Shown here: one piece after another, positions 1 through 64,000 of the stretch
How positions within the stretch are numbered: position 1 is the stretch's first letter
Layout of the letters: each line of letters opens with the position of its first letter
Origin: a virus
Reading direction: 5' to 3' (one strand)
Virus record (IMG/VR): IMGVR_UViG_3300030333_006292
Location: 6,908-70,907 of that record
Length of the DNA: 64,000 nt
Translations under genes and position numbers: made by a program
The notes under the pieces: model-generated
Database searches by the model: none
Told to the model about the DNA's origin: nothing
The model's input: only the letters and a program-made list of their open reading frames with translations

Positions 1-2
1 GA

Positions 3-1115
3 GACATAAGAAACAAAGCTCAGGCTGTACAAAATGAAATTTCTGAGATGAAAGGAGAGGAAACGGTTGATCAGTTAATATCAATCGCTGAGTCACCATT
101 TCATGAACTTTCAGTTGCACTTTCCTCATCTGTAGAGGATAAGCCTGTGACAATGGGTAGTGGAGCTACAGAGTATGTAGAACATTTGGAAGAAAACCCT
201 TGTGACAATGTTGGTATAAGCAGTGGGTTTTACAGATTTGATACTGCGATTGGCGGGGGTTTTAGAAGAAAAGGCGTTGATTTAATTGGTGCTAGAGCAA
301 AGACAGGCAAGAGTATGTTTGCCGATAATGTGGCTATGCACGTTTCTTCAAATCTTGACATACCTGTACTAATACTAGATACTGAAATGTCAATAGAAGA
401 CCATTGGAATAGGATACTAGCAAACTTAAGCGGAGTTGATATAAATAAAATTTCAAGTGGAAAGTTTGCACAAGAGACTGCCGGAAAAGAAAAGGTCTAT
501 CAAGCTACAGAAAAATTGAATGACTTGCCTTTCTACCATATAAACATAGCTGGTAGGCAGTTCAAAGAAACACTTTCGATTATTAGAAGGTGGATTAAAA
601 AAGAGGTTGGGTATGATGAGAACGGAAGAACTAACGACTGCTTAGTAATATATGATTATCTCAAGTTGATGGATGCTTCTGACATAAACAGTAATATGGC
701 AGAGTATCAAGTTCTGGGTTTTCAAATTACAGAGCTAGTTAACTTCACGATCAAGCATGACATAGCCTGTTTAGCTTTTGTCCAGCTTAATAGAGATGGA
801 ATTACAAAAGAATCAACTGACGCCATAAGTGGTTCTGACAGGCTTGTATGGCTCTGTAGTAGTTTCACTATATTCAAGAATAAATCAGACGAAGAGATAG
901 CTGAAGACCAAGGGCAAACTGGCAACAAGAAGCTTGTCTGTGTTGAACAGAGACATGGAGCTGGGCTTGCTGATTACGACTATATTAACTTAACAATGAC
1001 TGGTAACTTAGGCAGGATTGAAGAAAATTCAACTAAGTTAGAAGCACAAAAAGAAAACAAGATAAATACTGATGGATTCGACAACGAAATACAAGACGAT
1101 GAAAAACCGTTTTAA
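3..1115 (+). CDS. DnaB-like replicative DNA helicase, 5' end outside window
   Basis: Likely hexameric RecA-fold helicase that unwinds the fork. Numbering from the first ATG at 48, residues 81-89 (GARAKTGKS) form the Walker A loop, IYDYLKLM at 201-208 is the Walker B-type strand, and FVQLNRD near 245-250 matches the DnaB QLNR motif. The frame stays open from base 3 to the ATG, so the true start and probably the N-terminal domain lie outside the window. The 3' end overlaps the primase gene, the usual helicase-primase pairing in phage replication operons. A Twinkle/RadA-type ATPase is a less likely alternative, given the adjacent primase. Confidence 0.87.
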   Translation, partial: DIRNKAQAVQNEISEMKGEETVDQLISIAESPFHELSVALSSSVEDKPVTMGSGATEYVEHLEENPCDNVGISSGFYRFDTAIGGGFRRKGVDLIGARAKTGKSMFADNVAMHVSSNLDIPVLILDTEMSIEDHWNRILANLSGVDINKISSGKFAQETAGKEKVYQATEKLNDLPFYHINIAGRQFKETLSIIRRWIKKEVGYDENGRTNDCLVIYDYLKLMDASDINSNMAEYQVLGFQITELVNFTIKHDIACLAFVQLNRDGITKESTDAISGSDRLVWLCSSFTIFKNKSDEEIAEDQGQTGNKKLVCVEQRHGAGLADYDYINLTMTGNLGRIEENSTKLEAQKENKINTDGFDNEIQDDEKPF

Positions 1116-2178
1116 TTTTACTGCAAAAGAAAAAATTGCAATAAATCGTGGATTGGTAGCAAGATATCCAGAGCTTATGGATGCTTTGGGTATAAAATAT
1201 ACTAGAACAAGTCAAGAGTGCATTCATATGGCCTGTCCTATGCATGAGGGTGCTGACAATCCAACTGGGTTTTCACTTACTGTAGATTTAGACCACAGGG
1301 CTTGTGGACTCTGGTACTGCTGGACTGCTAAAGAAGATTCAGAGTGCAATAACTACAAAAAAGACATGATAGGTCTTGTCTCTGGTGTTTTAGAAAAACA
1401 TGCAGGCAAGAAGGTTCCATTTCCAAAAGTATTAAAGTGGTGTATGGATTTTCTTAACTGTGAGGATTCTAGCAAGCTACAAAGCCTAGTTTCTAAAGCT
1501 GAAGCCCATAGACAAAACTTGCCGGAAGAAACTACGAAAAAACGAAAGACGTTAAACTATACTAGAAGTGAGGTCAGAAAAGCGCTCAAAAGGCCTGCCA
1601 AGTATTATTTAAGAAGAGGTTACAGCGCAGAGATATTAGATAAATTTGACGTTGGTGTTTGTGCAGACAGAACAAAACCAATGAGATCCAGAGTTGTAGT
1701 TCCTGTCTACGATGCCGATTTTAAGAGAGTAGTGGGCTGTGTTGGCAGATTACAGAATGAGGAATACGACGCGCATAACCCAAAGTGGAAAAATTCAAAG
1801 GGCTTTTCAAAAAGCGAGTATCTATATGGAGACTGGATTGCGAAAGACCATATTAGAAAAACCAAGACAATAGTGCTTGTTGAAGGGCAAGGGGACGTTT
1901 GGAGATTACACGAAGCGGGAATAGAGAATGCAGTAGGGCTATTTGGTTCAAAACTTAGCGATGCTCAGTCAAGAAGAATACAAACGTCAGGAGCTTTTAA
2001 CATTGTTGTCTTAACTGACAATGATGATGTTGGAAAAAAAGCAAAGCAAGAAATAGTAGACAAAATGGGCAGAAGTTTTAATATAATAACTCCTACATTT
2101 ACTACTAAAGACGTTGGTGAAATGACTGTAGATCAAATTAATAAGCACTTAAAACCGCAGCTAGAAGGTTACATATAA
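1072..2178 (+). CDS. DnaG-type DNA primase
   Basis: Makes RNA primers for lagging-strand synthesis. An N-terminal zinc-binding segment is visible (CPMH at residues 55-58, then C78 and C83), resembling the CHC2 finger of DnaG. A TOPRIM fold follows, with VEGQGD at 270-275 (catalytic Glu) and TDNDDVG at 315-321 (metal-binding Asp cluster). At 368 aa it is shorter than bacterial DnaG, which fits loss of the helicase-binding C-terminus. The start overlaps the helicase gene; a second in-frame ATG at 1099 is an equally good start and would leave a 17-base overlap. The stop overlaps the next start (TAATG). Confidence 0.9.
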   Translation: MDSTTKYKTMKNRFNFTAKEKIAINRGLVARYPELMDALGIKYTRTSQECIHMACPMHEGADNPTGFSLTVDLDHRACGLWYCWTAKEDSECNNYKKDMIGLVSGVLEKHAGKKVPFPKVLKWCMDFLNCEDSSKLQSLVSKAEAHRQNLPEETTKKRKTLNYTRSEVRKALKRPAKYYLRRGYSAEILDKFDVGVCADRTKPMRSRVVVPVYDADFKRVVGCVGRLQNEEYDAHNPKWKNSKGFSKSEYLYGDWIAKDHIRKTKTIVLVEGQGDVWRLHEAGIENAVGLFGSKLSDAQSRRIQTSGAFNIVVLTDNDDVGKKAKQEIVDKMGRSFNIITPTFTTKDVGEMTVDQINKHLKPQLEGYI

Positions 2179-2951
2179 TGGAACAGCATATATTAGGAAT
2201 ATCTGGAAAGAAACAAAGCGGCAAATCTACAGCCGCAAAATTTATACATGGCTATCAAATGAAGTATCACGATGTGGTAGAGACTTTTGCTATGGATGGT
2301 GGCGACCTCGTGGTAAACACCACGAAGGTAAATGAAGACGGTGAGATAGAAGAGGGTCTCGGAGTTTTAGAGATAGAGAGAAGAGATTACGATTTTATAA
2401 ACTATGCACAGCAAATGATATGGCCTTTTGTCAGGTCTTTTAGCTTTGCTGATCCTCTAAAGGCTATATCAATAAAGCTTTTTGGTTTGACTGAGGAGCA
2501 GTGCTACGGCACAGATGAAGATAAAAATACGCCCATCAATATTAAATGGGAAGATATGCCTGCTTCAAATGAGCGTGAGGCAGGAGGCTTTATGACCGCT
2601 AGAGAATTTTTGCAATATTTTGGAACTGATGTTTGTAGGTCAATAAAAAATGACATATGGACTAGTGCTTGCATATCCCAAATACAACAAAGCGGAACTG
2701 AATTTGCCATCATACCAGATGTCAGATTTCCTAACGAGGTTGAAGCCATACAGAAGGCTGGAGGCAAAGTTATAAGACTTACTCGCAGTCCTCACGAAGA
2801 TGGTCACTCAAGTGAGACAGCTTTAGATTCAGAAGATTCTATCAGCAAATTTGATTACGTTATAGATAATTCCAATCTTAGTATACATGAAACAAATATG
2901 GAACTTTTAAAAACTCTGAGAGAATGGCAATGGCTGAAGACAAAAGACTAA
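2178..2951 (+). CDS. deoxynucleoside monophosphate kinase
   Basis: Phosphorylates dNMPs to dNDPs for phage DNA synthesis, as T4 gp1 does. The P-loop GKKQSGKST lies at about residues 10-18. SFADPLK and the REFLQYFGTD segment match the substrate-binding and lid elements of phage dNMP kinases, and PDVRFPNE is a signature of the same family. Length (257 aa) is normal for it. It starts in a TAATG overlap with the primase stop, so translation is probably coupled. Confidence 0.88.
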   Translation: MEQHILGISGKKQSGKSTAAKFIHGYQMKYHDVVETFAMDGGDLVVNTTKVNEDGEIEEGLGVLEIERRDYDFINYAQQMIWPFVRSFSFADPLKAISIKLFGLTEEQCYGTDEDKNTPINIKWEDMPASNEREAGGFMTAREFLQYFGTDVCRSIKNDIWTSACISQIQQSGTEFAIIPDVRFPNEVEAIQKAGGKVIRLTRSPHEDGHSSETALDSEDSISKFDYVIDNSNLSIHETNMELLKTLREWQWLKTKD

Positions 2952-3487
2952 TGGTAGAAATACCATTTACACAAGAGATGGTAGACTCTGCTAAGAAAAA
3001 AGCAAAGATTATGGGTTCTATCAATAACTCTATTTTAAAGGGTAGAGGAAATTTTGCTGGCTTTCTTGGGGAAGAGGCTGTTGCTTCTTATATAAAAGCA
3101 AACATTATAAGTTTTGACGAAGGTGAAAATAAGTACGGGCATGACCTCAATAAAAATGGAAAGAGAATAGAGGTAAAGACAAAAAGAAGAACCGTAAAGC
3201 CTAGACTAAATTATGATGTTTCTGTTGCAGCAACCAGCAAACATCAAGCAGACAAAAAGGGCTTAGACGTTTATATATTTACTAGTATCCAGTTTGATGG
3301 AAGTGAACCTAAAAAGATTTGGATCATTGGACAGAAAGACAGGGATGCTTACTTTAAAGAAGCTAGGTTTATCAAAAAAGGCGAACCAGAGGGGGATAAT
3401 GGTTTTATAGCCCGTATAGATATGTACAATATGGTAACCACAGAATTGGATGGTTTAGATGATAGTCTGTTATCACAGATCGAGTAG
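2930..3487 (+). CDS. PD-(D/E)XK nuclease-like protein
   Basis: Small protein with a likely PD-(D/E)XK nuclease core. In numbering from an ATG at 2924, D74 is followed by E83-V-K85, the spacing expected for the catalytic D...ExK, with acidic residues E50/E51 upstream. An ATG at 2930 is preferred because a GAGAGA ribosome binding site sits 6 bases upstream; it gives 185 aa. It lies between nucleotide metabolism and a RecB-like nuclease, so a role in phage DNA processing or host DNA breakdown is plausible. The substrate is unknown. Confidence 0.75.
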   Translation: MAEDKRLMVEIPFTQEMVDSAKKKAKIMGSINNSILKGRGNFAGFLGEEAVASYIKANIISFDEGENKYGHDLNKNGKRIEVKTKRRTVKPRLNYDVSVAATSKHQADKKGLDVYIFTSIQFDGSEPKKIWIIGQKDRDAYFKEARFIKKGEPEGDNGFIARIDMYNMVTTELDGLDDSLLSQIE

Positions 3488-4484
3488 TCTTGGAACTCTT
3501 GAGTTTTGCGAACAAAAGTATTTCCTTCAATACAATCTCAGCTTGAAGGACAAGACAAACAAAAAAGCTTTGATGGGTACTATAACCCATAAGGTTATGC
3601 AAACTCTTGGTGACAAAAAAGTTGCCATGAACAACAACCTAGATATTGTAGAAGACGAAGAGACCGGAAGGAATCTAACTCTAGATGAGTGCGATGATCT
3701 TAAGCTACTAAATGACATTGCGTTTGAATACTATGGCAAGGCATTTCCAGAAGTAGATCTTACAGAGGCAGACAGACGAACATGCTTGAAATGGGCAGAG
3801 AAAGCGGTGGCCTACAGAGATGGCTTTCTTGACCCAAGAAATCAAGATGTATTTGCAACAGAGCTTTTCTTTGACATCGAAATTAAAAAACCTTGGGCGA
3901 AGTACACTTACAAAGTTGGTAAAGAAAAAATAGACGGTTATCTCTCAATCAAAGGCACAGTAGACCTAATATTGAAGCATGAAGATAACTATTTTGAAAT
4001 ACTGGATTACAAAACAGGCAAAAGAATCAATTGGGCTACAGGCGAAGAGAAGACGCACGAGAAGTTGCAGAAAGATACGCAGCTCCTTCTTTACTATTAC
4101 GCTCTAAGAAATATGTATCCAGATGCGGAATTTTTTGTCAGCATTTACTACATCAATGATGGCGGTTTGTTTTCTATGGTCTTTGATGACGACGACTACA
4201 AAAAAGCTGAGAACATACTGAAGAAAAAATTTCAGTACATAAAAAAGCAAGAAAGACCAAAACTTTTGTCGAATGACAATCGTCACTGGAAATGTCAAAA
4301 ACTCTGTAAATTCAGCGAGCCTTACAAAGAAGGCGCCAAAAAAAGTCTTTGTCAGCATGTAAGAGACGAAATTCGTAAAAAAGGTGTCAATAGGGTTATT
4401 GAAGAAATGGGAGATGTCAGTAAAATTTCTGCTTACGGCGACGGTGGCGGCAGATTAGCTGATTCAGATAAGGATAAAAAATGA
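3459..4484 (+). CDS. RecB/Cas4-like PD-(D/E)XK exonuclease with probable Fe-S cluster
   Basis: Probable single-strand exonuclease of the RecB/Cas4/AddB nuclease type. Motifs in order: the SSSLGTLEFC opening (C17), GTITH at 40-44, GTVDLIL with D168, DYKTG with D182 and K184, and QLLLYYYAL near 207-214. One N-terminal cysteine (C17) plus three C-terminal ones (C278, C282, C297) match the layout of the 4Fe-4S cluster in Cas4 and AddB. The ATG at 3459 gives a 29-base overlap with the previous gene. No cas1/cas2 or CRISPR repeats are present, so a recombination or DNA-processing role is more likely than CRISPR adaptation. Confidence 0.87.
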   Translation: MIVCYHRSSSLGTLEFCEQKYFLQYNLSLKDKTNKKALMGTITHKVMQTLGDKKVAMNNNLDIVEDEETGRNLTLDECDDLKLLNDIAFEYYGKAFPEVDLTEADRRTCLKWAEKAVAYRDGFLDPRNQDVFATELFFDIEIKKPWAKYTYKVGKEKIDGYLSIKGTVDLILKHEDNYFEILDYKTGKRINWATGEEKTHEKLQKDTQLLLYYYALRNMYPDAEFFVSIYYINDGGLFSMVFDDDDYKKAENILKKKFQYIKKQERPKLLSNDNRHWKCQKLCKFSEPYKEGAKKSLCQHVRDEIRKKGVNRVIEEMGDVSKISAYGDGGGRLADSDKDKK

Positions 4485-6388
4485 GTTGGGTTCCACTTCA
4501 TCTACATACTCACTACAGTTTATTAGACGGGCTTTCCAAACCAGATCAGGTTGCAGACAGATGTTCTCAGCTTGGATACAGCGCTTGTGCAGTTACAGAT
4601 CACGGCACTATATCTGGAGCGGTTTCTTTTACGCAGGCTTGTAAAAATAAAAACATTAAACCAATACTTGGTTGCGAGTTTTATTTGAGCGCACAGTCTG
4701 CAACAATCCAGTCTACTGAAAATAGATCGTTGAGCCATCTATGCGTGCTTGCTAAAAACAAAGCCGGATGGAATCAACTTATAAAAGCTGTATCTAGAAG
4801 TAATGATGAAGATATTTTTTACCACAAACCTAGACTAGACTTAGACCTTCTAGGCGAATTTGTTGATGGTAATCTTATTGGTTTTAGCGGCCATCTTGGT
4901 AGTGACTTAGCTAATGTTATATTTGAAAGTCCTCGTGCTGCTTATAGAGCTTCTACAGAAGAGGAAGTAAAAAAATATATTGCTTCTGACTGGGATAGCC
5001 GAGCCTTGGAACTGGCTAACAGATATGCTGATATATTTGGAAAAGAAAACTTCTTCATAGAGATACAGTGTATAGATGAAGAAAATTCTCCTGCGTCAAG
5101 ACTAGTGGCTCAGGGGTTAAGATACATAGCGAAAAAGCATGGCTTTAAATCTGTAGCTACTGCTGATTCACACTATGTAGAAAAACAAGACGCTATTGAC
5201 CATACGATTCTTCTCTGTTCCGCAATGAAAACGCCATTGCGACAATTGAAGTCAAAGATAGAAAAGAATATTGAGGTTGGCTTTAGTGGGTTTATGAAGT
5301 CTAACAATTTTCATATCCCCTCTTTTGAAGAGATACAAAGCCTTCATAGGCCTCACGAAATACAAGCTACACATGAAATAGAAAGCATGTGTGAAGAATA
5401 TGATATACTTTCTAAACCGATGCTTCCTCAATTTAAATGTCCAGAAGAAGTTTCAGAAGAGCAGTATCTAAGACACTTATGCAGAGAGGGCTGGAAGAAT
5501 ATACTTAAACCTCTAGGAAAGATTTCTACACAAACTCAGTCTGATATTTACGCAGAGAGAATAAAAAAGGAACTTGAGGTAATAAGTAACGCGCATCTTT
5601 CAGGATACTTTTTAATTGTTAGAGATATAGTTCAGAGAGTTAAAGATAGTAGCTGGCTACCCGGACCGGGAAGAGGTTCCGCTGCTGGCAGTTTAATATC
5701 TTATCTCGTTGGTATAACTCAAGTAGATCCTATTGAATACGATTTGATTTTTGAGAGATTTTATAATGCAGGACGAAACACAGAAGACCATGTTTCATTA
5801 CCTGATATAGATATTGATGTACCTGCAACAAAGAGAGATGATGTAATTAAATATATTAGAGAAAAGTATGGGAGCAAGAATGTTGGCCAGATGGTGACGT
5901 TCGGTAGGCTTCAAGGAAGAAGCGCTCTCAAGGAAGTCTTAAGAATGAATGAGGCTTGCGGATTTGACGAGATGAATGTCATAACAAAGAGTCTTCCGCA
6001 TGAACATGAAGTTTCAGACCAGCTTTCAGAAATGGAAGATCCATCTGTCATTAAATGGACGTTGATGAATCAACCAGAAGCTCTGAGAGAGTATTGTAGG
6101 ATAGAAGATGACGGCAGACTTACTGGAGACTACGCAAAGCTCTTTGAGCAAGCTATGCGGCTTGAGGGTACGTTTAAGTCTCAGGGCAAGCACGCGGCTG
6201 GAGTTGTGATCTCGTCCCATAATTTGAACGACGTTTGCCCAATGGTCAGAGACAAAAAAGGCACAGAAAAAATAGCTGGCATGGAAATGAACGATTTAGA
6301 ATCAATGGGGCATGTCAAGTTCGACATATTAGGAATCTCTTTGTTGGATAAATTAATGGGAATAAGTGAGAGTTTAGAAGATGAATGA
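4481..6388 (+). CDS. DNA polymerase III alpha, N-terminal fragment (PHP + palm)
   Basis: First half of a split replicative polymerase. Residues 1-250 form a PHP domain (HLHTHYSLLDG at 7-17, VTDHG at 38-42, ATADSHYV at 226-233). The polymerase core starts near 370: PGPGRGSAAGS at 394-404, the catalytic PDIDID at 441-446, and VKFDILG with D615. The three expected metal-binding aspartates are therefore all present. The protein ends 20 residues after D615, where full-length alpha subunits continue into the fingers. That missing part is encoded at 7266-8828. No intein-like sequence is seen at the break. It starts in an ATGA overlap with the nuclease gene. Confidence 0.93.
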   Translation: MSWVPLHLHTHYSLLDGLSKPDQVADRCSQLGYSACAVTDHGTISGAVSFTQACKNKNIKPILGCEFYLSAQSATIQSTENRSLSHLCVLAKNKAGWNQLIKAVSRSNDEDIFYHKPRLDLDLLGEFVDGNLIGFSGHLGSDLANVIFESPRAAYRASTEEEVKKYIASDWDSRALELANRYADIFGKENFFIEIQCIDEENSPASRLVAQGLRYIAKKHGFKSVATADSHYVEKQDAIDHTILLCSAMKTPLRQLKSKIEKNIEVGFSGFMKSNNFHIPSFEEIQSLHRPHEIQATHEIESMCEEYDILSKPMLPQFKCPEEVSEEQYLRHLCREGWKNILKPLGKISTQTQSDIYAERIKKELEVISNAHLSGYFLIVRDIVQRVKDSSWLPGPGRGSAAGSLISYLVGITQVDPIEYDLIFERFYNAGRNTEDHVSLPDIDIDVPATKRDDVIKYIREKYGSKNVGQMVTFGRLQGRSALKEVLRMNEACGFDEMNVITKSLPHEHEVSDQLSEMEDPSVIKWTLMNQPEALREYCRIEDDGRLTGDYAKLFEQAMRLEGTFKSQGKHAAGVVISSHNLNDVCPMVRDKKGTEKIAGMEMNDLESMGHVKFDILGISLLDKLMGISESLEDE

Positions 6389-6605
6389 TGAAGAGTATAT
6401 CAAAAAAATAAAAATGCGTTTGAGCAGGGGTGGTTACATGTCATTTAGGGGAGTAACTATATGCCCAATTAAAAGAAATATGCCTAAGCAGATTGTATAT
6501 CAGGTACACTCTGATAACCCTAAAACAAGATTTAGTAAATTGTATAAAGACATTGATGAAGCAATACAGAAGTTTTTGCAGATTAAGAAAAAGGTGAGAA
6601 GATGA
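6381..6605 (+). CDS. 74-aa protein of unknown function inside the split polymerase locus
   Basis: Small basic protein lying between the two polymerase fragments, overlapping the first by 8 bases and the exonuclease by 4 (ATGA). It is rich in Lys and Arg, with a helical, charged C-terminus (EAIQKFLQIKKKVRR). There is no GIY-YIG, HNH or LAGLIDADG motif, so it does not look like a homing endonuclease remnant. Its position suggests a replisome accessory or DNA-binding role, which is inference only. Confidence 0.72.
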   Translation: MNDEEYIKKIKMRLSRGGYMSFRGVTICPIKRNMPKQIVYQVHSDNPKTRFSKLYKDIDEAIQKFLQIKKKVRR

Positions 6606-7285
6606 ATTACCGAGATATCATTGTATTTGATTTTGAAACAGGTTCAAGAAACCCATATAAAACGCAGCCAACTCAAATTGCTGCGGTAGCTATTCATGGT
6701 AGAAAGCTTACTATACAGCCGGGAGGGATATTCAATAGCGAGATCAGACCGATACTAGATGATGACAAAGCTATAGAAATGGGTTTAGATCCAGTTGAAG
6801 ACGAAGCTTTGGCGGTTACTCGAAAGACAAGAGAAGAGCTAGCAAAAGCTCCCCAACTTAAAACCGTCTGGAAGAAGTTTTCAAACTTTGTTAATAAATA
6901 TAACTTCAAGAAGACAAACTGGACTGCTCCTATACCTGCTGGTTACAACATCATTGGGTTTGACATGCCAATTGTAGAGCGTATGTGTAGTGAACACGGC
7001 CCTACCAACGCAAAAAATGGTAGACAGGGCCTATTCAACCCTATCTACAAAATAGATTTGATGGATACTGTATGGTTGTGGATGGAAAACAACGCAGATG
7101 TAAAGTCTTTGAGTATGGATTCTATGAGAGACCTTCTGGGTATGAGCAAAGAAAATGCTCATGATGCTAAGCAGGACGTTCTAGATACTGCTAATCTAAT
7201 GATAGCGTTCATGAAACTTCATAGAAGAGTAGCTCCTACAGTTAAATTTGAGAAAGCCTTTGCAGATGGAAACATCCACCTTTAA
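6602..7285 (+). CDS. DnaQ-like DEDDh 3'-5' exonuclease
   Basis: Probable proofreading exonuclease equivalent to the epsilon subunit. The DEDDh residues are visible: FDFE with D10 and E12, GFD with D121, and HDAKQD with H187 and D192. Length (227 aa) is typical. The start has a good AAGGTGAGA ribosome binding site and an ATGA overlap with the 74-aa gene. It sits between the two polymerase fragments, so proofreading activity may be co-assembled with the split alpha subunit. RNase T or oligoribonuclease activity would be the alternative within the same superfamily. Confidence 0.88.
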   Translation: MNYRDIIVFDFETGSRNPYKTQPTQIAAVAIHGRKLTIQPGGIFNSEIRPILDDDKAIEMGLDPVEDEALAVTRKTREELAKAPQLKTVWKKFSNFVNKYNFKKTNWTAPIPAGYNIIGFDMPIVERMCSEHGPTNAKNGRQGLFNPIYKIDLMDTVWLWMENNADVKSLSMDSMRDLLGMSKENAHDAKQDVLDTANLMIAFMKLHRRVAPTVKFEKAFADGNIHL

Positions 7286-8828
7286 TCCAATAAACCTACA
7301 GTTTGATAATGACGATGCTTGGGATCTTATATGCAACGGAAGAACCAAAGGTGTTTTTCAGCTAGAAAGCAGCTTAGGTAGATCTTGGGCTAAAAGAATA
7401 AAGCCAAGAAATATAGAAGATCTAGCAGCTTTAGTTTCTATAATAAGACCCGGATGTTTGAAAGCTATTGTTGATGGTAAATCAATGACTCAACACTTCT
7501 TAGACAGAAGAAATGGTCTGGAAGAAGTCGAGTATTTACATCCGTCACTTAAACCTATCCTTGAATCTACTCAGGGTGTCCTTGTGTACCAAGAGCAGTC
7601 TATGAAGATAGCTCAGCAGCTTGCTGGATTTGATCTTCAAGAAGCGGACAATCTCCGTAAAGCTATTGGCAAAAAGAAAGCTGACCTTATGGCTAAGGTC
7701 AAGAAGTCTTTCTTGGAAGGTTCTATTGAACAAGGCATTGTAGGTAAAGAAACCGCTGAAGAAATATTCAGTTGGATTGAAAAATCTAGCAGGTACGCTT
7801 TCAATAAATCTCACGCCGTTAGCTATGCCATTTGTGGTTACTGGAGCGCTTATGCAAAAGCCCACTACCCTTTGGAATTTTACAATCAGTATTTAAGATT
7901 TGCTCATGGAAAGCCAAACCCTCAGCAAGAAATTAAGGAGCTTGTCAGGGACGCAAGAGCATTGAACATCAATATTCATCCGCCCTCAATAAAATATCTT
8001 AATCCTAAAAATGAAATTCTTGAAAACAAGGTTCATTTTGGACTCAAAGATGTAAAATCAATAGGCGACAGACATATGAAGAAGCTCAAAGAGGAGCTTC
8101 CAAACATACAAGAGCAATCTGGAAAACATATTTCAGAGATGTCTTGGTATGAGTTCTTAGTGTACTGTGGAGATGCTCTGTACGGCCCACTTGTCATAGC
8201 TATGATTTCAGTAGGTATGCTGTCACATACTAAAAAATCCAGAACCGAAATGTTAGACAACTTTGATACTTGGCAAAAGCTGACATCAAAAGAAACAGAA
8301 TGGGCTAAAAAACATTGCGGCGAACATGATAACCTCATCGACTTACTAAAAGCCCTGTCGCCTACAAAAAAGATGGGTGGAGGATGTCATAACGAAGCGA
8401 GGTCAGAAGTAGTCAAGTCAATGATAATGATGCTTGAAAATCCTCCTTCGTCAATGGATGATGATCCTAGCTGGATCATAAATACAGAAGAGAACCTGCT
8501 TGGTGTAGCTATTAGCTATTCAAGAATTGAGTCTAGTGAGACTAGCATGGCAGACACCAAGTGTAGAGATGTCATAAATGGCAAAAAGGGGAAAATGCGG
8601 CTGGCCATCACCCTTAACGTTGTTAGGAAATGGATGACAAAGGCGAACAAAGAAATGGCCTTTATATCTGCTGAAGATGATACTGGAGAGATTGATAATA
8701 TAGCGATATTTAACGAGGACTGGGAGAACTATAAAAATATATTATATGAGGGTAATAACGTGCTTGTCTTCTGCGAGTCTTCTCAAAATAGAGATGGTAT
8801 TATCGTCTCTAAAGCCGTTGAAATTTGA
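7266..8828 (+). CDS. DNA polymerase III alpha, C-terminal fragment (fingers + OB fold)
   Basis: Second half of the split polymerase (520 aa). It opens with FDNDDAWDLICNGRTKGVFQ (residues 13-32), the start of the fingers domain in bacterial alpha. YQEQSMKIAQ (108-117), RKAIGKKK and AFNKSHAVSYA (178-188) are further fingers motifs. The region around 430-520 resembles the alpha OB fold (MAFISAEDDTGEIDN). The tau-binding tail is absent. The two halves total about 1155 aa, close to a complete alpha subunit, so this is a split and not a decayed copy. ATG 7266 is preferred over an upstream TTG at 7248; it overlaps the exonuclease stop. Confidence 0.92.
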   Translation: METSTFNPINLQFDNDDAWDLICNGRTKGVFQLESSLGRSWAKRIKPRNIEDLAALVSIIRPGCLKAIVDGKSMTQHFLDRRNGLEEVEYLHPSLKPILESTQGVLVYQEQSMKIAQQLAGFDLQEADNLRKAIGKKKADLMAKVKKSFLEGSIEQGIVGKETAEEIFSWIEKSSRYAFNKSHAVSYAICGYWSAYAKAHYPLEFYNQYLRFAHGKPNPQQEIKELVRDARALNINIHPPSIKYLNPKNEILENKVHFGLKDVKSIGDRHMKKLKEELPNIQEQSGKHISEMSWYEFLVYCGDALYGPLVIAMISVGMLSHTKKSRTEMLDNFDTWQKLTSKETEWAKKHCGEHDNLIDLLKALSPTKKMGGGCHNEARSEVVKSMIMMLENPPSSMDDDPSWIINTEENLLGVAISYSRIESSETSMADTKCRDVINGKKGKMRLAITLNVVRKWMTKANKEMAFISAEDDTGEIDNIAIFNEDWENYKNILYEGNNVLVFCESSQNRDGIIVSKAVEI

Positions 8829-8903
8829 TGTGGTATAAATGTTTGTGTTCGTATATCATTGATATATAGTCAGTTTTTAGTATGAGGTTTTGAAGGAATA
8901 ATT
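8829..8903. promoter_or_regulatory. intergenic gap with candidate promoter and small inverted repeat
   Basis: This is the longest non-coding stretch in the first 37 kb. It contains TATAAATG at 8834-8841, one base from the T4-type late promoter TATAAATA, with no convincing -35 box. A 6-bp inverted repeat (TATATC-ATT-GATATA, 8852-8866) follows. An AAGGA ribosome binding site precedes the SSB start. A promoter for the SSB-sigma factor pair is plausible but unproven. Confidence 0.3.
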
Positions 8904-9305
8904 ATGTCTAGTTCAATTTCAAACTATTGTCGTTTTATTGGAAGACTGGTCAAAGACCCAAAGCTTATTCAAGTTGAAGATACACACTTAACTAACTTTA
9001 CTTTGGCTATAAACGAATATCATAGATCTAAAGAAGATCAATCAGAAAAAGGTGAATTTGTAAAGAAGAAAACTGTAAACTATTTTGATTTCGAGGCTTG
9101 GGATACTGGCGCATTAGCCTTGCATAAATATTGTAAAAAGGGCGACATCATTGATGTAGTCACAACAGCTAGAAACAACAGCTGGACAGACAAAAAGGGC
9201 AATAAAAAGTTTCAAACAAAGTTCAGAGTAAAAGAATTCAAACTTTTTAATAATAACCCTTCATATCAGACTTCTGAATCAAATACAGAAAAAGATGAAG
9301 GATGA
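8904..9305 (+). CDS. ssb: single-stranded DNA-binding protein
   Basis: OB-fold SSB that coats single-stranded DNA at the phage fork. The N-terminal half reads like bacterial SSB: FIGRLVKDP, NFTLAIN, NYFDFEAWDTGALALHKYCKKGD, then the SWTDKKGNKK hairpin. The C-terminus is acidic (SNTEKDEG), as expected for the partner-binding tail, but lacks the bacterial DDDIPF ending. Length is 133 aa. It follows the polymerase locus after the only sizeable gap and overlaps the sigma factor start by 11 bases. Confidence 0.87.
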   Translation: MSSSISNYCRFIGRLVKDPKLIQVEDTHLTNFTLAINEYHRSKEDQSEKGEFVKKKTVNYFDFEAWDTGALALHKYCKKGDIIDVVTTARNNSWTDKKGNKKFQTKFRVKEFKLFNNNPSYQTSESNTEKDEG

Positions 9306-9786
9306 AACAAAACCATTAAATAAATCAGAGCTTGAAGAAGAACTTGTCTGCAAAAACTATGGACTAGTTGTTTCTCAGGCTCTTTCTTTTTCCAACGAGA
9401 ATTCCCAGTTTTCATTAGAAGACTATATTCAAGTTGGTCTTATAGGGCTTTTGAAGGCTATAAGAGAGTACAAAGAAGATAAGGCAAAGTTTTCTACATT
9501 TGCTACTGTCTGCATAAGAAATCATATGCTAAATCTTCTTAGAAGAACAAAAAACAAAAACTCAGTTATCTTTGACTCAGACTATCTAGCAAGCAGTCAA
9601 ATTGACAAAGAGGATTTTTTTGAGTATGTTCCAGACTATCTAAATGAAGAACATAAGTTTATAATCAAACTTAAGCTGCAAAATTATAATAATAGAGAGA
9701 TAAGAGAAATGATCTCATGCACGAAGAAGCAGCTAGAAGATAAAATGAAAGAGATAACAAAAGCTCTAAGAGGTTGCGGTCAGTGA
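9295..9786 (+). CDS. phage sigma-70-family RNA polymerase sigma factor
   Basis: Small sigma factor (163 aa) that would redirect host RNA polymerase. Residues about 18-85 match sigma region 2: EDYIQVGLIGLLKAIREY followed by KFSTFATVCIRNHMLNLLRR, covering core binding and -10 recognition/melting. A short C-terminal segment (KLKLQNYNNREIREMISC) could be a reduced region 4 helix-turn-helix. The size recalls T4 gp55-type late sigma factors, but I cannot assign it to that family. It is co-transcribed with the SSB and overlaps the first glycan gene. Confidence 0.85.
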   Translation: MKDETKPLNKSELEEELVCKNYGLVVSQALSFSNENSQFSLEDYIQVGLIGLLKAIREYKEDKAKFSTFATVCIRNHMLNLLRRTKNKNSVIFDSDYLASSQIDKEDFFEYVPDYLNEEHKFIIKLKLQNYNNREIREMISCTKKQLEDKMKEITKALRGCGQ

Positions 9787-11414
9787 GAAAGAAGAGAATA
9801 CTGTTTTGCGGTGAGGCCACATATCTTAATACAGGATATGCCACCTACAATAGAGAAGTAATAAAAAGACTTTTTGCTACTGGTAAATATGATATAGCAG
9901 AATTTGCTTCCTATGGTTCAAACAGTGACCCTAGAAGAAAGCAAATCCCTTGGACTTTCTATGGCAATATGCCAGATAAAAACAATGAGGAAGAAGTTAG
10001 GGATTATGAGTCCGTACCTACGAACCAGTTTGGCGAATGGAAGTTTGAGTCTGTGCTTTTAGACTTTAAGCCAGATGTTGTATGTGATATACGAGACTTT
10101 TGGATGATGGATTTCCAGCAAAGATCTCCCTTTAGAAGAATGTTTCATTGGGCGATTATGCCAACCGTAGATGCTCATCCTCAAAATGAACAGTGGCTGG
10201 AAACTTACTGTGATGCGGATGCGGTATTTAGCTACTCTGATTGGGGAGGAGAGGTAATAAAAGAAGAAACAAATAACAACGCTAAATATATAAAAACAGC
10301 GCCTCCTTCTGCCGACAGTGCATATGTTCCCGTAGAAGACAAAATCAAACACAAAGAAAAGATGGGTTTCTCTGCTGACTCTTTGATCATTGGTACGGTC
10401 ATGAGAAACCAAAAAAGAAAACTCTTTCCTGATTTATTCAAGACCTTCAGAATGTTCTTAGATAAGTCTCAAAACAAAGACGTTTTCTTATACTGCCATA
10501 CCAGTTACCCAGATTTAGGCTGGGATATTCCTAAACTTATACATAAATATGGGCTTTCGAGCAAAGTATTATTTACATATGTTTGCCAAAACTGCGGTCA
10601 TTGTTTTCCAATGTTCTTCTCTGACGCAAGAACAAAATGTCCAAAATGTAAATCAAGTTCAGCCGGACTTTCAAACGTGCAACAGGGCGTAAGCTATGAA
10701 TTTCTAGCTGACATAATGAATTGCTTTGATCTATACATCCAGTACGCAAACAGCGAGGGGTTTGGTTTACCGCAGGTTGAAGCAGCTGCTTGTGGTGTAC
10801 CAGTCATGAGTGTTGACTATTCTGCAATGAGTAGTGTAATCAGAAAACTTGGAGGAACCCCTTTAAAATTAGCCTCGGTATACAATGAAGTCGAAACAGG
10901 TTGTGATAGAGCGGTTCCAGACAATGACTACGCTTCCGACCAAATTGTAAAGTTCTTTGAAATGTCAGAAAAAGAGAGGCTCGATTTAGGAGAACAAACA
11001 AGAAAGAATTTTGAAAAGTATTACCAATGGGACGATACTGCCAAGATATGGGAAGAACACTTTGACTCTATAGAAATAAGACCAGAAGAGGAAACTTGGT
11101 CATCTCCTCCAAGACTACATTCCCCTGCAACTTCAATTCCAGCAGAGATAAGTGACAGAGATTTTATTAAATGGTTAATTGTCAACGTGTTAGGCGAACC
11201 AGAAAAATTAAACACACTATTTGAGTCTAGAATGATAAGAGACTTGAACTACGGCTACTTCAAACAAGGCACTGGAAATTCATACTTAAATGAAGACTCT
11301 TTGCAATTTGAAAAGCCGGACTTTGTACCTTTTGAAAAAGAACAGGCGTACAATATTATGGCTGGGTTGTGCCATCATAGAAATGAATGGGAGCAAAGGA
11401 GGATCTCTGGATGA
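9783..11414 (+). CDS. GT4-like glycosyltransferase with inserted zinc ribbon
   Basis: GT-B-fold glycosyltransferase. The C-terminal donor-binding half has NSEGFGLPQVEAAACGVPV at about residues 324-342, the GT4 E-x7-E region. Before it, at about 268-289, a C-x2-C...C-x2-C zinc ribbon (CQNC and CPKC) is inserted between the two Rossmann halves, an unusual addition. Start: an AAGAGG ribosome binding site at 9768-9773 is 9 bases before GTG 9783, which forms a GTGA overlap with the sigma factor stop; a TTG at 9774 would touch that site. It has a long C-terminal extension of about 120 aa. First gene of the glycan island. Confidence 0.85.
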   Translation: MRKKRILFCGEATYLNTGYATYNREVIKRLFATGKYDIAEFASYGSNSDPRRKQIPWTFYGNMPDKNNEEEVRDYESVPTNQFGEWKFESVLLDFKPDVVCDIRDFWMMDFQQRSPFRRMFHWAIMPTVDAHPQNEQWLETYCDADAVFSYSDWGGEVIKEETNNNAKYIKTAPPSADSAYVPVEDKIKHKEKMGFSADSLIIGTVMRNQKRKLFPDLFKTFRMFLDKSQNKDVFLYCHTSYPDLGWDIPKLIHKYGLSSKVLFTYVCQNCGHCFPMFFSDARTKCPKCKSSSAGLSNVQQGVSYEFLADIMNCFDLYIQYANSEGFGLPQVEAAACGVPVMSVDYSAMSSVIRKLGGTPLKLASVYNEVETGCDRAVPDNDYASDQIVKFFEMSEKERLDLGEQTRKNFEKYYQWDDTAKIWEEHFDSIEIRPEEETWSSPPRLHSPATSIPAEISDRDFIKWLIVNVLGEPEKLNTLFESRMIRDLNYGYFKQGTGNSYLNEDSLQFEKPDFVPFEKEQAYNIMAGLCHHRNEWEQRRISG

Positions 11415-12538
11415 AAGTTCTTTATATAGGACACTACAGAGAGGGTTCTGGATGGGGACAGGCAGCTATTGATTACATATTAGCTATGGACTCCGTTGGT
11501 ATTGATGTTGTACCTAGAGCCGTAAAGCTAAATCAAAGACAGCCGCAACTCCCAGAGAGAATTCTTGAACTAGAGAGCAAGGAATCTCTAGGATGCGATA
11601 TTTGTATTCAGCATGTATTGCCAACAATGCTTGACTTCAATAGCCGTTTTAAGAAAAACATAGCTCTTTACGCTACGGAAACTAGCAACTTTAAGCAGTC
11701 AAGCTGGGCTAGAAAAATAAACACTATGGACGAAGCTTGGGTTATCAATAATCAAATGAAGCAAGCCTCTCTAGACAGTGGTGTTGACGTACCAATAAAA
11801 ATAATTCCTCATGCCAGTGACTTCTCCAAATTTGAGATGCGGCACAAAAAGATAGAAATACCTAACTCTGAAGGCAACTTTATTTTCTATACCATAGCCG
11901 ACTTTAACAGAAGAAAAAACATAGAAGCTATCGTAAGATCTTTTCACTCAGAGTTCAGCAAAAATGAACCTGTTTCCCTTTTAATAAAGACAGGTAGCGA
12001 AGGGATGAATTCAGACACTTGCGCCGCAAGTATGCAATCCATATGTAACGAGATTAAAGAAGAGCTTAAGATATTTCCAGATACAGACTCTTACAAGGAA
12101 GATTTGATAATCACAGACTACCTTTCTGAGAAAGATATAGAAAGAATACATCAAACTTGCGATTGTTTTATCACCTCTAGTTATGGTGAAGCTTGGTGTA
12201 TACCGGCGTTTGATGCTATGGGCTTTGGTAATACCCCTATCTGTAGCAATACTGGAGGTATGGCAGACTTCTTAAAAGAAGGTGGTGGTGTATTAGTCTC
12301 TGGCAGAATGGAGCCTGTCACCGGAATGCTCAACACAATTCCTGATATGTTTACCGCTAAAGAAAATTGGTTTTCAATTGACGAAAACGAATTAAAGGCT
12401 TCTATGAGAAACATTTATGAAATGCACAAGAATTCCGATCCTTCATATTCAGAAATGAAAAGACAAGGATTGAAATCCGCCTATGAATACTCCCACGAAA
12501 AGATAGGGACGCTAATAAAGGAGGCTTTGAATGTTTAA
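11411..12538 (+). CDS. GT4-like glycosyltransferase
   Basis: GT-B glycosyltransferase (375 aa), likely retaining. The N-terminal segment VLYIGHYREGSGWGQAA is a Rossmann-type opening. FYTIADFNRRKNIEAIVRSF starts the second domain, and SSYGEAWCIPAFDAMGFG (near 255-272) is the donor-binding E-x7-E region. The start is ATG 11411: AAAGGAGG lies 8 bases upstream and the ATG forms an ATGA overlap with the previous stop. Sugar and acceptor cannot be predicted. Confidence 0.85.
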   Translation: MKVLYIGHYREGSGWGQAAIDYILAMDSVGIDVVPRAVKLNQRQPQLPERILELESKESLGCDICIQHVLPTMLDFNSRFKKNIALYATETSNFKQSSWARKINTMDEAWVINNQMKQASLDSGVDVPIKIIPHASDFSKFEMRHKKIEIPNSEGNFIFYTIADFNRRKNIEAIVRSFHSEFSKNEPVSLLIKTGSEGMNSDTCAASMQSICNEIKEELKIFPDTDSYKEDLIITDYLSEKDIERIHQTCDCFITSSYGEAWCIPAFDAMGFGNTPICSNTGGMADFLKEGGGVLVSGRMEPVTGMLNTIPDMFTAKENWFSIDENELKASMRNIYEMHKNSDPSYSEMKRQGLKSAYEYSHEKIGTLIKEALNV

Positions 12539-13547
12539 CCCTGTAGCTTCAATAACAAGAGCAGCAACAAGAAAGTTCAACGAACCTTTAAACATACTGA
12601 CATTCCCCACGCACGAAAGATACGAAACATTACTATGTAAAACCGGACACAACTTTTATGCGTATAGAGCTGAAGGCATAAAAGATTGGAATCCAAAGAA
12701 TGGTGAATTGCCAGAAAACTACATACTCTTAGATCCAGAGCTTGAAGAAAGACAAATACCAAATTATGTAGACTTTGATCTTGTTTTATCACAGAACAAA
12801 TTTGGTCAATTTCAAGTTGCTCACAGGTTGGCTCAAAAAATGCACTTGCCATTGGTTAGTCTTGAACACACGCTGCCTGTTCCAGAATGGGGCGACGACA
12901 TTATGCAGGCGACGAGAAGCATGAGGGGCGATATAAATGTTTTCATATCATCCTTCAGCATAGACAGTTGGGGTTGGCAACCATTCAATGACACTACGGT
13001 TATAACACATGGTGTTGACTCAAGCTTATTCAGGCCTGACGATTCCATAGAAAGAGAAAACCATGCCTTGTCCGTTGTTAATGACTGGATTAACAGGGAT
13101 TGGTGTTGTGGCTTTAATATATGGAGAAGAATCGCTGATAAATTTCCTACTAAAGTTGTTGGTGATACTCCCGGCCTTTCGGAATCCGCAAAGAGTATAG
13201 AAGATCTTGTAAGAGAGTATCAATCTAGTAGAATTTTTATAAACACATCGACGATATCTCCTGTGCCAACGGCTCTCTTAGAAGCAATGGCTTGTGGATG
13301 TGCTGTCGTGACAACAGCAACCTGCATGATACCTGAGATAGTAGAGAATGGCGTAAACGGTTTCATCAGTAATGATGAAGAAGAGCTTAAACATTATATA
13401 GTCGATCTTCTTAACAACGAAGATTTGGCAAAAGAGATGGGACAAAAGGCTAGACAAACTATAGTAAATAAGTTCTCCCAAGAAGGCTTTATAGACAAAT
13501 GGGAAAATATATTTTATCAAGCAACAAAAGTTTGCTTTAGAGGTTAA
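12531..13547 (+). CDS. GT4-like glycosyltransferase
   Basis: GT-B glycosyltransferase (338 aa). The C-terminal domain includes PTALLEAMACGCAVVTT (around 245-262) and EIVENGVNGFI, both typical of GT4 nucleotide-sugar binding. The first Glu of the E-x7-E motif is not obvious, so donor binding may differ from its neighbours. AAAGGAGG lies just upstream of ATG 12531, which overlaps the preceding stop by 8 bases. Confidence 0.82.
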   Translation: MFNPVASITRAATRKFNEPLNILTFPTHERYETLLCKTGHNFYAYRAEGIKDWNPKNGELPENYILLDPELEERQIPNYVDFDLVLSQNKFGQFQVAHRLAQKMHLPLVSLEHTLPVPEWGDDIMQATRSMRGDINVFISSFSIDSWGWQPFNDTTVITHGVDSSLFRPDDSIERENHALSVVNDWINRDWCCGFNIWRRIADKFPTKVVGDTPGLSESAKSIEDLVREYQSSRIFINTSTISPVPTALLEAMACGCAVVTTATCMIPEIVENGVNGFISNDEEELKHYIVDLLNNEDLAKEMGQKARQTIVNKFSQEGFIDKWENIFYQATKVCFRG

Positions 13548-13549
13548 CA

Positions 13550-14014
13550 ATGAAAATAAACATAACAGTTGGCGCAAAACAGCCCTTGAGCGGCTATATA
13601 AACGTTGACCCAATAACAAAATTTGACGGCCTTGCTGTAGACATAAGAGATCTGGATCCAGTGGTCAATGATGCAGAATGCACCGAGCTGATTGCTGTAG
13701 ATGTTTTAGATTATCTGAAAAAACAAGATGCAATATCTGTAGTGCAATCTTGGATTAAAAAGCTAAGGCATAATGGAAAAATAGTAATTGGTATAACGGA
13801 CGCTTATGAAGTATGCAAGTTGTTTTACCAGCAAAGAATAAGCCTTGATGATTTCAACTACTTGCTGCATGGGGCGCTTTCTGACGCTTGGGACATAAAA
13901 TTGAACCATATGACTATGGAAATCGTTGAAGAGCTAATGAAATCAAACGGCTTGAAAATAACAAAGAGAAGACTAGACGATTACACATCCATAGTAGAAG
14001 GAGTTAGACCTTAA
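13550..14014 (+). CDS. SAM methyltransferase-like protein
   Basis: Short class I methyltransferase-like protein (154 aa). The opening INITVGAKQPLSGYINVDP and the later KKLRHNGKIVIGITD follow the pattern of small phage and bacterial methyltransferases whose SAM loop has a K/G-rich start and an acidic strand (NVDP). The glycine-rich loop is weak, so it could be a non-catalytic homologue. It follows three glycosyltransferases and could methylate a sugar. Confidence 0.62.
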   Translation: MKINITVGAKQPLSGYINVDPITKFDGLAVDIRDLDPVVNDAECTELIAVDVLDYLKKQDAISVVQSWIKKLRHNGKIVIGITDAYEVCKLFYQQRISLDDFNYLLHGALSDAWDIKLNHMTMEIVEELMKSNGLKITKRRLDDYTSIVEGVRP

Positions 14015-14015
14015 A

Positions 14016-14783
14016 ATGGGCGATCTTACAACAAATTGTACAAAATGTATTTTTTCAGTTAAAGACGGCAAAACTCAGACGGGATGCGAACTCGAGAGGA
14101 TAGAAAAATACAGAGAAAATGGCGTCGTAGTAATTGAAGCTGAAGACTTAGAGGATAACGAATTTTATGTTATACAGTCTTGGTGTTCAGCTTACAGAGA
14201 AGAAGACTGGATTGAAGATCGTCTAGATCCAAAATCAGATGTCTTGGAGGAAATGAAATCCCCCATGGGCTTTATTGTCATTGTTGACGACGAAAATTCA
14301 GCAGATAAATTGGCTATTACTTTAAACAGTATTCTTGAAAATGTTGAAGAACCTTCATTTATTGTGATAGCAAATAACTCTTCCAATGACTACGTTGAAA
14401 TTATTAACAGTGCAGTTGAATACTTTTCTGACAAAGATGATGTAATATACAAGGTAACAGACATCAAAGAAGAAAACTGTGACGATCACAGAGTTGTAGA
14501 CATATCTTTTAACAATTTTAGAAATGGATTTTACACTATTTTAAAATCTGGGAATAAAATACCGCTAAAAATTGAGGAGGTTTTGAATCATACTATAATT
14601 AGTGAAGTTAAGAAGCCAGCTTTTATTGAAGGTTGGGATGGCATAAATGGAGAAACTGTACAGTGTACTGTACATAAATTCATGAATGGAAATTCAGGAC
14701 AGCTACTAAGTGACAAGGCTAAGGCAGCGCAAGACGCTAACGACAATAAGGTTTTTTATACATGGAAAGAGTTACAGTCTTAA
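14016..14783 (+). CDS. Cys-rich N-terminal protein with possible GT-A-like domain
   Basis: Function not recognised (255 aa). The N-terminus has a compact cysteine set (CTKC, then C at about 23), suggesting metal binding. From about residue 85, GFIVIVDDENSADKLAITLNSI resembles the first strand and helix of a GT-A glycosyltransferase, but a DxD metal motif is not evident. AAGGAG lies before ATG 14016. The 3' end overlaps the following GT2 gene by 22 bases, so the two are likely translated together and may work as a pair. Confidence 0.7.
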   Translation: MGDLTTNCTKCIFSVKDGKTQTGCELERIEKYRENGVVVIEAEDLEDNEFYVIQSWCSAYREEDWIEDRLDPKSDVLEEMKSPMGFIVIVDDENSADKLAITLNSILENVEEPSFIVIANNSSNDYVEIINSAVEYFSDKDDVIYKVTDIKEENCDDHRVVDISFNNFRNGFYTILKSGNKIPLKIEEVLNHTIISEVKKPAFIEGWDGINGETVQCTVHKFMNGNSGQLLSDKAKAAQDANDNKVFYTWKELQS

Positions 14784-15541
14784 TAGCCACTTATAATGAC
14801 GAAGATTATATACAGTCTTCTGTCAAGAGTGCATTTGACCAAAATTATAAAGGCCCGCTAACAATATGCGTAGTTAGCGATGGCTCTACAGATAATACAT
14901 ATGCCATAGCTAAGAAGTTTTTTAAATCACCCATAGAAGAAAAAGATTGTCTATATGAAGAGGGGCTTGGCAAAAACAAAAATATTAAATATATATTGAC
15001 TGAAAAAATAAATGGTGGTCCTAGTGACGCTAGAAATCATGGAATATCTAAAACTATACTAGAAACTGATATATATGCAATACTCGATGCCGATGACGAG
15101 ATGTATCCAAATAAAATTTCAGAATGTGTTTCAGTAATGTCAAAAGACATGAATTCTATTGGCGTTGTTTATGCTGATTATGACACATATCACACAGAGA
15201 CTAAAAAGAAAATAAGAGAATTTAAAGAACCATTTTCAAGAAGAAGGCTTGTTCAAGAATGTATAGTCCATAGTGGTTCACTAATAAATGCAAGAGCTTT
15301 GTCTAGTGTAGAAGAAGAAACAGGTTACTATGATAAAGAAATGAGAACCTGCGAAGACTACGATTTATGGATGAGAATAAGTGAAAAATACATGATATCA
15401 CATGTTCCAAAATCTTTGACGTTGGTGCGAGTAACAGGTGACAATTCCAGCTTCATAGTTAATCAAGATGTTTGGCAGAAAAACTGGAAGAGGGTTATGA
15501 CTAAAATGCAAGATAGGTTAAATGGGTCAAGTCTACAATAG
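14762..15541 (+). CDS. GT2-family glycosyltransferase
   Basis: Inverting GT-A glycosyltransferase (259 aa). Family features are clear: VTVLIATYNDEDYIQSSVKS at residues 4-23, VSDGSTDNT at 38-46, GGPSDARNHGI at 85-95, and the metal-binding DADD at 109-112. CEDYDLWMRISE near 198 is the acceptor-side ED motif. No membrane segment is visible, so it acts in the cytoplasm. It overlaps both flanking genes. Confidence 0.9.
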   Translation: MERVTVLIATYNDEDYIQSSVKSAFDQNYKGPLTICVVSDGSTDNTYAIAKKFFKSPIEEKDCLYEEGLGKNKNIKYILTEKINGGPSDARNHGISKTILETDIYAILDADDEMYPNKISECVSVMSKDMNSIGVVYADYDTYHTETKKKIREFKEPFSRRRLVQECIVHSGSLINARALSSVEEETGYYDKEMRTCEDYDLWMRISEKYMISHVPKSLTLVRVTGDNSSFIVNQDVWQKNWKRVMTKMQDRLNGSSLQ

Positions 15542-16238
15542 GTTTACAACCTCTACTAAAAATAGAGCCGCAGGTAAACATAAAGACAGACCTTTAACAG
15601 TCATAATACCTGCGGCAGGAATGGGCCATAGAATGAAATCTTATGGCCCTAAATGCTTGCTGCCAGCAAACATCAAAGAAACAATATTAGACAAAAGTAT
15701 AAAAACTATAAAGAAAGTATATAACTACTGTGAAATAATATTAGTTGTAGGTTTTGAAGCAGAAAAAATAACACAGACTTTACCAAAAGAAATAAGAATC
15801 GTAGAAAATCAAATTTATGAAAAGACGAGTGTTTCTGAGAGTGTTAGGTTAGCAATAAATAACTCTGTATATAATGATATACTTATAATATACGGAGACT
15901 TGATATTTAATATTAATACAATAAATGAGTTAACAGAGCATAGTTCTTGCGTAGTTGTTGACTCAAAGAGCAGGTTTAAAGCAGAGGAAATAGGTGTGAC
16001 AATTGTCGATGGTAAGGTTACAAACTTTGCTTATGGACTAGAAAATAAATGGTCACACATAGCCTATTTGACTGGGAACGAGTCTTTGGAATTTCAAAGG
16101 TTATGCTCAGATAAAAAGAAAAACAAAATGTACCCTTTTGAAGTTTTCAATATAATGTTAAGTCATGGTTTTGACCTATCTGCTATTGAACCTAAAGGTA
16201 TGAAAATAAAAGAAATAGACTCTTTGAAAGATTTATAA
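15522..16238 (+). CDS. nucleotidyltransferase (sugar- or choline-phosphate type)
   Basis: Activates a phosphorylated small molecule with an NTP. The N-terminal VIIPAAGMGHRM (about 27-38) is the nucleotide-binding loop, followed by GPKCLLPA, and IIYGDLIF (about 126-133) carries the metal-binding Asp. The layout is closest to MobA/LicC-type NTP transferases. Substrate is unknown: sugar-1-phosphate or phosphocholine are both possible. It may supply an activated donor to neighbouring transferases. The stop overlaps the next small gene (TAATG). Confidence 0.82.
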   Translation: MGQVYNRFTTSTKNRAAGKHKDRPLTVIIPAAGMGHRMKSYGPKCLLPANIKETILDKSIKTIKKVYNYCEIILVVGFEAEKITQTLPKEIRIVENQIYEKTSVSESVRLAINNSVYNDILIIYGDLIFNINTINELTEHSSCVVVDSKSRFKAEEIGVTIVDGKVTNFAYGLENKWSHIAYLTGNESLEFQRLCSDKKKNKMYPFEVFNIMLSHGFDLSAIEPKGMKIKEIDSLKDL

Positions 16239-16387
16239 TGGAAAAATTTTGGAGCTATATCTACAGCGATAGAAAGTGGCACGCTTGGTTAATGATAGAC
16301 AATCGGGTGGCTTATAAATTAGGACCTTTTGATTTCCATTTGTTAGCAGAAAAAGCAGTAGAAGCATATGAAAATTCTGATAAGTAG
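16238..16387 (+). CDS. 49-aa protein of unknown function
   Basis: Small gene sitting exactly between two overlapping neighbours. ATG 16238 shares a base with the nucleotidyltransferase stop (TAATG), and the TAG at 16385-16387 lies 20 bases inside the next gene. The product is rich in aromatic residues (MEKFWSYIYSDRKWHAW) and ends with a helical AEKAVEAYENSDK. Without it there would be a gap of about 130 bases, unlike the rest of this packed operon, which supports it being real. No function is recognised. Confidence 0.6.
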   Translation: MEKFWSYIYSDRKWHAWLMIDNRVAYKLGPFDFHLLAEKAVEAYENSDK

Positions 16388-17414
16388 CGATGGGCCTCAT
16401 GCTCACTATTACATAAGGCTAGGATGGGGAAGAGCGTTTGAAGCGGCTGGGCATAAAGTTTATATATGGGACATAGCCTCAAAGCCAGCGTTTGACGCAT
16501 TTGATGAGTTTGAACCAGACCTGTTTATGGGACAAACATACAACTTAAACGATGCGGTTTATAAGTGTATAAAAAACAGACCTCATCTGAAGGTGGTAAT
16601 GAGGGGTTCTGACTGGGGAGATATGGAAAAGGAAATCGACAAAGACAAATTTCCTATCTTAACAGCGAACGAAGAAGAAAAAAGACTACTAGAAAAGCTA
16701 AAAAAAGAGACAGGCAAGCCAGACTTTGTTCACAATCACTACCACCAAAATTGGATAGAAAAAACACACAACAAGTGGAGAGATATTGGAATCGAGCCTG
16801 TTTCTCTACTTCACGGCGCTGATGTTTTCGACTTTGCTAACGGTCAAGTGGTAGACCATTTAAGGAGTGATGTTTCTTTTATAGGTGGCTACTGGCCTTA
16901 CAAGGCTAAATGTCTTGATAAATACCTTGTCCGTTTATGCCATCCTGTTGGCAAGTTTAATGTAAAAATATTTGGTTCTTCTGATTGGCCTGTAGTTCAA
17001 TATCAAGGCAGAATATCTGGAGAGCAGCAAAAAGATGTTTTTAGATCAGCCATAGTTTCTCCAAATATAAGCGAACCTCATTCGCAAGAGTTTGGTTACG
17101 ATATAATTGAAAGGCCGTTCAAAGTTTTAATGAGCGGAGGATTTTGTATTTCAGACTATGTAGAATCTATGGCAAATGACGTATTTACCAATGAGGAAAT
17201 TGTATTTGCTAAAACTCCTGAAGATTTTGAAAAACTAGTTGAATATTATATTCATCATCCAGAGGAGCGAGAGCCTTACATACAAAGAGGGTATACAAGC
17301 ATTTTTGAAAAACATACTTATTTCCATCGCGTGGCTAGAATATTTAAAAAGCTAAATCTAAGTCAAGAAGCTAAGCATGTAATGGACACTTTTCAAAGTT
17401 TTGTGGTGGAGTGA
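16368..17414 (+). CDS. CgeB-like glycosyltransferase
   Basis: GT-B glycosyltransferase of the CgeB/GT4-like type (348 aa). The N-terminus MKILISSDGPHAHYYIRLGW is a Rossmann opening. The C-terminal half has the CgeB-style segment with ERPFKVLMSGGFCISDY (about 246-262), then KTPEDFEKLVEYYIHHPEER and a final helix. Enzymes of this type are common in phage glycan clusters. It overlaps the 49-aa gene by 20 bases. Confidence 0.8.
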   Translation: MKILISSDGPHAHYYIRLGWGRAFEAAGHKVYIWDIASKPAFDAFDEFEPDLFMGQTYNLNDAVYKCIKNRPHLKVVMRGSDWGDMEKEIDKDKFPILTANEEEKRLLEKLKKETGKPDFVHNHYHQNWIEKTHNKWRDIGIEPVSLLHGADVFDFANGQVVDHLRSDVSFIGGYWPYKAKCLDKYLVRLCHPVGKFNVKIFGSSDWPVVQYQGRISGEQQKDVFRSAIVSPNISEPHSQEFGYDIIERPFKVLMSGGFCISDYVESMANDVFTNEEIVFAKTPEDFEKLVEYYIHHPEEREPYIQRGYTSIFEKHTYFHRVARIFKKLNLSQEAKHVMDTFQSFVVE

Positions 17415-18355
17415 TGACTGTACTTGTAACTGGATCAACCGGCTTTTTAGGCAAGCATCTTGTCAGTAAATTATTTTCAGAGTATGAATTTGAAGATATA
17501 GTTACTGTAAGCAGGAATAGGCTATCCCTACACGTTGCCAACAATGAAAACAAAAAGCATACACATTATTTGTGTGATCTTGGAGACCCAGATCCAAATG
17601 ACAATCTTTTCAAACGTATATGCGACAAACACAAGCCGGAAACAATTTTTCATCTAGCAAGTATACCGGTAGTAAAGATAGACGAGAGCGATGTTCATGG
17701 TATTATCTTGAATAACCTTGTCAGTACCCAAAAGGTTGTTCACTACGCCCCTCAAGATTGTAGGGTCGTTCTAGCATCTACGGTTATTGTTTATGGAGAC
17801 TGGTGGGTTGGTGAGCATGATAAGTGTGTAGAGTCCTTAGAGACTAGACCTACTTCTGCATATGGAATAACGAAAAGAGCTTCAGAAAGTTTTATAGAAT
17901 CATATACAAACATGGGAAGAATAGATGGCGTATCCGCTAGGTTATGCGCCACTGTTGGAGAAGGGGTCACTCATGGCGTAATGAAAGATTTTATAAGAAA
18001 GCTAAAAAGCGATAATCCTAACCTTGAAGCTTTAGGTTCTGCTCCGGGATCAAATAAACCATATTGTCATGTAGATGATACCCTTTCTGCTCTCGTATTA
18101 TTGGCAAAATCTGGAGGAAATACAGAGTACAATGTCGCTCCAGACGACTCAGTTAGTATAGAAGATATGGCCTATGCTGTCATGGAAGGCTGTGGAATAA
18201 CTAAGCCCATAAAATGGCTAGGAGAAACCGCAAACTGGAAAGGCGACAATAGAGTCATATCAGTTGACAATAGCAAGCTCAAAAGCATAGGCTGGAATCC
18301 TAAATTTCCTAAGTCAAAAGATGCAATTATAGATATAGTAAGGAAAATATCGTGA
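17414..18355 (+). CDS. NAD-dependent epimerase/dehydratase (extended SDR)
   Basis: Nucleotide-sugar-modifying enzyme (313 aa). The Rossmann NAD loop GSTGFLG lies near residue 7, HLAS near 75, and the catalytic pair Y150-x3-K154 (SAYGITK) is intact. YCHVDDT and the C-terminal GWNPKF are typical of UDP-sugar 4-epimerases. ATG 17414 (TGATG overlap) is preferred to a GTG at 17411. It probably converts one nucleotide sugar to another for the surrounding transferases. Confidence 0.87.
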   Translation: MTVLVTGSTGFLGKHLVSKLFSEYEFEDIVTVSRNRLSLHVANNENKKHTHYLCDLGDPDPNDNLFKRICDKHKPETIFHLASIPVVKIDESDVHGIILNNLVSTQKVVHYAPQDCRVVLASTVIVYGDWWVGEHDKCVESLETRPTSAYGITKRASESFIESYTNMGRIDGVSARLCATVGEGVTHGVMKDFIRKLKSDNPNLEALGSAPGSNKPYCHVDDTLSALVLLAKSGGNTEYNVAPDDSVSIEDMAYAVMEGCGITKPIKWLGETANWKGDNRVISVDNSKLKSIGWNPKFPKSKDAIIDIVRKIS

Positions 18356-19401
18356 AGATACTCTACTTGCCACTAATTCCCGGCCAAGTTTTACAAAGCG
18401 AAGCAGTTGGTGACTACCAAGCTGACACGCTATTTCATGGTTTACGTTCTGTTTTAGGGGCGGATGTCATTGATGCCGTTCACCTATGGCATATGTACAA
18501 CACAGCTGACCAAGAAAGATTAAAAAAGACTTGGGGTAAAGGCTTTACTGTTTACTCAACACTTCCAGAGATTGAGATAGACAGAGATGATATAGATAAT
18601 AAAGTCAAAAACCAATATTACGACTTCATTGTCATACCAATTCACCACACGCTCAATGGGAGGTGGTATGAAATAGCTTCTGTTGTAAATGGTATGATCA
18701 ACGTTTATCCGCAAGAAAAGATTGTGCTTATTGATGGTTGGGATAGGCCTCAAATATCAAAACCTATCGCAAGAAAAGTACAGTATTTCAAACGAGAATT
18801 ATCTGACGAATTTTCTGATGTAGCATATCCACTTTCGTTTTCTCTTCCAAAAGAAAAAATAAGAAGCCCTTTAGAACGAGAACATGATTTTTCTCCAATG
18901 ATACCAAGCTCACTGCCAGAACATCAGGCAACTTACATATATACAGAAGAAGACCCATACTACACTCAGTATCAAAAAAGTTACTTTGCTTTTACATCAA
19001 AGAAAGGCAGAGAGGACGTGATATCAGAAAGTTGGGATACAATGCGTCATTATGAGATACTGGCAAATGGATGTGTCCCATTTTTCACCAACATAGAAAG
19101 ATGCCCAGTAAACACTCTATTCAAATTTCCAAAAGATCTATGCGTTAGGGCAAAGAAACTCAAAGGTGTATATCCCGGAACTAAACAGCCGTACAATCCA
19201 GAGGTAGACACTTACATAGGAACATGTAAAGAAATTCTTGATCCTGAAAATAGAGGCCATATAAACTTTGATGAGTTTGATATGGATGAATATAACGAAC
19301 TGAATCAAGAGTTCATTGAGTACACTAAGAACAACCTGACAACAGAGTCTATGGCTCAGTACTTTTTAGATAAGATACAAGAAAATGCTAAAAATAGATA
19401 A
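18352..19401 (+). CDS. glycosyltransferase-like protein
   Basis: Protein of 349 aa starting at GTG 18352 in a GTGA overlap. The C-terminal third contains SWDTMRHYEILANGCVPFF (about 226-244), which resembles the donor-binding end of GT-B and exostosin-like glycosyltransferases. The N-terminal half (VGDYQADTLFHGLRSVLGAD, then FIVIPIHHT) resembles proteins seen in other large phage glycan clusters. I cannot place it in a CAZy family. There is no signal peptide or membrane segment. Confidence 0.68.
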   Translation: MKILYLPLIPGQVLQSEAVGDYQADTLFHGLRSVLGADVIDAVHLWHMYNTADQERLKKTWGKGFTVYSTLPEIEIDRDDIDNKVKNQYYDFIVIPIHHTLNGRWYEIASVVNGMINVYPQEKIVLIDGWDRPQISKPIARKVQYFKRELSDEFSDVAYPLSFSLPKEKIRSPLEREHDFSPMIPSSLPEHQATYIYTEEDPYYTQYQKSYFAFTSKKGREDVISESWDTMRHYEILANGCVPFFTNIERCPVNTLFKFPKDLCVRAKKLKGVYPGTKQPYNPEVDTYIGTCKEILDPENRGHINFDEFDMDEYNELNQEFIEYTKNNLTTESMAQYFLDKIQENAKNR

Positions 19402-20083
19402 GGCGTTATGTCTTTGTTTAGATAAAAGACAGGATGAATGGGATGAACTAAAAGAGCAATGCGAATCTCATGGCATAGAGTTCGACCCATTTGTCGTTGG
19501 AGAAGGAAAACTACTTCCTTTTGAGTCGTATGACAGGATTGATGATAAATTTCCTCCAGTAGAACATTGGCAATACGGTAATCCTATTACGAAAAAAAAC
19601 CATTGTAATGCCTTCCTGTCTCATCAGTCGATGATAAGAAAAGCGCTGTCTGAGGGTGCAGAAACAGTACTCTTGTTAGAAGATGATGCGTATTTTACAT
19701 CTAGATATGATGACGTTTTGGGAAAGCTGAATGAAGAATTAAAGGAGTTGGATTTTGACATGTTGTACTTGGGTTGGTGGATAGGTAACGAGTACGATGA
19801 ATGGAATGTCAAAGTAGAAAAAGAGTATAAAGAGGAGGGCAAGGTTGGCATAGGCAGGATAAAAGATGCCCACTTTACATGCGGAGGACTACACGGCGTC
19901 ATCGTCAAGAAGCCTATGCTGCAAGTCATGACACAGCTTTCGCCGGTCAATCCTATAGATTCACAACTTAACAGGATAGCACATAGAAAAATTAACTCTT
20001 ACTATGTATTTCCTAAAATTATCCACGATAAAGGCATATTTAGTCATTGCGAGCAAGCTCCATGTCCGAGAAGCAAAATTTAA
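19385..20083 (+). CDS. GT25-like glycosyltransferase
   Basis: GT-A glycosyltransferase of the LPS-biosynthesis GT25 type (232 aa). Typical pattern: ALCLCLDKRQDEWDELKEQC at residues 7-26, CNAFLSHQSMIRKALSEGAE near 74-93, then VLLLEDDAYF with the metal-binding EDD, and YLGW and CGGLHGVIV further on. Enzymes of this family often add galactose to LPS. It overlaps the previous gene by 17 bases. Confidence 0.87.
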   Translation: MLKIDKALCLCLDKRQDEWDELKEQCESHGIEFDPFVVGEGKLLPFESYDRIDDKFPPVEHWQYGNPITKKNHCNAFLSHQSMIRKALSEGAETVLLLEDDAYFTSRYDDVLGKLNEELKELDFDMLYLGWWIGNEYDEWNVKVEKEYKEEGKVGIGRIKDAHFTCGGLHGVIVKKPMLQVMTQLSPVNPIDSQLNRIAHRKINSYYVFPKIIHDKGIFSHCEQAPCPRSKI

Positions 20084-21018
20084 TACCGCTATTTATAGCA
20101 TCAAAAGATAGACCAACCCAGTTAAAACTTTTACTTGAAAGCATAGAGCGCAATGCTCCTAATTTCTTTCAAATAAATGTTCTATATTCAGGCTCTTTGT
20201 ACTCTTACCAGCTTGGCTACAGAAAGCTGCAAAGTGAAGTTTCTAATGTCAATTGGATAGAAGAGAAAACTGACTGGCAGTACACAAGAGAAGATTCTAA
20301 CACACCATTGAATATACAAAGAAAAAATGGAGTGTTCATAGAGCAGTTCTATGACTTCCTTGAGGCAAATAAAGACGATGTTTTTTGCCTCATGGTAGAC
20401 GACAATATTGTTTATAACAAAGTGCCTATTAGTCCTGATGATGCAAGAAACGTTTTAGATGAAAAAACCTTTTCTTTTAGCTTTAGGTTAGGCCGGAACA
20501 CGACTATACAAAACCACCTAGATGGACAGCCACAGCTCCCTCTTAACATTGAGGAAGAATCTGGCGAATTTATTAAATGGAACTGGCACAATTACAACAA
20601 CAATTTTACAGATTATGCCTTCCCTTTTAGCTGGGATGGTGTTATATACAGAACCTCAGATATCATTGCGCTTTTAGACGGAACAGATTTGGATTACGAT
20701 CCTGCAATGCCAGACAGCTGGAAAAAATTTCCTTTGCCTCATAGACTTGAATCTTACATGGGCGCTGCTGCTGAAGGCAGATTATCTATTTTTGGCGAAA
20801 AAAATATGATTTGCTCACTGAATCAAAGCTGTGTTGTTGGCATGGATTACAACAAAGTCATCGACGTAGACAACAAAGGTGGAGCCAAGTTTGGAGCAAA
20901 TGAAAATGACCTTTGTACAATCTACCTTTTGGGCAAATGTATTGACTATGACTCTATGGATTTTAGCGATATAAAGTCAGCGCATGATGAATTACCATTT
21001 AAACTGAAAGAATCATGA
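20062..21018 (+). CDS. putative GT-A-fold glycosyltransferase
   Basis: Protein of 318 aa with a GT-A-like opening, IPLFIASKDRPTQLKLLLES, and CLMVDDNIVY near residue 109, a likely DDN variant of the metal-binding motif. FPFSWDGVIYRTSDI is similar to the acceptor-side region of GT2-like proteins. No family is recognised with confidence. ATG 20062 is preferred over a TTG at 20047 and overlaps the previous gene by 22 bases. Confidence 0.65.
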   Translation: MSEKQNLIPLFIASKDRPTQLKLLLESIERNAPNFFQINVLYSGSLYSYQLGYRKLQSEVSNVNWIEEKTDWQYTREDSNTPLNIQRKNGVFIEQFYDFLEANKDDVFCLMVDDNIVYNKVPISPDDARNVLDEKTFSFSFRLGRNTTIQNHLDGQPQLPLNIEEESGEFIKWNWHNYNNNFTDYAFPFSWDGVIYRTSDIIALLDGTDLDYDPAMPDSWKKFPLPHRLESYMGAAAEGRLSIFGEKNMICSLNQSCVVGMDYNKVIDVDNKGGAKFGANENDLCTIYLLGKCIDYDSMDFSDIKSAHDELPFKLKES

Positions 21019-21707
21019 TGAAATTTACTTTTGGCATAATAACAACAGACCCTAAAGCTGCAAACTCTGTAATAGATTCGATTAAAAGTCAAAATATTGA
21101 TACCGACTCTTATGAGGTTATAGTGGTAGGAGGGGAAAACAAATATGACAACGTTAATCATATTGAGTTTGACGAGGGAAATAAGGGCGGCTGGATAACT
21201 AAGAAAAAAAATATAATAACTGAAAACGCAAAGTATGAAAATGTAGTCTATATGCACGACTATATACACTTAAGAGATGGTTGGTACGATGGCTTTGTGG
21301 GATTTGGTAACGACTGGGATGTTGCTATGAATGTTGTTTGGAACGCCAATGATCTAAGATTTAGAGATTGGGTTTTTTGGGATCATCCTGAAGTCTGCTA
21401 TAGCAATGGAAGGCATTGTTGTGTTCTAGCGCCATACTCACATACTGACACGCAATATATGTACATTTCTGGAGCATATTGGGTTGCTAAGAAGAAGTTT
21501 ATGCAAGACAACCCGCTTGATGAAAACTTGTATTGGGGGCAATCAGAGGATGTAGAATGGTCTAAGAAAGCTAGGAAAACATGGAACTACAGAATGAACA
21601 TTAGGTCTTCAGTAATATCTACTAAGTACAAAGGGCATACAGCAGGAGCCATATTACTTGGAGCAAATAACCAGCAACCATACAGACCTCTATTGGATTT
21701 AGTTTGA
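21015..21707 (+). CDS. GT2-like glycosyltransferase
   Basis: Short GT-A protein (230 aa). FTFGIITTDPKAANSVIDSI opens the domain, VVYMHDYIHLRDGWYDG (about 75-91) replaces the usual DxD strand with a HDY, and YWGQSEDVEWSKKAR near 174-188 carries the ED-type catalytic-base motif. This pattern is common in phage GT2-like proteins. It starts in an ATGA overlap with the previous gene. Confidence 0.72.
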   Translation: MMKFTFGIITTDPKAANSVIDSIKSQNIDTDSYEVIVVGGENKYDNVNHIEFDEGNKGGWITKKKNIITENAKYENVVYMHDYIHLRDGWYDGFVGFGNDWDVAMNVVWNANDLRFRDWVFWDHPEVCYSNGRHCCVLAPYSHTDTQYMYISGAYWVAKKKFMQDNPLDENLYWGQSEDVEWSKKARKTWNYRMNIRSSVISTKYKGHTAGAILLGANNQQPYRPLLDLV

Positions 21708-21709
21708 TT

Positions 21710-23077
21710 ATGAAGCTAATAATTTTTGATTTAGATGGTGTTCTTGTAGAGGCTAGAGATATTCATTACGAAGCTCTAAATAGAGCTTTGGCTGAAGTAG
21801 ATGAAAAATACGTAATAGGAAGAGAAGAGCATTTATCATCTTATGACGGTTTGTCTACTGCTAAAAAGCTGAAAAAGCTGACTAAAGAAAAAGGCCTCCC
21901 AGAAAGCCTGCATGGTCAAGTGTGGGAAGGCAAACAGAAGTGTACACATAAAGTCATATCAGACACTGTAGAACCAAGCTGGCCTATACACATGCTTCTA
22001 AGAAGACTTAAGTCTAAAGGTTATACAATTTATTGCGCTTCTAATTCTATTAGGTCTAGCGTTAAGTTGATGCTATTAAAAACTGGCTATATGGAATTTG
22101 TAGATGAATACTTTTCAAATGAGGATGTTAAAAACCCAAAACCTCATTCTGAAATTTACTTGAAGTGCATGGTCCATGCTGGTGTAAATCCTGAAGAGTG
22201 CTTGATAGTTGAAGATTCCCATATAGGCAGAGAAGCTGCGGCTAAATCAGGCGCTAATGTGTTAGGTGTAAAGGGGCTAGAGGATGTCAATGTTAAAAAT
22301 GTGTTTGCAGCTATAGAAGATGCAGACTCCAAAATAAAACCTATAAACCCAAAATGGCAAGGTGGAAATATGAAAGTTTTAATCCCAATGGCTGGAGCTG
22401 GTTCTCGTTTTGAAAAAGCCGGTTACACTTTTCCAAAACCGCTTATAGAGGTTGATGGAAAGCCTATGATTCAGGTTGTTGTAGAGAATCTAAATATAGA
22501 CGCTCAGCACATATTTATAGTGCAAAAAGAACACTATGAAAAATATAACCTACAGTATCTGCTAAATTTGATAGCTCCGGGTTGTGAGATTGTTCAGGTT
22601 GACGGTGTTACAGAAGGAGCTGCCTGTACGACCTTGCTTGCGAAGGAATTTATAAATAACGATGAGCCTTTGCTGACTGCTAATTCAGACCAGTTTATAG
22701 ATTGGAACAGCAATGAATTCTTGTATTCTATGCAGGCTTCGGGTGTAGATGGTGGTATTTTGACGTTTGAGTCAGTGCATCCAAAGTGGAGTTTTGCAAA
22801 GCTCGATGAAAATGGTTTTGTTTCTGAAGTTGCTGAGAAAAAACCAATCAGCGATAAGGCTACTGTAGGTGTTTACTATTGGGCTAAAGGTAGCGACTAT
22901 GTGAAATATGCAGAGCGAATGATTGCAAATGACACTCGCGTTAATGGTGAATTTTATGTTTGCCCTGTGTTTAATGAGGCCGTGTCAGACGAAAAGAAAA
23001 TTAAAACTTTCCATGTAGATAAAATGTGGGGTCTTGGAACTCCCGAAGATTTAGAGGTATTTTTGAATGATCGCTAA
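21710..23077 (+). CDS. HAD phosphatase fused to a sugar nucleotidyltransferase
   Basis: Bifunctional protein (455 aa). Residues 1-215 are a HAD hydrolase: FDLDGVL (nucleophile D8, acid D10), ASNS near 108, KNPKPHSEIY, and VEDSHIGREAA near 167. Residues 221-455 are a nucleotidyltransferase: LIPMAGAGSRF, FPKPLIEVDGKPMI, TANSDQFIDW, and WGLGTPEDLE at the end. The fusion could dephosphorylate a sugar bisphosphate and then activate the product. ATG 21710 is preferred over TTG 21704. Met221 (ATG 22370) has AAGGTGG 4 bases upstream, so a separate nucleotidyltransferase may also be made. Confidence 0.87.
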   Translation: MKLIIFDLDGVLVEARDIHYEALNRALAEVDEKYVIGREEHLSSYDGLSTAKKLKKLTKEKGLPESLHGQVWEGKQKCTHKVISDTVEPSWPIHMLLRRLKSKGYTIYCASNSIRSSVKLMLLKTGYMEFVDEYFSNEDVKNPKPHSEIYLKCMVHAGVNPEECLIVEDSHIGREAAAKSGANVLGVKGLEDVNVKNVFAAIEDADSKIKPINPKWQGGNMKVLIPMAGAGSRFEKAGYTFPKPLIEVDGKPMIQVVVENLNIDAQHIFIVQKEHYEKYNLQYLLNLIAPGCEIVQVDGVTEGAACTTLLAKEFINNDEPLLTANSDQFIDWNSNEFLYSMQASGVDGGILTFESVHPKWSFAKLDENGFVSEVAEKKPISDKATVGVYYWAKGSDYVKYAERMIANDTRVNGEFYVCPVFNEAVSDEKKIKTFHVDKMWGLGTPEDLEVFLNDR

Positions 23078-23729
23078 TGTTTTTATAGGATGGGATCAAA
23101 GAGAGGAAGATGCGTATACAGTTTGTGTAAGGTCTTTACTTGAACATGCTTCTAAAGATGTAAAAATAAATAAAATAGATAAGGCTAAATTAGTTAAAGA
23201 AGGTCTGTATTTTAGAGATGAGGCAGAAGGCGCTTCCACCGACTTTGCGTACACAAGATTTTTAACACCGCATCTTTCTAATTATGAAGGATGGTCGTTG
23301 TTTGTGGATTGCGACTTTTTATTCACAAGAGACATATATGAATTGTTTTCACATGCTAACGAAAAATACGCAGTAATGTGCGCTAAGCATGATTACATAC
23401 CAAAAAACAGTGTTAAAATGGATGGCCAAAAACAAGTTGCTTATCCTAGAAAAAACTGGTCTAGCTGTATGTTGTGGAACTGTTCACATCCAGCTAATAA
23501 AATTCTTAATCCTGATGTAGTAAGCAAGGAATCTGGTGCTTTTCTACATAGATTTTATTGGCTTCCTGATGAGTCAATTGGAGACCTCCCTATTGAATGG
23601 AATTGGCTAGAAGGCGAATATGAAAAACCAGAAACATTGCCAGCAGCCATTCATTTTACAAACGGCGGACCTTGGTTTGAAAACTGTCAAAATGTAGATT
23701 ACGCTGACTTATGGAGGAGCTACCTATAG
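23067..23729 (+). CDS. GT8-like glycosyltransferase
   Basis: Retaining-type GT-A glycosyltransferase (220 aa). The opening NVFIGWDQREEDAYTVCVRS, the FRDEAEGASTDFAYTRFLTP region (about 50-69) and the metal-binding FVDCD (about 86-90) match GT8-like proteins, and AIHFTNGGPWF at the C-terminus carries the usual late H-F-x-G-x-x-W pattern. AGAGG precedes ATG 23067. It partly overlaps the next gene, whose N-terminal domain is of the same general type. Confidence 0.8.
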   Translation: MIANVFIGWDQREEDAYTVCVRSLLEHASKDVKINKIDKAKLVKEGLYFRDEAEGASTDFAYTRFLTPHLSNYEGWSLFVDCDFLFTRDIYELFSHANEKYAVMCAKHDYIPKNSVKMDGQKQVAYPRKNWSSCMLWNCSHPANKILNPDVVSKESGAFLHRFYWLPDESIGDLPIEWNWLEGEYEKPETLPAAIHFTNGGPWFENCQNVDYADLWRSYL

Positions 23730-25516
23730 TAAAAATGGTTACTCTGGATACATCTGCCTACGTTGATCAAGGTATATATGGAGAATTGCCAACATCACCT
23801 TGTGTTTTTGCCGCTTGCGATGAGAAATATTTTATAGAATACGCTTCTTGTTTTATTTACTCAGCGAGCCAAGCAGGGAAAAATGTACACATACATGTCG
23901 TTAATCCAACTTTAGAAGTCTTTGCTTTAGCTAGCGTGTTAAACTCTCTTTTCTTTAATGACTGCTCTTCTGAAAATTGTATTAAAGCGACATTTACTTT
24001 TAATGATGCAGAGATGCCCGAAGACAAAGAGCAGAGAAAAACTATCTACAGCTGCCTACGGTTTCTAATGCTCCCTGAATTGCTAAAGTCTGCTAAAAAA
24101 ATATTATGTTTGGACATTGACTCCATAATTATGAAACCGTTTAATTTTCCAAAAAAGCCTATTGGTTATTTTCCTCGTGGCGCGAAGCCTTGGAAAAAAG
24201 TTTTGGAGCATCAAATGGTTGCTGCTGGTGCAGTATATTTCACAGAAGAACAAATTGAATATGCCGACGAAATAAAAAATGCTATCAACAAAACATCATT
24301 AAAATGGTACGCAGACCAAATTGCGCTACATTCAGTGATTGACAACATCCCGAAAGAATTCCTTGCTAGTTTTGACAAAAAGTTTATGGATTGGCAGTTT
24401 AAAAATGACACCATAATTTGGACAGGAAAAGGCTACAGAAAACATAGCGATGAAACATACACTTCCAAAGAAGAAGAAATAAATTCTATAATTTCATCTA
24501 AGCTAAAAAAGTATGAAAATGTTGTGCTAAAACCTCGTCTTGACATAGGATTTAAAAAAAGTTTAGTAGTTAGAGGCTCCGTTGATGAACCAATACGTAA
24601 GCATTGGAAAAATTTTGTAACCAAAATATGCGAGACACTTGATAAGGTTTTGGTAATTGAAATGCCTCGCTGGATGTTTAACAATAAACTATTGTCTTAT
24701 TTCCCAAAAAGCACTTCTATGTTTGTGCCGCATGAAGAAAGACAATCTTGGGGAGGAAACAAAAATACAAAGTACTACATGCAAACTGTGTTTCCTTGGT
24801 TATTTACCATAGACTCAAAAGGATGGGGAGGAGGAGCTGAATTTATAAACACATATAATGATACCGAAAGTACCGATAGTTCGTTTTTTAAGCAATTATC
24901 AAAACACGCAAGAAAAGGAGGTACAAAATTTCGTGAACTTCAGCCCTCACGAGTTTCAGATAAAAATTTTGTTCATGCAAAAAAAACTTCTAAATCAAAA
25001 CGTAAACTTATAAGTGATAATTTTATTTTTGTTCCTTTGCAAGTACCACATGACACAGTCATTAAATACCATTCTAAAATTACTTGTGAAGAATTTGTTA
25101 CCAAGCTTTGTCAGTGGGCCGAACAGGAAGGCAGCAGCAAGATCATTTTTAAAGGTCATCCCGCAAATATTAAATCAATGTCCCCTCTAATAAAAATCAT
25201 AAAACAGCATAAAAATGTAAATTACGTAGACAATTGTCATGTGCATGACATGATAGAAGCGTCAAAAGCTGTCTACGTTATAAATTCAGGAGTCGGGCAA
25301 GAAGCAATGCTTTTTGACAAAACGGTTGTTGTATTTGGCGAATGTGAATATATGGATGCTGTCATCAAAGGAAATATTGATGACTTAGATGAAACATGGG
25401 CTACGGTTAATAGTGTTGATAAAGCAGCGCAGTATGATAAGTATCGTAGATGGTATAGCTGGTATTCCAAAAATGTATTTGATACTAGAATATCTATAGG
25501 AGATGCTTTGGGATAG
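23711..25516 (+). CDS. two-domain glycosyltransferase: GT8-like + KpsC/KpsS-like
   Basis: Large enzyme (601 aa). Residues about 25-255 are GT8-like: VFAACDEKYFIEYASCFIYS, YSCLRFLMLPELL, and LCLDIDSII (metal-binding DID). Residues about 420-595 resemble the Kdo transferase domain of capsule proteins KpsC/KpsS: FVPLQVPHDTVIKYHS, IFKGHPAN near 480, and INSGVGQEAMLFDKTVVVFG near 525-543. The central part (270-420) is unassigned. Group 2 capsules are built on a poly-Kdo linker made by KpsC/S, so a capsule-like glycan is possible. The start may be ATG 23711 or 23735; GGAGGAG fits neither perfectly. Confidence 0.8.
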   Translation: MEELPIVKMVTLDTSAYVDQGIYGELPTSPCVFAACDEKYFIEYASCFIYSASQAGKNVHIHVVNPTLEVFALASVLNSLFFNDCSSENCIKATFTFNDAEMPEDKEQRKTIYSCLRFLMLPELLKSAKKILCLDIDSIIMKPFNFPKKPIGYFPRGAKPWKKVLEHQMVAAGAVYFTEEQIEYADEIKNAINKTSLKWYADQIALHSVIDNIPKEFLASFDKKFMDWQFKNDTIIWTGKGYRKHSDETYTSKEEEINSIISSKLKKYENVVLKPRLDIGFKKSLVVRGSVDEPIRKHWKNFVTKICETLDKVLVIEMPRWMFNNKLLSYFPKSTSMFVPHEERQSWGGNKNTKYYMQTVFPWLFTIDSKGWGGGAEFINTYNDTESTDSSFFKQLSKHARKGGTKFRELQPSRVSDKNFVHAKKTSKSKRKLISDNFIFVPLQVPHDTVIKYHSKITCEEFVTKLCQWAEQEGSSKIIFKGHPANIKSMSPLIKIIKQHKNVNYVDNCHVHDMIEASKAVYVINSGVGQEAMLFDKTVVVFGECEYMDAVIKGNIDDLDETWATVNSVDKAAQYDKYRRWYSWYSKNVFDTRISIGDALG

Positions 25517-25527
25517 CAAATATAACC

Positions 25528-26268
25528 ATGACAGATAAACCTTTAGTAGTATTAAGTAAACCCCGCTATAATGGCGATAAGGGGTATATGATGAATAACA
25601 GAATCTGTGCTGCTTTTTCGGAAGGACTCGGAGGAAAAACTGTTTACCCAGAAGAGGCTGGAAACAGTATAGTCACATATGGAATACTAAGAGGTACAGG
25701 AGAGGCAATAAAAAGAGCTGAAAATTTTTGGTACATAGATCACGGATATATGAAACGCTCTGATCCTTCAGGAAGTCTTAATGGGTATTTTAGAATTACC
25801 AAAAATTCTTTGTGGCATAGTGGCAAGGGAGAATATCCAACAGATAGACTAAAAAAGGTGGTTTCACATTTAGAGAAACGAAGAAGGGGTAGAAACATAA
25901 TTTTAGCGCCGCCTTCAAAATACATGCGAGAGTTTCTTGACCTGCATAATTGGGAAGAAAAAACAATTGAAGAGATAAAAAAGTATAGTGACAGGCCGGT
26001 ACTAATATCGACAAAAGAAAACAATAGAATGAATGAGGTTGTAGAAGACGCATGGGCTGTGGTTACTGATCACTCGAACTCTGCAATTGACGCCTTAATA
26101 AAAGGAGTTCCAATAATAATGACTAACCCTGCAAGGAGTTATGGAAAAATTGAAGATATAGAAAATCCAGAATTTGATCGTATCCCTCTGCTTTCTGCTT
26201 TGTCATATAATCAGTGGACTCTAGAAGATATGAGATCAGGCAAAGCTTGGAAGGAATTAAAAAAATGA
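25528..26268 (+). CDS. capsule-synthesis-like protein (KpsS/CDP-glycerol transferase type)
   Basis: Protein of 246 aa. AWAVVTDHSNSAIDALIKGV (about 174-193) resembles the nucleotide-binding end of KpsC/KpsS and CDP-glycerol polymerase-like GT-B enzymes, and ILAPPSKYMREFLDLHNWEE looks like the preceding Rossmann unit. The N-terminal half-domain is short. It directly follows the KpsC/S-like fusion with an 11-base gap, suggesting both act on the same capsule-like glycan. Confidence 0.7.
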   Translation: MTDKPLVVLSKPRYNGDKGYMMNNRICAAFSEGLGGKTVYPEEAGNSIVTYGILRGTGEAIKRAENFWYIDHGYMKRSDPSGSLNGYFRITKNSLWHSGKGEYPTDRLKKVVSHLEKRRRGRNIILAPPSKYMREFLDLHNWEEKTIEEIKKYSDRPVLISTKENNRMNEVVEDAWAVVTDHSNSAIDALIKGVPIIMTNPARSYGKIEDIENPEFDRIPLLSALSYNQWTLEDMRSGKAWKELKK

Positions 26269-27020
26269 AAGATGTATTATATGTCACTAGCTTCAGTAAA
26301 AAGCTTTATGACGCTACAGGCAAAAGAATGATTGAATCTTTTGTGCAAAACAAAATTCAAAATAATCTACTAATAACTTATGAAGGAAGTATTGATGTCC
26401 CTAGCCATAAACGGTTTATAAGACATAACTTAGAATCTAATACTTTCTTGAGCAATTGGATTGAAGAAAATAAAGATATTATTCCTATAGAATACGGAGG
26501 AAGCGTTCCTTCTTCAGAAATAAAAACTTTATGGAACAGAAGGGCTTCTCTGTGGTTTAGAAAAATAGTTTCATTGCGAGAAGCTATGAAGTTTAAGCAG
26601 GACTATAAGGCTGTTGTTTTTTGTGACTGCGATTGCGTCTTTCATAGACCCATACCAACAGAACTTGTTTTAAACGTATTTAATGATGCAGACTTTTTTT
26701 ATCACAAAGGTCCTCATAGAGAAGCAATTGAATCTGGATTTATGGGTTTTAATTTACAAAAAGGCGGAGAACACTTTGTGAATTTGCTTGTTGAATCTTT
26801 TTCTAGTAAAGATTTTAGAAAGTATGACAGATGGGATGACGGTTATGTTATTACAAAAGTCTTAGAAGAGAGAGAAGATGTCTCTGGAATAGATGTTGTT
26901 GCTGATCACAATCAAGTTCGTTATGGCCATGTTGTGCCGTTCGGCCCATTTGGTGAATACGTTACTCATAACAAAGGCTCTCACACTAGAAAATTTGGAA
27001 TATTCAAAAATGATAAGTAG
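26265..27020 (+). CDS. putative GT-A glycosyltransferase
   Basis: Protein of 251 aa with a likely metal-binding DCDC strand: AVVFCDCDCVFHRPIPTEL (around 117-135), in the style of GT8/GT34-like folds, followed by ESGFMGFNLQKGG and DRWDDGYVITKVLEE, which resemble later catalytic loops. The start is ATG 26265 in an ATGA overlap, with AAGGA about 10 bases upstream; a longer reading from a GTG at 26214 would run deep into the previous gene. It overlaps the next gene by 11 bases. Confidence 0.75.
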   Translation: MKDVLYVTSFSKKLYDATGKRMIESFVQNKIQNNLLITYEGSIDVPSHKRFIRHNLESNTFLSNWIEENKDIIPIEYGGSVPSSEIKTLWNRRASLWFRKIVSLREAMKFKQDYKAVVFCDCDCVFHRPIPTELVLNVFNDADFFYHKGPHREAIESGFMGFNLQKGGEHFVNLLVESFSSKDFRKYDRWDDGYVITKVLEEREDVSGIDVVADHNQVRYGHVVPFGPFGEYVTHNKGSHTRKFGIFKNDK

Positions 27021-27735
27021 AGAAGAAATTCTTGACAAATGTTCAGAAATAGAAAAAGAATTCATAGAAAAGGTAAAAGGTATAACTTGGCAACCTAAAG
27101 GCCTATTTTTTACCGAAGGATTGTTGTTTTGCGCATTTTGTGAACTTTTAGAAGTTGAATGCATAATTGAATCTGGTGTTCGTAATGGGATGTCAACAGA
27201 GATATGGTTAAATTATTTTGACAATGATATGGAAATTCATTCTATAGATATGATGGACCATACAGATGATGTAGAGGCTGCTATAAGTAGACTAAACCAT
27301 CATGAGAATATCACTTTTCATGTAGGAGATGGAGCTGAGCTAGTTGAAAAACTTTCATCTTCTATTGATAAAAACATAGGAATATTGTTTGATGGCCCAA
27401 AATCAACACCGGCTATAAACTCTCTCACAAAATGTGCAAATAGAAAAAATGTTATGTTTGGGTCTATACACGACATGGGAAAAACTGCAAAAGAAATACA
27501 CGACAAATCTTTTTCTCTTTATGGAAAAAGCAAAAATAAACAGTATTCTGACTCTATCGACTTATTAAACCAATGGAAGAAGAAAGTGTTCAGTAGTGAC
27601 GATCAAGAATTTGTAGACTCTCATTTCCATATTAATGATGAGCTATGTTCCGAGTTGAATGAAGATTGGCTTACTTATAAGGAAAAGTATCCTAGTGGCT
27701 GTGGTCTCGTTTTTTCTGATTTAAGGACTTCATAA
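27010..27735 (+). CDS. class I SAM-dependent methyltransferase
   Basis: Methyltransferase of the Methyltransf_24/CmcI-like type (241 aa). Motif I is IIESGVRNGMSTEIW (about 53-67), the acidic strand is HSIDMMDH near 80, VGDGAEL near 110 is motif II, and ILFDGPKS near 127-134 is the catalytic-side strand. It may O- or N-methylate a sugar. ATG 27010 is chosen because the longer frame from 26893 overlaps the preceding gene by over 120 bases. It is coupled to the following oxygenase gene (TAATG). Confidence 0.78.
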   Translation: MISREEILDKCSEIEKEFIEKVKGITWQPKGLFFTEGLLFCAFCELLEVECIIESGVRNGMSTEIWLNYFDNDMEIHSIDMMDHTDDVEAAISRLNHHENITFHVGDGAELVEKLSSSIDKNIGILFDGPKSTPAINSLTKCANRKNVMFGSIHDMGKTAKEIHDKSFSLYGKSKNKQYSDSIDLLNQWKKKVFSSDDQEFVDSHFHINDELCSELNEDWLTYKEKYPSGCGLVFSDLRTS

Positions 27736-28442
27736 TGAACCTGTCTATATTACAAAACTTTGATGGCAACATAAACAAATCCCCCTTTCCGTATTTCGTA
27801 ATTGATAATGCTCTACCGGATTCTCTCTATAATGAACTAGAAGCGACATATCCATCAGTCCAAAAGATAGCTGGAGAATCTTTTGAAAACAATTCCAGAT
27901 ATCAAATATCTGCAAAGGAAGGACTGTTAGATCCAGAGCTTTCTGATTTGTGGAAGAATTTTATAAACTACCACACTTCAAAAGAGTTTTACTCTGAGGT
28001 TATGAATATTTTTGGAAGGTTCTGTCCTCTTTACAAAGACAAAGAAACTTGTGTGAGAAATGACGGAGACAAAATACAACTAGACTGTCAGGTTGGAATA
28101 AATACTCCCGTAACAACAGTCTCAACTGTTAAAGGTCCTCATGTAGACAATAGAGTTGAAATTTATGCAGGCCTGTTCTATATGAGAAAAGACAAAGATC
28201 AATCACAAGGAGGAGATCTTAACATATACAAATGCATTGATGAATTCAAGCCCGTACATAAAAAAGAATATGGCGACGATTTATTTGAAATAGTTGATAC
28301 GGTTAAGTATTCAAGAAACAAATTTGTTATGTTTTTATGTTCTCCTAAGTCTTTTCATGGGGTTACACCAAGAGACGTTACAGAACATGAACGTAGACTT
28401 GTAAATGTAATAGCAGAGGTTCCAAATGGAAAATTTTGGTAA
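27735..28442 (+). CDS. 2-oxoglutarate/Fe(II)-dependent oxygenase
   Basis: Dioxygenase (235 aa) that hydroxylates its substrate using 2-oxoglutarate and O2. The facial triad is visible: H136-V-D138 in GPHVDNR and distal H208 in SFHGVTPR. R220 or R221 (ERRLVNV) would bind 2-oxoglutarate. The N-terminal SPFPYFVIDNALPDSLYNEL is the usual family lead-in. In this setting a sugar or lipid-linked glycan is a reasonable substrate, but some phage family members act on modified bases or proteins. Confidence 0.87.
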   Translation: MNLSILQNFDGNINKSPFPYFVIDNALPDSLYNELEATYPSVQKIAGESFENNSRYQISAKEGLLDPELSDLWKNFINYHTSKEFYSEVMNIFGRFCPLYKDKETCVRNDGDKIQLDCQVGINTPVTTVSTVKGPHVDNRVEIYAGLFYMRKDKDQSQGGDLNIYKCIDEFKPVHKKEYGDDLFEIVDTVKYSRNKFVMFLCSPKSFHGVTPRDVTEHERRLVNVIAEVPNGKFW

Positions 28443-29454
28443 TCTAAGTTACGCCAAAGACTATATGACAAATGGCATCGCCCACTTTAGGAATAGTCAA
28501 ATACTAGACCACAAAGAGCATAAAGTAGAAATTATAGTAAGCGACAAACCTATCGTTGTTGATCTTGGAAAAAATTATCTTTGCCAAAAGCCTAATTATA
28601 AAGCCATCCCTTTAAATGGAGATTTAAAAAAGGGAAACTATTTTTATTTGTATTCAAAGCCATTACAAAATTACTACCATACAATAATAGATTCTTTAGG
28701 ATGTTTGTTTTACTATTTTGAGCTAAAAAAAAGCATTCCTGACTTAAAGTTGCTGATAAATAAGAATCACAAAAATATTAACGTATGGCCCCCATTTGTT
28801 AAAGAAATGCTAGATCTTCTTGGTTTGTCTTTTAAGTTAACAAATCAACACTGTCTGTATGAGAATATTTACTTAGGAGACGTTTTGAATAATGGGCCTT
28901 GTTCTACTGGTGGTAAAAGAGCTATAAAGCAAGAATATTTTCCAATGCTAGAAAAACTTGTGGAAAGTGCTTTAAGTAAAAAGTTAGACGTACCTATATA
29001 TGATAATATTTATATAAGTAGAAGAACAAAATATAACCCAAATTACAGCAAAGATTTGATAGGCGAAGACAATACACAAAAAAGACAATGTGTCAATGAA
29101 GATGAAGTAGTTGATATCTTGCGGGGTTATGGTTTTCAAGAAGTGTTTGGAGAAAATTATACACTTGCAGAAAAAATAACAATGTTCCATCACATGAAAA
29201 AATACGTCACCTTCTCAGGAGCAGGAATTACAAATACTTTTTTCAGAAGAGGAGGCGTGATAGGGGGTATAAGTTCACCAAACTTTAGATTCCCTGTTAG
29301 AAAACGCGAACATCTTGTAAATTCCAAGTATTTTAAAAATATCATTAGAGCCTTTCATGAAACGTCAGTTATAGATACTAACGCTAGAAAATACAACAAC
29401 CCTTGGAAAATAGATAACTTAGATAACTTCAGTAAGTGGGCCAAGCAGTTATAA
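28426..29454 (+). CDS. GT61-like glycosyltransferase
   Basis: Glycosyltransferase of the GT61 (DUF563) type (342 aa). Diagnostic pieces are NYYHTIIDSLGCLFYYFEL (about 81-99), NIYISRRT near 198, FQEVFGENYTLAEKITMFHH near 241-260, and FSGAGITNTFF (about 267-277), which matches the GA.N..F signature. Bacterial members are found in capsule and LPS loci. It overlaps the oxygenase gene by 17 bases and shares a base with the next start (TAATG). Confidence 0.84.
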   Translation: MENFGNLSYAKDYMTNGIAHFRNSQILDHKEHKVEIIVSDKPIVVDLGKNYLCQKPNYKAIPLNGDLKKGNYFYLYSKPLQNYYHTIIDSLGCLFYYFELKKSIPDLKLLINKNHKNINVWPPFVKEMLDLLGLSFKLTNQHCLYENIYLGDVLNNGPCSTGGKRAIKQEYFPMLEKLVESALSKKLDVPIYDNIYISRRTKYNPNYSKDLIGEDNTQKRQCVNEDEVVDILRGYGFQEVFGENYTLAEKITMFHHMKKYVTFSGAGITNTFFRRGGVIGGISSPNFRFPVRKREHLVNSKYFKNIIRAFHETSVIDTNARKYNNPWKIDNLDNFSKWAKQL

Positions 29455-30623
29455 TGTTAGAGCTTACAAGAGGAAAAACTAGCGAAGTTTTAATTGACAA
29501 AAAAAATAATTTTGTAATCAAGAAATTTGTCAAAGATGGCGTTAGAAAAAATATTTGCAAAAGAGATTCAGCATACCTATGCTTTTTCAGAGAGCTGCAA
29601 TCTTTAAAAAGACTACAAGGTCATGACAATTTCCCTAAGATTATAAGGTATGACAAGGACGATTTAACGATAGTTATGGACTATTGTGGAGAGCAATTTC
29701 CTCTTGATGGGACTAAAAGACCAGAATTAGTTGGTCAAGTTGACAGTATAGTAAAAAAAATAAAAGAGTCCAATATAAAATTTATCAATCAAGGTTGGAA
29801 AGACTCAGGTGAAAGATATGACGCATTTCCTTACACCAATGTCCTTTTGAAGAACGGCAAGCTCAAATTCATAGATTTTGAAAATTCTATCATAGAAGAT
29901 GATAAGACATTAGAATACTTTGATCATTCATTTGTTGAAAAAATAAGAAAACACTTTAACATTGATATTTTTGACAATGCTTTCAGAAATCTTATCCTGA
30001 ATGGCAATTCAATAAACAAGAAAAAATACCTACAACAAAGAGGAAAGGTAAGCGATATGGTCCATGAAAGAAAATTTACTGTAAAAGAAAACTTGTGGAA
30101 TGACTACCAAAAGACAGAAAAAAATTCTGCTGCTTGGCGAATAGAGAAACTTAATTTAAGAAAGTATGCGTCCAAGGATAAAACACTGCTAGACTTAGGA
30201 GCAAATCATGGCGAATTTTGTTTGAGTCTATCTGATGACTTTAGACATGTTACAGCGGTTGAGCCTTTTGTAGAAGCTCCAGAAATGCCACTCAACATGA
30301 CTTGGATAAAAAATGGTTTCAAAGAGTTCATTGAAGATTCAGACCAGACTTATGATGTGGTATTTTCTTTTGCAATGACAATTCAGGTTAGGGATATGCA
30401 GGGTTTAGAGGAAAATGAAATTGCAAAAGGTCATTATAAATTAGTAAGCCCCGATGGAATTATGATTTACGAAACCCAGAAACTTGAAGACAGAGAGATA
30501 AATCAAGAACATGTTCAAAGAATGTTGGCATCTTTTAGGAACTATTTTGGTAACGAAATAGAAAGCGGCGAAGCAAGAAACAGTGGTAAAAGAAGATATT
30601 ATGTATTTAAGAAAGAAGCTTAA
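29454..30623 (+). CDS. kinase-like domain fused to SAM methyltransferase
   Basis: Bifunctional protein (389 aa). Residues 1-195 resemble small-molecule or LPS kinases: NNFVIKKFVKDG (nucleotide-binding Lys), CFFRELQSLKRLQGHDNFPK, IVMDYCG hinge, a D-x5-N catalytic-loop variant (DAFPYTNVLL) and KFIDFE as the metal-binding Asp. Residues 202-389 are a methyltransferase: LLDLGANHGEFCLSL near 244-258 and VTAVEP. Met202 (ATG 30057) has AGAGGAAAGG 8 bases upstream, so the methyltransferase could also be made alone. ATG 29454 (TAATG) is preferred over a GTG at 29436. Confidence 0.8.
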   Translation: MLELTRGKTSEVLIDKKNNFVIKKFVKDGVRKNICKRDSAYLCFFRELQSLKRLQGHDNFPKIIRYDKDDLTIVMDYCGEQFPLDGTKRPELVGQVDSIVKKIKESNIKFINQGWKDSGERYDAFPYTNVLLKNGKLKFIDFENSIIEDDKTLEYFDHSFVEKIRKHFNIDIFDNAFRNLILNGNSINKKKYLQQRGKVSDMVHERKFTVKENLWNDYQKTEKNSAAWRIEKLNLRKYASKDKTLLDLGANHGEFCLSLSDDFRHVTAVEPFVEAPEMPLNMTWIKNGFKEFIEDSDQTYDVVFSFAMTIQVRDMQGLEENEIAKGHYKLVSPDGIMIYETQKLEDREINQEHVQRMLASFRNYFGNEIESGEARNSGKRRYYVFKKEA

Positions 30624-30998
30624 ATGGGACACAAAACATTAACAGGAGCTATCCAAGGCAAATTCTGGGGAACAACCCGTTGCTTCTTTGAAAATTCAAG
30701 TAGTGAAGTTCACTATATAGAAGCTATAAAAGGCGGTTATTGTTCACGCCATCATCATGAAAATAAATGGAATAGATTCATAGTGCTGGAAGGCAAGCTT
30801 AAGATTACAATATATAAAGGGGATAGAAGTGATGAGACAATTTTAACTGAAGGTATGTTTTCAGACGTGCCTCCAGAAATAGATCATCGTTTTGAAGCTC
30901 TTGAGAATACGAAGGCTCTTGAAGTTTACTGGGTTGATGGGTTAGACCCTACAGATATAGTAAGGAAAGATTCCGGTGGCATTAACAGGGAAACCTAG
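30624..30998 (+). CDS. cupin-domain protein
   Basis: Small single cupin (124 aa). Motif 1 is CSRHHHENKWNRFIVLEGKL (about 33-52) with the metal-binding HHH and E, and motif 2 is DVPPEIDHRFEAL (about 80-92) with a third His. It resembles the C-terminal cupin of type II mannose-6-phosphate isomerases and sugar epimerase-like cupins, which fits the glycan setting. It abuts the kinase-methyltransferase stop directly. Confidence 0.82.
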   Translation: MGHKTLTGAIQGKFWGTTRCFFENSSSEVHYIEAIKGGYCSRHHHENKWNRFIVLEGKLKITIYKGDRSDETILTEGMFSDVPPEIDHRFEALENTKALEVYWVDGLDPTDIVRKDSGGINRET

Positions 30999-31782
30999 TC
31001 TGTCTAACTTCCCATTAGAAGATTTAGAAATTGACAAGCCTGTATTATTAGCAGGTTCTGGGAAGTCAATAGAACGATTTAAAGAATACGGTGATTTCTT
31101 TACTCTATGCAGCGGCAAGTCTCTTTATGCTATTGACAAAGTTAATATAGTCACTTCGCTAGACTTAATTAGAATCATACATAATATATCCAATTTTAGG
31201 AAGCGTTGGGATTACTACTTAGTTCCGTCAATGATAACAAATCATCTTTCTTATGGAACTCAAACAGGTATATTAAAAAACTCAACACAAAAAGATACAA
31301 TACGGGCGGTAACCTATTCAATAGGTATTGCCTCAAATACTAGAAGACCGTCTGATGATGACGAGCATGATGTAAATGCTTATCTTTATGTTAAAAGTCC
31401 AGTTCATTCTAGAATGTATTTTAAGCTAGAAGACTTTGATACTATGACCTGCCATCATACCCACACATCAAATGAAGTTAAGTTTCCTTTTGTTTATTAT
31501 GAACAGGCAGATAGAAAAATAGACTTTTCCAAGTACAACGTTGTTAGATTTCAAAGAGAAGACATAGACTCAATTGAACGAATGAAAGCCAAAGATGGTG
31601 TTCTTAGAAACATCGCCAGCAGCTTACATTTCCTAATAAATTGGCTATGGCTAAAAGGTGTAAAAGAAATAAATACTATAGGCATAACCAAAGAGCATCA
31701 TACTTGGGAAAACACACGATTGCTTTTTGATTTGTATGGTATGAAGTACAAAAGGTTAGAAGATGATATTAATATCACATAG
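30976..31782 (+). CDS. protein of unknown function, possible Rossmann-type transferase
   Basis: Protein of 268 aa from GTG 30976 with GGAAAG upstream. The N-terminus PVLLAGSGKSIERFKEYGDF looks like a nucleotide- or sugar-nucleotide-binding loop and loosely recalls GT42 sialyltransferases and DUF115-type proteins. TCHHTHTSNEV near 155-165 may bind metal. LHFLINWLWLKGVKEINTIG near 217-236 is consistent with the closing Rossmann strand. I cannot assign a family. Confidence 0.6.
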   Translation: MALTGKPSLSNFPLEDLEIDKPVLLAGSGKSIERFKEYGDFFTLCSGKSLYAIDKVNIVTSLDLIRIIHNISNFRKRWDYYLVPSMITNHLSYGTQTGILKNSTQKDTIRAVTYSIGIASNTRRPSDDDEHDVNAYLYVKSPVHSRMYFKLEDFDTMTCHHTHTSNEVKFPFVYYEQADRKIDFSKYNVVRFQREDIDSIERMKAKDGVLRNIASSLHFLINWLWLKGVKEINTIGITKEHHTWENTRLLFDLYGMKYKRLEDDINIT

Positions 31783-32239
31783 AGGCAATATATACGGCCC
31801 AGAGCCTAGACTCGAAAACAATCCTATCTATATAAATTCTGCTTTGGAAGAAAACTATCAAGTCGAAATAGATGTGTGGAAGATAAAAGACTTTTGGCTT
31901 TTAGGACATGATGGCCCTCAGTATGAGATTGAAGAAAGCTTTCTTAAACAAAAAGGCCTGCTGGCCCACGCTAAGAATCTGGACGCTTTAAAAGGACTTC
32001 TTGAATTAGATATTCACTGCTTTTGGCATCAAGAAGATCACTATACTATTACTAGCAGAGGGATGATAATAAGTTATCCCGGATATGCTTCTGGACAAGG
32101 TGTTATATGCATGAAGCCTGAATTGTGTTCTATGGATACAATTATGGATTGTGACGCAATATGTTCAGATTATGTTCATCTGTACAAATCTAATAACAAA
32201 CCGACCAATGATGGAGCGAGTTTTAGTGATACGCGATAA
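31763..32239 (+). CDS. GDPD-like phosphodiesterase, short
   Basis: Glycerophosphodiester phosphodiesterase-like protein (158 aa). The catalytic signature is intact at the N-terminus: H6-R7-G, E35-x-D37 in VEIDVW and H49 in GHDGP. Family members are usually about 240 aa, so only part of the TIM barrel is present, or it is a compact version. In a glycan cluster it could cut a glycerophosphate or phosphocholine diester, or be repurposed as a transferase. It overlaps both flanking genes. Confidence 0.72.
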   Translation: MILISHRGNIYGPEPRLENNPIYINSALEENYQVEIDVWKIKDFWLLGHDGPQYEIEESFLKQKGLLAHAKNLDALKGLLELDIHCFWHQEDHYTITSRGMIISYPGYASGQGVICMKPELCSMDTIMDCDAICSDYVHLYKSNNKPTNDGASFSDTR

Positions 32240-32930
32240 CATAACTTTAGTGATACAAGGACCTATGAATACTCATATGGGTTCTCTTAGAAGAGGAATT
32301 TTATATATACCTTACTACTCAAAACTTGTAAAAAATATAGTCGTTTCTTCTTGGAAGCAAAATCCTAAAGACGTAAAAATGTCAAAAAGATTTATGCGAG
32401 AACACTCAGTCAAACATGTAGACGATGAAGAAAAAAACTATGAGGGACATTTAAATCAAGGCAATGTGTCTTTGCAAGTGGCGACGACTTTGAATGGTCT
32501 CAAGCTTGTAGAAACCGAATACGTAATAAAAGTTAGATGTGACGAGTACTACGAAAATCTTGACAAGGTTATTGAAACATTGGAAAACAATCCAGACCAA
32601 CTTATAACTTCAGAGCCTTTCTATAGAACAAACCAAATTGACCGATATGCAATATCAGACCATGTCATGGCAGCGCAAACGGTAAAGATGAGAGACATGC
32701 TTGAGAAAGCGCAGTATTTCTGCAAAAATGCTTGTGATGAAATACGAGAAACAGACATGGCTCCAGAAGAAATCATGAGACAGTTTTTTGATGGACAAAA
32801 TACAAGAGTATCAATGGAACACTTTGGCAAGTTTTTCTTCAAGATTTCAGGAAGAACTCTTACACAAAAAAACTATGCTGAATACAGAAAACAACATAAC
32901 AAAGTAGTAAAGTCACTAGCAGAGGTTTAA
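32211..32930 (+). CDS. WavE-like glycan synthesis protein
   Basis: Probable glycosyltransferase resembling WavE, an LPS core protein of Vibrio cholerae (239 aa from this start). ITLVIQGPMNTHMGSL, NIVVSSWKQNP, YVIKVRCDEYYEN and PFYRTNQIDRYAISDHVMAA follow the WavE pattern. The start is uncertain: ATG 32211 (or 32208) overlaps the previous gene by about 29 bases, while GTG 32226 has GGAGCGAG 5 bases upstream and would begin just before the conserved strand. Confidence 0.72.
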   Translation: MERVLVIRDNITLVIQGPMNTHMGSLRRGILYIPYYSKLVKNIVVSSWKQNPKDVKMSKRFMREHSVKHVDDEEKNYEGHLNQGNVSLQVATTLNGLKLVETEYVIKVRCDEYYENLDKVIETLENNPDQLITSEPFYRTNQIDRYAISDHVMAAQTVKMRDMLEKAQYFCKNACDEIRETDMAPEEIMRQFFDGQNTRVSMEHFGKFFFKISGRTLTQKNYAEYRKQHNKVVKSLAEV

Positions 32931-32931
32931 G

Positions 32932-33867
32932 ATGACAAAAGTCCTAGTAACAGGAGGAGGCGGGTATGTAGGTAATGTCCTATGCCGTCATCTACTTAAT
33001 AACGGTTACAAAGTTAAATGTGTAGACAATTTTCATAAGGGTCAATGCGATGCGATCATTCCCTTAGTAACAAATCCTAACTTTGAGTTTGAATATGGAG
33101 ACGTTACTGTATTAGAACAAATGAAGGAAGCTGTTCATGGGTGTGACGCTATTATTCATCTTGCTGCTATTGTTGGCTTTCCGGCTTGCAAATCCCAACC
33201 CGCTTTGGCAACGGCGGTAAATGTAGAAGGCACTAGAAACATGCTTTTTGCAAGAGATGCTTATAATCCAAGAATGCCCTTCGTTTATGCGTCCACAGGT
33301 AGCGTGTATGGCAAAGTAGAAGGGACATGCACAGAAGATTCACCATTAAACGCTGTATCTCTCTATGGCGTCAACAAGCGCGTAGCAGAGGAAATGGTAG
33401 CCACTCAAGACAATACCGTGTCTTTCCGGTTTGCCACTGGGTTTGGTGTTAGCCCATGTATGCGGGTGAACTTGCTTGTGAACGATTTTGTTTATCAGGC
33501 TATCGCAAATAACATACTAACTATTTTTCAAGCAGACTTTCGTCGTACTTTTATCCATGTTAGAGATATGGCTAAGGCCTTTACTATGGGGTTTGAGAAT
33601 ATGGGTAATTGGAAACACAAGGTTTATAACTGTGGAGCCAACCATTTAAACTGGACTAAGAGAGAACTTGCAGAATATGTTAAAGAGAACACAGGTTGCT
33701 TTGTTCATTATGAAGAAATAGGAACTGATGCAGACCAAAGAGACTATGAAGTCAGTTATAGTCGTTTAGAGGATGAAGGGTTTTCTTGTGATGTAGATAT
33801 GAAAACCGGAATACAAGAGCTTATTAAAGTCGCACCTTTATTACAGATAAGGCATCAATACGCATGA
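32932..33867 (+). CDS. NAD-dependent epimerase/dehydratase (extended SDR)
   Basis: Nucleotide-sugar epimerase (311 aa). The NAD loop TGGGGYVG is at about 7-14, DNFHKG follows the acidic strand, HLAAIVG is near 76, and the catalytic Y145-x3-K149 (SLYGVNK) is intact. FIHVRDMAKAF near 204 is typical of UDP-sugar epimerases. It starts one base after the WavE-like stop and shares an ATGA overlap with the next SDR gene. It may be the first step of a two-step conversion completed by that neighbour. Confidence 0.87.
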   Translation: MTKVLVTGGGGYVGNVLCRHLLNNGYKVKCVDNFHKGQCDAIIPLVTNPNFEFEYGDVTVLEQMKEAVHGCDAIIHLAAIVGFPACKSQPALATAVNVEGTRNMLFARDAYNPRMPFVYASTGSVYGKVEGTCTEDSPLNAVSLYGVNKRVAEEMVATQDNTVSFRFATGFGVSPCMRVNLLVNDFVYQAIANNILTIFQADFRRTFIHVRDMAKAFTMGFENMGNWKHKVYNCGANHLNWTKRELAEYVKENTGCFVHYEEIGTDADQRDYEVSYSRLEDEGFSCDVDMKTGIQELIKVAPLLQIRHQYA

Positions 33868-34817
33868 TAGACCTAAGCGGTTCAAGAGTTTTAGTTACTG
33901 GTGGAAATGGTTTTTTTGGCAAGGCTATATGTAAAGCAGTAGAGAGTAGAGGAGCTACTGCCATACCATTTTCTAGTGAGGAATGTAATATTCTCGATCT
34001 CTATGGGTTAATTCAATTCATGGAAGATACACGGCCAGATTACTGCATACATGCAGCTGGCTACAATGGAGGTATTGAGTTTAATAGGATGTATCCTGCG
34101 GACATTCTATACTCAAACACGGTTATGGCATTGAACATACATCATGCCTGCGAGTATTTGGGAGTTAAAAAACTCATATCTATAACAACGTCTTGCGCAT
34201 ATCCTGATACAGGTATGGAGCTTTTAAAAGAAGACGACTTTTGGAATGGGCAACCCAACCCAACAATAAGACCTCATGGCATAGCTAAACGAGTCTTACA
34301 AACAGCGTCAGAAGCATATAGAGAACAATACGATTTTAATTCAGCAGCGGTATGTGTAACCAATCTGTATGGACCATATGACACTTTTGATTTGGTTAGA
34401 ACTAAGGTTGTAGGAGCGTTGATAAGAAAATTTGTTGAGGCAAAGCTTGACGAAGATGACTCTGTTGAATGCTGGGGTACAGGCGCTCCAATGAGAGAGT
34501 TCATGTATGTTGATGATGCAGCTGAAGCTGTTGTTCAGGCTTTAGAAAAATACGAGGATAGCTCTAAGGTTTTGAATATAGGAACCGGAAAAGATATAAC
34601 AATTAAAGAACTTGTTGATAACATCGTAGAGATAGTAGAGTATGAAGGTGATGTTGACTGGAACACGGACAAGCCTGATGGACAAATGAAAAAACTTCTA
34701 GACACAACTAGAATGAAGGAGTTTGTTAACCTATCTCCAATTAATGTAAAAGAAGGTCTAGAAAAAACAATAAAATGGTATCAAGCAAACAAAGAGTTAG
34801 CAGATGCAAAAGCATAA
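33864..34817 (+). CDS. GDP-fucose synthase-like SDR with His in place of catalytic Tyr
   Basis: Extended SDR (317 aa) closest to GDP-L-fucose synthases: TGGNGFFG near 12-19, AAGYNGGIEFNR near 64-75 (the fcl-type GG loop), CAYPD near 113, NLYGPYD, and EFMYVDDAAEAV near 212. At the catalytic site, where family members have Y-x3-K, this protein has H138-GIA-K142. The codon is CAT, one transition from TAT. It could be inactive, or His may act as the acid/base. Confidence 0.84.
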   Translation: MIDLSGSRVLVTGGNGFFGKAICKAVESRGATAIPFSSEECNILDLYGLIQFMEDTRPDYCIHAAGYNGGIEFNRMYPADILYSNTVMALNIHHACEYLGVKKLISITTSCAYPDTGMELLKEDDFWNGQPNPTIRPHGIAKRVLQTASEAYREQYDFNSAAVCVTNLYGPYDTFDLVRTKVVGALIRKFVEAKLDEDDSVECWGTGAPMREFMYVDDAAEAVVQALEKYEDSSKVLNIGTGKDITIKELVDNIVEIVEYEGDVDWNTDKPDGQMKKLLDTTRMKEFVNLSPINVKEGLEKTIKWYQANKELADAKA

Positions 34818-35277
34818 AAAGATAGCAGTATTACTAGAGTCTCTGACTTCTAGCCAACTTTCATACTGCGCAATAAAAAATATAAACGAGCATTTAGAAA
34901 AAGGTGATAGTGATTTTGTTGCTCTCTTTGAGAACGGAGGACCAACAATCATTCAGCCTCAATTTGCTGTTATGCCAGTTAATGAGCTTTGGAGTTTTGA
35001 TGGTGTAGCCATAGCAACTAATGTCTCGACTGCGATGTCTCTTTCTAAATCATTCTCCCCAATCAAAAAGTTATTTTATGTTTGGGATTTAGAGTGGACT
35101 AGAGTTACAGGCAGAGATTATGAAAATATAGTAAAACCTTTTTTAGATAAGAATTTGATACTAATTGCAAGAAGCGAAGATCACGCAAAAGCAATTGAAA
35201 ACTATTGCAACAGGAAGGTAGACCATATAGTAGAAGATTTCAACATAGAACAACTAATTAAGGTAATAGAAAAATGA
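34804..35277 (+). CDS. protein of unknown function, glycosyltransferase N-domain-like
   Basis: Protein of 157 aa. KIAVLLESLTSSQLSYCAIKNIN and VAIATNVSTAMSLSK with KLFYVWDLEW resemble the first Rossmann domain of a GT-B glycosyltransferase, but the donor-binding half is missing. It may be a truncated or regulatory relative. It overlaps the SDR gene by 14 bases and the next gene by 4 (ATGA). Last gene of the glycan island. Confidence 0.65.
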   Translation: MQKHKKIAVLLESLTSSQLSYCAIKNINEHLEKGDSDFVALFENGGPTIIQPQFAVMPVNELWSFDGVAIATNVSTAMSLSKSFSPIKKLFYVWDLEWTRVTGRDYENIVKPFLDKNLILIARSEDHAKAIENYCNRKVDHIVEDFNIEQLIKVIEK

Positions 35278-36062
35278 CAAGCCCATTTGTAGAAAAAAAT
35301 AAAGACTTTATAATCAAAGAGTATACTAAGAACAATAAGAGTACTTACGAAATTGCTCAGTCTCTTAATACATACCCAAACAAGATTAGAAGAACTCTTA
35401 TCATGCTTGGTGTCGATCTTAGAGATAGAAGTTCTGCTCAGACAAACGCTATCAAATCAGGACGGCATGAGCATCCAACTAGGGGCAAAAAGAGAACTGA
35501 CGCTGAAAAAGTAGCCATTAGCGACGGAATGGCTAATTTCTGGGAAAACATGGAGGAGAATGAGCGTAAGAGGCGCTCAGACCTCTCTAAAAAGCAATGG
35601 CAGGAGATGTCTGACGAAGACAAGGCTAACCTCAGAAGGCTCGCTGCTGAGGCTGTGAGGAAGGCTAGTAAAGAAGGCTCAAAAATAGAAAAATTTGTAA
35701 AAGAGGGATTGACCTTAGCTGGATACGATGTTATCTTTCACAAGAAGGGTTTGGTTGCAAACAACAAATTAGAAGTGGATTTATTCATCCCTTCTCTTAA
35801 AACGGCAATAGAAATCGACGGCCCTGCTCACTTCCTTCCTATTTGGGGAGAAGAAAGTTTACAAAAGAACATTAGAGCAGATTCAGAAAAAGCTGGTTTG
35901 TTGATTAGCGGAGGATTTGTTGTTCTAAGAATTAAAAATATTACCAGAAATGTATCTTCCAAAAACATGAGAGATAGTTTAAATTTGATTATCTCAGAAC
36001 TAAAGAAGATTGATAAAAAGTTTCCGCCTAAAACAAAGAGGCTGATAGAAGTAGAAGTTTAG
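35274..36062 (+). CDS. putative free-standing homing endonuclease (PD-(D/E)XK/DUF559-like)
   Basis: Protein of 262 aa. Residues about 15-50 look like a helix-turn-helix (TYEIAQSLNTYPNKIRRTLI). Residues about 70-115 are rich in charge and resemble DNA-binding NUMOD-type repeats (GKKRTDAEKVAISDGMANFW, then KKQWQEMSDEDK). Residues about 165-225 hold a nuclease core: KLEVDLFIPSLKTAIEIDGP (D, then E-x-D), AHFLP, and FVVLRIKN, as in DUF559 and Vsr-like enzymes. It sits between unrelated modules, as phage homing endonucleases often do. A restriction or repair nuclease is the alternative. Confidence 0.72.
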   Translation: MTSPFVEKNKDFIIKEYTKNNKSTYEIAQSLNTYPNKIRRTLIMLGVDLRDRSSAQTNAIKSGRHEHPTRGKKRTDAEKVAISDGMANFWENMEENERKRRSDLSKKQWQEMSDEDKANLRRLAAEAVRKASKEGSKIEKFVKEGLTLAGYDVIFHKKGLVANNKLEVDLFIPSLKTAIEIDGPAHFLPIWGEESLQKNIRADSEKAGLLISGGFVVLRIKNITRNVSSKNMRDSLNLIISELKKIDKKFPPKTKRLIEVEV

Positions 36063-36074
36063 TTGAGGTGATTT

Positions 36075-36827
36075 ATGGCTAAAGACGTTATTGAAGAAGA
36101 ATTATTTGAAGAAGAGGTTGAGGAGTCTGTTAAAGATATTGACAGCCGCCCATCCATGATGGATGATGAATGGAGTGACTATGTTATGAGTCATTTCAAA
36201 TCCAACGAATTAATTGATGGCAACCCTATTTGTGCTGGACTGAGAAGGGTTGCGGAATTGCTTTTAGGTGACATCGTTAATTCTGGTCCTGTAGAAGTAT
36301 ATCCAGCTATGGATACTAATGGGCCGGGAAGAGCAACTGTGGTTTTCCAAGTTGTAATTGACTGGTTCAACTCAGGAACCTACCGTACATACAAAGAAGT
36401 AGCTGATGTATGGCATGGTAATACTGATGATTTATTTTGCGCTCATCCTGTCGCTACTGCTAGCACAAGGGCTGAGGGTAGGGCTTTGAGAAAGGCTCTG
36501 AAATTAAGATGTCTTGCAGCAGAAGAACTTGCTAAGAAAGACATTGTTGACATTGTTAAAAAGACTGTTGCTGTATCAACTGATGATACATATAACCCAG
36601 CTGAAAGTATAACTTCTCAGCAGGTGCAGTTTATAGACAAAAGATGCGCGGGCTTAGATATTAACGTGATCAAATTCATCAATATTGGTGAACACGATTA
36701 CGCTGATATAAAAGATATAAGTAGAGATACTGCTAAGGATATGATAAAATATTTAAATCAGTATCAAAACGAAGATGTTAAAATTCCAAGTACTATAACC
36801 GGTTATGATAAGAATTGGAGAAATTGA
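36075..36827 (+). CDS. possible single-strand annealing/recombination protein
   Basis: Protein of 250 aa with an acidic N-terminus and a good GAGGTGA ribosome binding site. The central ATASTRAEGRALRKALKLR (about 134-152) is similar to the helix found in Erf/Sak-type annealing proteins, and the C-terminal TSQQVQFIDKRCAGLDINVI and later DISRDTAKDMIKYLNQY resemble the tail of such proteins. The match is by pattern only. The location beside a nuclease gene and away from virion genes fits a recombination role. Confidence 0.55.
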   Translation: MAKDVIEEELFEEEVEESVKDIDSRPSMMDDEWSDYVMSHFKSNELIDGNPICAGLRRVAELLLGDIVNSGPVEVYPAMDTNGPGRATVVFQVVIDWFNSGTYRTYKEVADVWHGNTDDLFCAHPVATASTRAEGRALRKALKLRCLAAEELAKKDIVDIVKKTVAVSTDDTYNPAESITSQQVQFIDKRCAGLDINVIKFINIGEHDYADIKDISRDTAKDMIKYLNQYQNEDVKIPSTITGYDKNWRN

Positions 36828-37162
36828 TGAAAGTAACTTATACTGGAACTAACGGCAGATTGAAGGTTGAATTAGAAGCGGAATCACAGGTTGATTTATT
36901 TCAACAACTAAGTGAATTCCAAGAAATTTTTGATGAAACCGAATGTGGTAAATGTCAAAGTGAAAACCTAAGATTTGTTGTGCGTAACGTAGATGACAAC
37001 CTCTACTACGAACTGAAATGTTTGGACTGTGGAGCTAGATTGTCATTTGGCACAATGAAGAAAGGCGGGAGATTATTCCCACGCCGAAAGAACAAGGATG
37101 GCGAATGGCTACCTGATCGTGGATGGGTTAAATGGAACCCTGATACGAAAAAGGAAGAATAG
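36827..37162 (+). CDS. zinc-ribbon protein of unknown function
   Basis: Small protein (111 aa) with a zinc ribbon: CGKC and CLDC are about 28 residues apart. The N-terminal MKVTYTGTNGRLKVELEAES looks like beta strands, and the C-terminus is basic and Trp-rich (GEWLPDRGWVKWNPDTKK). ATG 36827 overlaps the previous stop (TGATG) and has GGAG upstream, so it is preferred over TTG 36815. Nucleic-acid binding is plausible. Last gene of the + strand block. Confidence 0.72.
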   Translation: MKVTYTGTNGRLKVELEAESQVDLFQQLSEFQEIFDETECGKCQSENLRFVVRNVDDNLYYELKCLDCGARLSFGTMKKGGRLFPRRKNKDGEWLPDRGWVKWNPDTKKEE

Positions 37163-37178
37163 TCAAAGGATTGAAAAG

Positions 37179-37213
37179 AAAAGCCCGACTCGTGAGAGAC
37201 GGGCTTTTTTTAT
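37179..37213. terminator. bidirectional intrinsic terminator
   Basis: Hairpin at the convergent junction: AAAAGCCCG (37179-37187) pairs with CGGGCTTTT (37200-37208), with an inner CTC/GAG stem, one A/A mismatch and a GTGA loop. A T-run (37205-37211) follows on the + strand, and the A-rich left flank gives a U-rich run on the - strand. It can end both gene blocks. Confidence 0.9.
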
Positions 37214-37231
37214 TTGTAACGTGAGTTCTGT

Positions 37232-37945
37232 TTACAGATACTCTAGTTCGACATATAGACCATACTGAGTTTTACTTCCAATACTGTCTGGAGAAGCTGT
37301 GATAGCAAGATACCAGTCATGTTGAGTGTATTGACCAGTATTGGTATTTCCTGCACCAGCAAATTGACCACTTGGTCCGGGAGACTGAGATAAAGGAACT
37401 ATAATACCACTACCGCCAACGGTGTTAGTACCAGTAGGTAATCTGTCACTAGCATTTGGGGATCCTGACATTCCAGAAAATACATCTGTACCATCGTGAG
37501 TAGGATCTCCCCACCATTTAGCATCCCCAGAGCCTTCAACAAGCCCGTAGGTTAATCTAGGGTTAAGAAGTTCAGCTACTCTGGTAGTCACACCACTAGC
37601 TGCGTGATCCTTGTTATTTCTGTCAAATATTCTTAAACGAACATTTTGAGTTTTGACAGCTGAATTGTTGGTAAATCGTATATTACAGGTAGCGTTCTTA
37701 TTAGGAATATACTTCAAACCAGTTGGTGGAACAATGTTGGGAGCATATCCCTGCGTAGCATTGTAATACTTAATATTGTTAGCACTACCGGCGTTATTTG
37801 AGCCAGTGCCATCGGTTATAAAGGTAGTATCTTGCCATTTATTAAGTTCAACAGACTGACCAAAAGAGCCGCCAAAAAAGCCTAATCCAGAGCCTGTTAA
37901 GTTATTTATGGCTGTACTACCAGCATAAAAGGATATAGTAGCCAT
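37232..37945 (-). CDS. probable virion protein, terminal gene of tail block
   Basis: Protein of 237 aa, low in charge and rich in Gly, Asn, Ser and Thr, as is usual for extracellular beta-rich phage proteins (decoration, fibre or tail tip). A possible beta-sandwich is suggested by CNIRFTNNSAVKTQNVRLRI in the middle and DWYLAITASP with YGLYVELEYL at the end. GGAG precedes its start. It is last in the - strand virion block. I cannot say which virion part it forms. Confidence 0.7.
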   Translation of the reverse strand: MATISFYAGSTAINNLTGSGLGFFGGSFGQSVELNKWQDTTFITDGTGSNNAGSANNIKYYNATQGYAPNIVPPTGLKYIPNKNATCNIRFTNNSAVKTQNVRLRIFDRNNKDHAASGVTTRVAELLNPRLTYGLVEGSGDAKWWGDPTHDGTDVFSGMSGSPNASDRLPTGTNTVGGSGIIVPLSQSPGPSGQFAGAGNTNTGQYTQHDWYLAITASPDSIGSKTQYGLYVELEYL

Positions 37946-37970
37946 TTATTTCTCCAATTAAATCTATATT

Positions 37971-37976
37971 ATTATA
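37971..37976 (-). promoter_or_regulatory. weak candidate -10 element upstream of the terminal virion gene
   Basis: On the - strand the 36-base gap before this gene holds TATAAT followed by AATATAG. No -35 box is visible at the usual spacing. A separate promoter for the last gene would allow high expression, but AT-rich chance matches are common here. Confidence 0.2.
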
Positions 37977-37981
37977 CACCA

Positions 37982-38533
37982 TTACTCGAAAAAGCCTTTA
38001 GTTTTCTTCTTCTTCTTGTATGGAAAAATCTTGTTAAGCTTATCCTGACGTTCTGAGCATCCACAATCCTCTCCAACAACCTTCTTAACTATCTTCTTAA
38101 TACCGGTAGCCTTAGTAAACTTAGCAAAAGTATCCCCAAAACCTCTTGATTCAACTGGTATTTCTTTATCACCCATGAAAAATTCTTCTTCTGGAGTAGG
38201 GTCTTCTGATATAAAAAACCCAGTTCCTGCGGAATTATCTTGTTGTGGCAGTGGTTCAGGCTCTCTTACTCTTTGCATAGGTCCTTCGCCTCTTTCCCAT
38301 GCATCAAAATGATGTTGACTATATTTGCACAAATTTCTTAAGTGTGGAGATTTTATACATTTATGCCTGTCACAAAAAAATGTTGTTTTACCACCAGAGC
38401 ATTCGCAAGGTGTAATTACATCTTCTTCAGTCAAAACAGCAAAATTATTGTTCTGATGTTTTATCTGGTCTTCTTCTACAGGAAAAAACCCAGTTTCTTT
38501 GTCTTTACTTTTTCCACACTTATTACAAGCCAT
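37982..38533 (-). CDS. small Cys-rich protein with C-terminal DCGC motif
   Basis: Protein of 183 aa. The N-terminus has CNKCGKS, CECSGG and FFCDRHKCIKSPHLRNLC, which look like zinc-binding sites. A Pro/Glu-rich acidic linker follows (about 90-130). The C-terminus has ATGIKKIVKKVVGEDCGCSE followed by RQDKLNKIFPYKK, a compact motif of a helix, DCGC and LN.xFP that I associate loosely with other marine phage proteins. AAAGGA precedes the start. Its role is unknown; it lies between the giant gene and the last virion gene. Confidence 0.72.
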   Translation of the reverse strand: MACNKCGKSKDKETGFFPVEEDQIKHQNNNFAVLTEEDVITPCECSGGKTTFFCDRHKCIKSPHLRNLCKYSQHHFDAWERGEGPMQRVREPEPLPQQDNSAGTGFFISEDPTPEEEFFMGDKEIPVESRGFGDTFAKFTKATGIKKIVKKVVGEDCGCSERQDKLNKIFPYKKKKKTKGFFE

Positions 38534-38544
38534 TATTTTTTCCT

Positions 38545-41500
38545 TTATATTTGATCAAATGCTTGCCTACGCTCACCAGAAGAATCAGTCACAAATGGAT
38601 TATAGTCTACAGCTTTATCTCTAGTAACCTTAAAATGCATTCTCATTGCTTCGCGATAGCTATCATCAATGTCTGGATCTGGATTTCTGGCAGGACTACC
38701 CAATATGCCATAACAGTTGTTTTTGCCTGTATAATATGTCAGAGGAGATATCTTTCCGCAACAAAATGCACTTCCCGTTCCAAAGAAATCAAATGATAAG
38801 TCAGCCTCTGAGTCATTACCTACACCATAAGCAGGAGTATATTCGCCAATGTTAATGTTGAAGGACCCACCATGTCTTGACCAATTACCTTTTATCTCTA
38901 CATTTGGCACAAACTCCCCTTCATCATTCACTTCCCAAGCTTTTCCATAATCAGCTGCTTTACCAATACCATCAGCAACCTGCATATTCGGATCTAGCCC
39001 CCAAGTCACTCCTTTGTATATGTTCTTAGCCTTTCCTAGCCCTACCTCATGACCAAACTTCATTTGAGCCTCATTAGGCCTTTGTTGAGTAGGTATTGAT
39101 CTTCCTTTGCATAAAGAAATAAGGTGATAATCCGTTTTTTTCAAAGGTCCGGCTTCCCATATGCAACTTTGAGAAATTCTACATTCTCTACCAAAGTATG
39201 GATGTTCACCAAGAAAATCTTCAATCGTACCGTTAGTATTTTGGCTTAAGTATTCTTCAAGCCTCGCTTTGTAGAAATTATCCATAGCCTTACAGTCATG
39301 TATATGTTCATACGCTTCTTTTGTACTGTTGTCTTTTTCTCCTTGCGGGTACATCTTAAAGCAGTTTGGATTTAACTTTGATTCATCTTCTGTGCAGTTT
39401 ACGTCAATCTTGCTTACTGTTGTTGGGTCTAAGGTCTCGACATTAAGCCCGTGAGAACTACCAATATTGGTGGTGCTAAACTTAGATTTTGTTTCTACCC
39501 ATTCGTTGCCAGCCTTTTCGCAGTCAGCTTTATTTTCATATTGCCAATCTACATTTTCTTCATCATCAACACAACGATCAACTTTTGTTTCATCTACTGT
39601 ACATGATTTAGGGTCTTCATTAAATCTGCATGGATAAAAAGCATTACAATCTGCTTCTGTCTTATAAGACTCGCATTCAGTTTTTAATAGTAAGCCGCTA
39701 TGGGATTCATGAACCGTTCCTCCGTGATATCTTCTGTCACTGTCAGCCACAGCAGATACATGAAGCTCTTCATGAAGTGCAAAGCTCCTTTCATCAATAA
39801 CCTTTATAACATGACCACCATCCACAGGAGATTTAGGACATTTCCATTTAGGTTGTGAATTATTTACATTTGGGTTAGACATATCCTCACACTGACCATG
39901 AAATGTTTTGCACATGTCAGCACACATCCATTTTGGATGTCTAGCGTTTGGCCCTTCATCAGGCTTCCAAGCGTCTAAGTCGCAATTTAAAGTTCCAACA
40001 TTAGGAATGAATTCATTTCCGCATACATCGTTGTCTGCGCTTCCTTCTGCGCTTTCAAATTCATCATGAGGTTCTGTGACAGCCCAATAACCTTTCCAGA
40101 CACGTTCACAATCAAACTTATCAATTTGGTCTTGTTTGTCATACCAATAATTAGGCATAAGGTCAGGAGAACTCCAAGTCCAGACCCCGCCTGAGTTTTC
40201 ACACTCAATCTTGTTTTTAGCATCGAAAGGTCGTTTATCTCCACTTTCCTCATCTGTCTGAGTAGCACCATTACAAGATCCTTGATCATTTCGTGATTTG
40301 AGACACCTGCTTTTATAAGTCACAAGACCGCTTAGTAGTATCTTTTCTCCCGTTATTAAGTCATGACGATAATCTGTAGTAACTTTTGTGTACTCAAATC
40401 TTCCGTGTTCATTCCAAGTATTAGATGCTGCCTCACATTTTGCTTTGTCAAGAATACCGCTATCTTCTCCCCTGCTATTTTCGCACCAAGGAAGCGCCGT
40501 ATATACGTTTTCAACACTGCTTATTGTAAGTCTTTTTCTATATTCTTCTTTGAAGTTATCCCAATTTGGGCCATGTGGATGTTTAGCGCTAGCTCTTTCC
40601 CAAACACTATTTACATGAGCTTCAGTTAATTTATGGCCCATTCTTCCTGCCGCAATACCGTAAGTATCGTCCAAACTTTCTAGTTCTATGGAGCTTGCAT
40701 TTTGATGATGCACTGGGAATATGCCTTCACCATAAGGTTGTGCAGCTATAACTACTCTTTTGTATGCATCTCCAACATACAAAAATCTATCACGATCTTG
40801 CAGTCCATCTATTTGTGTTAACCATTCCCCATTATGATCGGTTGTCCCCAACCTCTCTATGCGTTCACGGTCATCCCTAAAAGCATCATACTTAACATCG
40901 CTTTTTTTGTATGTCATAGGGGTTATGATGTTATAAAGGTTTCTGTCATAACCACTATTTTTAGAAGATAATGCCCAGCCTTTATTGACTTTTATTCTTA
41001 GTATTCCATGATCTGGCCGTTTTTCTCCCTTTGGAATATCATAGGCCAGCTTAGATACATGACTGGCTAGTTGATAACATCCACCAAAGTCATTGAATGC
41101 GCAGTCACTTCTTCTGTGGCAATCTACATCTCTTAAGGTCTCACATTGAGGTAGTTTACTCTCATACTCAGCATTTAAGTCAATTCCAAAATTAGGTAAC
41201 TGAGGGTTTTTGCTCAGGTTGTCTCTACTATAACCAGATTGATTTCCAGTTTCAGTTTCTAACCTGTCTTGAGTTCCTACACTAACCACATGAGGATTGT
41301 GATACACCGTATGTTCTTCACTAAATTTTATTTTATTGTGTATGCCGGGATGGTGTATTGGACCACCAATATTACAAACTTTATCTGGATCATTGACAGC
41401 TCTACTAGATATAGATCTAACAATTAAAGTATCATACTTTCCTGTATGTTGATAAGGGTGGTCATAGTGAACCCCTTCTTCTTCTGGATAGTCATCATAT

Positions 41501-44500
41501 TCCCAGCCAAGAACTTGAAATTGTTCATCAGTTTTCTTGCGAGGCAATCTAGTAGTTGTTCCTGTGCATGATCCAACCTTGTGACCACAAGCAACAAGGC
41601 CATTCCTTACTTGGAAAGAACAACATCCATTGCAAGGAGACTCTCCTCCGCATTGTTTAGAAGGTATTCCCTGACAGCCGTCCATGCATTCTTCACCGAA
41701 GCTTTCATCAGCACCATAAGGAACCCAACCTTTGCACCAACTGGGCAATAACGGACTTACAGTAGAACATCGAGGATTACCTCCATTAAATGCAGCACAA
41801 TCAATTGCGAAACCGTTACCTTGATAATATTCCACAGTTTCGAGTTGTCTTCCACGATTTGGATTTGCAACGCCGTTTACGACATCTCTTACATCAATGC
41901 ATACCCCCATGGTTTCAAGCTGTCGCTTTGTTCCCCATTGCTGATTGAATGCACAGGCAGGCCACCACCCTTGAAGGCCAATATGAGGACCTCCTAATTG
42001 GTAATCTGGATGGCTAACTGGAGAGAGAAATGTATCGCCCGGAAGAACATTAGCCCTACCGAAGGAGGTCTCATGTCTTTCATATTTAAGCTGATCTTTA
42101 ACAGCTTGATGACCCCTAAAGTCTCCACTTATAGGAGTACCATCATTTAAATATCCTGACCAAAAATCATATTGATATTTTGATATATTGTTTGTATGTC
42201 TTTGCTTAGCATTCGCAATAGGCTTCGCTTGTTCAAGAGCAAAGTAACCCTTGCAATTAACACAATTATCTTGCATAGGTAGAGGGCAAGGAGGTTTATA
42301 ATCAAGATGTGGTAATGCAAATGGAGAAGCGTTAGTGCCTATAGAAGCACAATTTGGTTGAGTACAAGTTACTGTTTCCCACAGCAAGTTCATTTCTGAA
42401 GTAGGCTTGCCGTCATCATCGTAACCGTAAGTTCCACCAGAACCCAAACAGGTTCCTAAGTTTCCTATTACTGGCCTATCTACGTCATCATATTTATTTT
42501 TGTAGCATCCCATTGTCACACGCATGTAATATGCATCTGTTCTCTCAACAGGAATTGGAGGTTTTTTCCAGAATGTTCTCCATTGTTGCATTCCACAATC
42601 GCTACATCCGGCTTTTGTCATATCTGCCCATGTACCAAATATAGCTCTAGTTTGAGAACCATCGCAATGACCTGAACAAGCTCTTATTCTGGCGACTTCT
42701 CTTTGTGCGCCAGCACAGCAAGGATGAGTAGGGTTAGTTTGTGTACAATATAGGTTCTCAGTTCCATCTAAAAGTGTTCTACCGCAGTTTTCACGGGTAC
42801 ACTGATTTCTTATTCCCGGCTGTGTTTTGTTTAGTGAGTGATTGAAAATAGGGTCAACACACATGAATGTCGGGTCGTTATCATTTGCAAAAGGGTCTGT
42901 ATTACAACCTTCAGGATATTCATGATGGCTGCAATTATAATCTGCGGATAGCCCCTTTGTAGTTTCAGATACTTTCTCATCTGCATAAATAGTTCCTGCT
43001 ATATCTATTCTTGTAGGCTCAACAGAATAATCTATCTCATCAGTTGGATTACCTTCTTCGTCAACGATTTTAGGATAAACGGCATCAACTATTGGGAACC
43101 ATTCTGTAGCCCAATGGTCACCATTGAAGTGCATAGGAATGTTTTTATCAAACCCCATTCCCGGACATCCAGAAACTTCTCCATGAACAGGACCCCAGCA
43201 ATTCCTTACAAAATCTTCAGGCGTACTGTCACCAGCACTAAAACTACTTTCATTGCCACTTACCGTTACACAGCTAGCTCCTCCGGGATTAACTCTACCT
43301 CTTCCTGAGCCATCTCCAGATACAGTACCTCCGGCATTTCTACAAGAACCTTCTGTTACATGGCATGTAGAAGTAAATTTACCATTGATTTTACAAGGAA
43401 TACAGTCGCAGCATGAGATGATACCTTGCTCGCCCATTTGTGTAACTTCTGGTACAAATCTTGGCAGACATTTGTCAGGCACATTTCCCGGCCACCCACT
43501 GCATATATTGTTACCAGCGGCAGTATAACAACACATGGTGTGGCCACCACTGGTGTCTTGCACACAGTTTGGTAAATTATCCCCATCCCCATCTTCACAC
43601 CGGCCATTGCGAAAAGTGGCGAAGTCGCATTCTTCGTCAGAGAAATTTTCTTCATCAATACCACATGAACCCGGTGGCGAGAACACGCAGTATGGATCTG
43701 CGTTACAATTTGCTTCATTTTGGTGTTGTTCGCAATCATTGTTTATCTGGTCTCTAGTCCGTAATTGCTTACACTTAGTTGATGCGCCTCCTACAGCTAC
43801 TTTCTTTTGAATTAAAGGACTAGGAGTATCACTGTCTACAGGTATATTCCTTGATTGCCCGACATCCAAGTCATTACAAGGGTAACATTTTTCGATCTGT
43901 TCTTTAGTTGGAAGATGAAGTTTATTACAGTCTTGTATCCGTTCCCAAGGTTGACAATCATCATCACAACAAGCATCTTTGAAAGTTGTGCCAGAAGGAC
44001 AATTCCATTCACCATTTCCTGATGGATCTGGCATGTGATACTTAAATCCATCCCAACATTTACTGTAGCCAACGATGCCTATTTTAGCGTCTGTGCAACC
44101 ATGTTTTTGAGCGCAAGCTGCTTGCGTAGTGCCTTCAGCTAAACACGAATCATAACCTTCTTTTAACTTTTCCCAATTAATAGGTCTATTGCCAAATTTA
44201 TAATCTTCATCCCAAGGGCATTTGCAAAAACCTCCGTTCTTTGCTCTATGAGCTTCATCACACTCGTCCCATCCTCCGCAAGCAAATATATCAGACTCAA
44301 TTCCGGTTGGCTCTTTTCTGTGTAGGAAAAGTGTATGAGGGACCCTATTTGTACCTGTTTTATCATCACCAAAGTAGGTTTCATGATTGTCATCATATGG
44401 ATCTGACAGTCTCTTCGCCGAAATCCCAGAGAAAAAGTCTTCATTATCAGTGGAGTAAGAGGGTTCTAATATATTGTGATCTGCACATGTAGGACAATGT

Positions 44501-47500
44501 TCTTTTTGTTCTATTTGCATGTACCAACCCTGAGCATCAGATCCGTCAGATCTTCTAGCAAGACCATCCCAACTAAATTTATAATCTGAAGGTTTTGCTT
44601 GAACAGATAAGTCAGCTCCTACCAACTCCATAGCATTTAAATCGTATCTCTTCCAAACTCCGGTATTGGGGCATGTTTTCCAAGAGTCTACATTAGTTAC
44701 TTTTATCCGTTCTGCATCATAGAGACTCTGGAAGAACTTAGCTGGATGGAAGTCTAATTGAATCCAACAGTCACCAGCATCAACACATGGATGTTTATCA
44801 TTTGCAGTTGCGGCTTCTTGTTCATCATAATTTTTCCAATGTTTCGCTGCGTTTTGACATTCAGTTTCTGTGAGAACTGCTTTGGCATCTGTATTCATTG
44901 GGTCTTGTATCACTCTACAAAAACCATAGTTAGTACAGCCACCAGTGTCTTGTGGCTCTAAAGCAACTTGCGGATCTAAAGGAAGGAGTTGTTTATAAGT
45001 TTGACTTGATGCTTCATTGTCATACTGATGAGTAACAAATTCAAAACGCGCAGTGTTTGGAAGTCCAGTTGTTAAACCACATTGCATTCCGCCTACACCG
45101 CTTGAATCACAATCTGGGTCTTTATAATCTACACCACCATCAGTAGGTGTTTTTCCGTCGCAACCCCACAATGAAAAGTTATTGTCATCTATTACTTTTA
45201 CAAGCCACCAATCTGCATATATCGGATTTGCAGGAGTTCCTTTTGCGTGACATTTTACATACTTTGTACATTGTCCATTATTATCAAAAAGACATTCTAC
45301 TTTTGGATGTATTTGGTTTTCGCCGTCTTCATCATCACCGCCACCAGCTTTTCCAACCTTCTGTTCCCAGTGAACCTGATCCCACTCTGATTTAGTAAAC
45401 TTACTCCAAGCTTTGAAGTTTCCGTTAACACCTCTAACCATGACAGTATCGTTATCTTTAAGTCCATGATTTTTCGATGTTATGACAATGGGTGAGGTAT
45501 TACTGGCAAACTCAATATAATTGAATTTTTCTATACCGAATGAATGATCTACTGTATAGCTAGGTTCTTCATATCTTGGATAAAGTCCTGTATTTCTCCA
45601 GTAGTTTAATGAGTCTGGATCATAAGCTGGCACCTTTCCAAAAGGCACACTTCTTTTTGCTCCTCCAACATCAACATTGGTAGTTTCTGATCCATAAGCT
45701 TCTTGATTGTCAAACTCTCCATTCGCGGCTTTCGCATTAAAAGTAAACTCAGCTAATGAGCTTCTTAATTTTATCAACGTTCCCCTATACATGTTTTCAT
45801 ACCAAACATCGGGGAATGATCCACAAGCTGAACAATCACGAGATTCATCGCCTTTCTTAATACCGCCGTATACTACATCACCCAATTCATTTTCTACGGG
45901 GGGTATATCTTTACGGTATCCACAATAAACCCTAGCTTGCATAGAAGTGCATTTCCCACTGCAAGACCCGTAATGTGAAATTCTACAAGACCTTTGAGCG
46001 ACTCCTCCACCAGTAGTACCAGCCACGTCAGGTAAAAATGCATCACAAAGAGGCCACGAACTATCAAGACTCTCCATTGCCTCCGCGCAAGTTCTTGGGG
46101 TTCCAATAAAATCATGCCTAAACCAGAAATCTAAACCATGATCTAAGTCGTACTTACACTCAGCATCAATTCCAGTAGGTTTAGCTATGCTTCCTAAAGA
46201 ACAGAAATCATATACGCTCATGGCTCTAATTTTAGCTTGGCAGTCTTGGTTACTAATGGGATTTCCATTTTCATCTTGACAGACGCTAGAAGCTTCTCTG
46301 GTTGCTAAACAAGCCCATTCACCAGATACTGGCGCGTCATCTTTCGTACAATCTACCCAACTTGTATTCTTACACTGAACAAAGTTTATGCCATTTCTTA
46401 TGCAGCTAGTATGCTTGTTCCAATCTAGCAAAGCTTGTGTATAAGTTTTTTCTAAGTTTTGTCTAGCTTCAGAAGCCTTAAAAGGTTGCGGCTGCAAATT
46501 TAAGTATCTCAGTTTTGCATGACCTAAAGGATTTGCAATCCTAGATAGACTTATATCAAAATCAGCCCATTCATTTAAATGCTCTAGTTTTGTCCCAGTG
46601 CCATCAATGTGAGATCCAGCAGCAGATGTAGAAAACCCTTGCTGTTTTATTTCTCTATATATATAAACAGGTGTTTGTTCTTTGTTATCATGAAATATTG
46701 AAGCAGGATTGTCAGTAGGAAACTGATCAATCATATTCATTTTTGTAGAATTAGAAGTTTTTGGTAGTCCGTATTTTGTTCTGTAGTCTGCTACACTATC
46801 GACCATAGGGTCTGCAAGATTTTGATTTCCTGTTCCTAATACTGCCCAGTCAACTCCTCTAAATCCGCCCTCCCATATTCCGGGACCGGTTCTCATTCCT
46901 CCATCAGGACATCCAAAAGGTGAACCTTGGCCGTGCTGGTCTTGGTTTGTATAAAGCTTTTCCCGTTTGTAGTCGTGACAAAGTTCAAGAGTGTCAGGCC
47001 AAGGAGATCCCGGATAGTAACCATGAGGATTGCTTCCTAAATCGCCAAAGCCGTCTTGCCATTTAGGTGAGCCAACATGATGCGCTTGTCGTCCACTATA
47101 ACGTGACCAAGTAATTGGAGAAGAAAAGTCGAAGTCAGATAAATTAGCGTTTCCGAAAGTACAATTAGACCAATTCAACTGTTTAGGAGGAGTTTCCCAG
47201 TTATATTTGGTGCTACTTGCATCTAAAACCTCTCCATTTTCAACTACGGGGGTGGTTTCTTCATATGCGTAATTTCCTGAGTCTATGTAGCCCGCAGGAG
47301 TGTACATGTAAGGAAAAACTTTAGTTTTGCTTTCTTGGCAAGATCCGTCTCCATCGGAAGAAAATTTATCGCCAAGTAAGGGGTCTGATCTAAGCGTCAG
47401 ATCAAAATTAGAGCAATTCAAAAATTGCTGGGCCGGAAACTTTAATACATATTCCTTTGACATCGTTGTTAATTGATGAGTGCTAGGGAATAGTTCTTTA

Positions 47501-50500
47501 AATGTATCCCTTAGATCATCGACAAAATGTCTATCATCGTTAGTTTTCTTTTCTAGTTTATTGTCTAGTTCTCTGAATCTTTTTGAAAGACTTACTATTG
47601 GTCCTCTTATATCAGAGCCAACCCAGCTAGGTCTTAATATAGCCGTCCAATAATTTCCAGCCGCATTGTCTTGCAAAGAAGGAGGCGTATATATGCTAGA
47701 TCTATCTACCTGATTTTTTACATTAGATGAATTATCAGGTATTAATACTAATTCTCTTTGTGGTGTAATACAGGTGTATTGTTCTCTGTATTTTGTATTT
47801 ATAGTCTGGGGAAATACTTCTGCATCATAAGGTCCTATTGTTCCTTCTTTAGATATACGTGGAGTATGTGTTTGAGATGTGTCTCTTACAACATGTCCTC
47901 CACAACACCTAGACTCGTCATGCTCTCCTTCTTCCCATATGACAGGAGTGCTTGTGTATCCCCAAATGCCTCCAATAGAGCGGCAGTTATATTCATCGGT
48001 AATAGGTTCTCCCGGATAAAGAGAATCTATTTTATCACCATTTAATGAAATTATCTTGTCAGGAACTTCAGCTATTTTATCGCCTTGAGAATCAAAACAA
48101 GCTTTTCTGTCACCAGCTTCATTTATGATTGCTCTTTGTAAAGCTACGCATTCTTGTTCATCAAAAAGTTCATGTGCTTCAACAACTTGAGCAGAAAATT
48201 CACTGCATTGTTCTAATAAAGCATCTACCTCTGCTTGTTCTGAAGGCTTTATTCTTTTGCCTTCAGCGTCTTCTGTAGTCTCAACTTCATCAACTATATC
48301 AACTCTATCTTCAAACCTAGCTTCTGATACATTCCACTTTTTGTGTTGGAATAAATCAACTACAGGATCAGTATCTCTCAGGAATTCGTTGGTAAAACCG
48401 GGCTTGAATGCAAATCCGGTTATCAGAGCAAAACTATCGATAACTACAGTTTCTTCGGTAAGAGATATCCTATTCATTTCCCCGTGAAGGTCCCCGTATT
48501 CATCAGATCTAGGATCATTGCCACCGTATGTCCCAATCGTATCATGAAATGAGAGATGGCTCTCTTGATAGGAGGCTAATCTTTGGCATCTAGAAATTTT
48601 CTTGGCTAGGATGAACTTTTCGCCATCTTTTGTATAACTACATGTTCCTGCTTTTCTTGGGGGAACATTTCCATCTTCAATACAACCCTCATAATTAGGG
48701 TTCCTCTCTTCATAAGATTGGTTTCCTTTGTAAAGATTTACCCTTCTTTGATTAAACTTGCTTGGTTTATTTACTACAGTCCATTTTCCACAAAGGCCTC
48801 CGTCCTCACTTATAATTTTACCTCCAAGGGAAATGGCTTGATCACGCATCGGTGTAATCCACGTACCATCTGTAAATTGTTCACATTCATCCTTGTTTTG
48901 CGGCAAAAGATCGTTTGTTTCCAGTGCATCCCCATAATAAAAAGGATCATCTAAACCTCTACCCCTCAAAAAGTTTTTTTGACTAAGTGTAACGTTTTCA
49001 AAGCCGTAATCTGCTGATGCTTCACGCCATTTTTGATTATCTGACCACTCACTGTTATAAGAAGTAAATGTTTCTGGTTGTGGGGCCTCACCCTTACTAT
49101 TCCAGATATCACTTATATCTCTTATCCATCGAGGTAAATTAAAGTATTCAATCCCATCATAATTGTCTACTACATGCGACTCTCTTCTTTCGCATATTGG
49201 TCTTCCGGTCTGAGGATTTAATGCAATTTCGCCATCTTCAGTTAAGCACTGATTCTGCATATTACCTTCATCGTCGTAGTCTTTGTCTGTATTAGGATAC
49301 AGAAGAAAGTTGAGTGCGCCTATAGCCTTTAATCTCTTTGGTATAGCCGTTCGGCCATTTTGAAGAAAGTGAGATAACTTAATTGTTATTAATTCTGGTG
49401 TTCCTCTTCCTGCGGAAAACTTTGTTTTGTATAGCTCGTCTTTTTGTGGCATACCAAATATAGGATGCCAATATCTGTAATTTTCGTGGAAAAACTTATA
49501 TGCGCCATTTTCTCCTCTAAACATTTTTGAGGAGCCTGCTCTACCAGAATAAGAACACTGACTTTTTCTCTGTTGAAATACGCCAAGATAATTTGGCTTT
49601 TCTTCAGGAGAATTAGGATCTTTTACCCATTGAAATGTATGTATTGTAGATGCTTCACATTCTGATTCATAAGGCATTTTAAAGGACGTAGCGCCTCTTC
49701 CATCTACGAATGGAAAGTCGCTATCAACAGCTCCAAACCTACCTCTTACAAATTTTTCGGTATAATTTTCTTCTGTGAATGTGCTGCTATCGTAACGATA
49801 AAATCCGCTGTCAAGACCATGTCTAACATCGGGAGAGTTGAACTCATCATAATAATTCCATTTGTCAAATCTAAGATCTTCAAATGCATTTCTTATATCA
49901 GGTGGTTCCCCCGGAGTAAAGCCAAAGTGACGTTCTCTTGGTCCAGAGTAAGATTCATCAGGACTAAGATTAAATAACCTCATCTGATTTTCAGGATCAT
50001 TACCCCCATAAACCCAAGGACTCTTAACGCCTCTCCACGCACCATTTTCCCATGTTAAGTGCCAAACGTCTGACAAACCGGCGGCGATAGCTTTTCTTGC
50101 ATCGTTTCGATTTGTGTCTGAAATGTAACCGGCTGGTGTCCAATCCCCACCTAAAGATAGGCATTCTTCAGGAGAATTTATATGTTTGTTTTGTCGAGGA
50201 TCTAGGCCATCAATAGAGGAGCATACTCCTTCATAAAAAGGAGCAAGAGGATCTCTATATAAAGAAATCACAAGTTCTCTAGGTAGAACGCATGAATCGC
50301 CTTCTTCGTCTTTAGCTCCAACAGAAATACAACCACAACCTCTTGTGCAAGGATGCCCTCCATTATATGTAGCAGTATACTGGTCAGCGAAAGCTTCATT
50401 AGAAGCTAGATGGGGCATTCCCGGAATTTCATGACTGACTCGACTGGTATTATAATAAGTATCCCAGCTTCCATAATGTCTAGAGCCATGAAGAGCTTTT

Positions 50501-50634
50501 CCACTTTTAGGCCAGATGTCTCCGACCTCAGTGCCTGAAATATGGTTTACAATACCTCTAGCAGAAGCTTTCCTCGCCCCATAAGGAACTTTTGGTCCTT
50601 GCCATCCGGTACTGAAATTATCGCCTATAGTCAT
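38545..50634 (-). CDS. giant Cys-rich virion protein (4029 aa)
   Basis: One uninterrupted frame of 12 kb, probably a tail or baseplate component. Cysteines are dense, especially about residues 2100-2550. The C-x3-G-G-x-W-type motif recurs (CLSLGGDW, CRSIGGIW, CENSGGVW, with weaker forms such as CEKAGNEW). Two beta domains of the kind opening with HGL and closing with VIDxxxFxL are visible near 1715-1825 and 3420-3615, each with a long Cys-rich insertion. A DGDGDN calcium-type loop lies near 2348. No peptidase, lysozyme or lectin signature was recognised. AAGGT precedes the start, 3 bases after the previous stop. Confidence 0.9.
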   Translation of the reverse strand: MTIGDNFSTGWQGPKVPYGARKASARGIVNHISGTEVGDIWPKSGKALHGSRHYGSWDTYYNTSRVSHEIPGMPHLASNEAFADQYTATYNGGHPCTRGCGCISVGAKDEEGDSCVLPRELVISLYRDPLAPFYEGVCSSIDGLDPRQNKHINSPEECLSLGGDWTPAGYISDTNRNDARKAIAAGLSDVWHLTWENGAWRGVKSPWVYGGNDPENQMRLFNLSPDESYSGPRERHFGFTPGEPPDIRNAFEDLRFDKWNYYDEFNSPDVRHGLDSGFYRYDSSTFTEENYTEKFVRGRFGAVDSDFPFVDGRGATSFKMPYESECEASTIHTFQWVKDPNSPEEKPNYLGVFQQRKSQCSYSGRAGSSKMFRGENGAYKFFHENYRYWHPIFGMPQKDELYKTKFSAGRGTPELITIKLSHFLQNGRTAIPKRLKAIGALNFLLYPNTDKDYDDEGNMQNQCLTEDGEIALNPQTGRPICERRESHVVDNYDGIEYFNLPRWIRDISDIWNSKGEAPQPETFTSYNSEWSDNQKWREASADYGFENVTLSQKNFLRGRGLDDPFYYGDALETNDLLPQNKDECEQFTDGTWITPMRDQAISLGGKIISEDGGLCGKWTVVNKPSKFNQRRVNLYKGNQSYEERNPNYEGCIEDGNVPPRKAGTCSYTKDGEKFILAKKISRCQRLASYQESHLSFHDTIGTYGGNDPRSDEYGDLHGEMNRISLTEETVVIDSFALITGFAFKPGFTNEFLRDTDPVVDLFQHKKWNVSEARFEDRVDIVDEVETTEDAEGKRIKPSEQAEVDALLEQCSEFSAQVVEAHELFDEQECVALQRAIINEAGDRKACFDSQGDKIAEVPDKIISLNGDKIDSLYPGEPITDEYNCRSIGGIWGYTSTPVIWEEGEHDESRCCGGHVVRDTSQTHTPRISKEGTIGPYDAEVFPQTINTKYREQYTCITPQRELVLIPDNSSNVKNQVDRSSIYTPPSLQDNAAGNYWTAILRPSWVGSDIRGPIVSLSKRFRELDNKLEKKTNDDRHFVDDLRDTFKELFPSTHQLTTMSKEYVLKFPAQQFLNCSNFDLTLRSDPLLGDKFSSDGDGSCQESKTKVFPYMYTPAGYIDSGNYAYEETTPVVENGEVLDASSTKYNWETPPKQLNWSNCTFGNANLSDFDFSSPITWSRYSGRQAHHVGSPKWQDGFGDLGSNPHGYYPGSPWPDTLELCHDYKREKLYTNQDQHGQGSPFGCPDGGMRTGPGIWEGGFRGVDWAVLGTGNQNLADPMVDSVADYRTKYGLPKTSNSTKMNMIDQFPTDNPASIFHDNKEQTPVYIYREIKQQGFSTSAAGSHIDGTGTKLEHLNEWADFDISLSRIANPLGHAKLRYLNLQPQPFKASEARQNLEKTYTQALLDWNKHTSCIRNGINFVQCKNTSWVDCTKDDAPVSGEWACLATREASSVCQDENGNPISNQDCQAKIRAMSVYDFCSLGSIAKPTGIDAECKYDLDHGLDFWFRHDFIGTPRTCAEAMESLDSSWPLCDAFLPDVAGTTGGGVAQRSCRISHYGSCSGKCTSMQARVYCGYRKDIPPVENELGDVVYGGIKKGDESRDCSACGSFPDVWYENMYRGTLIKLRSSLAEFTFNAKAANGEFDNQEAYGSETTNVDVGGAKRSVPFGKVPAYDPDSLNYWRNTGLYPRYEEPSYTVDHSFGIEKFNYIEFASNTSPIVITSKNHGLKDNDTVMVRGVNGNFKAWSKFTKSEWDQVHWEQKVGKAGGGDDEDGENQIHPKVECLFDNNGQCTKYVKCHAKGTPANPIYADWWLVKVIDDNNFSLWGCDGKTPTDGGVDYKDPDCDSSGVGGMQCGLTTGLPNTARFEFVTHQYDNEASSQTYKQLLPLDPQVALEPQDTGGCTNYGFCRVIQDPMNTDAKAVLTETECQNAAKHWKNYDEQEAATANDKHPCVDAGDCWIQLDFHPAKFFQSLYDAERIKVTNVDSWKTCPNTGVWKRYDLNAMELVGADLSVQAKPSDYKFSWDGLARRSDGSDAQGWYMQIEQKEHCPTCADHNILEPSYSTDNEDFFSGISAKRLSDPYDDNHETYFGDDKTGTNRVPHTLFLHRKEPTGIESDIFACGGWDECDEAHRAKNGGFCKCPWDEDYKFGNRPINWEKLKEGYDSCLAEGTTQAACAQKHGCTDAKIGIVGYSKCWDGFKYHMPDPSGNGEWNCPSGTTFKDACCDDDCQPWERIQDCNKLHLPTKEQIEKCYPCNDLDVGQSRNIPVDSDTPSPLIQKKVAVGGASTKCKQLRTRDQINNDCEQHQNEANCNADPYCVFSPPGSCGIDEENFSDEECDFATFRNGRCEDGDGDNLPNCVQDTSGGHTMCCYTAAGNNICSGWPGNVPDKCLPRFVPEVTQMGEQGIISCCDCIPCKINGKFTSTCHVTEGSCRNAGGTVSGDGSGRGRVNPGGASCVTVSGNESSFSAGDSTPEDFVRNCWGPVHGEVSGCPGMGFDKNIPMHFNGDHWATEWFPIVDAVYPKIVDEEGNPTDEIDYSVEPTRIDIAGTIYADEKVSETTKGLSADYNCSHHEYPEGCNTDPFANDNDPTFMCVDPIFNHSLNKTQPGIRNQCTRENCGRTLLDGTENLYCTQTNPTHPCCAGAQREVARIRACSGHCDGSQTRAIFGTWADMTKAGCSDCGMQQWRTFWKKPPIPVERTDAYYMRVTMGCYKNKYDDVDRPVIGNLGTCLGSGGTYGYDDDGKPTSEMNLLWETVTCTQPNCASIGTNASPFALPHLDYKPPCPLPMQDNCVNCKGYFALEQAKPIANAKQRHTNNISKYQYDFWSGYLNDGTPISGDFRGHQAVKDQLKYERHETSFGRANVLPGDTFLSPVSHPDYQLGGPHIGLQGWWPACAFNQQWGTKRQLETMGVCIDVRDVVNGVANPNRGRQLETVEYYQGNGFAIDCAAFNGGNPRCSTVSPLLPSWCKGWVPYGADESFGEECMDGCQGIPSKQCGGESPCNGCCSFQVRNGLVACGHKVGSCTGTTTRLPRKKTDEQFQVLGWEYDDYPEEEGVHYDHPYQHTGKYDTLIVRSISSRAVNDPDKVCNIGGPIHHPGIHNKIKFSEEHTVYHNPHVVSVGTQDRLETETGNQSGYSRDNLSKNPQLPNFGIDLNAEYESKLPQCETLRDVDCHRRSDCAFNDFGGCYQLASHVSKLAYDIPKGEKRPDHGILRIKVNKGWALSSKNSGYDRNLYNIITPMTYKKSDVKYDAFRDDRERIERLGTTDHNGEWLTQIDGLQDRDRFLYVGDAYKRVVIAAQPYGEGIFPVHHQNASSIELESLDDTYGIAAGRMGHKLTEAHVNSVWERASAKHPHGPNWDNFKEEYRKRLTISSVENVYTALPWCENSRGEDSGILDKAKCEAASNTWNEHGRFEYTKVTTDYRHDLITGEKILLSGLVTYKSRCLKSRNDQGSCNGATQTDEESGDKRPFDAKNKIECENSGGVWTWSSPDLMPNYWYDKQDQIDKFDCERVWKGYWAVTEPHDEFESAEGSADNDVCGNEFIPNVGTLNCDLDAWKPDEGPNARHPKWMCADMCKTFHGQCEDMSNPNVNNSQPKWKCPKSPVDGGHVIKVIDERSFALHEELHVSAVADSDRRYHGGTVHESHSGLLLKTECESYKTEADCNAFYPCRFNEDPKSCTVDETKVDRCVDDEENVDWQYENKADCEKAGNEWVETKSKFSTTNIGSSHGLNVETLDPTTVSKIDVNCTEDESKLNPNCFKMYPQGEKDNSTKEAYEHIHDCKAMDNFYKARLEEYLSQNTNGTIEDFLGEHPYFGRECRISQSCIWEAGPLKKTDYHLISLCKGRSIPTQQRPNEAQMKFGHEVGLGKAKNIYKGVTWGLDPNMQVADGIGKAADYGKAWEVNDEGEFVPNVEIKGNWSRHGGSFNINIGEYTPAYGVGNDSEADLSFDFFGTGSAFCCGKISPLTYYTGKNNCYGILGSPARNPDPDIDDSYREAMRMHFKVTRDKAVDYNPFVTDSSGERRQAFDQI

Positions 50635-50637
50635 TTA

Positions 50638-52377
50638 TTACCTTACAACAGTAAGAGGATAATCATCATCAGGACCACAATCTTCCATTGTGGACATACC
50701 TTGAGCAAATATTTTCTTCGTACAAGAAGTTACCTCTCCTTGCTCGCAACCGGATTTCGTAACAAGTTCTAAACCATAGAACTCAGCTTGTAATATGACA
50801 TGCACAGGTATTATTTCTTTAACTGTTATTGGAGTTCCATTACTTACGCTTGAGCATGAAGGCTTATCAGTTCTTGTATACGTAAATACAACTTTTCTTC
50901 CAGTATCATAACTTAGAAAACTATCTCCTAACATGAGTCCTTGATTAAGAGGGTTTTCAATAAATATTTTTTGATAAAGTGTCGCCTTTGCGCTTTCACT
51001 ATACTCTAAAGTTCTTCCAACTCTTTCATTTACATTTTCGTTAAAAGTCTGATATGTTGATCCCCAACCATGACAGGGATTTCCTGCTCTTCTTGCTAAG
51101 GGGTTTGAGCCTGACTTGTAGAACTTATCTCCACAATCGCTTCTCGCCCCTCCAGCAACTCTATGAGCAACCGACCTTAATATGACCGCGTCATAAAAAG
51201 GTACACACCTTTCACTCATATCAGAACACTCTACACGAACGGTAGTTATTTTTGTGTCAACATTTTCTTCAGCTTTTACTTCACATCCACCACACCAATT
51301 ATAATCTTCTGGATCATATATTTCTATGTCACTGTATAAAATAGATTTAGGGAAATACATATTGGGAGAGCATGATCTTTCAGGGCATGGGTTTCTGTAT
51401 AATCTTCCCGGACTGTTTATAGAACCTCCAGAGCTAAAGTCAAAAGAGTTCCTGCCATCAGGTCCAGCTTTTGGCAATATACATCTAGTTGCTTTACATA
51501 AATACACATTTTCGCTAGGTGCTGCTTGCCATACTTTTCTATCTCTATTCCATCTTAAATCCACAGGCCCTGTTTTCCACTCATCAAGTTTTTTCATAAA
51601 ACCTTTTTTAAAGTGAAGGTGTGGTTTATCATGTGGGTTTTCTTCTCTCGGAGGTCTGCCAAAATCACTTTGCTTCCAATCGTCCTCTTTAGATGAAGCG
51701 TCTAGTTTTGCATTAGGCACAGGCAATCCCATAGGGTCATAACCCCAACCAGAAAGTACAAGAGGGCCTCTAAGACCAAGAGGTCTCGAAGTACCTCCTC
51801 CAAGTGTGCTTGCTCCTCCTAAAGATGGCGTCTCTTCTGCATAGCCAGCGCCTGCCACAGAAGGGTTGGTTGTAGTATTGTTTCTAGCCAACATTGCAAC
51901 ATGATGGCCTCGCGCAAATGGATTTAAGGTAGCAGAAGTCACTTCTCCAGAACCAATATGCCAGTAAGGGCTTACAATAACTTTTCTTAGTTCTTCATCA
52001 CCAGTATCTGGATTTCTTCTCATAGCCATCTTACTATGAGGCAATTCAAACGTAGAAATAGTTTCGGGACTGTTGAGATCTGCCGATTGCCCAAATTCAG
52101 AATCAACGGAAAACTGAGTCGATATTGGTACAAGCAAACCATCCATACTCATCATGGCAGTGTTTCTCCATGAAGTGTCGTCATAGTTTGCTACGTTTTG
52201 AGCTTTCTTAGTAGCAACAACCGCAGTTTGCATCTTGGAACTTCTAATCCCAACTTTTCCATCTTCCTGTCTAGTTCTTCGATTAGCGTCTCTTACTAAA
52301 CCTCCAGTGAATACCAGATGAGAAGTCTCTTGAGTTCTGCTGCCAGCATCTCCTTCTTTTCTTGTTTCATTAGCCAT
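50638..52377 (-). CDS. virion structural protein (579 aa), unknown
   Basis: Soluble protein (579 aa) placed between two giant virion genes. GLRGPLVLSGWGYDPMGLPV (about 199-218) is a distinctive segment that may be a conserved structural motif. A Cys-rich central part (CKATRCILPK, CPERSCSPNMYFP, CGGCEVK, about 300-375) suggests metal or disulfide sites. The C-terminus has AEFYGLELVTKSGCEQG. AGGGGAG precedes the start, which is 3 bases from the previous gene's stop. Probably a baseplate or tail component by position. Confidence 0.78.
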   Translation of the reverse strand: MANETRKEGDAGSRTQETSHLVFTGGLVRDANRRTRQEDGKVGIRSSKMQTAVVATKKAQNVANYDDTSWRNTAMMSMDGLLVPISTQFSVDSEFGQSADLNSPETISTFELPHSKMAMRRNPDTGDEELRKVIVSPYWHIGSGEVTSATLNPFARGHHVAMLARNNTTTNPSVAGAGYAEETPSLGGASTLGGGTSRPLGLRGPLVLSGWGYDPMGLPVPNAKLDASSKEDDWKQSDFGRPPREENPHDKPHLHFKKGFMKKLDEWKTGPVDLRWNRDRKVWQAAPSENVYLCKATRCILPKAGPDGRNSFDFSSGGSINSPGRLYRNPCPERSCSPNMYFPKSILYSDIEIYDPEDYNWCGGCEVKAEENVDTKITTVRVECSDMSERCVPFYDAVILRSVAHRVAGGARSDCGDKFYKSGSNPLARRAGNPCHGWGSTYQTFNENVNERVGRTLEYSESAKATLYQKIFIENPLNQGLMLGDSFLSYDTGRKVVFTYTRTDKPSCSSVSNGTPITVKEIIPVHVILQAEFYGLELVTKSGCEQGEVTSCTKKIFAQGMSTMEDCGPDDDYPLTVVR

Positions 52378-52379
52378 GT

Positions 52380-55300
52380 TTAGCTCCCCTTATCAAATTC
52401 TTTAGGATCTGGCAATTGCCTATACTTAATTTGCGACTTCATGTCTTTTCTTAATTCTAACATTTTCTTTTGACTATTTCTTAGCCTTCTATCATAGACT
52501 TCATTAAGCTCACCAAATCTTCTTTCCATTTTCATACTGTAGGTAGTTTGTATTCCTCCATCTGTTATATCTACAGACATGTCAGTTATATATGGACCAA
52601 GATGTGGTTCAGTGGGATCATTTGGATTGTTTATTTCAAATTGTGTTCCCGGACCGTATGCAGGCGCTCCTGTTAAAGTTACACTACCTGTTTCTATAGT
52701 AATTGTTTCTGGCCTTGCTTCAGATTTTAATTTAGCAATCGCTGAAGCGTTCATGTAGGTCTCATTACCAAAAGTTGCGGGATGATAGTCTCCATCAATT
52801 TTAAATTCAACTCTTCCATATCCTATACCATGCGCCCATGGACCCCAAGAGTACCTGTTACTTCTTTGAGGTACTGCTCCAGCCCAAGGTTTATAAGCAG
52901 CATCTACCATTGTGTACTCACCGGTATCATTTACTATTGACATCGCCAAAGAGTAATTGAATTTATTGTCAATGTTTATTTCTGGGAAAAATTGTCCAGC
53001 AATGTTCCTAGTCATATCTCTTATGGTATGTCTACTAGTGTCTGTTTTGACTAAAGGTATACATATCTTATTTGGAACCATAACCCATTTTCCACCAAAC
53101 TCTTCACAGGTCTTTGGATCTTCGTTTTCAGGCCCTTGTTGGTCGTTCTTGACTTCTTTTTTCTCCCATTCGCAAGAACGAGTTGAGCCTCCAGTCGCAT
53201 CAAGATACTTTTCCTGAACCCTAGTTAGACAATCATGCTCATTCTTGGCTTCCTCTATTATTACTTTTGGATTTGCATTGGGATCTATATAATTAGTGCA
53301 AGTGCATACGCCTCCTTTTACATTTTGGGGTTTATTTTCCTCAACAAAGTCTCCGGGACTTTCAAATGGAGTGCCATCATCATCACCCCCGCCAAAATTG
53401 AATTCACCCAAACCTTTAGACGGATTATTACCAGCAAGGCATCTAGGGGTATAGCCTGCTATATATGAATCCGGTTTTGAATATCTTACAGCATTATCAG
53501 CTCTTAGTATTGCAAAAGGTCTTATGCCTGTAGGAGATGCTCCTTTATGTATATCAGTAGTAGTTTTGTCCCATAGAAAATGGGTCTTTGAATCTACGCT
53601 TGCTTTTACATAACTTTTGCCATAACTATTACCACCAAGCCATCTATTTGCTTGATTTGTGACATGGTGTGTACCTTCAGGGCTTATATCTCTATAGTTT
53701 AATACTTGGTTTTCCCCGCTTAGCCTGAGTTGCTCTGCATATGGATAGACAAGAAATGCTTGCAAATTTCCATCATCACTAAAGAAGTTTTGATTTTGTG
53801 GATGTCTAGTGTTCGTTGTATCGTTGTTAAAGATAGTGTCACCGGGCCATCCTTCATTAGCTATATCCCATTTATTTTCATACTGGTAACTTGCTATCCT
53901 GTAGTTGTTAGGGTCATACATGAAAGTATCATCATTTTTGATCCTAGTAAGGTCGTCTAACTGGACAGGAAACTCTGTAGCCGTAAGTGTTGTGGGTGGC
54001 AAAGTTTTGACTTGTCTGTAAGGCAGAGGCATTGCATAAACCTTGCCATAAAACTCAGTAGCAACTTTATTTATTTCTTTCCAGATAAGTTGCTTTTGCA
54101 TAGCTTGAAGCTCTTCTCTAGAAATATTCATAAGCTCAGACTCTGCGCGACACTGATTGGCTATGAAGTTTTGAGCAAGAACTCCGTCTGGTATGTTTCC
54201 AAAATCGGCCAAACCTAAAAGGGCTTGTAATCCTCCTGTTTGCCATCCAGCAATTAAAGGACATTCTTCCCAACCCATATGACATAGCAACCAAGGGTCT
54301 CTATCTTTGAGCCATCCATACCAGCTATCTAAACTACTAGCGGCGTGCCTCAACTCAGTTACGCTTGCATAATAGAAGTTAGGATAATTTTGCCTCACGC
54401 CTCCTTGGAATCCTAAAGTAGACAGGTCAATTGGTATATCAGCAGTATTAAAACGTTTGAAAGATGTGTTTCCAAGCCAATAACCACCGGCTTTTCTGCA
54501 TTCAGCCATGCCTTTTTGAGCATGTTCGAGAAATTGCATTTCTTTGAAGTTTGGAAACTTTTCCCTTCCTACCCCTATACCATTCTTTCCCAAACATTCT
54601 GATTTTATGGTATAACGAGGACCGAATCCGCGCTCAGCCGGAGGTGCCACAGCGGTTTTCCTAACAGAAATTAGCTCTCTGTTACCTTTATCATCTATTG
54701 CATAGCAATCACCAATCTTGCTCCTCATAAATCCAGTGCATCTACCAACCTTGTCGTCATATCCTGTGTGACTGTTTGAATCACTTGTGTTTCCAAATTG
54801 GTCAAAAATTCTACCGTCATGATCAAACCTTGAATCTATCTGTACTGTCTTTGTAGTTTTGGGTAGTGTTTCCGGGTTAGTGCCAATACATGTCTTTTGA
54901 TGCGCGTTATAAGTACACTTAGGGTCAGCAATGCAAGCAGCAGGATCACCGAAGTCGTCGAGACCCCCGAAGGCGTCGAAACAATTTTTGTCAACAACTT
55001 CATACGTTTGATCAATTTTTAACTTTGTAGGATCTTTATATTTTGGGCATTCAGTGTTATGGGCAGATATTCCAAAAGATTTTTCGCATGGGTAAGTTAT
55101 CACATCCATCCACCCTCCAAGAATCTTGCCCTTTAAATCTTGAATGCAGTAGTCATGGAAAGTCTTCGATTGTCCTCCACCTACCTGAACATTTCCGCCA
55201 CCTAGAGTCCTTTGTTTATGCCAATCTTCGTGTCCTGATTTGGGACCTGTCGTTGTCTCCATCTTGTTGTTTTCGTGATTGAGATACTGACATACAGTAA

Positions 55301-57542
55301 GAGCTTCACATTGTGCTTGACTTACAGGCCTTGTCGCATTTTCTAATGTCGTTATTACAGGAACACCTACAGGCAGTTCCACTGGGTCTACATAGCTTCC
55401 AAGATACTCTATCTCTTCGGGTTTAATAGTTACACCTGTGGCAGGATCTCCGGTTTCGCCATTTAGCATCTCCCAATAAGACGCTCTATACCCAACTTGT
55501 TTAATACATCTCTTCTCAATTTTCGGATGCCTGTTATTAACAAAAGTAACGATAGATAGAAAACCATCATTCCAATCAAAGTCTCTATATGGATCATCAC
55601 TATTGATGCTTCCTATAATTGGACTACCCTCAATTTCAACCTGCACATTAGAGGCTTGAGCTGCGGCACTACCAGCAGCAGCGACAGCCCTTTTGTGATA
55701 TCCCCAAACGGGATAAAGGTCTATCATGCCGCTTTCGTCACTGTGAGTAATTTGGTCAACGTAAAAGCCTGATGTTCCTGTTGGATTAACAGTGTTTAGA
55801 TTTTGCAGTTTTTGCTTTACTGTTAAAGATTTATATGTCCCATTCCTGTTAAAACCAGTCCACCAAGGATAAAACTGGTCAGCCATGCTTCCAAAGTTAT
55901 ATTGGTCATCGCTAGGGTCTGCTGGCAATCCCCACAAAGTTACTCCGTCCATTTCTGTACTAGGAGCGTTCTCAGTTAAAAAGTCTGTTGGGTCACTAGG
56001 ATTTTTAAACTCATCACTTCTGTCTTTGAAGTAACCCATCGGTGTAACGCCAACGACTCTCGTTCTTGGAGCGCCAAGCATCATTACGCCATTAACTCTA
56101 TCGTTAAACTCGTAACCAACATCTGTAGAAACAATTCTATTAGCCCAGTCTCCTTCTGGAGCAGGTAGGCCGTTATCATCTGTTTTTAACGCCTTGTCGA
56201 TAGTATTTTTTATTACATTTTGCGTTAGCTTAAAATCTCTGCCTATAACACGAACTCTAATGACTCCAGAATATGGACCCTCTTTGTAATAAAAGTCTGT
56301 GTTTTTATACTGAGGGTCTGCTGGGTCAACTAAGTCAACTATAAAATCTGCACCAGCGGCTTCGCATATTTGCTGTATTAAAGAAAGCAAAGTTGTGTCT
56401 TCACCCGAAAGTCTAAAATCGTCTGGTAACGAACCCACACTTTCTGGATGGTCTTTATGCAATTTATATAAAGATGTTATGTCAATTACATATCTATGAG
56501 GAGATAGTCTATCGCCATTAGGATCTTTCATGGTAGCAGGAAATTTTTGCTCTAATCTATGATCACCGCCGTAGTATATAGGACCGCCAAAAGGTTCAAG
56601 TAAGTCTATATAATTTCCCGGTACTATCCCTTCAGGGTTGCTCTGAGGATCAACTAAGGCAGGATCATATTTGGTATTATAACCTCTTAACATATGATCT
56701 AATGCTGGGACTATACCCTTATAATGGATATGACCATACATATCTATACTCTTGCTTCGGTTATACCAGCTCATGCCAGCATCATTACTTTCTGAAAGTC
56801 CAAATTGAACATTCTCATAGTAACCAAAAGCATTTAAAACATTGTAGAAGCCAACCCAACCATCCTTAAGAATTCGCTGTTTTTTTGTGTCTATAACATC
56901 GTTGTTAAGATAAGAGCCATCTGCTGGTGCGGTAGTTCCTACAAACCCGCTAAGTACTACGTTAGTACCCTCTAGTATCATAGTAGGATCTTCAATGCTA
57001 ACCGAGTAAGACTCTCCTTGAGTTCCTTGATCTCTTTGATAGCTTTTTATTATTCCGTTGAATTCAAAGACTTTATAGTTGTCTGATTTTTTAGTTTGAA
57101 GGCCACGTTTACCATTAGCATTCGTATTGAGATTTGTAGTAGACCAAGTGTTTGGACTAACACAGTCTGTATCTACGAATATATCTGGAAGCTCTGCTCC
57201 ATTCTGATCTTTACATATTCCTTCTGGCTGACTGTCATAAGTGTAGTACTTAAAGTAGGCTGGCGAGCCGGGAGGAGGTCCGAAAAATGCGTCACCTCTA
57301 TTCTTATAATAGTCTCCATCTATACCATCTGGGAAACCGTGATAGTTAGAAGTGGTCTCTTGCCATAAGTGATAGCCTTCATCTACAGCACTGCCATCTC
57401 TCTTATTAAGATCGTCATTAACAAGATTAACACTTAAAGTTGATGGATTACTATTCCAGCCAACACTAATGCTAAAGTTAGTTATGGAAGAACCTAAAAA
57501 GGTTTGCTGAAATAGTTCGTATTCTCCGGTTCTCTCTGCCAT
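52380..57542 (-). CDS. large Cys-rich tail/baseplate-type protein (1720 aa)
   Basis: Large virion protein. The N-terminal 250 residues look like a tail hub or baseplate domain: QQTFLGSSITNFSISVGWNS, FEFNGIIKSYQRDQG, then SYSVSIEDPTMILEGTNVVL. Another folded part near 400-460 has LLSLIQQICEAAGADFIVDL. After about residue 700 the sequence becomes Cys-rich and includes CRKAGGYW and CEEFGGKW, the motif seen in its neighbours. ATG 57542 forms a TAATG overlap with the upstream gene and is preferred over a TTG at 57548. AGCTTGG is the only upstream purine-rich site, so coupling is likely. Confidence 0.85.
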   Translation of the reverse strand: MAERTGEYELFQQTFLGSSITNFSISVGWNSNPSTLSVNLVNDDLNKRDGSAVDEGYHLWQETTSNYHGFPDGIDGDYYKNRGDAFFGPPPGSPAYFKYYTYDSQPEGICKDQNGAELPDIFVDTDCVSPNTWSTTNLNTNANGKRGLQTKKSDNYKVFEFNGIIKSYQRDQGTQGESYSVSIEDPTMILEGTNVVLSGFVGTTAPADGSYLNNDVIDTKKQRILKDGWVGFYNVLNAFGYYENVQFGLSESNDAGMSWYNRSKSIDMYGHIHYKGIVPALDHMLRGYNTKYDPALVDPQSNPEGIVPGNYIDLLEPFGGPIYYGGDHRLEQKFPATMKDPNGDRLSPHRYVIDITSLYKLHKDHPESVGSLPDDFRLSGEDTTLLSLIQQICEAAGADFIVDLVDPADPQYKNTDFYYKEGPYSGVIRVRVIGRDFKLTQNVIKNTIDKALKTDDNGLPAPEGDWANRIVSTDVGYEFNDRVNGVMMLGAPRTRVVGVTPMGYFKDRSDEFKNPSDPTDFLTENAPSTEMDGVTLWGLPADPSDDQYNFGSMADQFYPWWTGFNRNGTYKSLTVKQKLQNLNTVNPTGTSGFYVDQITHSDESGMIDLYPVWGYHKRAVAAAGSAAAQASNVQVEIEGSPIIGSINSDDPYRDFDWNDGFLSIVTFVNNRHPKIEKRCIKQVGYRASYWEMLNGETGDPATGVTIKPEEIEYLGSYVDPVELPVGVPVITTLENATRPVSQAQCEALTVCQYLNHENNKMETTTGPKSGHEDWHKQRTLGGGNVQVGGGQSKTFHDYCIQDLKGKILGGWMDVITYPCEKSFGISAHNTECPKYKDPTKLKIDQTYEVVDKNCFDAFGGLDDFGDPAACIADPKCTYNAHQKTCIGTNPETLPKTTKTVQIDSRFDHDGRIFDQFGNTSDSNSHTGYDDKVGRCTGFMRSKIGDCYAIDDKGNRELISVRKTAVAPPAERGFGPRYTIKSECLGKNGIGVGREKFPNFKEMQFLEHAQKGMAECRKAGGYWLGNTSFKRFNTADIPIDLSTLGFQGGVRQNYPNFYYASVTELRHAASSLDSWYGWLKDRDPWLLCHMGWEECPLIAGWQTGGLQALLGLADFGNIPDGVLAQNFIANQCRAESELMNISREELQAMQKQLIWKEINKVATEFYGKVYAMPLPYRQVKTLPPTTLTATEFPVQLDDLTRIKNDDTFMYDPNNYRIASYQYENKWDIANEGWPGDTIFNNDTTNTRHPQNQNFFSDDGNLQAFLVYPYAEQLRLSGENQVLNYRDISPEGTHHVTNQANRWLGGNSYGKSYVKASVDSKTHFLWDKTTTDIHKGASPTGIRPFAILRADNAVRYSKPDSYIAGYTPRCLAGNNPSKGLGEFNFGGGDDDGTPFESPGDFVEENKPQNVKGGVCTCTNYIDPNANPKVIIEEAKNEHDCLTRVQEKYLDATGGSTRSCEWEKKEVKNDQQGPENEDPKTCEEFGGKWVMVPNKICIPLVKTDTSRHTIRDMTRNIAGQFFPEINIDNKFNYSLAMSIVNDTGEYTMVDAAYKPWAGAVPQRSNRYSWGPWAHGIGYGRVEFKIDGDYHPATFGNETYMNASAIAKLKSEARPETITIETGSVTLTGAPAYGPGTQFEINNPNDPTEPHLGPYITDMSVDITDGGIQTTYSMKMERRFGELNEVYDRRLRNSQKKMLELRKDMKSQIKYRQLPDPKEFDKGS

Positions 57543-59824
57543 TACCAAGCTTCTCCCGGTACGTGTTTATTTTCTGCTGTGCCTGCATTAAAGTCTTCAC
57601 CTGACGGCCTTTCTCCAGAATCATCTTCAACTAGCCATCTACTTGGGTATTGGCCGTAACTATAATTATTTATACTGTGAGACTCAAATTTTTTGTCATC
57701 CATTTCATATGTCCAGCTTATGCTATAACTCCAAGATCCAGTTCTAGGATTCCAATTTTCTGTAGGAGGAGAGTCTACAAACCATTTAGTTACAGAAGTC
57801 TGTCCTTTTGGACTGAATCTATCTATAACAGCTTTTATTGCAATCATAGAATCTCTAACATTGCTAGGCTTAGCCTTCATAGCATCACCGTAGTATGTTG
57901 TCCCATCTTTTGGAGTAACTCTATTTTTATTATACACTCCATCTACAATGGTTCTGTTTATGTCTACATTGCACTCTATGCTTAAGCTTCTTTTCCATTC
58001 AGTTTGAGTGTTTATATTTTGCAATACAGGCCCAAGCTTTCTTCCTATAACAGCGGTTGAAGCAAATACTCTTCCGGGATAGGTATCATTTACTTGAACA
58101 GACTCTGTCTTACATCCCGGAATTGTAAACAGAGGTGTCTGACTAAAGGAGTAGTTATAGGTAATGATTCCAGTATTAGGATTCATGCCTACAGTTTTTG
58201 ACGTAGGCTCTTTGTTGAGATTTATATTCCCGTAAGAAGATGGGCTATAGTCGGCAAGTTCTTGCACTATAGAAGTAGCAGTGAGATGTAACTCTGACTG
58301 TATCTCATCATAGTATTTTCTAGCCTGTTCAAACTTAGAGTCAATAGAAGATGTTTCCAGATTAAAGCCAATATCAACATCGGCTTCTGGATCTTCAACA
58401 GCAGGATACCAAACATTTCCTGCTACAGACTCGCAGGCTGTTTGAGTTTCGTGCGAAGTGGTTGCGCCACTAGAGTCTTTACAATGGGCTGCTACGGAAA
58501 CGGCAGACATCGAAGGAGGGTCTACTAATCCCTCTATACTGCCATTCACAGTCACGCTTAAAAACCCTGTCGTAGGATCTTCACTAACGTTAAAGTCTAT
58601 CGTTTCTAGAACCTTAGAATGGTCAGGAGCAAAAGTCCAAGTTTCATTGACCTGAAATGAACCACCAAGATGATCTACTGTTTGGGTTCTATTGTAGTTA
58701 TAACCCGTATAGCTATCCGGTAAATTTAAACCTAATCTATCGTAATCGTCTTTATTGTTTAATATCCCGTCTTCACCTTCAGTGAAGCTTTTACCGTATT
58801 TAAGAAGATCATAGACAAAGCCTCTTGCTTGCTGCCAAGCTTCTTGATTTTTCTCTTCATCAAACTGTGTGAAGAAACCATCTGTTTCAAATCCGGGAGC
58901 TTTAGTATCATCGCGGTCAAACTTTCTTTTACCAACGGCGCTTACAGTATGTGTCACCGTATATATCTTATCTACCTTATCTATCTTCTCTTTTAAGTCA
59001 CCTCCAGCCCAAGTATTGGTCGATGTGAAGTAACCACCATTTGCTAAACAGTCACTTTTCTTGTCTGTATATTCAGAGATTCCCGTTCCTGTCCATGTTT
59101 TTCCAGCAGCTTGACATGCCTCTTGATCTTTATATTGAGCATCATTACAAGTACCAACAGTTCTACTTCTACAAGTACCGGCTTCTTCACAGGCTTCTTT
59201 TGTTGTAAATGCAGACTCATCACATGTTCCTGTATGTGGTGATTTAGAGTCTCCAGTCACATGCTTTCTCTTGGTCATTCTTTTTTCGTTTTCTTGAATG
59301 TCCCAAGTTTCTGTGGCATTGTTAATCAGCCATTTGTCTTTCCAATCGTCATTATCAGCTACGCCGTCAGGATAAATTAAATGGTTTGATGTCAGCGTTA
59401 TAGAGTAGGAGGAAAGTGTAGGGTTTCCGGGATTATGCGCTTCAAAATCTATGCTTTCTATAGTTGGAAAACATTTGAAACCTTGAGTACCATCTCCAGC
59501 TACATGCTGTACATGCAGTTGACCACCCTCATTTTTTTTACTAAACAGATTTGATAATGCTCTTTGCTTCTTCTGTAAAGATTTGTAATATTCTGCGGCC
59601 TCTAGGCTATCAGGTGTTGGATCAATTCCGTCTGTAACAAAAGCGCCATCTTTATCAGGCGAACCCCTGTCGGCTATCATTGTACCGGTAAGAGTTATAT
59701 TATATGTAGTACCTAGTATCTCCCCGTTGCCAGCCTTTTCAAAAGACTTAGATATGCTTACAAATGGGGCCGGTATTAAAAAAGACGGTTGTGCTTCACC
59801 GTTAGCATGATATGAAATTGGCAT
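57542..59824 (-). CDS. tail/baseplate-type structural protein (760 aa) with Cys-rich insert
   Basis: Protein of 760 aa, probably tail or baseplate. The N-terminus FVSISKSFEKAGNGEILGTT followed by YNITLTGTMIADRG is a beta-rich pattern seen at the start of several large phage virion proteins. A compact Cys-rich insert lies at about 195-275 (ACEEAGTC, ACQAAGKTW, CLANGGYF), and another CESVAGNVW occurs near 460. The remainder is low in Cys and predicted to be beta-rich. It overlaps by one base at each end (TAATG). Confidence 0.83.
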   Translation of the reverse strand: MPISYHANGEAQPSFLIPAPFVSISKSFEKAGNGEILGTTYNITLTGTMIADRGSPDKDGAFVTDGIDPTPDSLEAAEYYKSLQKKQRALSNLFSKKNEGGQLHVQHVAGDGTQGFKCFPTIESIDFEAHNPGNPTLSSYSITLTSNHLIYPDGVADNDDWKDKWLINNATETWDIQENEKRMTKRKHVTGDSKSPHTGTCDESAFTTKEACEEAGTCRSRTVGTCNDAQYKDQEACQAAGKTWTGTGISEYTDKKSDCLANGGYFTSTNTWAGGDLKEKIDKVDKIYTVTHTVSAVGKRKFDRDDTKAPGFETDGFFTQFDEEKNQEAWQQARGFVYDLLKYGKSFTEGEDGILNNKDDYDRLGLNLPDSYTGYNYNRTQTVDHLGGSFQVNETWTFAPDHSKVLETIDFNVSEDPTTGFLSVTVNGSIEGLVDPPSMSAVSVAAHCKDSSGATTSHETQTACESVAGNVWYPAVEDPEADVDIGFNLETSSIDSKFEQARKYYDEIQSELHLTATSIVQELADYSPSSYGNINLNKEPTSKTVGMNPNTGIITYNYSFSQTPLFTIPGCKTESVQVNDTYPGRVFASTAVIGRKLGPVLQNINTQTEWKRSLSIECNVDINRTIVDGVYNKNRVTPKDGTTYYGDAMKAKPSNVRDSMIAIKAVIDRFSPKGQTSVTKWFVDSPPTENWNPRTGSWSYSISWTYEMDDKKFESHSINNYSYGQYPSRWLVEDDSGERPSGEDFNAGTAENKHVPGEAW

Positions 59825-62265
59825 TATCTTCTATAGCCTCCAGTGTATAAATTTAATGTCTTGTCGCCTGAGCCTATTACGTTTGGCATCGTTAGAGGGA
59901 ATGTGCCGCTAGGAGCGCCTAAACCTTTCAGGAACATGTTAATATTTTTATTTGTTAATAATGATGGTCTCGGTATGATAGAGCTTGTGCTGTAAAAATC
60001 TTCTCTCTTCATAACCAAATTCATTGAGCCACTAGCTTGATAGTTATTTGGCGCTAAAAGATAAAGATCTCTGGAAGTGTTTAATCCTTCATTTACTTTC
60101 ATAAACAAAGGAGTCGTTTTATTGAAATGTCCGGCAGTATAAAGAAGCCTTCTGTCGTTAACAAAGGCGTTCCCTACGTTAGGCATAACAATGTTCATGT
60201 TTGAGCCAACTAAACCAGTGTTAGCCACAGGACTAATAAACAGAGGCATACGATGCTGGGCATAAGGAACCACATTTGTGTCACCTTGTGCGTATAAATT
60301 AGCCGTATTGCTGGTAGGCGTGAACTCGTCCGTTTGTAAGAAAAGGTGTAATCTTCTTTCTATCTCTCCACCTCTAACATACAAATTCATGTCAGAGTTT
60401 CTTGTTACACCTGCGTTAGCTAGAAGTGTACCAATGCCACTGTTGCCTAAACCAGACTCGCTATCCCTATTGATAACCAAAGGCATAGATTGAATCGCTT
60501 TTTCTGTCATAACAAACAGGTTGAATATTCCGCTAGACTGCACATATTCTCCACCTGTTATATTTAAGAGTAGATTTTTAGAACCTTTTTGTCTTCCTAT
60601 AACGTTGCCATCATCGTCTAGTAACTCAAAACCGTCATTGTCTATTCCGCTTTGAGTATTAATTTTGGAAAAAGTATCAAGACTCTCGAATCTCATCCTT
60701 GTAGAATAAATTTTAAACTCAGCGTCATACAGGGTAGGCATGTCGGGATAATGCACACCTAGTCTAAGTTTATGGTCTTCCATCGTACTCTTGTAAGACA
60801 AAGAACCGTGTCTAAAGTAGAAATGCGGAAGAACTCCAGAGAAGGTAATTAACTTTTTGTCTCCAGATGGAAGATAGACCATATTGGAGTCCCACTTGAT
60901 ATCAGCGGTATTCGCGGTCTTACGTATAAATTTGGCTGTTAAGTTTACTCCACTTTGATGAGTAGTGTTATTTTCTACCCACATGTCTACAGCAACTTTT
61001 TTCAGCTGATGGAAGTGTCTAGGAAGCGGAGGAACAGATATATCAAACACAGAAGAGACTGCATTTTGAGTATGACTCCAAAGGTCGTAGGCTCCTCCTC
61101 TAGCTTTGGCAGCACCCACTCCAGAAGACACAACGAACTGAACATAGTCTTCATCATTAGCATCGAAAGAATTAGAAAAAGCCTGCCCTTCCATCGAGCC
61201 TCCAGTAGGGGCAACCAGCTCCTGCATGTATTTAGCAAGTCTAACCTGCGAAGAATATAACTCATGTATATCTTCAACAGGAAGCGCACTGCCAACAACA
61301 GCCACTTCGTCATACCAACCTCTGAATGATTTCTCATTAAAAGGAGATTCTTTCTTGCCTAATATAAGATCGGTATTTGCAGATTTGCCGACAGCTCTCG
61401 TGAAAGCACCACTTTGGTTTTCTAGCTCACCATTAACATAGATTTTTAATCTCTCGCCATCATACTGACCCATAACTTGAGACGGCATCGCGTAGCTATC
61501 AAATCTCCTTGAGCTTTTAGCATATTGAGCTACAGGTACACCAGAGATCATAGCATCTGATCTTATGTAATACCTGCCGTCAAAATCACATCCTAAAACA
61601 AAGGATGCAGGATCTTTCTTATGCTTAGCCATGATTACAGTGTCAGAAGTATCGCCACTTGGCAAAACTTTAGTGTAGACTGTAAACGCACTGGTATTGA
61701 CGACCCCACTTCCCATGTTAAGATAAGCTGACTTTGATAAATATATAGAAGTCTGCTGAGGTACTTGGTCGCTTATGGAGTTAAGACTTCCAGCTTTTTG
61801 CCAAAAAGAAGTTCCACCTTCTATTGTGTAACGACTTGTTGTGGAACCGCCTGTGCATGTTCCTATGGCAGTTTCGCCCCCTAAGCCGTCTCCGCTACCA
61901 CTGTAGGCAGGAGGATTTTTCGTACAACCATCTTGATAATCACAGTCATCAGTTGCGATTTCTTCCCATACACCATCCAGCCACTCATAAGTTCCAGCAC
62001 TAAAAGAGCTACAGTTGTCTGCTGTGTTTAAACCACTTCCGGCTATTATTATTTCAGGCTTACCGGCGTACACGCCACTGCCTTCAAACTCCAGCAGAAC
62101 GTCAAACTTATCTTTTATGCCTTTTTCTGTATTGCCTCTCCAATAACCATGCTCAAGGTTGGGTGAGCCATCCTTGTATATCTCTCTTGGAGTGACAGTT
62201 TTTTCTGGGGTAGTGCCTAACCCAGCAAGCATTGTCAGTCCAATGTTATTATTGGAAGTTGCCAT
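59824..62265 (-). CDS. LamG-domain virion protein with C-terminal beta-strand repeats
   Basis: Protein of 813 aa. Residues about 180-350 are a LamG/concanavalin-like fold: SAYLNMGSGVVNTSAFTVYT, YDGERLKIYVNGEL, and GWYDEVAVVGSALPVEDI, a glycan-binding or adhesive module. From about 560 to the end there is a run of similar short hydrophobic strands (NLFVMT, MPLVIN, MNLYVRG, LHLFLQT, MPLFISP, MNIVMP, LYLLAP, MNLVMK, INMFLKG, LNLYTGG) spaced about 15-35 residues apart. AAGGA precedes the start. It directly follows the tape-measure gene, so it may be a tail-tip or receptor-binding protein. Confidence 0.85.
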   Translation of the reverse strand: MATSNNNIGLTMLAGLGTTPEKTVTPREIYKDGSPNLEHGYWRGNTEKGIKDKFDVLLEFEGSGVYAGKPEIIIAGSGLNTADNCSSFSAGTYEWLDGVWEEIATDDCDYQDGCTKNPPAYSGSGDGLGGETAIGTCTGGSTTSRYTIEGGTSFWQKAGSLNSISDQVPQQTSIYLSKSAYLNMGSGVVNTSAFTVYTKVLPSGDTSDTVIMAKHKKDPASFVLGCDFDGRYYIRSDAMISGVPVAQYAKSSRRFDSYAMPSQVMGQYDGERLKIYVNGELENQSGAFTRAVGKSANTDLILGKKESPFNEKSFRGWYDEVAVVGSALPVEDIHELYSSQVRLAKYMQELVAPTGGSMEGQAFSNSFDANDEDYVQFVVSSGVGAAKARGGAYDLWSHTQNAVSSVFDISVPPLPRHFHQLKKVAVDMWVENNTTHQSGVNLTAKFIRKTANTADIKWDSNMVYLPSGDKKLITFSGVLPHFYFRHGSLSYKSTMEDHKLRLGVHYPDMPTLYDAEFKIYSTRMRFESLDTFSKINTQSGIDNDGFELLDDDGNVIGRQKGSKNLLLNITGGEYVQSSGIFNLFVMTEKAIQSMPLVINRDSESGLGNSGIGTLLANAGVTRNSDMNLYVRGGEIERRLHLFLQTDEFTPTSNTANLYAQGDTNVVPYAQHRMPLFISPVANTGLVGSNMNIVMPNVGNAFVNDRRLLYTAGHFNKTTPLFMKVNEGLNTSRDLYLLAPNNYQASGSMNLVMKREDFYSTSSIIPRPSLLTNKNINMFLKGLGAPSGTFPLTMPNVIGSGDKTLNLYTGGYRR

Positions 62266-62275
62266 TGTCTAATCC

Positions 62276-64000
62276 TTAAAGTGATCTTCCTCTAAAACGC
62301 GGAGGCTTTACGTTATTCTTTCTAGCTATCTGTGGGAAGTGTTTCTTGAGCATATCATTTATGCCTTCTTCAACTTTCTGTCTAGCTGTATCGCCTAGTG
62401 CATCTTGCGCTGCATCAAGTATACCCTTCTCGTCAAGTTCAACGTTAACATTAATAGTTCCGCCAACCTCAATTCTAATACCATCCTGCATAGTATTTTG
62501 GAAGTCTCTTATATTTGCAGAAAATCTGTTAATAGAGTTATCTAAAAGTTCTACAGCTCTAGTTAACATACTAGCATCTATTGAATGACCTCCGCCATCA
62601 CCTTGCACTAAACCACCTGTATGTAAATACTGGGCTTTTCCTGAGTTCATTTTTCTCAGATTATCTACGCCGATTGATTTAACAGCGCTCCTTCTCATTA
62701 CAAACTCGCCGGGAGTTAACATGGCTGGAACGGTGTCAGTTCCTCTTGGTATAAAAGCTCCTTGAGAAGCATATATTAATCCACCTCTTGCTTTAAAGTT
62801 ATCGGTCGCGACAACTCCTACATCCCCGCCTGAAAGAGCGGCATTTTTGATTTTGGTCGCTTCTGCTTCCGCATTTGCTATTGAAATTTCAGCATTTGCT
62901 ATAGTCGTGGTAAGAGCTGCTATCTTAGCATCTAGTTGGCCCACTTTGGTATTTAGAGAGTCAAAGGTTTCGCCAGAAGGTATTTTATTTAAGGACTCAC
63001 TCATCGCTTCCAGTGTATCTACACTAAGCAGATTGAAGTTTAATCCAGCATTACCAGCGGCATCTATTCCGGCTTGCATATTATTTCGAGCTGCATTTTC
63101 TTCTCTACGAAGCATCGCTGGTAATTCATCAGCAACTACATCCATTAAAGAATCTAAATCCCACGCTTTTGTTGTGCCACTTACTTTTTCAAATAAAGCT
63201 TGGGCCATCATCGCGGCTTTTTCTGACTCGACCCCAGACTTTTCCAAGAAACCCTGTGTTCTCGATAGTAACTGCTCTTGGAACTTATCTCTTTGAGTTG
63301 CATTTAAGTTCCACCCACTGGCATAGGTAGAAAAGTCTCCGCCTACCAATTGACCGGCACGCATAACGCCTCCAAATAACATCTCAGTTATTTGCTGAGC
63401 GTCAGTAAACCCGTGCGTCAGCCCGCCACCGACATCTAATGCCGTTTCAGTTTTCTTTAAAGCGTCTGCAAATCCACCTACTTGCCCTTGAGCTTTCTTA
63501 CCTTCGAGGATAGCGGGCATGTTAGTTCTTATAGTATCTAGTTCTTCCGCGCTCTTATTTCTGAAAGTAGCAGGTAGCTCTTTGAATGCAGCTATCTGCT
63601 CTTTAAGAACGGTTCTTTGACCTTCAGCACTTGCCTTCTCAACATTTGCCTGCTCCAATATTTGGGTAAATAATGTGTGTTTTAACTCAGCTATAAATCT
63701 AGCTTGTGTTTGTGCTAACCTATCTAAGAACTGTGTTTGATTTTGTTCTAAGTTACCGGTTAGTTGTTCTTGTGCAGCTATGGCCTCTTCATGAGCTTGT
63801 AGTATTTGTTGCTGCAATTGTTTTTCTGTTTGGTTGGCTTTAGTAAAGCCTTCTTTTTCTTCTTGTGTTAGCCTTCGACCAAGCATCTGCTCAAGTTCAG
63901 CTATAGCAATATCATTTTTGATTTCAGCACCGGTTTTGCCCCCAGCCAATTTAACTGAACCAAACTGATCTAAGACTCCACCTACAGCAGCTCTCATGTC
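62276..64000 (-). CDS. tape-measure protein, C-terminal part (5' end outside window)
   Basis: C-terminal end of a tail tape-measure protein, which sets tail length and passes through the baseplate. The frame is open to the window edge, so the N-terminal part is missing. Residues upstream are helical and Ala/Gln/Glu-rich. The clearest mark is GAFIPRGTDTVPAMLTPGEF followed by VMRRSAV, the usual tape-measure segment. The C-terminus is basic (KNNVKPPRFRGRSL). Its presence at the head of the - strand block shows a long-tailed phage. Confidence 0.9.
   Translation of the reverse strand, partial: DMRAAVGGVLDQFGSVKLAGGKTGAEIKNDIAIAELEQMLGRRLTQEEKEGFTKANQTEKQLQQQILQAHEEAIAAQEQLTGNLEQNQTQFLDRLAQTQARFIAELKHTLFTQILEQANVEKASAEGQRTVLKEQIAAFKELPATFRNKSAEELDTIRTNMPAILEGKKAQGQVGGFADALKKTETALDVGGGLTHGFTDAQQITEMLFGGVMRAGQLVGGDFSTYASGWNLNATQRDKFQEQLLSRTQGFLEKSGVESEKAAMMAQALFEKVSGTTKAWDLDSLMDVVADELPAMLRREENAARNNMQAGIDAAGNAGLNFNLLSVDTLEAMSESLNKIPSGETFDSLNTKVGQLDAKIAALTTTIANAEISIANAEAEATKIKNAALSGGDVGVVATDNFKARGGLIYASQGAFIPRGTDTVPAMLTPGEFVMRRSAVKSIGVDNLRKMNSGKAQYLHTGGLVQGDGGGHSIDASMLTRAVELLDNSINRFSANIRDFQNTMQDGIRIEVGGTINVNVELDEKGILDAAQDALGDTARQKVEEGINDMLKKHFPQIARKNNVKPPRFRGRSL

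What the first reader, a model, noticed from the sequence alone, without database searches (positions are those of the whole stretch)
4481..8828. DNA polymerase III alpha split between palm and fingers, with a DnaQ-like exonuclease in the gap
Seen: the first fragment has the PHP domain and all three likely catalytic aspartates (D444, D446, D615) and stops 20 residues later. The second starts with the GRTKGVFQLES fingers motif and runs through an OB fold. Together they are about as long as a whole alpha subunit. Known: PolC carries an exonuclease inside PHP, and cyanobacterial DnaE is split with inteins, but neither matches this arrangement. Inference: the halves assemble without an intein, perhaps aided by the proteins encoded between them.
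Basis: partly seen in the sequence, partly recalled or inferred. Interest (0 to 1): 0.9.

Follow-up and report, generated by a model that had tools for sequence, protein, structure and literature searches.

The report
Phage DNA polymerase in two pieces
A large group of mostly uncultured marine and freshwater phages makes its only detectable DNA-copying enzyme as two separate proteins, cut between the two parts that form the active site and with a proofreading-enzyme gene sitting in the gap, and it has kept this layout since one ancient break.

Summary
A DnaE-type Pol III alpha is encoded as alphaN (4481-6388; PHP, palm, all three catalytic Asp) and alphaC (7266-8828; fingers, HhH, OB). Between them lie a 74-aa gene and a DEDDh exonuclease gene, all overlapping. 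The break lies in the palm-fingers linker and costs no residues: D615 to GRTKGVFQLES spans 45 residues counting the new start Met, against 44 in 22 contiguous alphas. The order alphaN-exonuclease-alphaC recurs in 127 distinct sequences (48 clusters at 90% aa). On a tree the split forms are one side of a 100%-supported branch. All four genes are under purifying selection. In the window's record and 20 large relatives (92-164 kb) it is the only polymerase found. The gap ranges from 0.66 to 6.9 kb and often holds unrelated genes, and no intron or intein was found at this junction. The halves must therefore be separate proteins; that they assemble is inferred, not shown. Similar but different splits are already reported (PHP|rest in actinophages; a minimal split alpha in jumbo phages). 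I call it a new variant of a known kind, unusual for its site, depth and apparent sole-replicase status. The 74-aa protein has no recognised relative.

The parts
4481..6388 (+). alphaN: PHP domain plus palm of a DnaE-type Pol III alpha subunit, with all three catalytic Asp (D444, D446, D615)
   Evidence: Pfam PHP 6.6e-39 and DNA_pol3_alpha 2.3e-71; aligns to Taq Pol III alpha to residue 626; triad 26/26; dN/dS median 0.038
6381..6605 (+). X74: 74-aa conserved protein of unknown family, predicted alpha-beta4-alpha, probable accessory replication protein
   Evidence: no Pfam or PHROG match above cut-off; AF2 pLDDT 89.6; no significant PDB or BFVD fold match; dN/dS 0.113
6602..7285 (+). EXO: DnaQ-like DEDDh 3'-5' exonuclease (D10, E12, D121, H187, D192)
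   Evidence: Pfam RNase_T 2.3e-12, PHROG 'DNA polymerase exonuclease subunit' 1.3e-21; five active-site residues invariant 24/24; dN/dS 0.013
7266..8828 (+). alphaC: fingers, HhH and OB part of Pol III alpha, starting in the palm-fingers linker
   Evidence: Pfam DNA_pol3_finger 2.4e-47; residue 11 aligns to Taq 648; AF2 pLDDT 90, best PDB matches are Pol III alpha; dN/dS 0.045
3459..4484 (+). PD-(D/E)XK (Cas4/Dna2-like) nuclease immediately upstream, 4-nt overlap with alphaN, same gene cluster
   Evidence: Pfam PDDEXK_1 3.2e-20; synteny in relatives
8904..9305 (+). SSB downstream in the same replication cluster
   Evidence: Pfam SSB 3.4e-13; synteny
48..2178 (+). DnaB-like helicase (48-1115) and TOPRIM primase (1072-2178) of the same cluster
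   Evidence: Pfam and PHROG

Best explanation
This is the catalytic subunit of the phage's own replicative DNA polymerase (C family, DnaE type), made as two separately translated polypeptides, alphaN (PHP + palm) and alphaC (fingers + HhH + OB). They associate non-covalently at the palm-fingers interface to rebuild the active site: alphaN supplies the three metal-binding Asp, alphaC the fingers that bind nucleotide and duplex. Overlapping start and stop codons couple translation of alphaN, X74, EXO and alphaC so the parts are made together. EXO supplies proofreading in trans; X74 is probably a small accessory or assembly subunit. The break arose once, in the linker, in the ancestor of this clade. 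Afterwards the gap became a landing site for other genes and mobile elements. Shown: the split, its exact site, its conservation, one change of state on the tree, selection on all parts, absence of another polymerase in large contigs. Inferred: assembly, activity, the roles of X74 and EXO, translational coupling.
For: Domains and invariant catalytic residues. No residue lost at the break: 45 residues from D615 to the G of GRTKGVFQLES counting the initiator Met, against 44 in all 22 contiguous alphas measured. 166 split loci with EXO in the gap, and 81 contiguous alphas with no EXO homologue in the fetched stretch; 127 distinct sequences, 48 clusters at 90% aa. Split is one side of a branch, SH-aLRT 100, one change of state. 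Median dN/dS 0.013-0.113 for the four genes. Exactly one palm domain and no family A or B polymerase in the window's 92-kb record and 20 large relatives up to 164 kb. Overlaps of 4, 8, 4 and 20 nt. Gap 663-6856 nt, too long and too variable for one translation product. alphaC modelled alone is a confident fold (pLDDT 90, pTM 0.81) whose only stretch below pLDDT 50 is residues 1-8, the free linker end.
Against: No complex was predicted and no activity is known. The large contigs are not certified complete, so a polymerase elsewhere cannot be fully excluded. No beta clamp (PF02767) was found in them and only weak Q-motifs occur in the parts, so how processivity is achieved is open. No isolate of this clade was found in the phage collection.
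Confidence: 0.85

Rival explanations
1. The halves are rejoined: by RNA splicing (group I/II intron, trans-splicing), translational bypass, or protein trans-splicing through a split intein.
For: Inteins do invade this polymerase in relatives: in-frame inteins after RPG in alphaC of L043, L055 and L132, and a split intein with an endonuclease gene between its halves at FNK|SH in L050.
Against: No Rfam intron match in 5800-7800; no intein blocks at the alphaN end or alphaC start in 26 aligned loci; both junctions lie inside overlapping, selected genes; the gap ranges from 0.66 to 6.9 kb and can hold full metabolic genes.
Confidence: 0.04
2. A four-protein core: X74 and EXO are structural parts that physically bridge or stabilise the two halves.
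For: EXO stays inside the gap in all 166 loci of the main clade and X74 lies in the gap in 88 of 142 loci by direct similarity; all are encoded together and selected.
Against: Basal lineage L196 has other genes in the gap, with only a weak exonuclease match about 10 kb upstream; X74 sits downstream of alphaC in the L042/L062 clade; gene order does not prove contact.
Confidence: 0.2
3. The split enzyme is not the replicase: the host Pol III copies the phage genome and the split enzyme has an accessory role (repair, Okazaki gap filling).
For: No phage clamp detected; a minimal split Pol III alpha in jumbo phages was suggested to cooperate with a family B enzyme (PMC7824862).
Against: Here it is full size, sits between helicase/primase and SSB, and no other polymerase was found.
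Confidence: 0.08
4. Decayed or misassembled gene: a frameshift or assembly error in an ordinary continuous alpha gene.
For: Broken genes are common in metagenome contigs (general knowledge).
Against: Same break with intact ORFs in 127 distinct sequences; dN/dS about 0.04 in both halves; catalytic residues invariant.
Confidence: 0.01

Closest known systems
Bacterial DnaE-type DNA polymerase III alpha (E. coli, Thermus aquaticus, M. tuberculosis; PDB 5FKU, 2HPI, 7PU7)
   Same: Domain order PHP-palm-fingers-HhH-OB, catalytic triad, linker length, total length 1155 against 1160 aa in E. coli
   Different: Two polypeptides instead of one; an exonuclease gene lies in the gap; no clamp motif of the usual kind recognised
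Minimal split Pol III alpha of group 2.2 jumbo phages (PMC7824862)
   Same: A C-family polymerase encoded by two genes and thought to reassemble
   Different: That one is a minimal core without other Pol III domains, is encoded by distant genes, is split into NTP-binding and Mg/template-binding parts, and accompanies a family B polymerase; here it is full length, in one gene cluster, split after the third Asp, with no other polymerase found
Two-gene DnaE-like alpha of actinophages (Microbacterium cluster EF, PMC7302621; phages Ajin, Potty, Onyinye)
   Same: alpha in two adjacent genes, sometimes with a small gene between
   Different: Split after PHP (about 320-370 aa + 750-770 aa) with palm and fingers still on one chain; Ajin, Potty and Onyinye fall outside the split clade on the tree
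Cyanobacterial split-intein DnaE
   Same: DnaE encoded by two genes
   Different: Joined by a split intein inside the fingers; no intein here at the palm-fingers break (site of the cyanobacterial intein from general knowledge)
Fractured phage genes with split intein and homing endonuclease (e.g. MIJ3 PolB, PMC6892783)
   Same: A replication gene in two pieces with a gene between; one relative, L050, has this arrangement inside alphaC
   Different: At the main break there is no intein and the usual intervening gene is an exonuclease, not a homing endonuclease

Membership tests
C-family DNA polymerase (Pol III alpha, DnaE type) | PHP + palm nucleotidyltransferase with three catalytic Asp | tested here: met
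   Pfam; D444, D446, D615 invariant 26/26
C-family DNA polymerase (Pol III alpha, DnaE type) | fingers, HhH and OB after the palm | tested here: met
   Pfam finger 2.4e-47; fold match to 7PU7/2HPI over the whole chain, E 1e-22 to 1e-20
C-family DNA polymerase (Pol III alpha, DnaE type) | palm and fingers on one polypeptide | tested here: not met
   separate ORFs in all split loci; membership by descent stands, the single-chain state does not
PolC | exonuclease domain inside PHP, OB at the N-terminus | tested here: not met
   domain order and PHP without an inserted exonuclease; PolC only a weak PDB match
Split-intein DnaE / fractured gene | intein halves at the break | tested here: not met
   no intein blocks in the alphaN tail or alphaC head of 26 loci
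Group I/II intron-interrupted gene | ribozyme between exons | tested here: not met
   no Rfam intron hit in the gap region; not proof against divergent introns
DnaQ/epsilon proofreading exonuclease (EXO) | DEDDh active site | tested here: met
   D10 E12 D121 H187 D192 invariant 24/24; RNase_T
DnaQ/epsilon proofreading exonuclease (EXO) | C-terminal tail binding alpha PHP, clamp motif | tested here: inconclusive
   only about 35 residues follow the last active-site Asp; no clear clamp motif; binding not testable here
Theta (HolE)-type epsilon partner (X74) | recognisable family membership | tested here: not met
   no Pfam or PHROG match above cut-off and no significant fold match; a theta-like role is not excluded
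Minimal split Pol III alpha of jumbo phages | no PHP, distant genes, with PolB | tested here: not met
   PHP present, one gene cluster, no PolB in the window's record or 20 large relatives

The most novel reading that the evidence does not exclude
A replicative DNA polymerase whose active site is built from two proteins (catalytic Asp on one, fingers on the other) and whose core is an obligate four-protein complex with the 74-aa protein and the exonuclease, i.e. a subunit-assembled C-family replicase that may be opened, exchanged or regulated at the palm-fingers joint.
Probability: 0.25. Interest if true: 0.8.

Novelty: new variant of a known kind. Interest (0 to 1): 0.62.

Why it matters
Replicative polymerases move the fingers against the palm during synthesis, yet here the two are separate proteins in what looks like the phage's sole replicase, and this has lasted through deep divergence (alphaN down to 37% identity). 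It offers a natural two-piece C-family polymerase for studying assembly and domain motion, a large group of uncultured phages recognisable by one gene order, and a locus where gene splitting, inteins and homing endonucleases can be followed over time.

Tried and rejected
Intron in the gap: no Rfam hit, and none in L050, L060, L062. Intein at the break: none in aligned tails and heads. X74 as remnant of an AP2-type homing endonuclease or as a theta homologue: no Pfam, PDB or BFVD support; weak Whirly/PUR-like fold hits (E 1.5-3) are not usable. Same split among isolates: N and C searches list at most about 35% identity; the split isolates examined break at other places. The EXO search hits only Bacteroides phages (26%), where the neighbour in DAC19 is a terminase, not a polymerase. 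More relatives of the basal L196 lineage in IMG/VR: none found. Papers: no description of a palm-fingers split of Pol III alpha was found in the held library, but most subscription journals are missing from it.

Full report
What is there. The region encodes, on the + strand and with each gene overlapping the next, a PD-(D/E)XK nuclease (3459-4484), alphaN (4481-6388), a 74-aa protein X74 (6381-6605), a DnaQ-like exonuclease EXO (6602-7285) and alphaC (7266-8828). SSB (8904-9305) follows; DnaB-like helicase and TOPRIM primase genes lie upstream. The window is part of a 92-kb IMG/VR virus record. alphaN has PHP (6.6e-39) and DNA_pol3_alpha (2.3e-71); alphaC has DNA_pol3_finger (2.4e-47); EXO has RNase_T (2.3e-12).

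Where the break is. alphaN aligns to Taq Pol III alpha up to residue 626 and alphaC from residue 648. The break is in the linker just after the third catalytic Asp. From that Asp to the fingers motif GRTKGVFQLES there are 45 residues in the window if the two proteins are laid end to end, including the new initiator Met; all 22 contiguous alphas in which both motifs were found have 44. So in the window nothing was lost. In other members the ends have drifted: 15-27 residues after D615 in alphaN, 12-53 before W19 in alphaC.

It is conserved and old. Searches of IMG/VR with each half and with an alignment, and of bacterial/archaeal assemblies, gave 166 loci with both halves in separate ORFs and EXO between them. 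The same analysis found 81 contiguous, mostly bacterial, alphas with no EXO homologue in the fetched stretch. Counting distinct sequences, including those of a later search, there are 127, in 48 clusters at 90% amino-acid identity; the distance from alphaN stop to alphaC start is 663-6856 nt, median 907, above 1200 nt in 42. In a 71-row maximum-likelihood tree the split forms are one side of a branch with SH-aLRT 100 and one change of state. The tree is a quick search with midpoint drawing, so single origin is supported rather than proved. In close pairs the median dN/dS is 0.038 (alphaN), 0.113 (X74), 0.013 (EXO) and 0.045 (alphaC). The catalytic triad is invariant in 26 of 26 rows and the five DEDDh residues of EXO in 24 of 24.

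It looks like the phage's only polymerase. In the window's record and 20 large relatives (92-164 kb) there is exactly one palm domain each and no family A or B polymerase. A 22nd record, the Lokiarchaeota assembly behind L196, has one such palm gene too, plus family B polymerases on other contigs, as expected of an archaeal assembly. No bacterial-type beta clamp was found in any. None of these virus records is certified complete, so absence is suggestive only.

How it most likely works. The two chains must be separate proteins: they are in different frames with overlapping neighbours, no intron was recognised in the gap, no intein sequence lies at either end in 26 aligned loci, and in L179 and L185 full-length metabolic genes (a glmS-like gene; aldehyde dehydrogenase- and aminotransferase-like genes, named by inspection) lie between them. 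alphaC modelled alone with 26 aligned sequences is confident (pLDDT 90, pTM 0.81), with only residues 1-8 below pLDDT 50, and matches Pol III alpha structures over its whole length. Non-covalent assembly at the palm-fingers interface, proofreading by EXO in trans, and translational coupling are inferences from these facts and from established knowledge of Pol III.

What the gap genes say. EXO stays in the gap in the whole main clade, but the deepest split lineage (L196, a contig binned as Lokiarchaeota) has two other genes there and only a weak exonuclease match about 10 kb upstream. X74 usually precedes EXO, but in the L042/L062 clade a homologue sits just after alphaC. So neither gene has to lie between the halves, although both may be subunits. 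X74 is predicted as alpha-beta4-alpha with good confidence (pLDDT 89.6) but has no significant sequence or fold match. The PHP domain keeps its nine presumed metal ligands in 13 of 26 rows and has lost them, often with about 100 residues, in the others, so PHP chemistry is not essential to this enzyme family.

What is known. Splits of phage C-family polymerases at other positions are recorded: a minimal, distantly encoded two-part alpha in jumbo phages that also have PolB (PMC7824862), and two-gene DnaE-like alphas in Microbacterium phages (PMC7302621). In the Microbacterium and Mycobacterium phages I examined the cut is after PHP. I found no report of a cut between palm and fingers with an exonuclease gene in the gap, within a library that lacks most subscription journals. 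Hence 'new variant of a known kind'.

Noticed in passing
L050:11515-14340: In this relative alphaC is itself broken at FNK|SH by a split intein (CLDPTTIVETQDG... / ...GIVTSN) with a DUF559/NUMOD3 endonuclease gene between the halves: a fractured gene inside an already split polymerase, a few residues from the cyanobacterial DnaE intein site (site from general knowledge).
   Followed up: partly
L043:11624-13975, L055:10494-12860, L132:7908-10301: In-frame inteins inserted after RPG at alphaC residue ~63 in three lineages; Pfam finds the splicing domain in L055 (below cut-off) and L132, and an HNH domain in L055.
   Followed up: partly
L062:7271-10400, L060:7895-10746, L290:4738-6828: alphaN is broken again just before the catalytic DxD; in L060 and L062 an endonuclease-like gene (LAGLIDADG by Pfam in L062) lies between, in L290 nothing. 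The second piece carries a conserved ~85-aa N-terminal extension, giving a three-piece alpha.
   Followed up: partly
L329, L330, L339: Distant phage contigs also break before DxD; L330 and L339 have an N-terminal extension on the next piece, and L329 and L339 also carry an intein-like break in the fingers. The extension may be an insert found in some contiguous phage DnaE, e.g. Gordonia phage RedWattleHog.
   Followed up: partly
window 4481-6388 and alignment A1: PHP metal ligands complete in 13 of 26 relatives and lost in the rest, often with about 100 residues of PHP deleted.
   Followed up: partly
gaps of L015, L041, L087, L107, L127, L074, L079, L042, L185, L179: The gap between the halves is an insertion hotspot: TylF-like methyltransferase, weak sulfotransferase-like match, and by inspection HNH-like, glycosyltransferase, sugar epimerase/dehydrogenase, GIY-YIG-like and glmS genes; a DNA/RNA non-specific nuclease was confirmed in L062.
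   Followed up: partly
window 9774-16238: A run of glycosyltransferase-like and sugar nucleotide genes directly downstream of the replication cluster.
   Followed up: no
window 38545-50634 (-): A single 4029-aa ORF on the minus strand, not examined.
   Followed up: no
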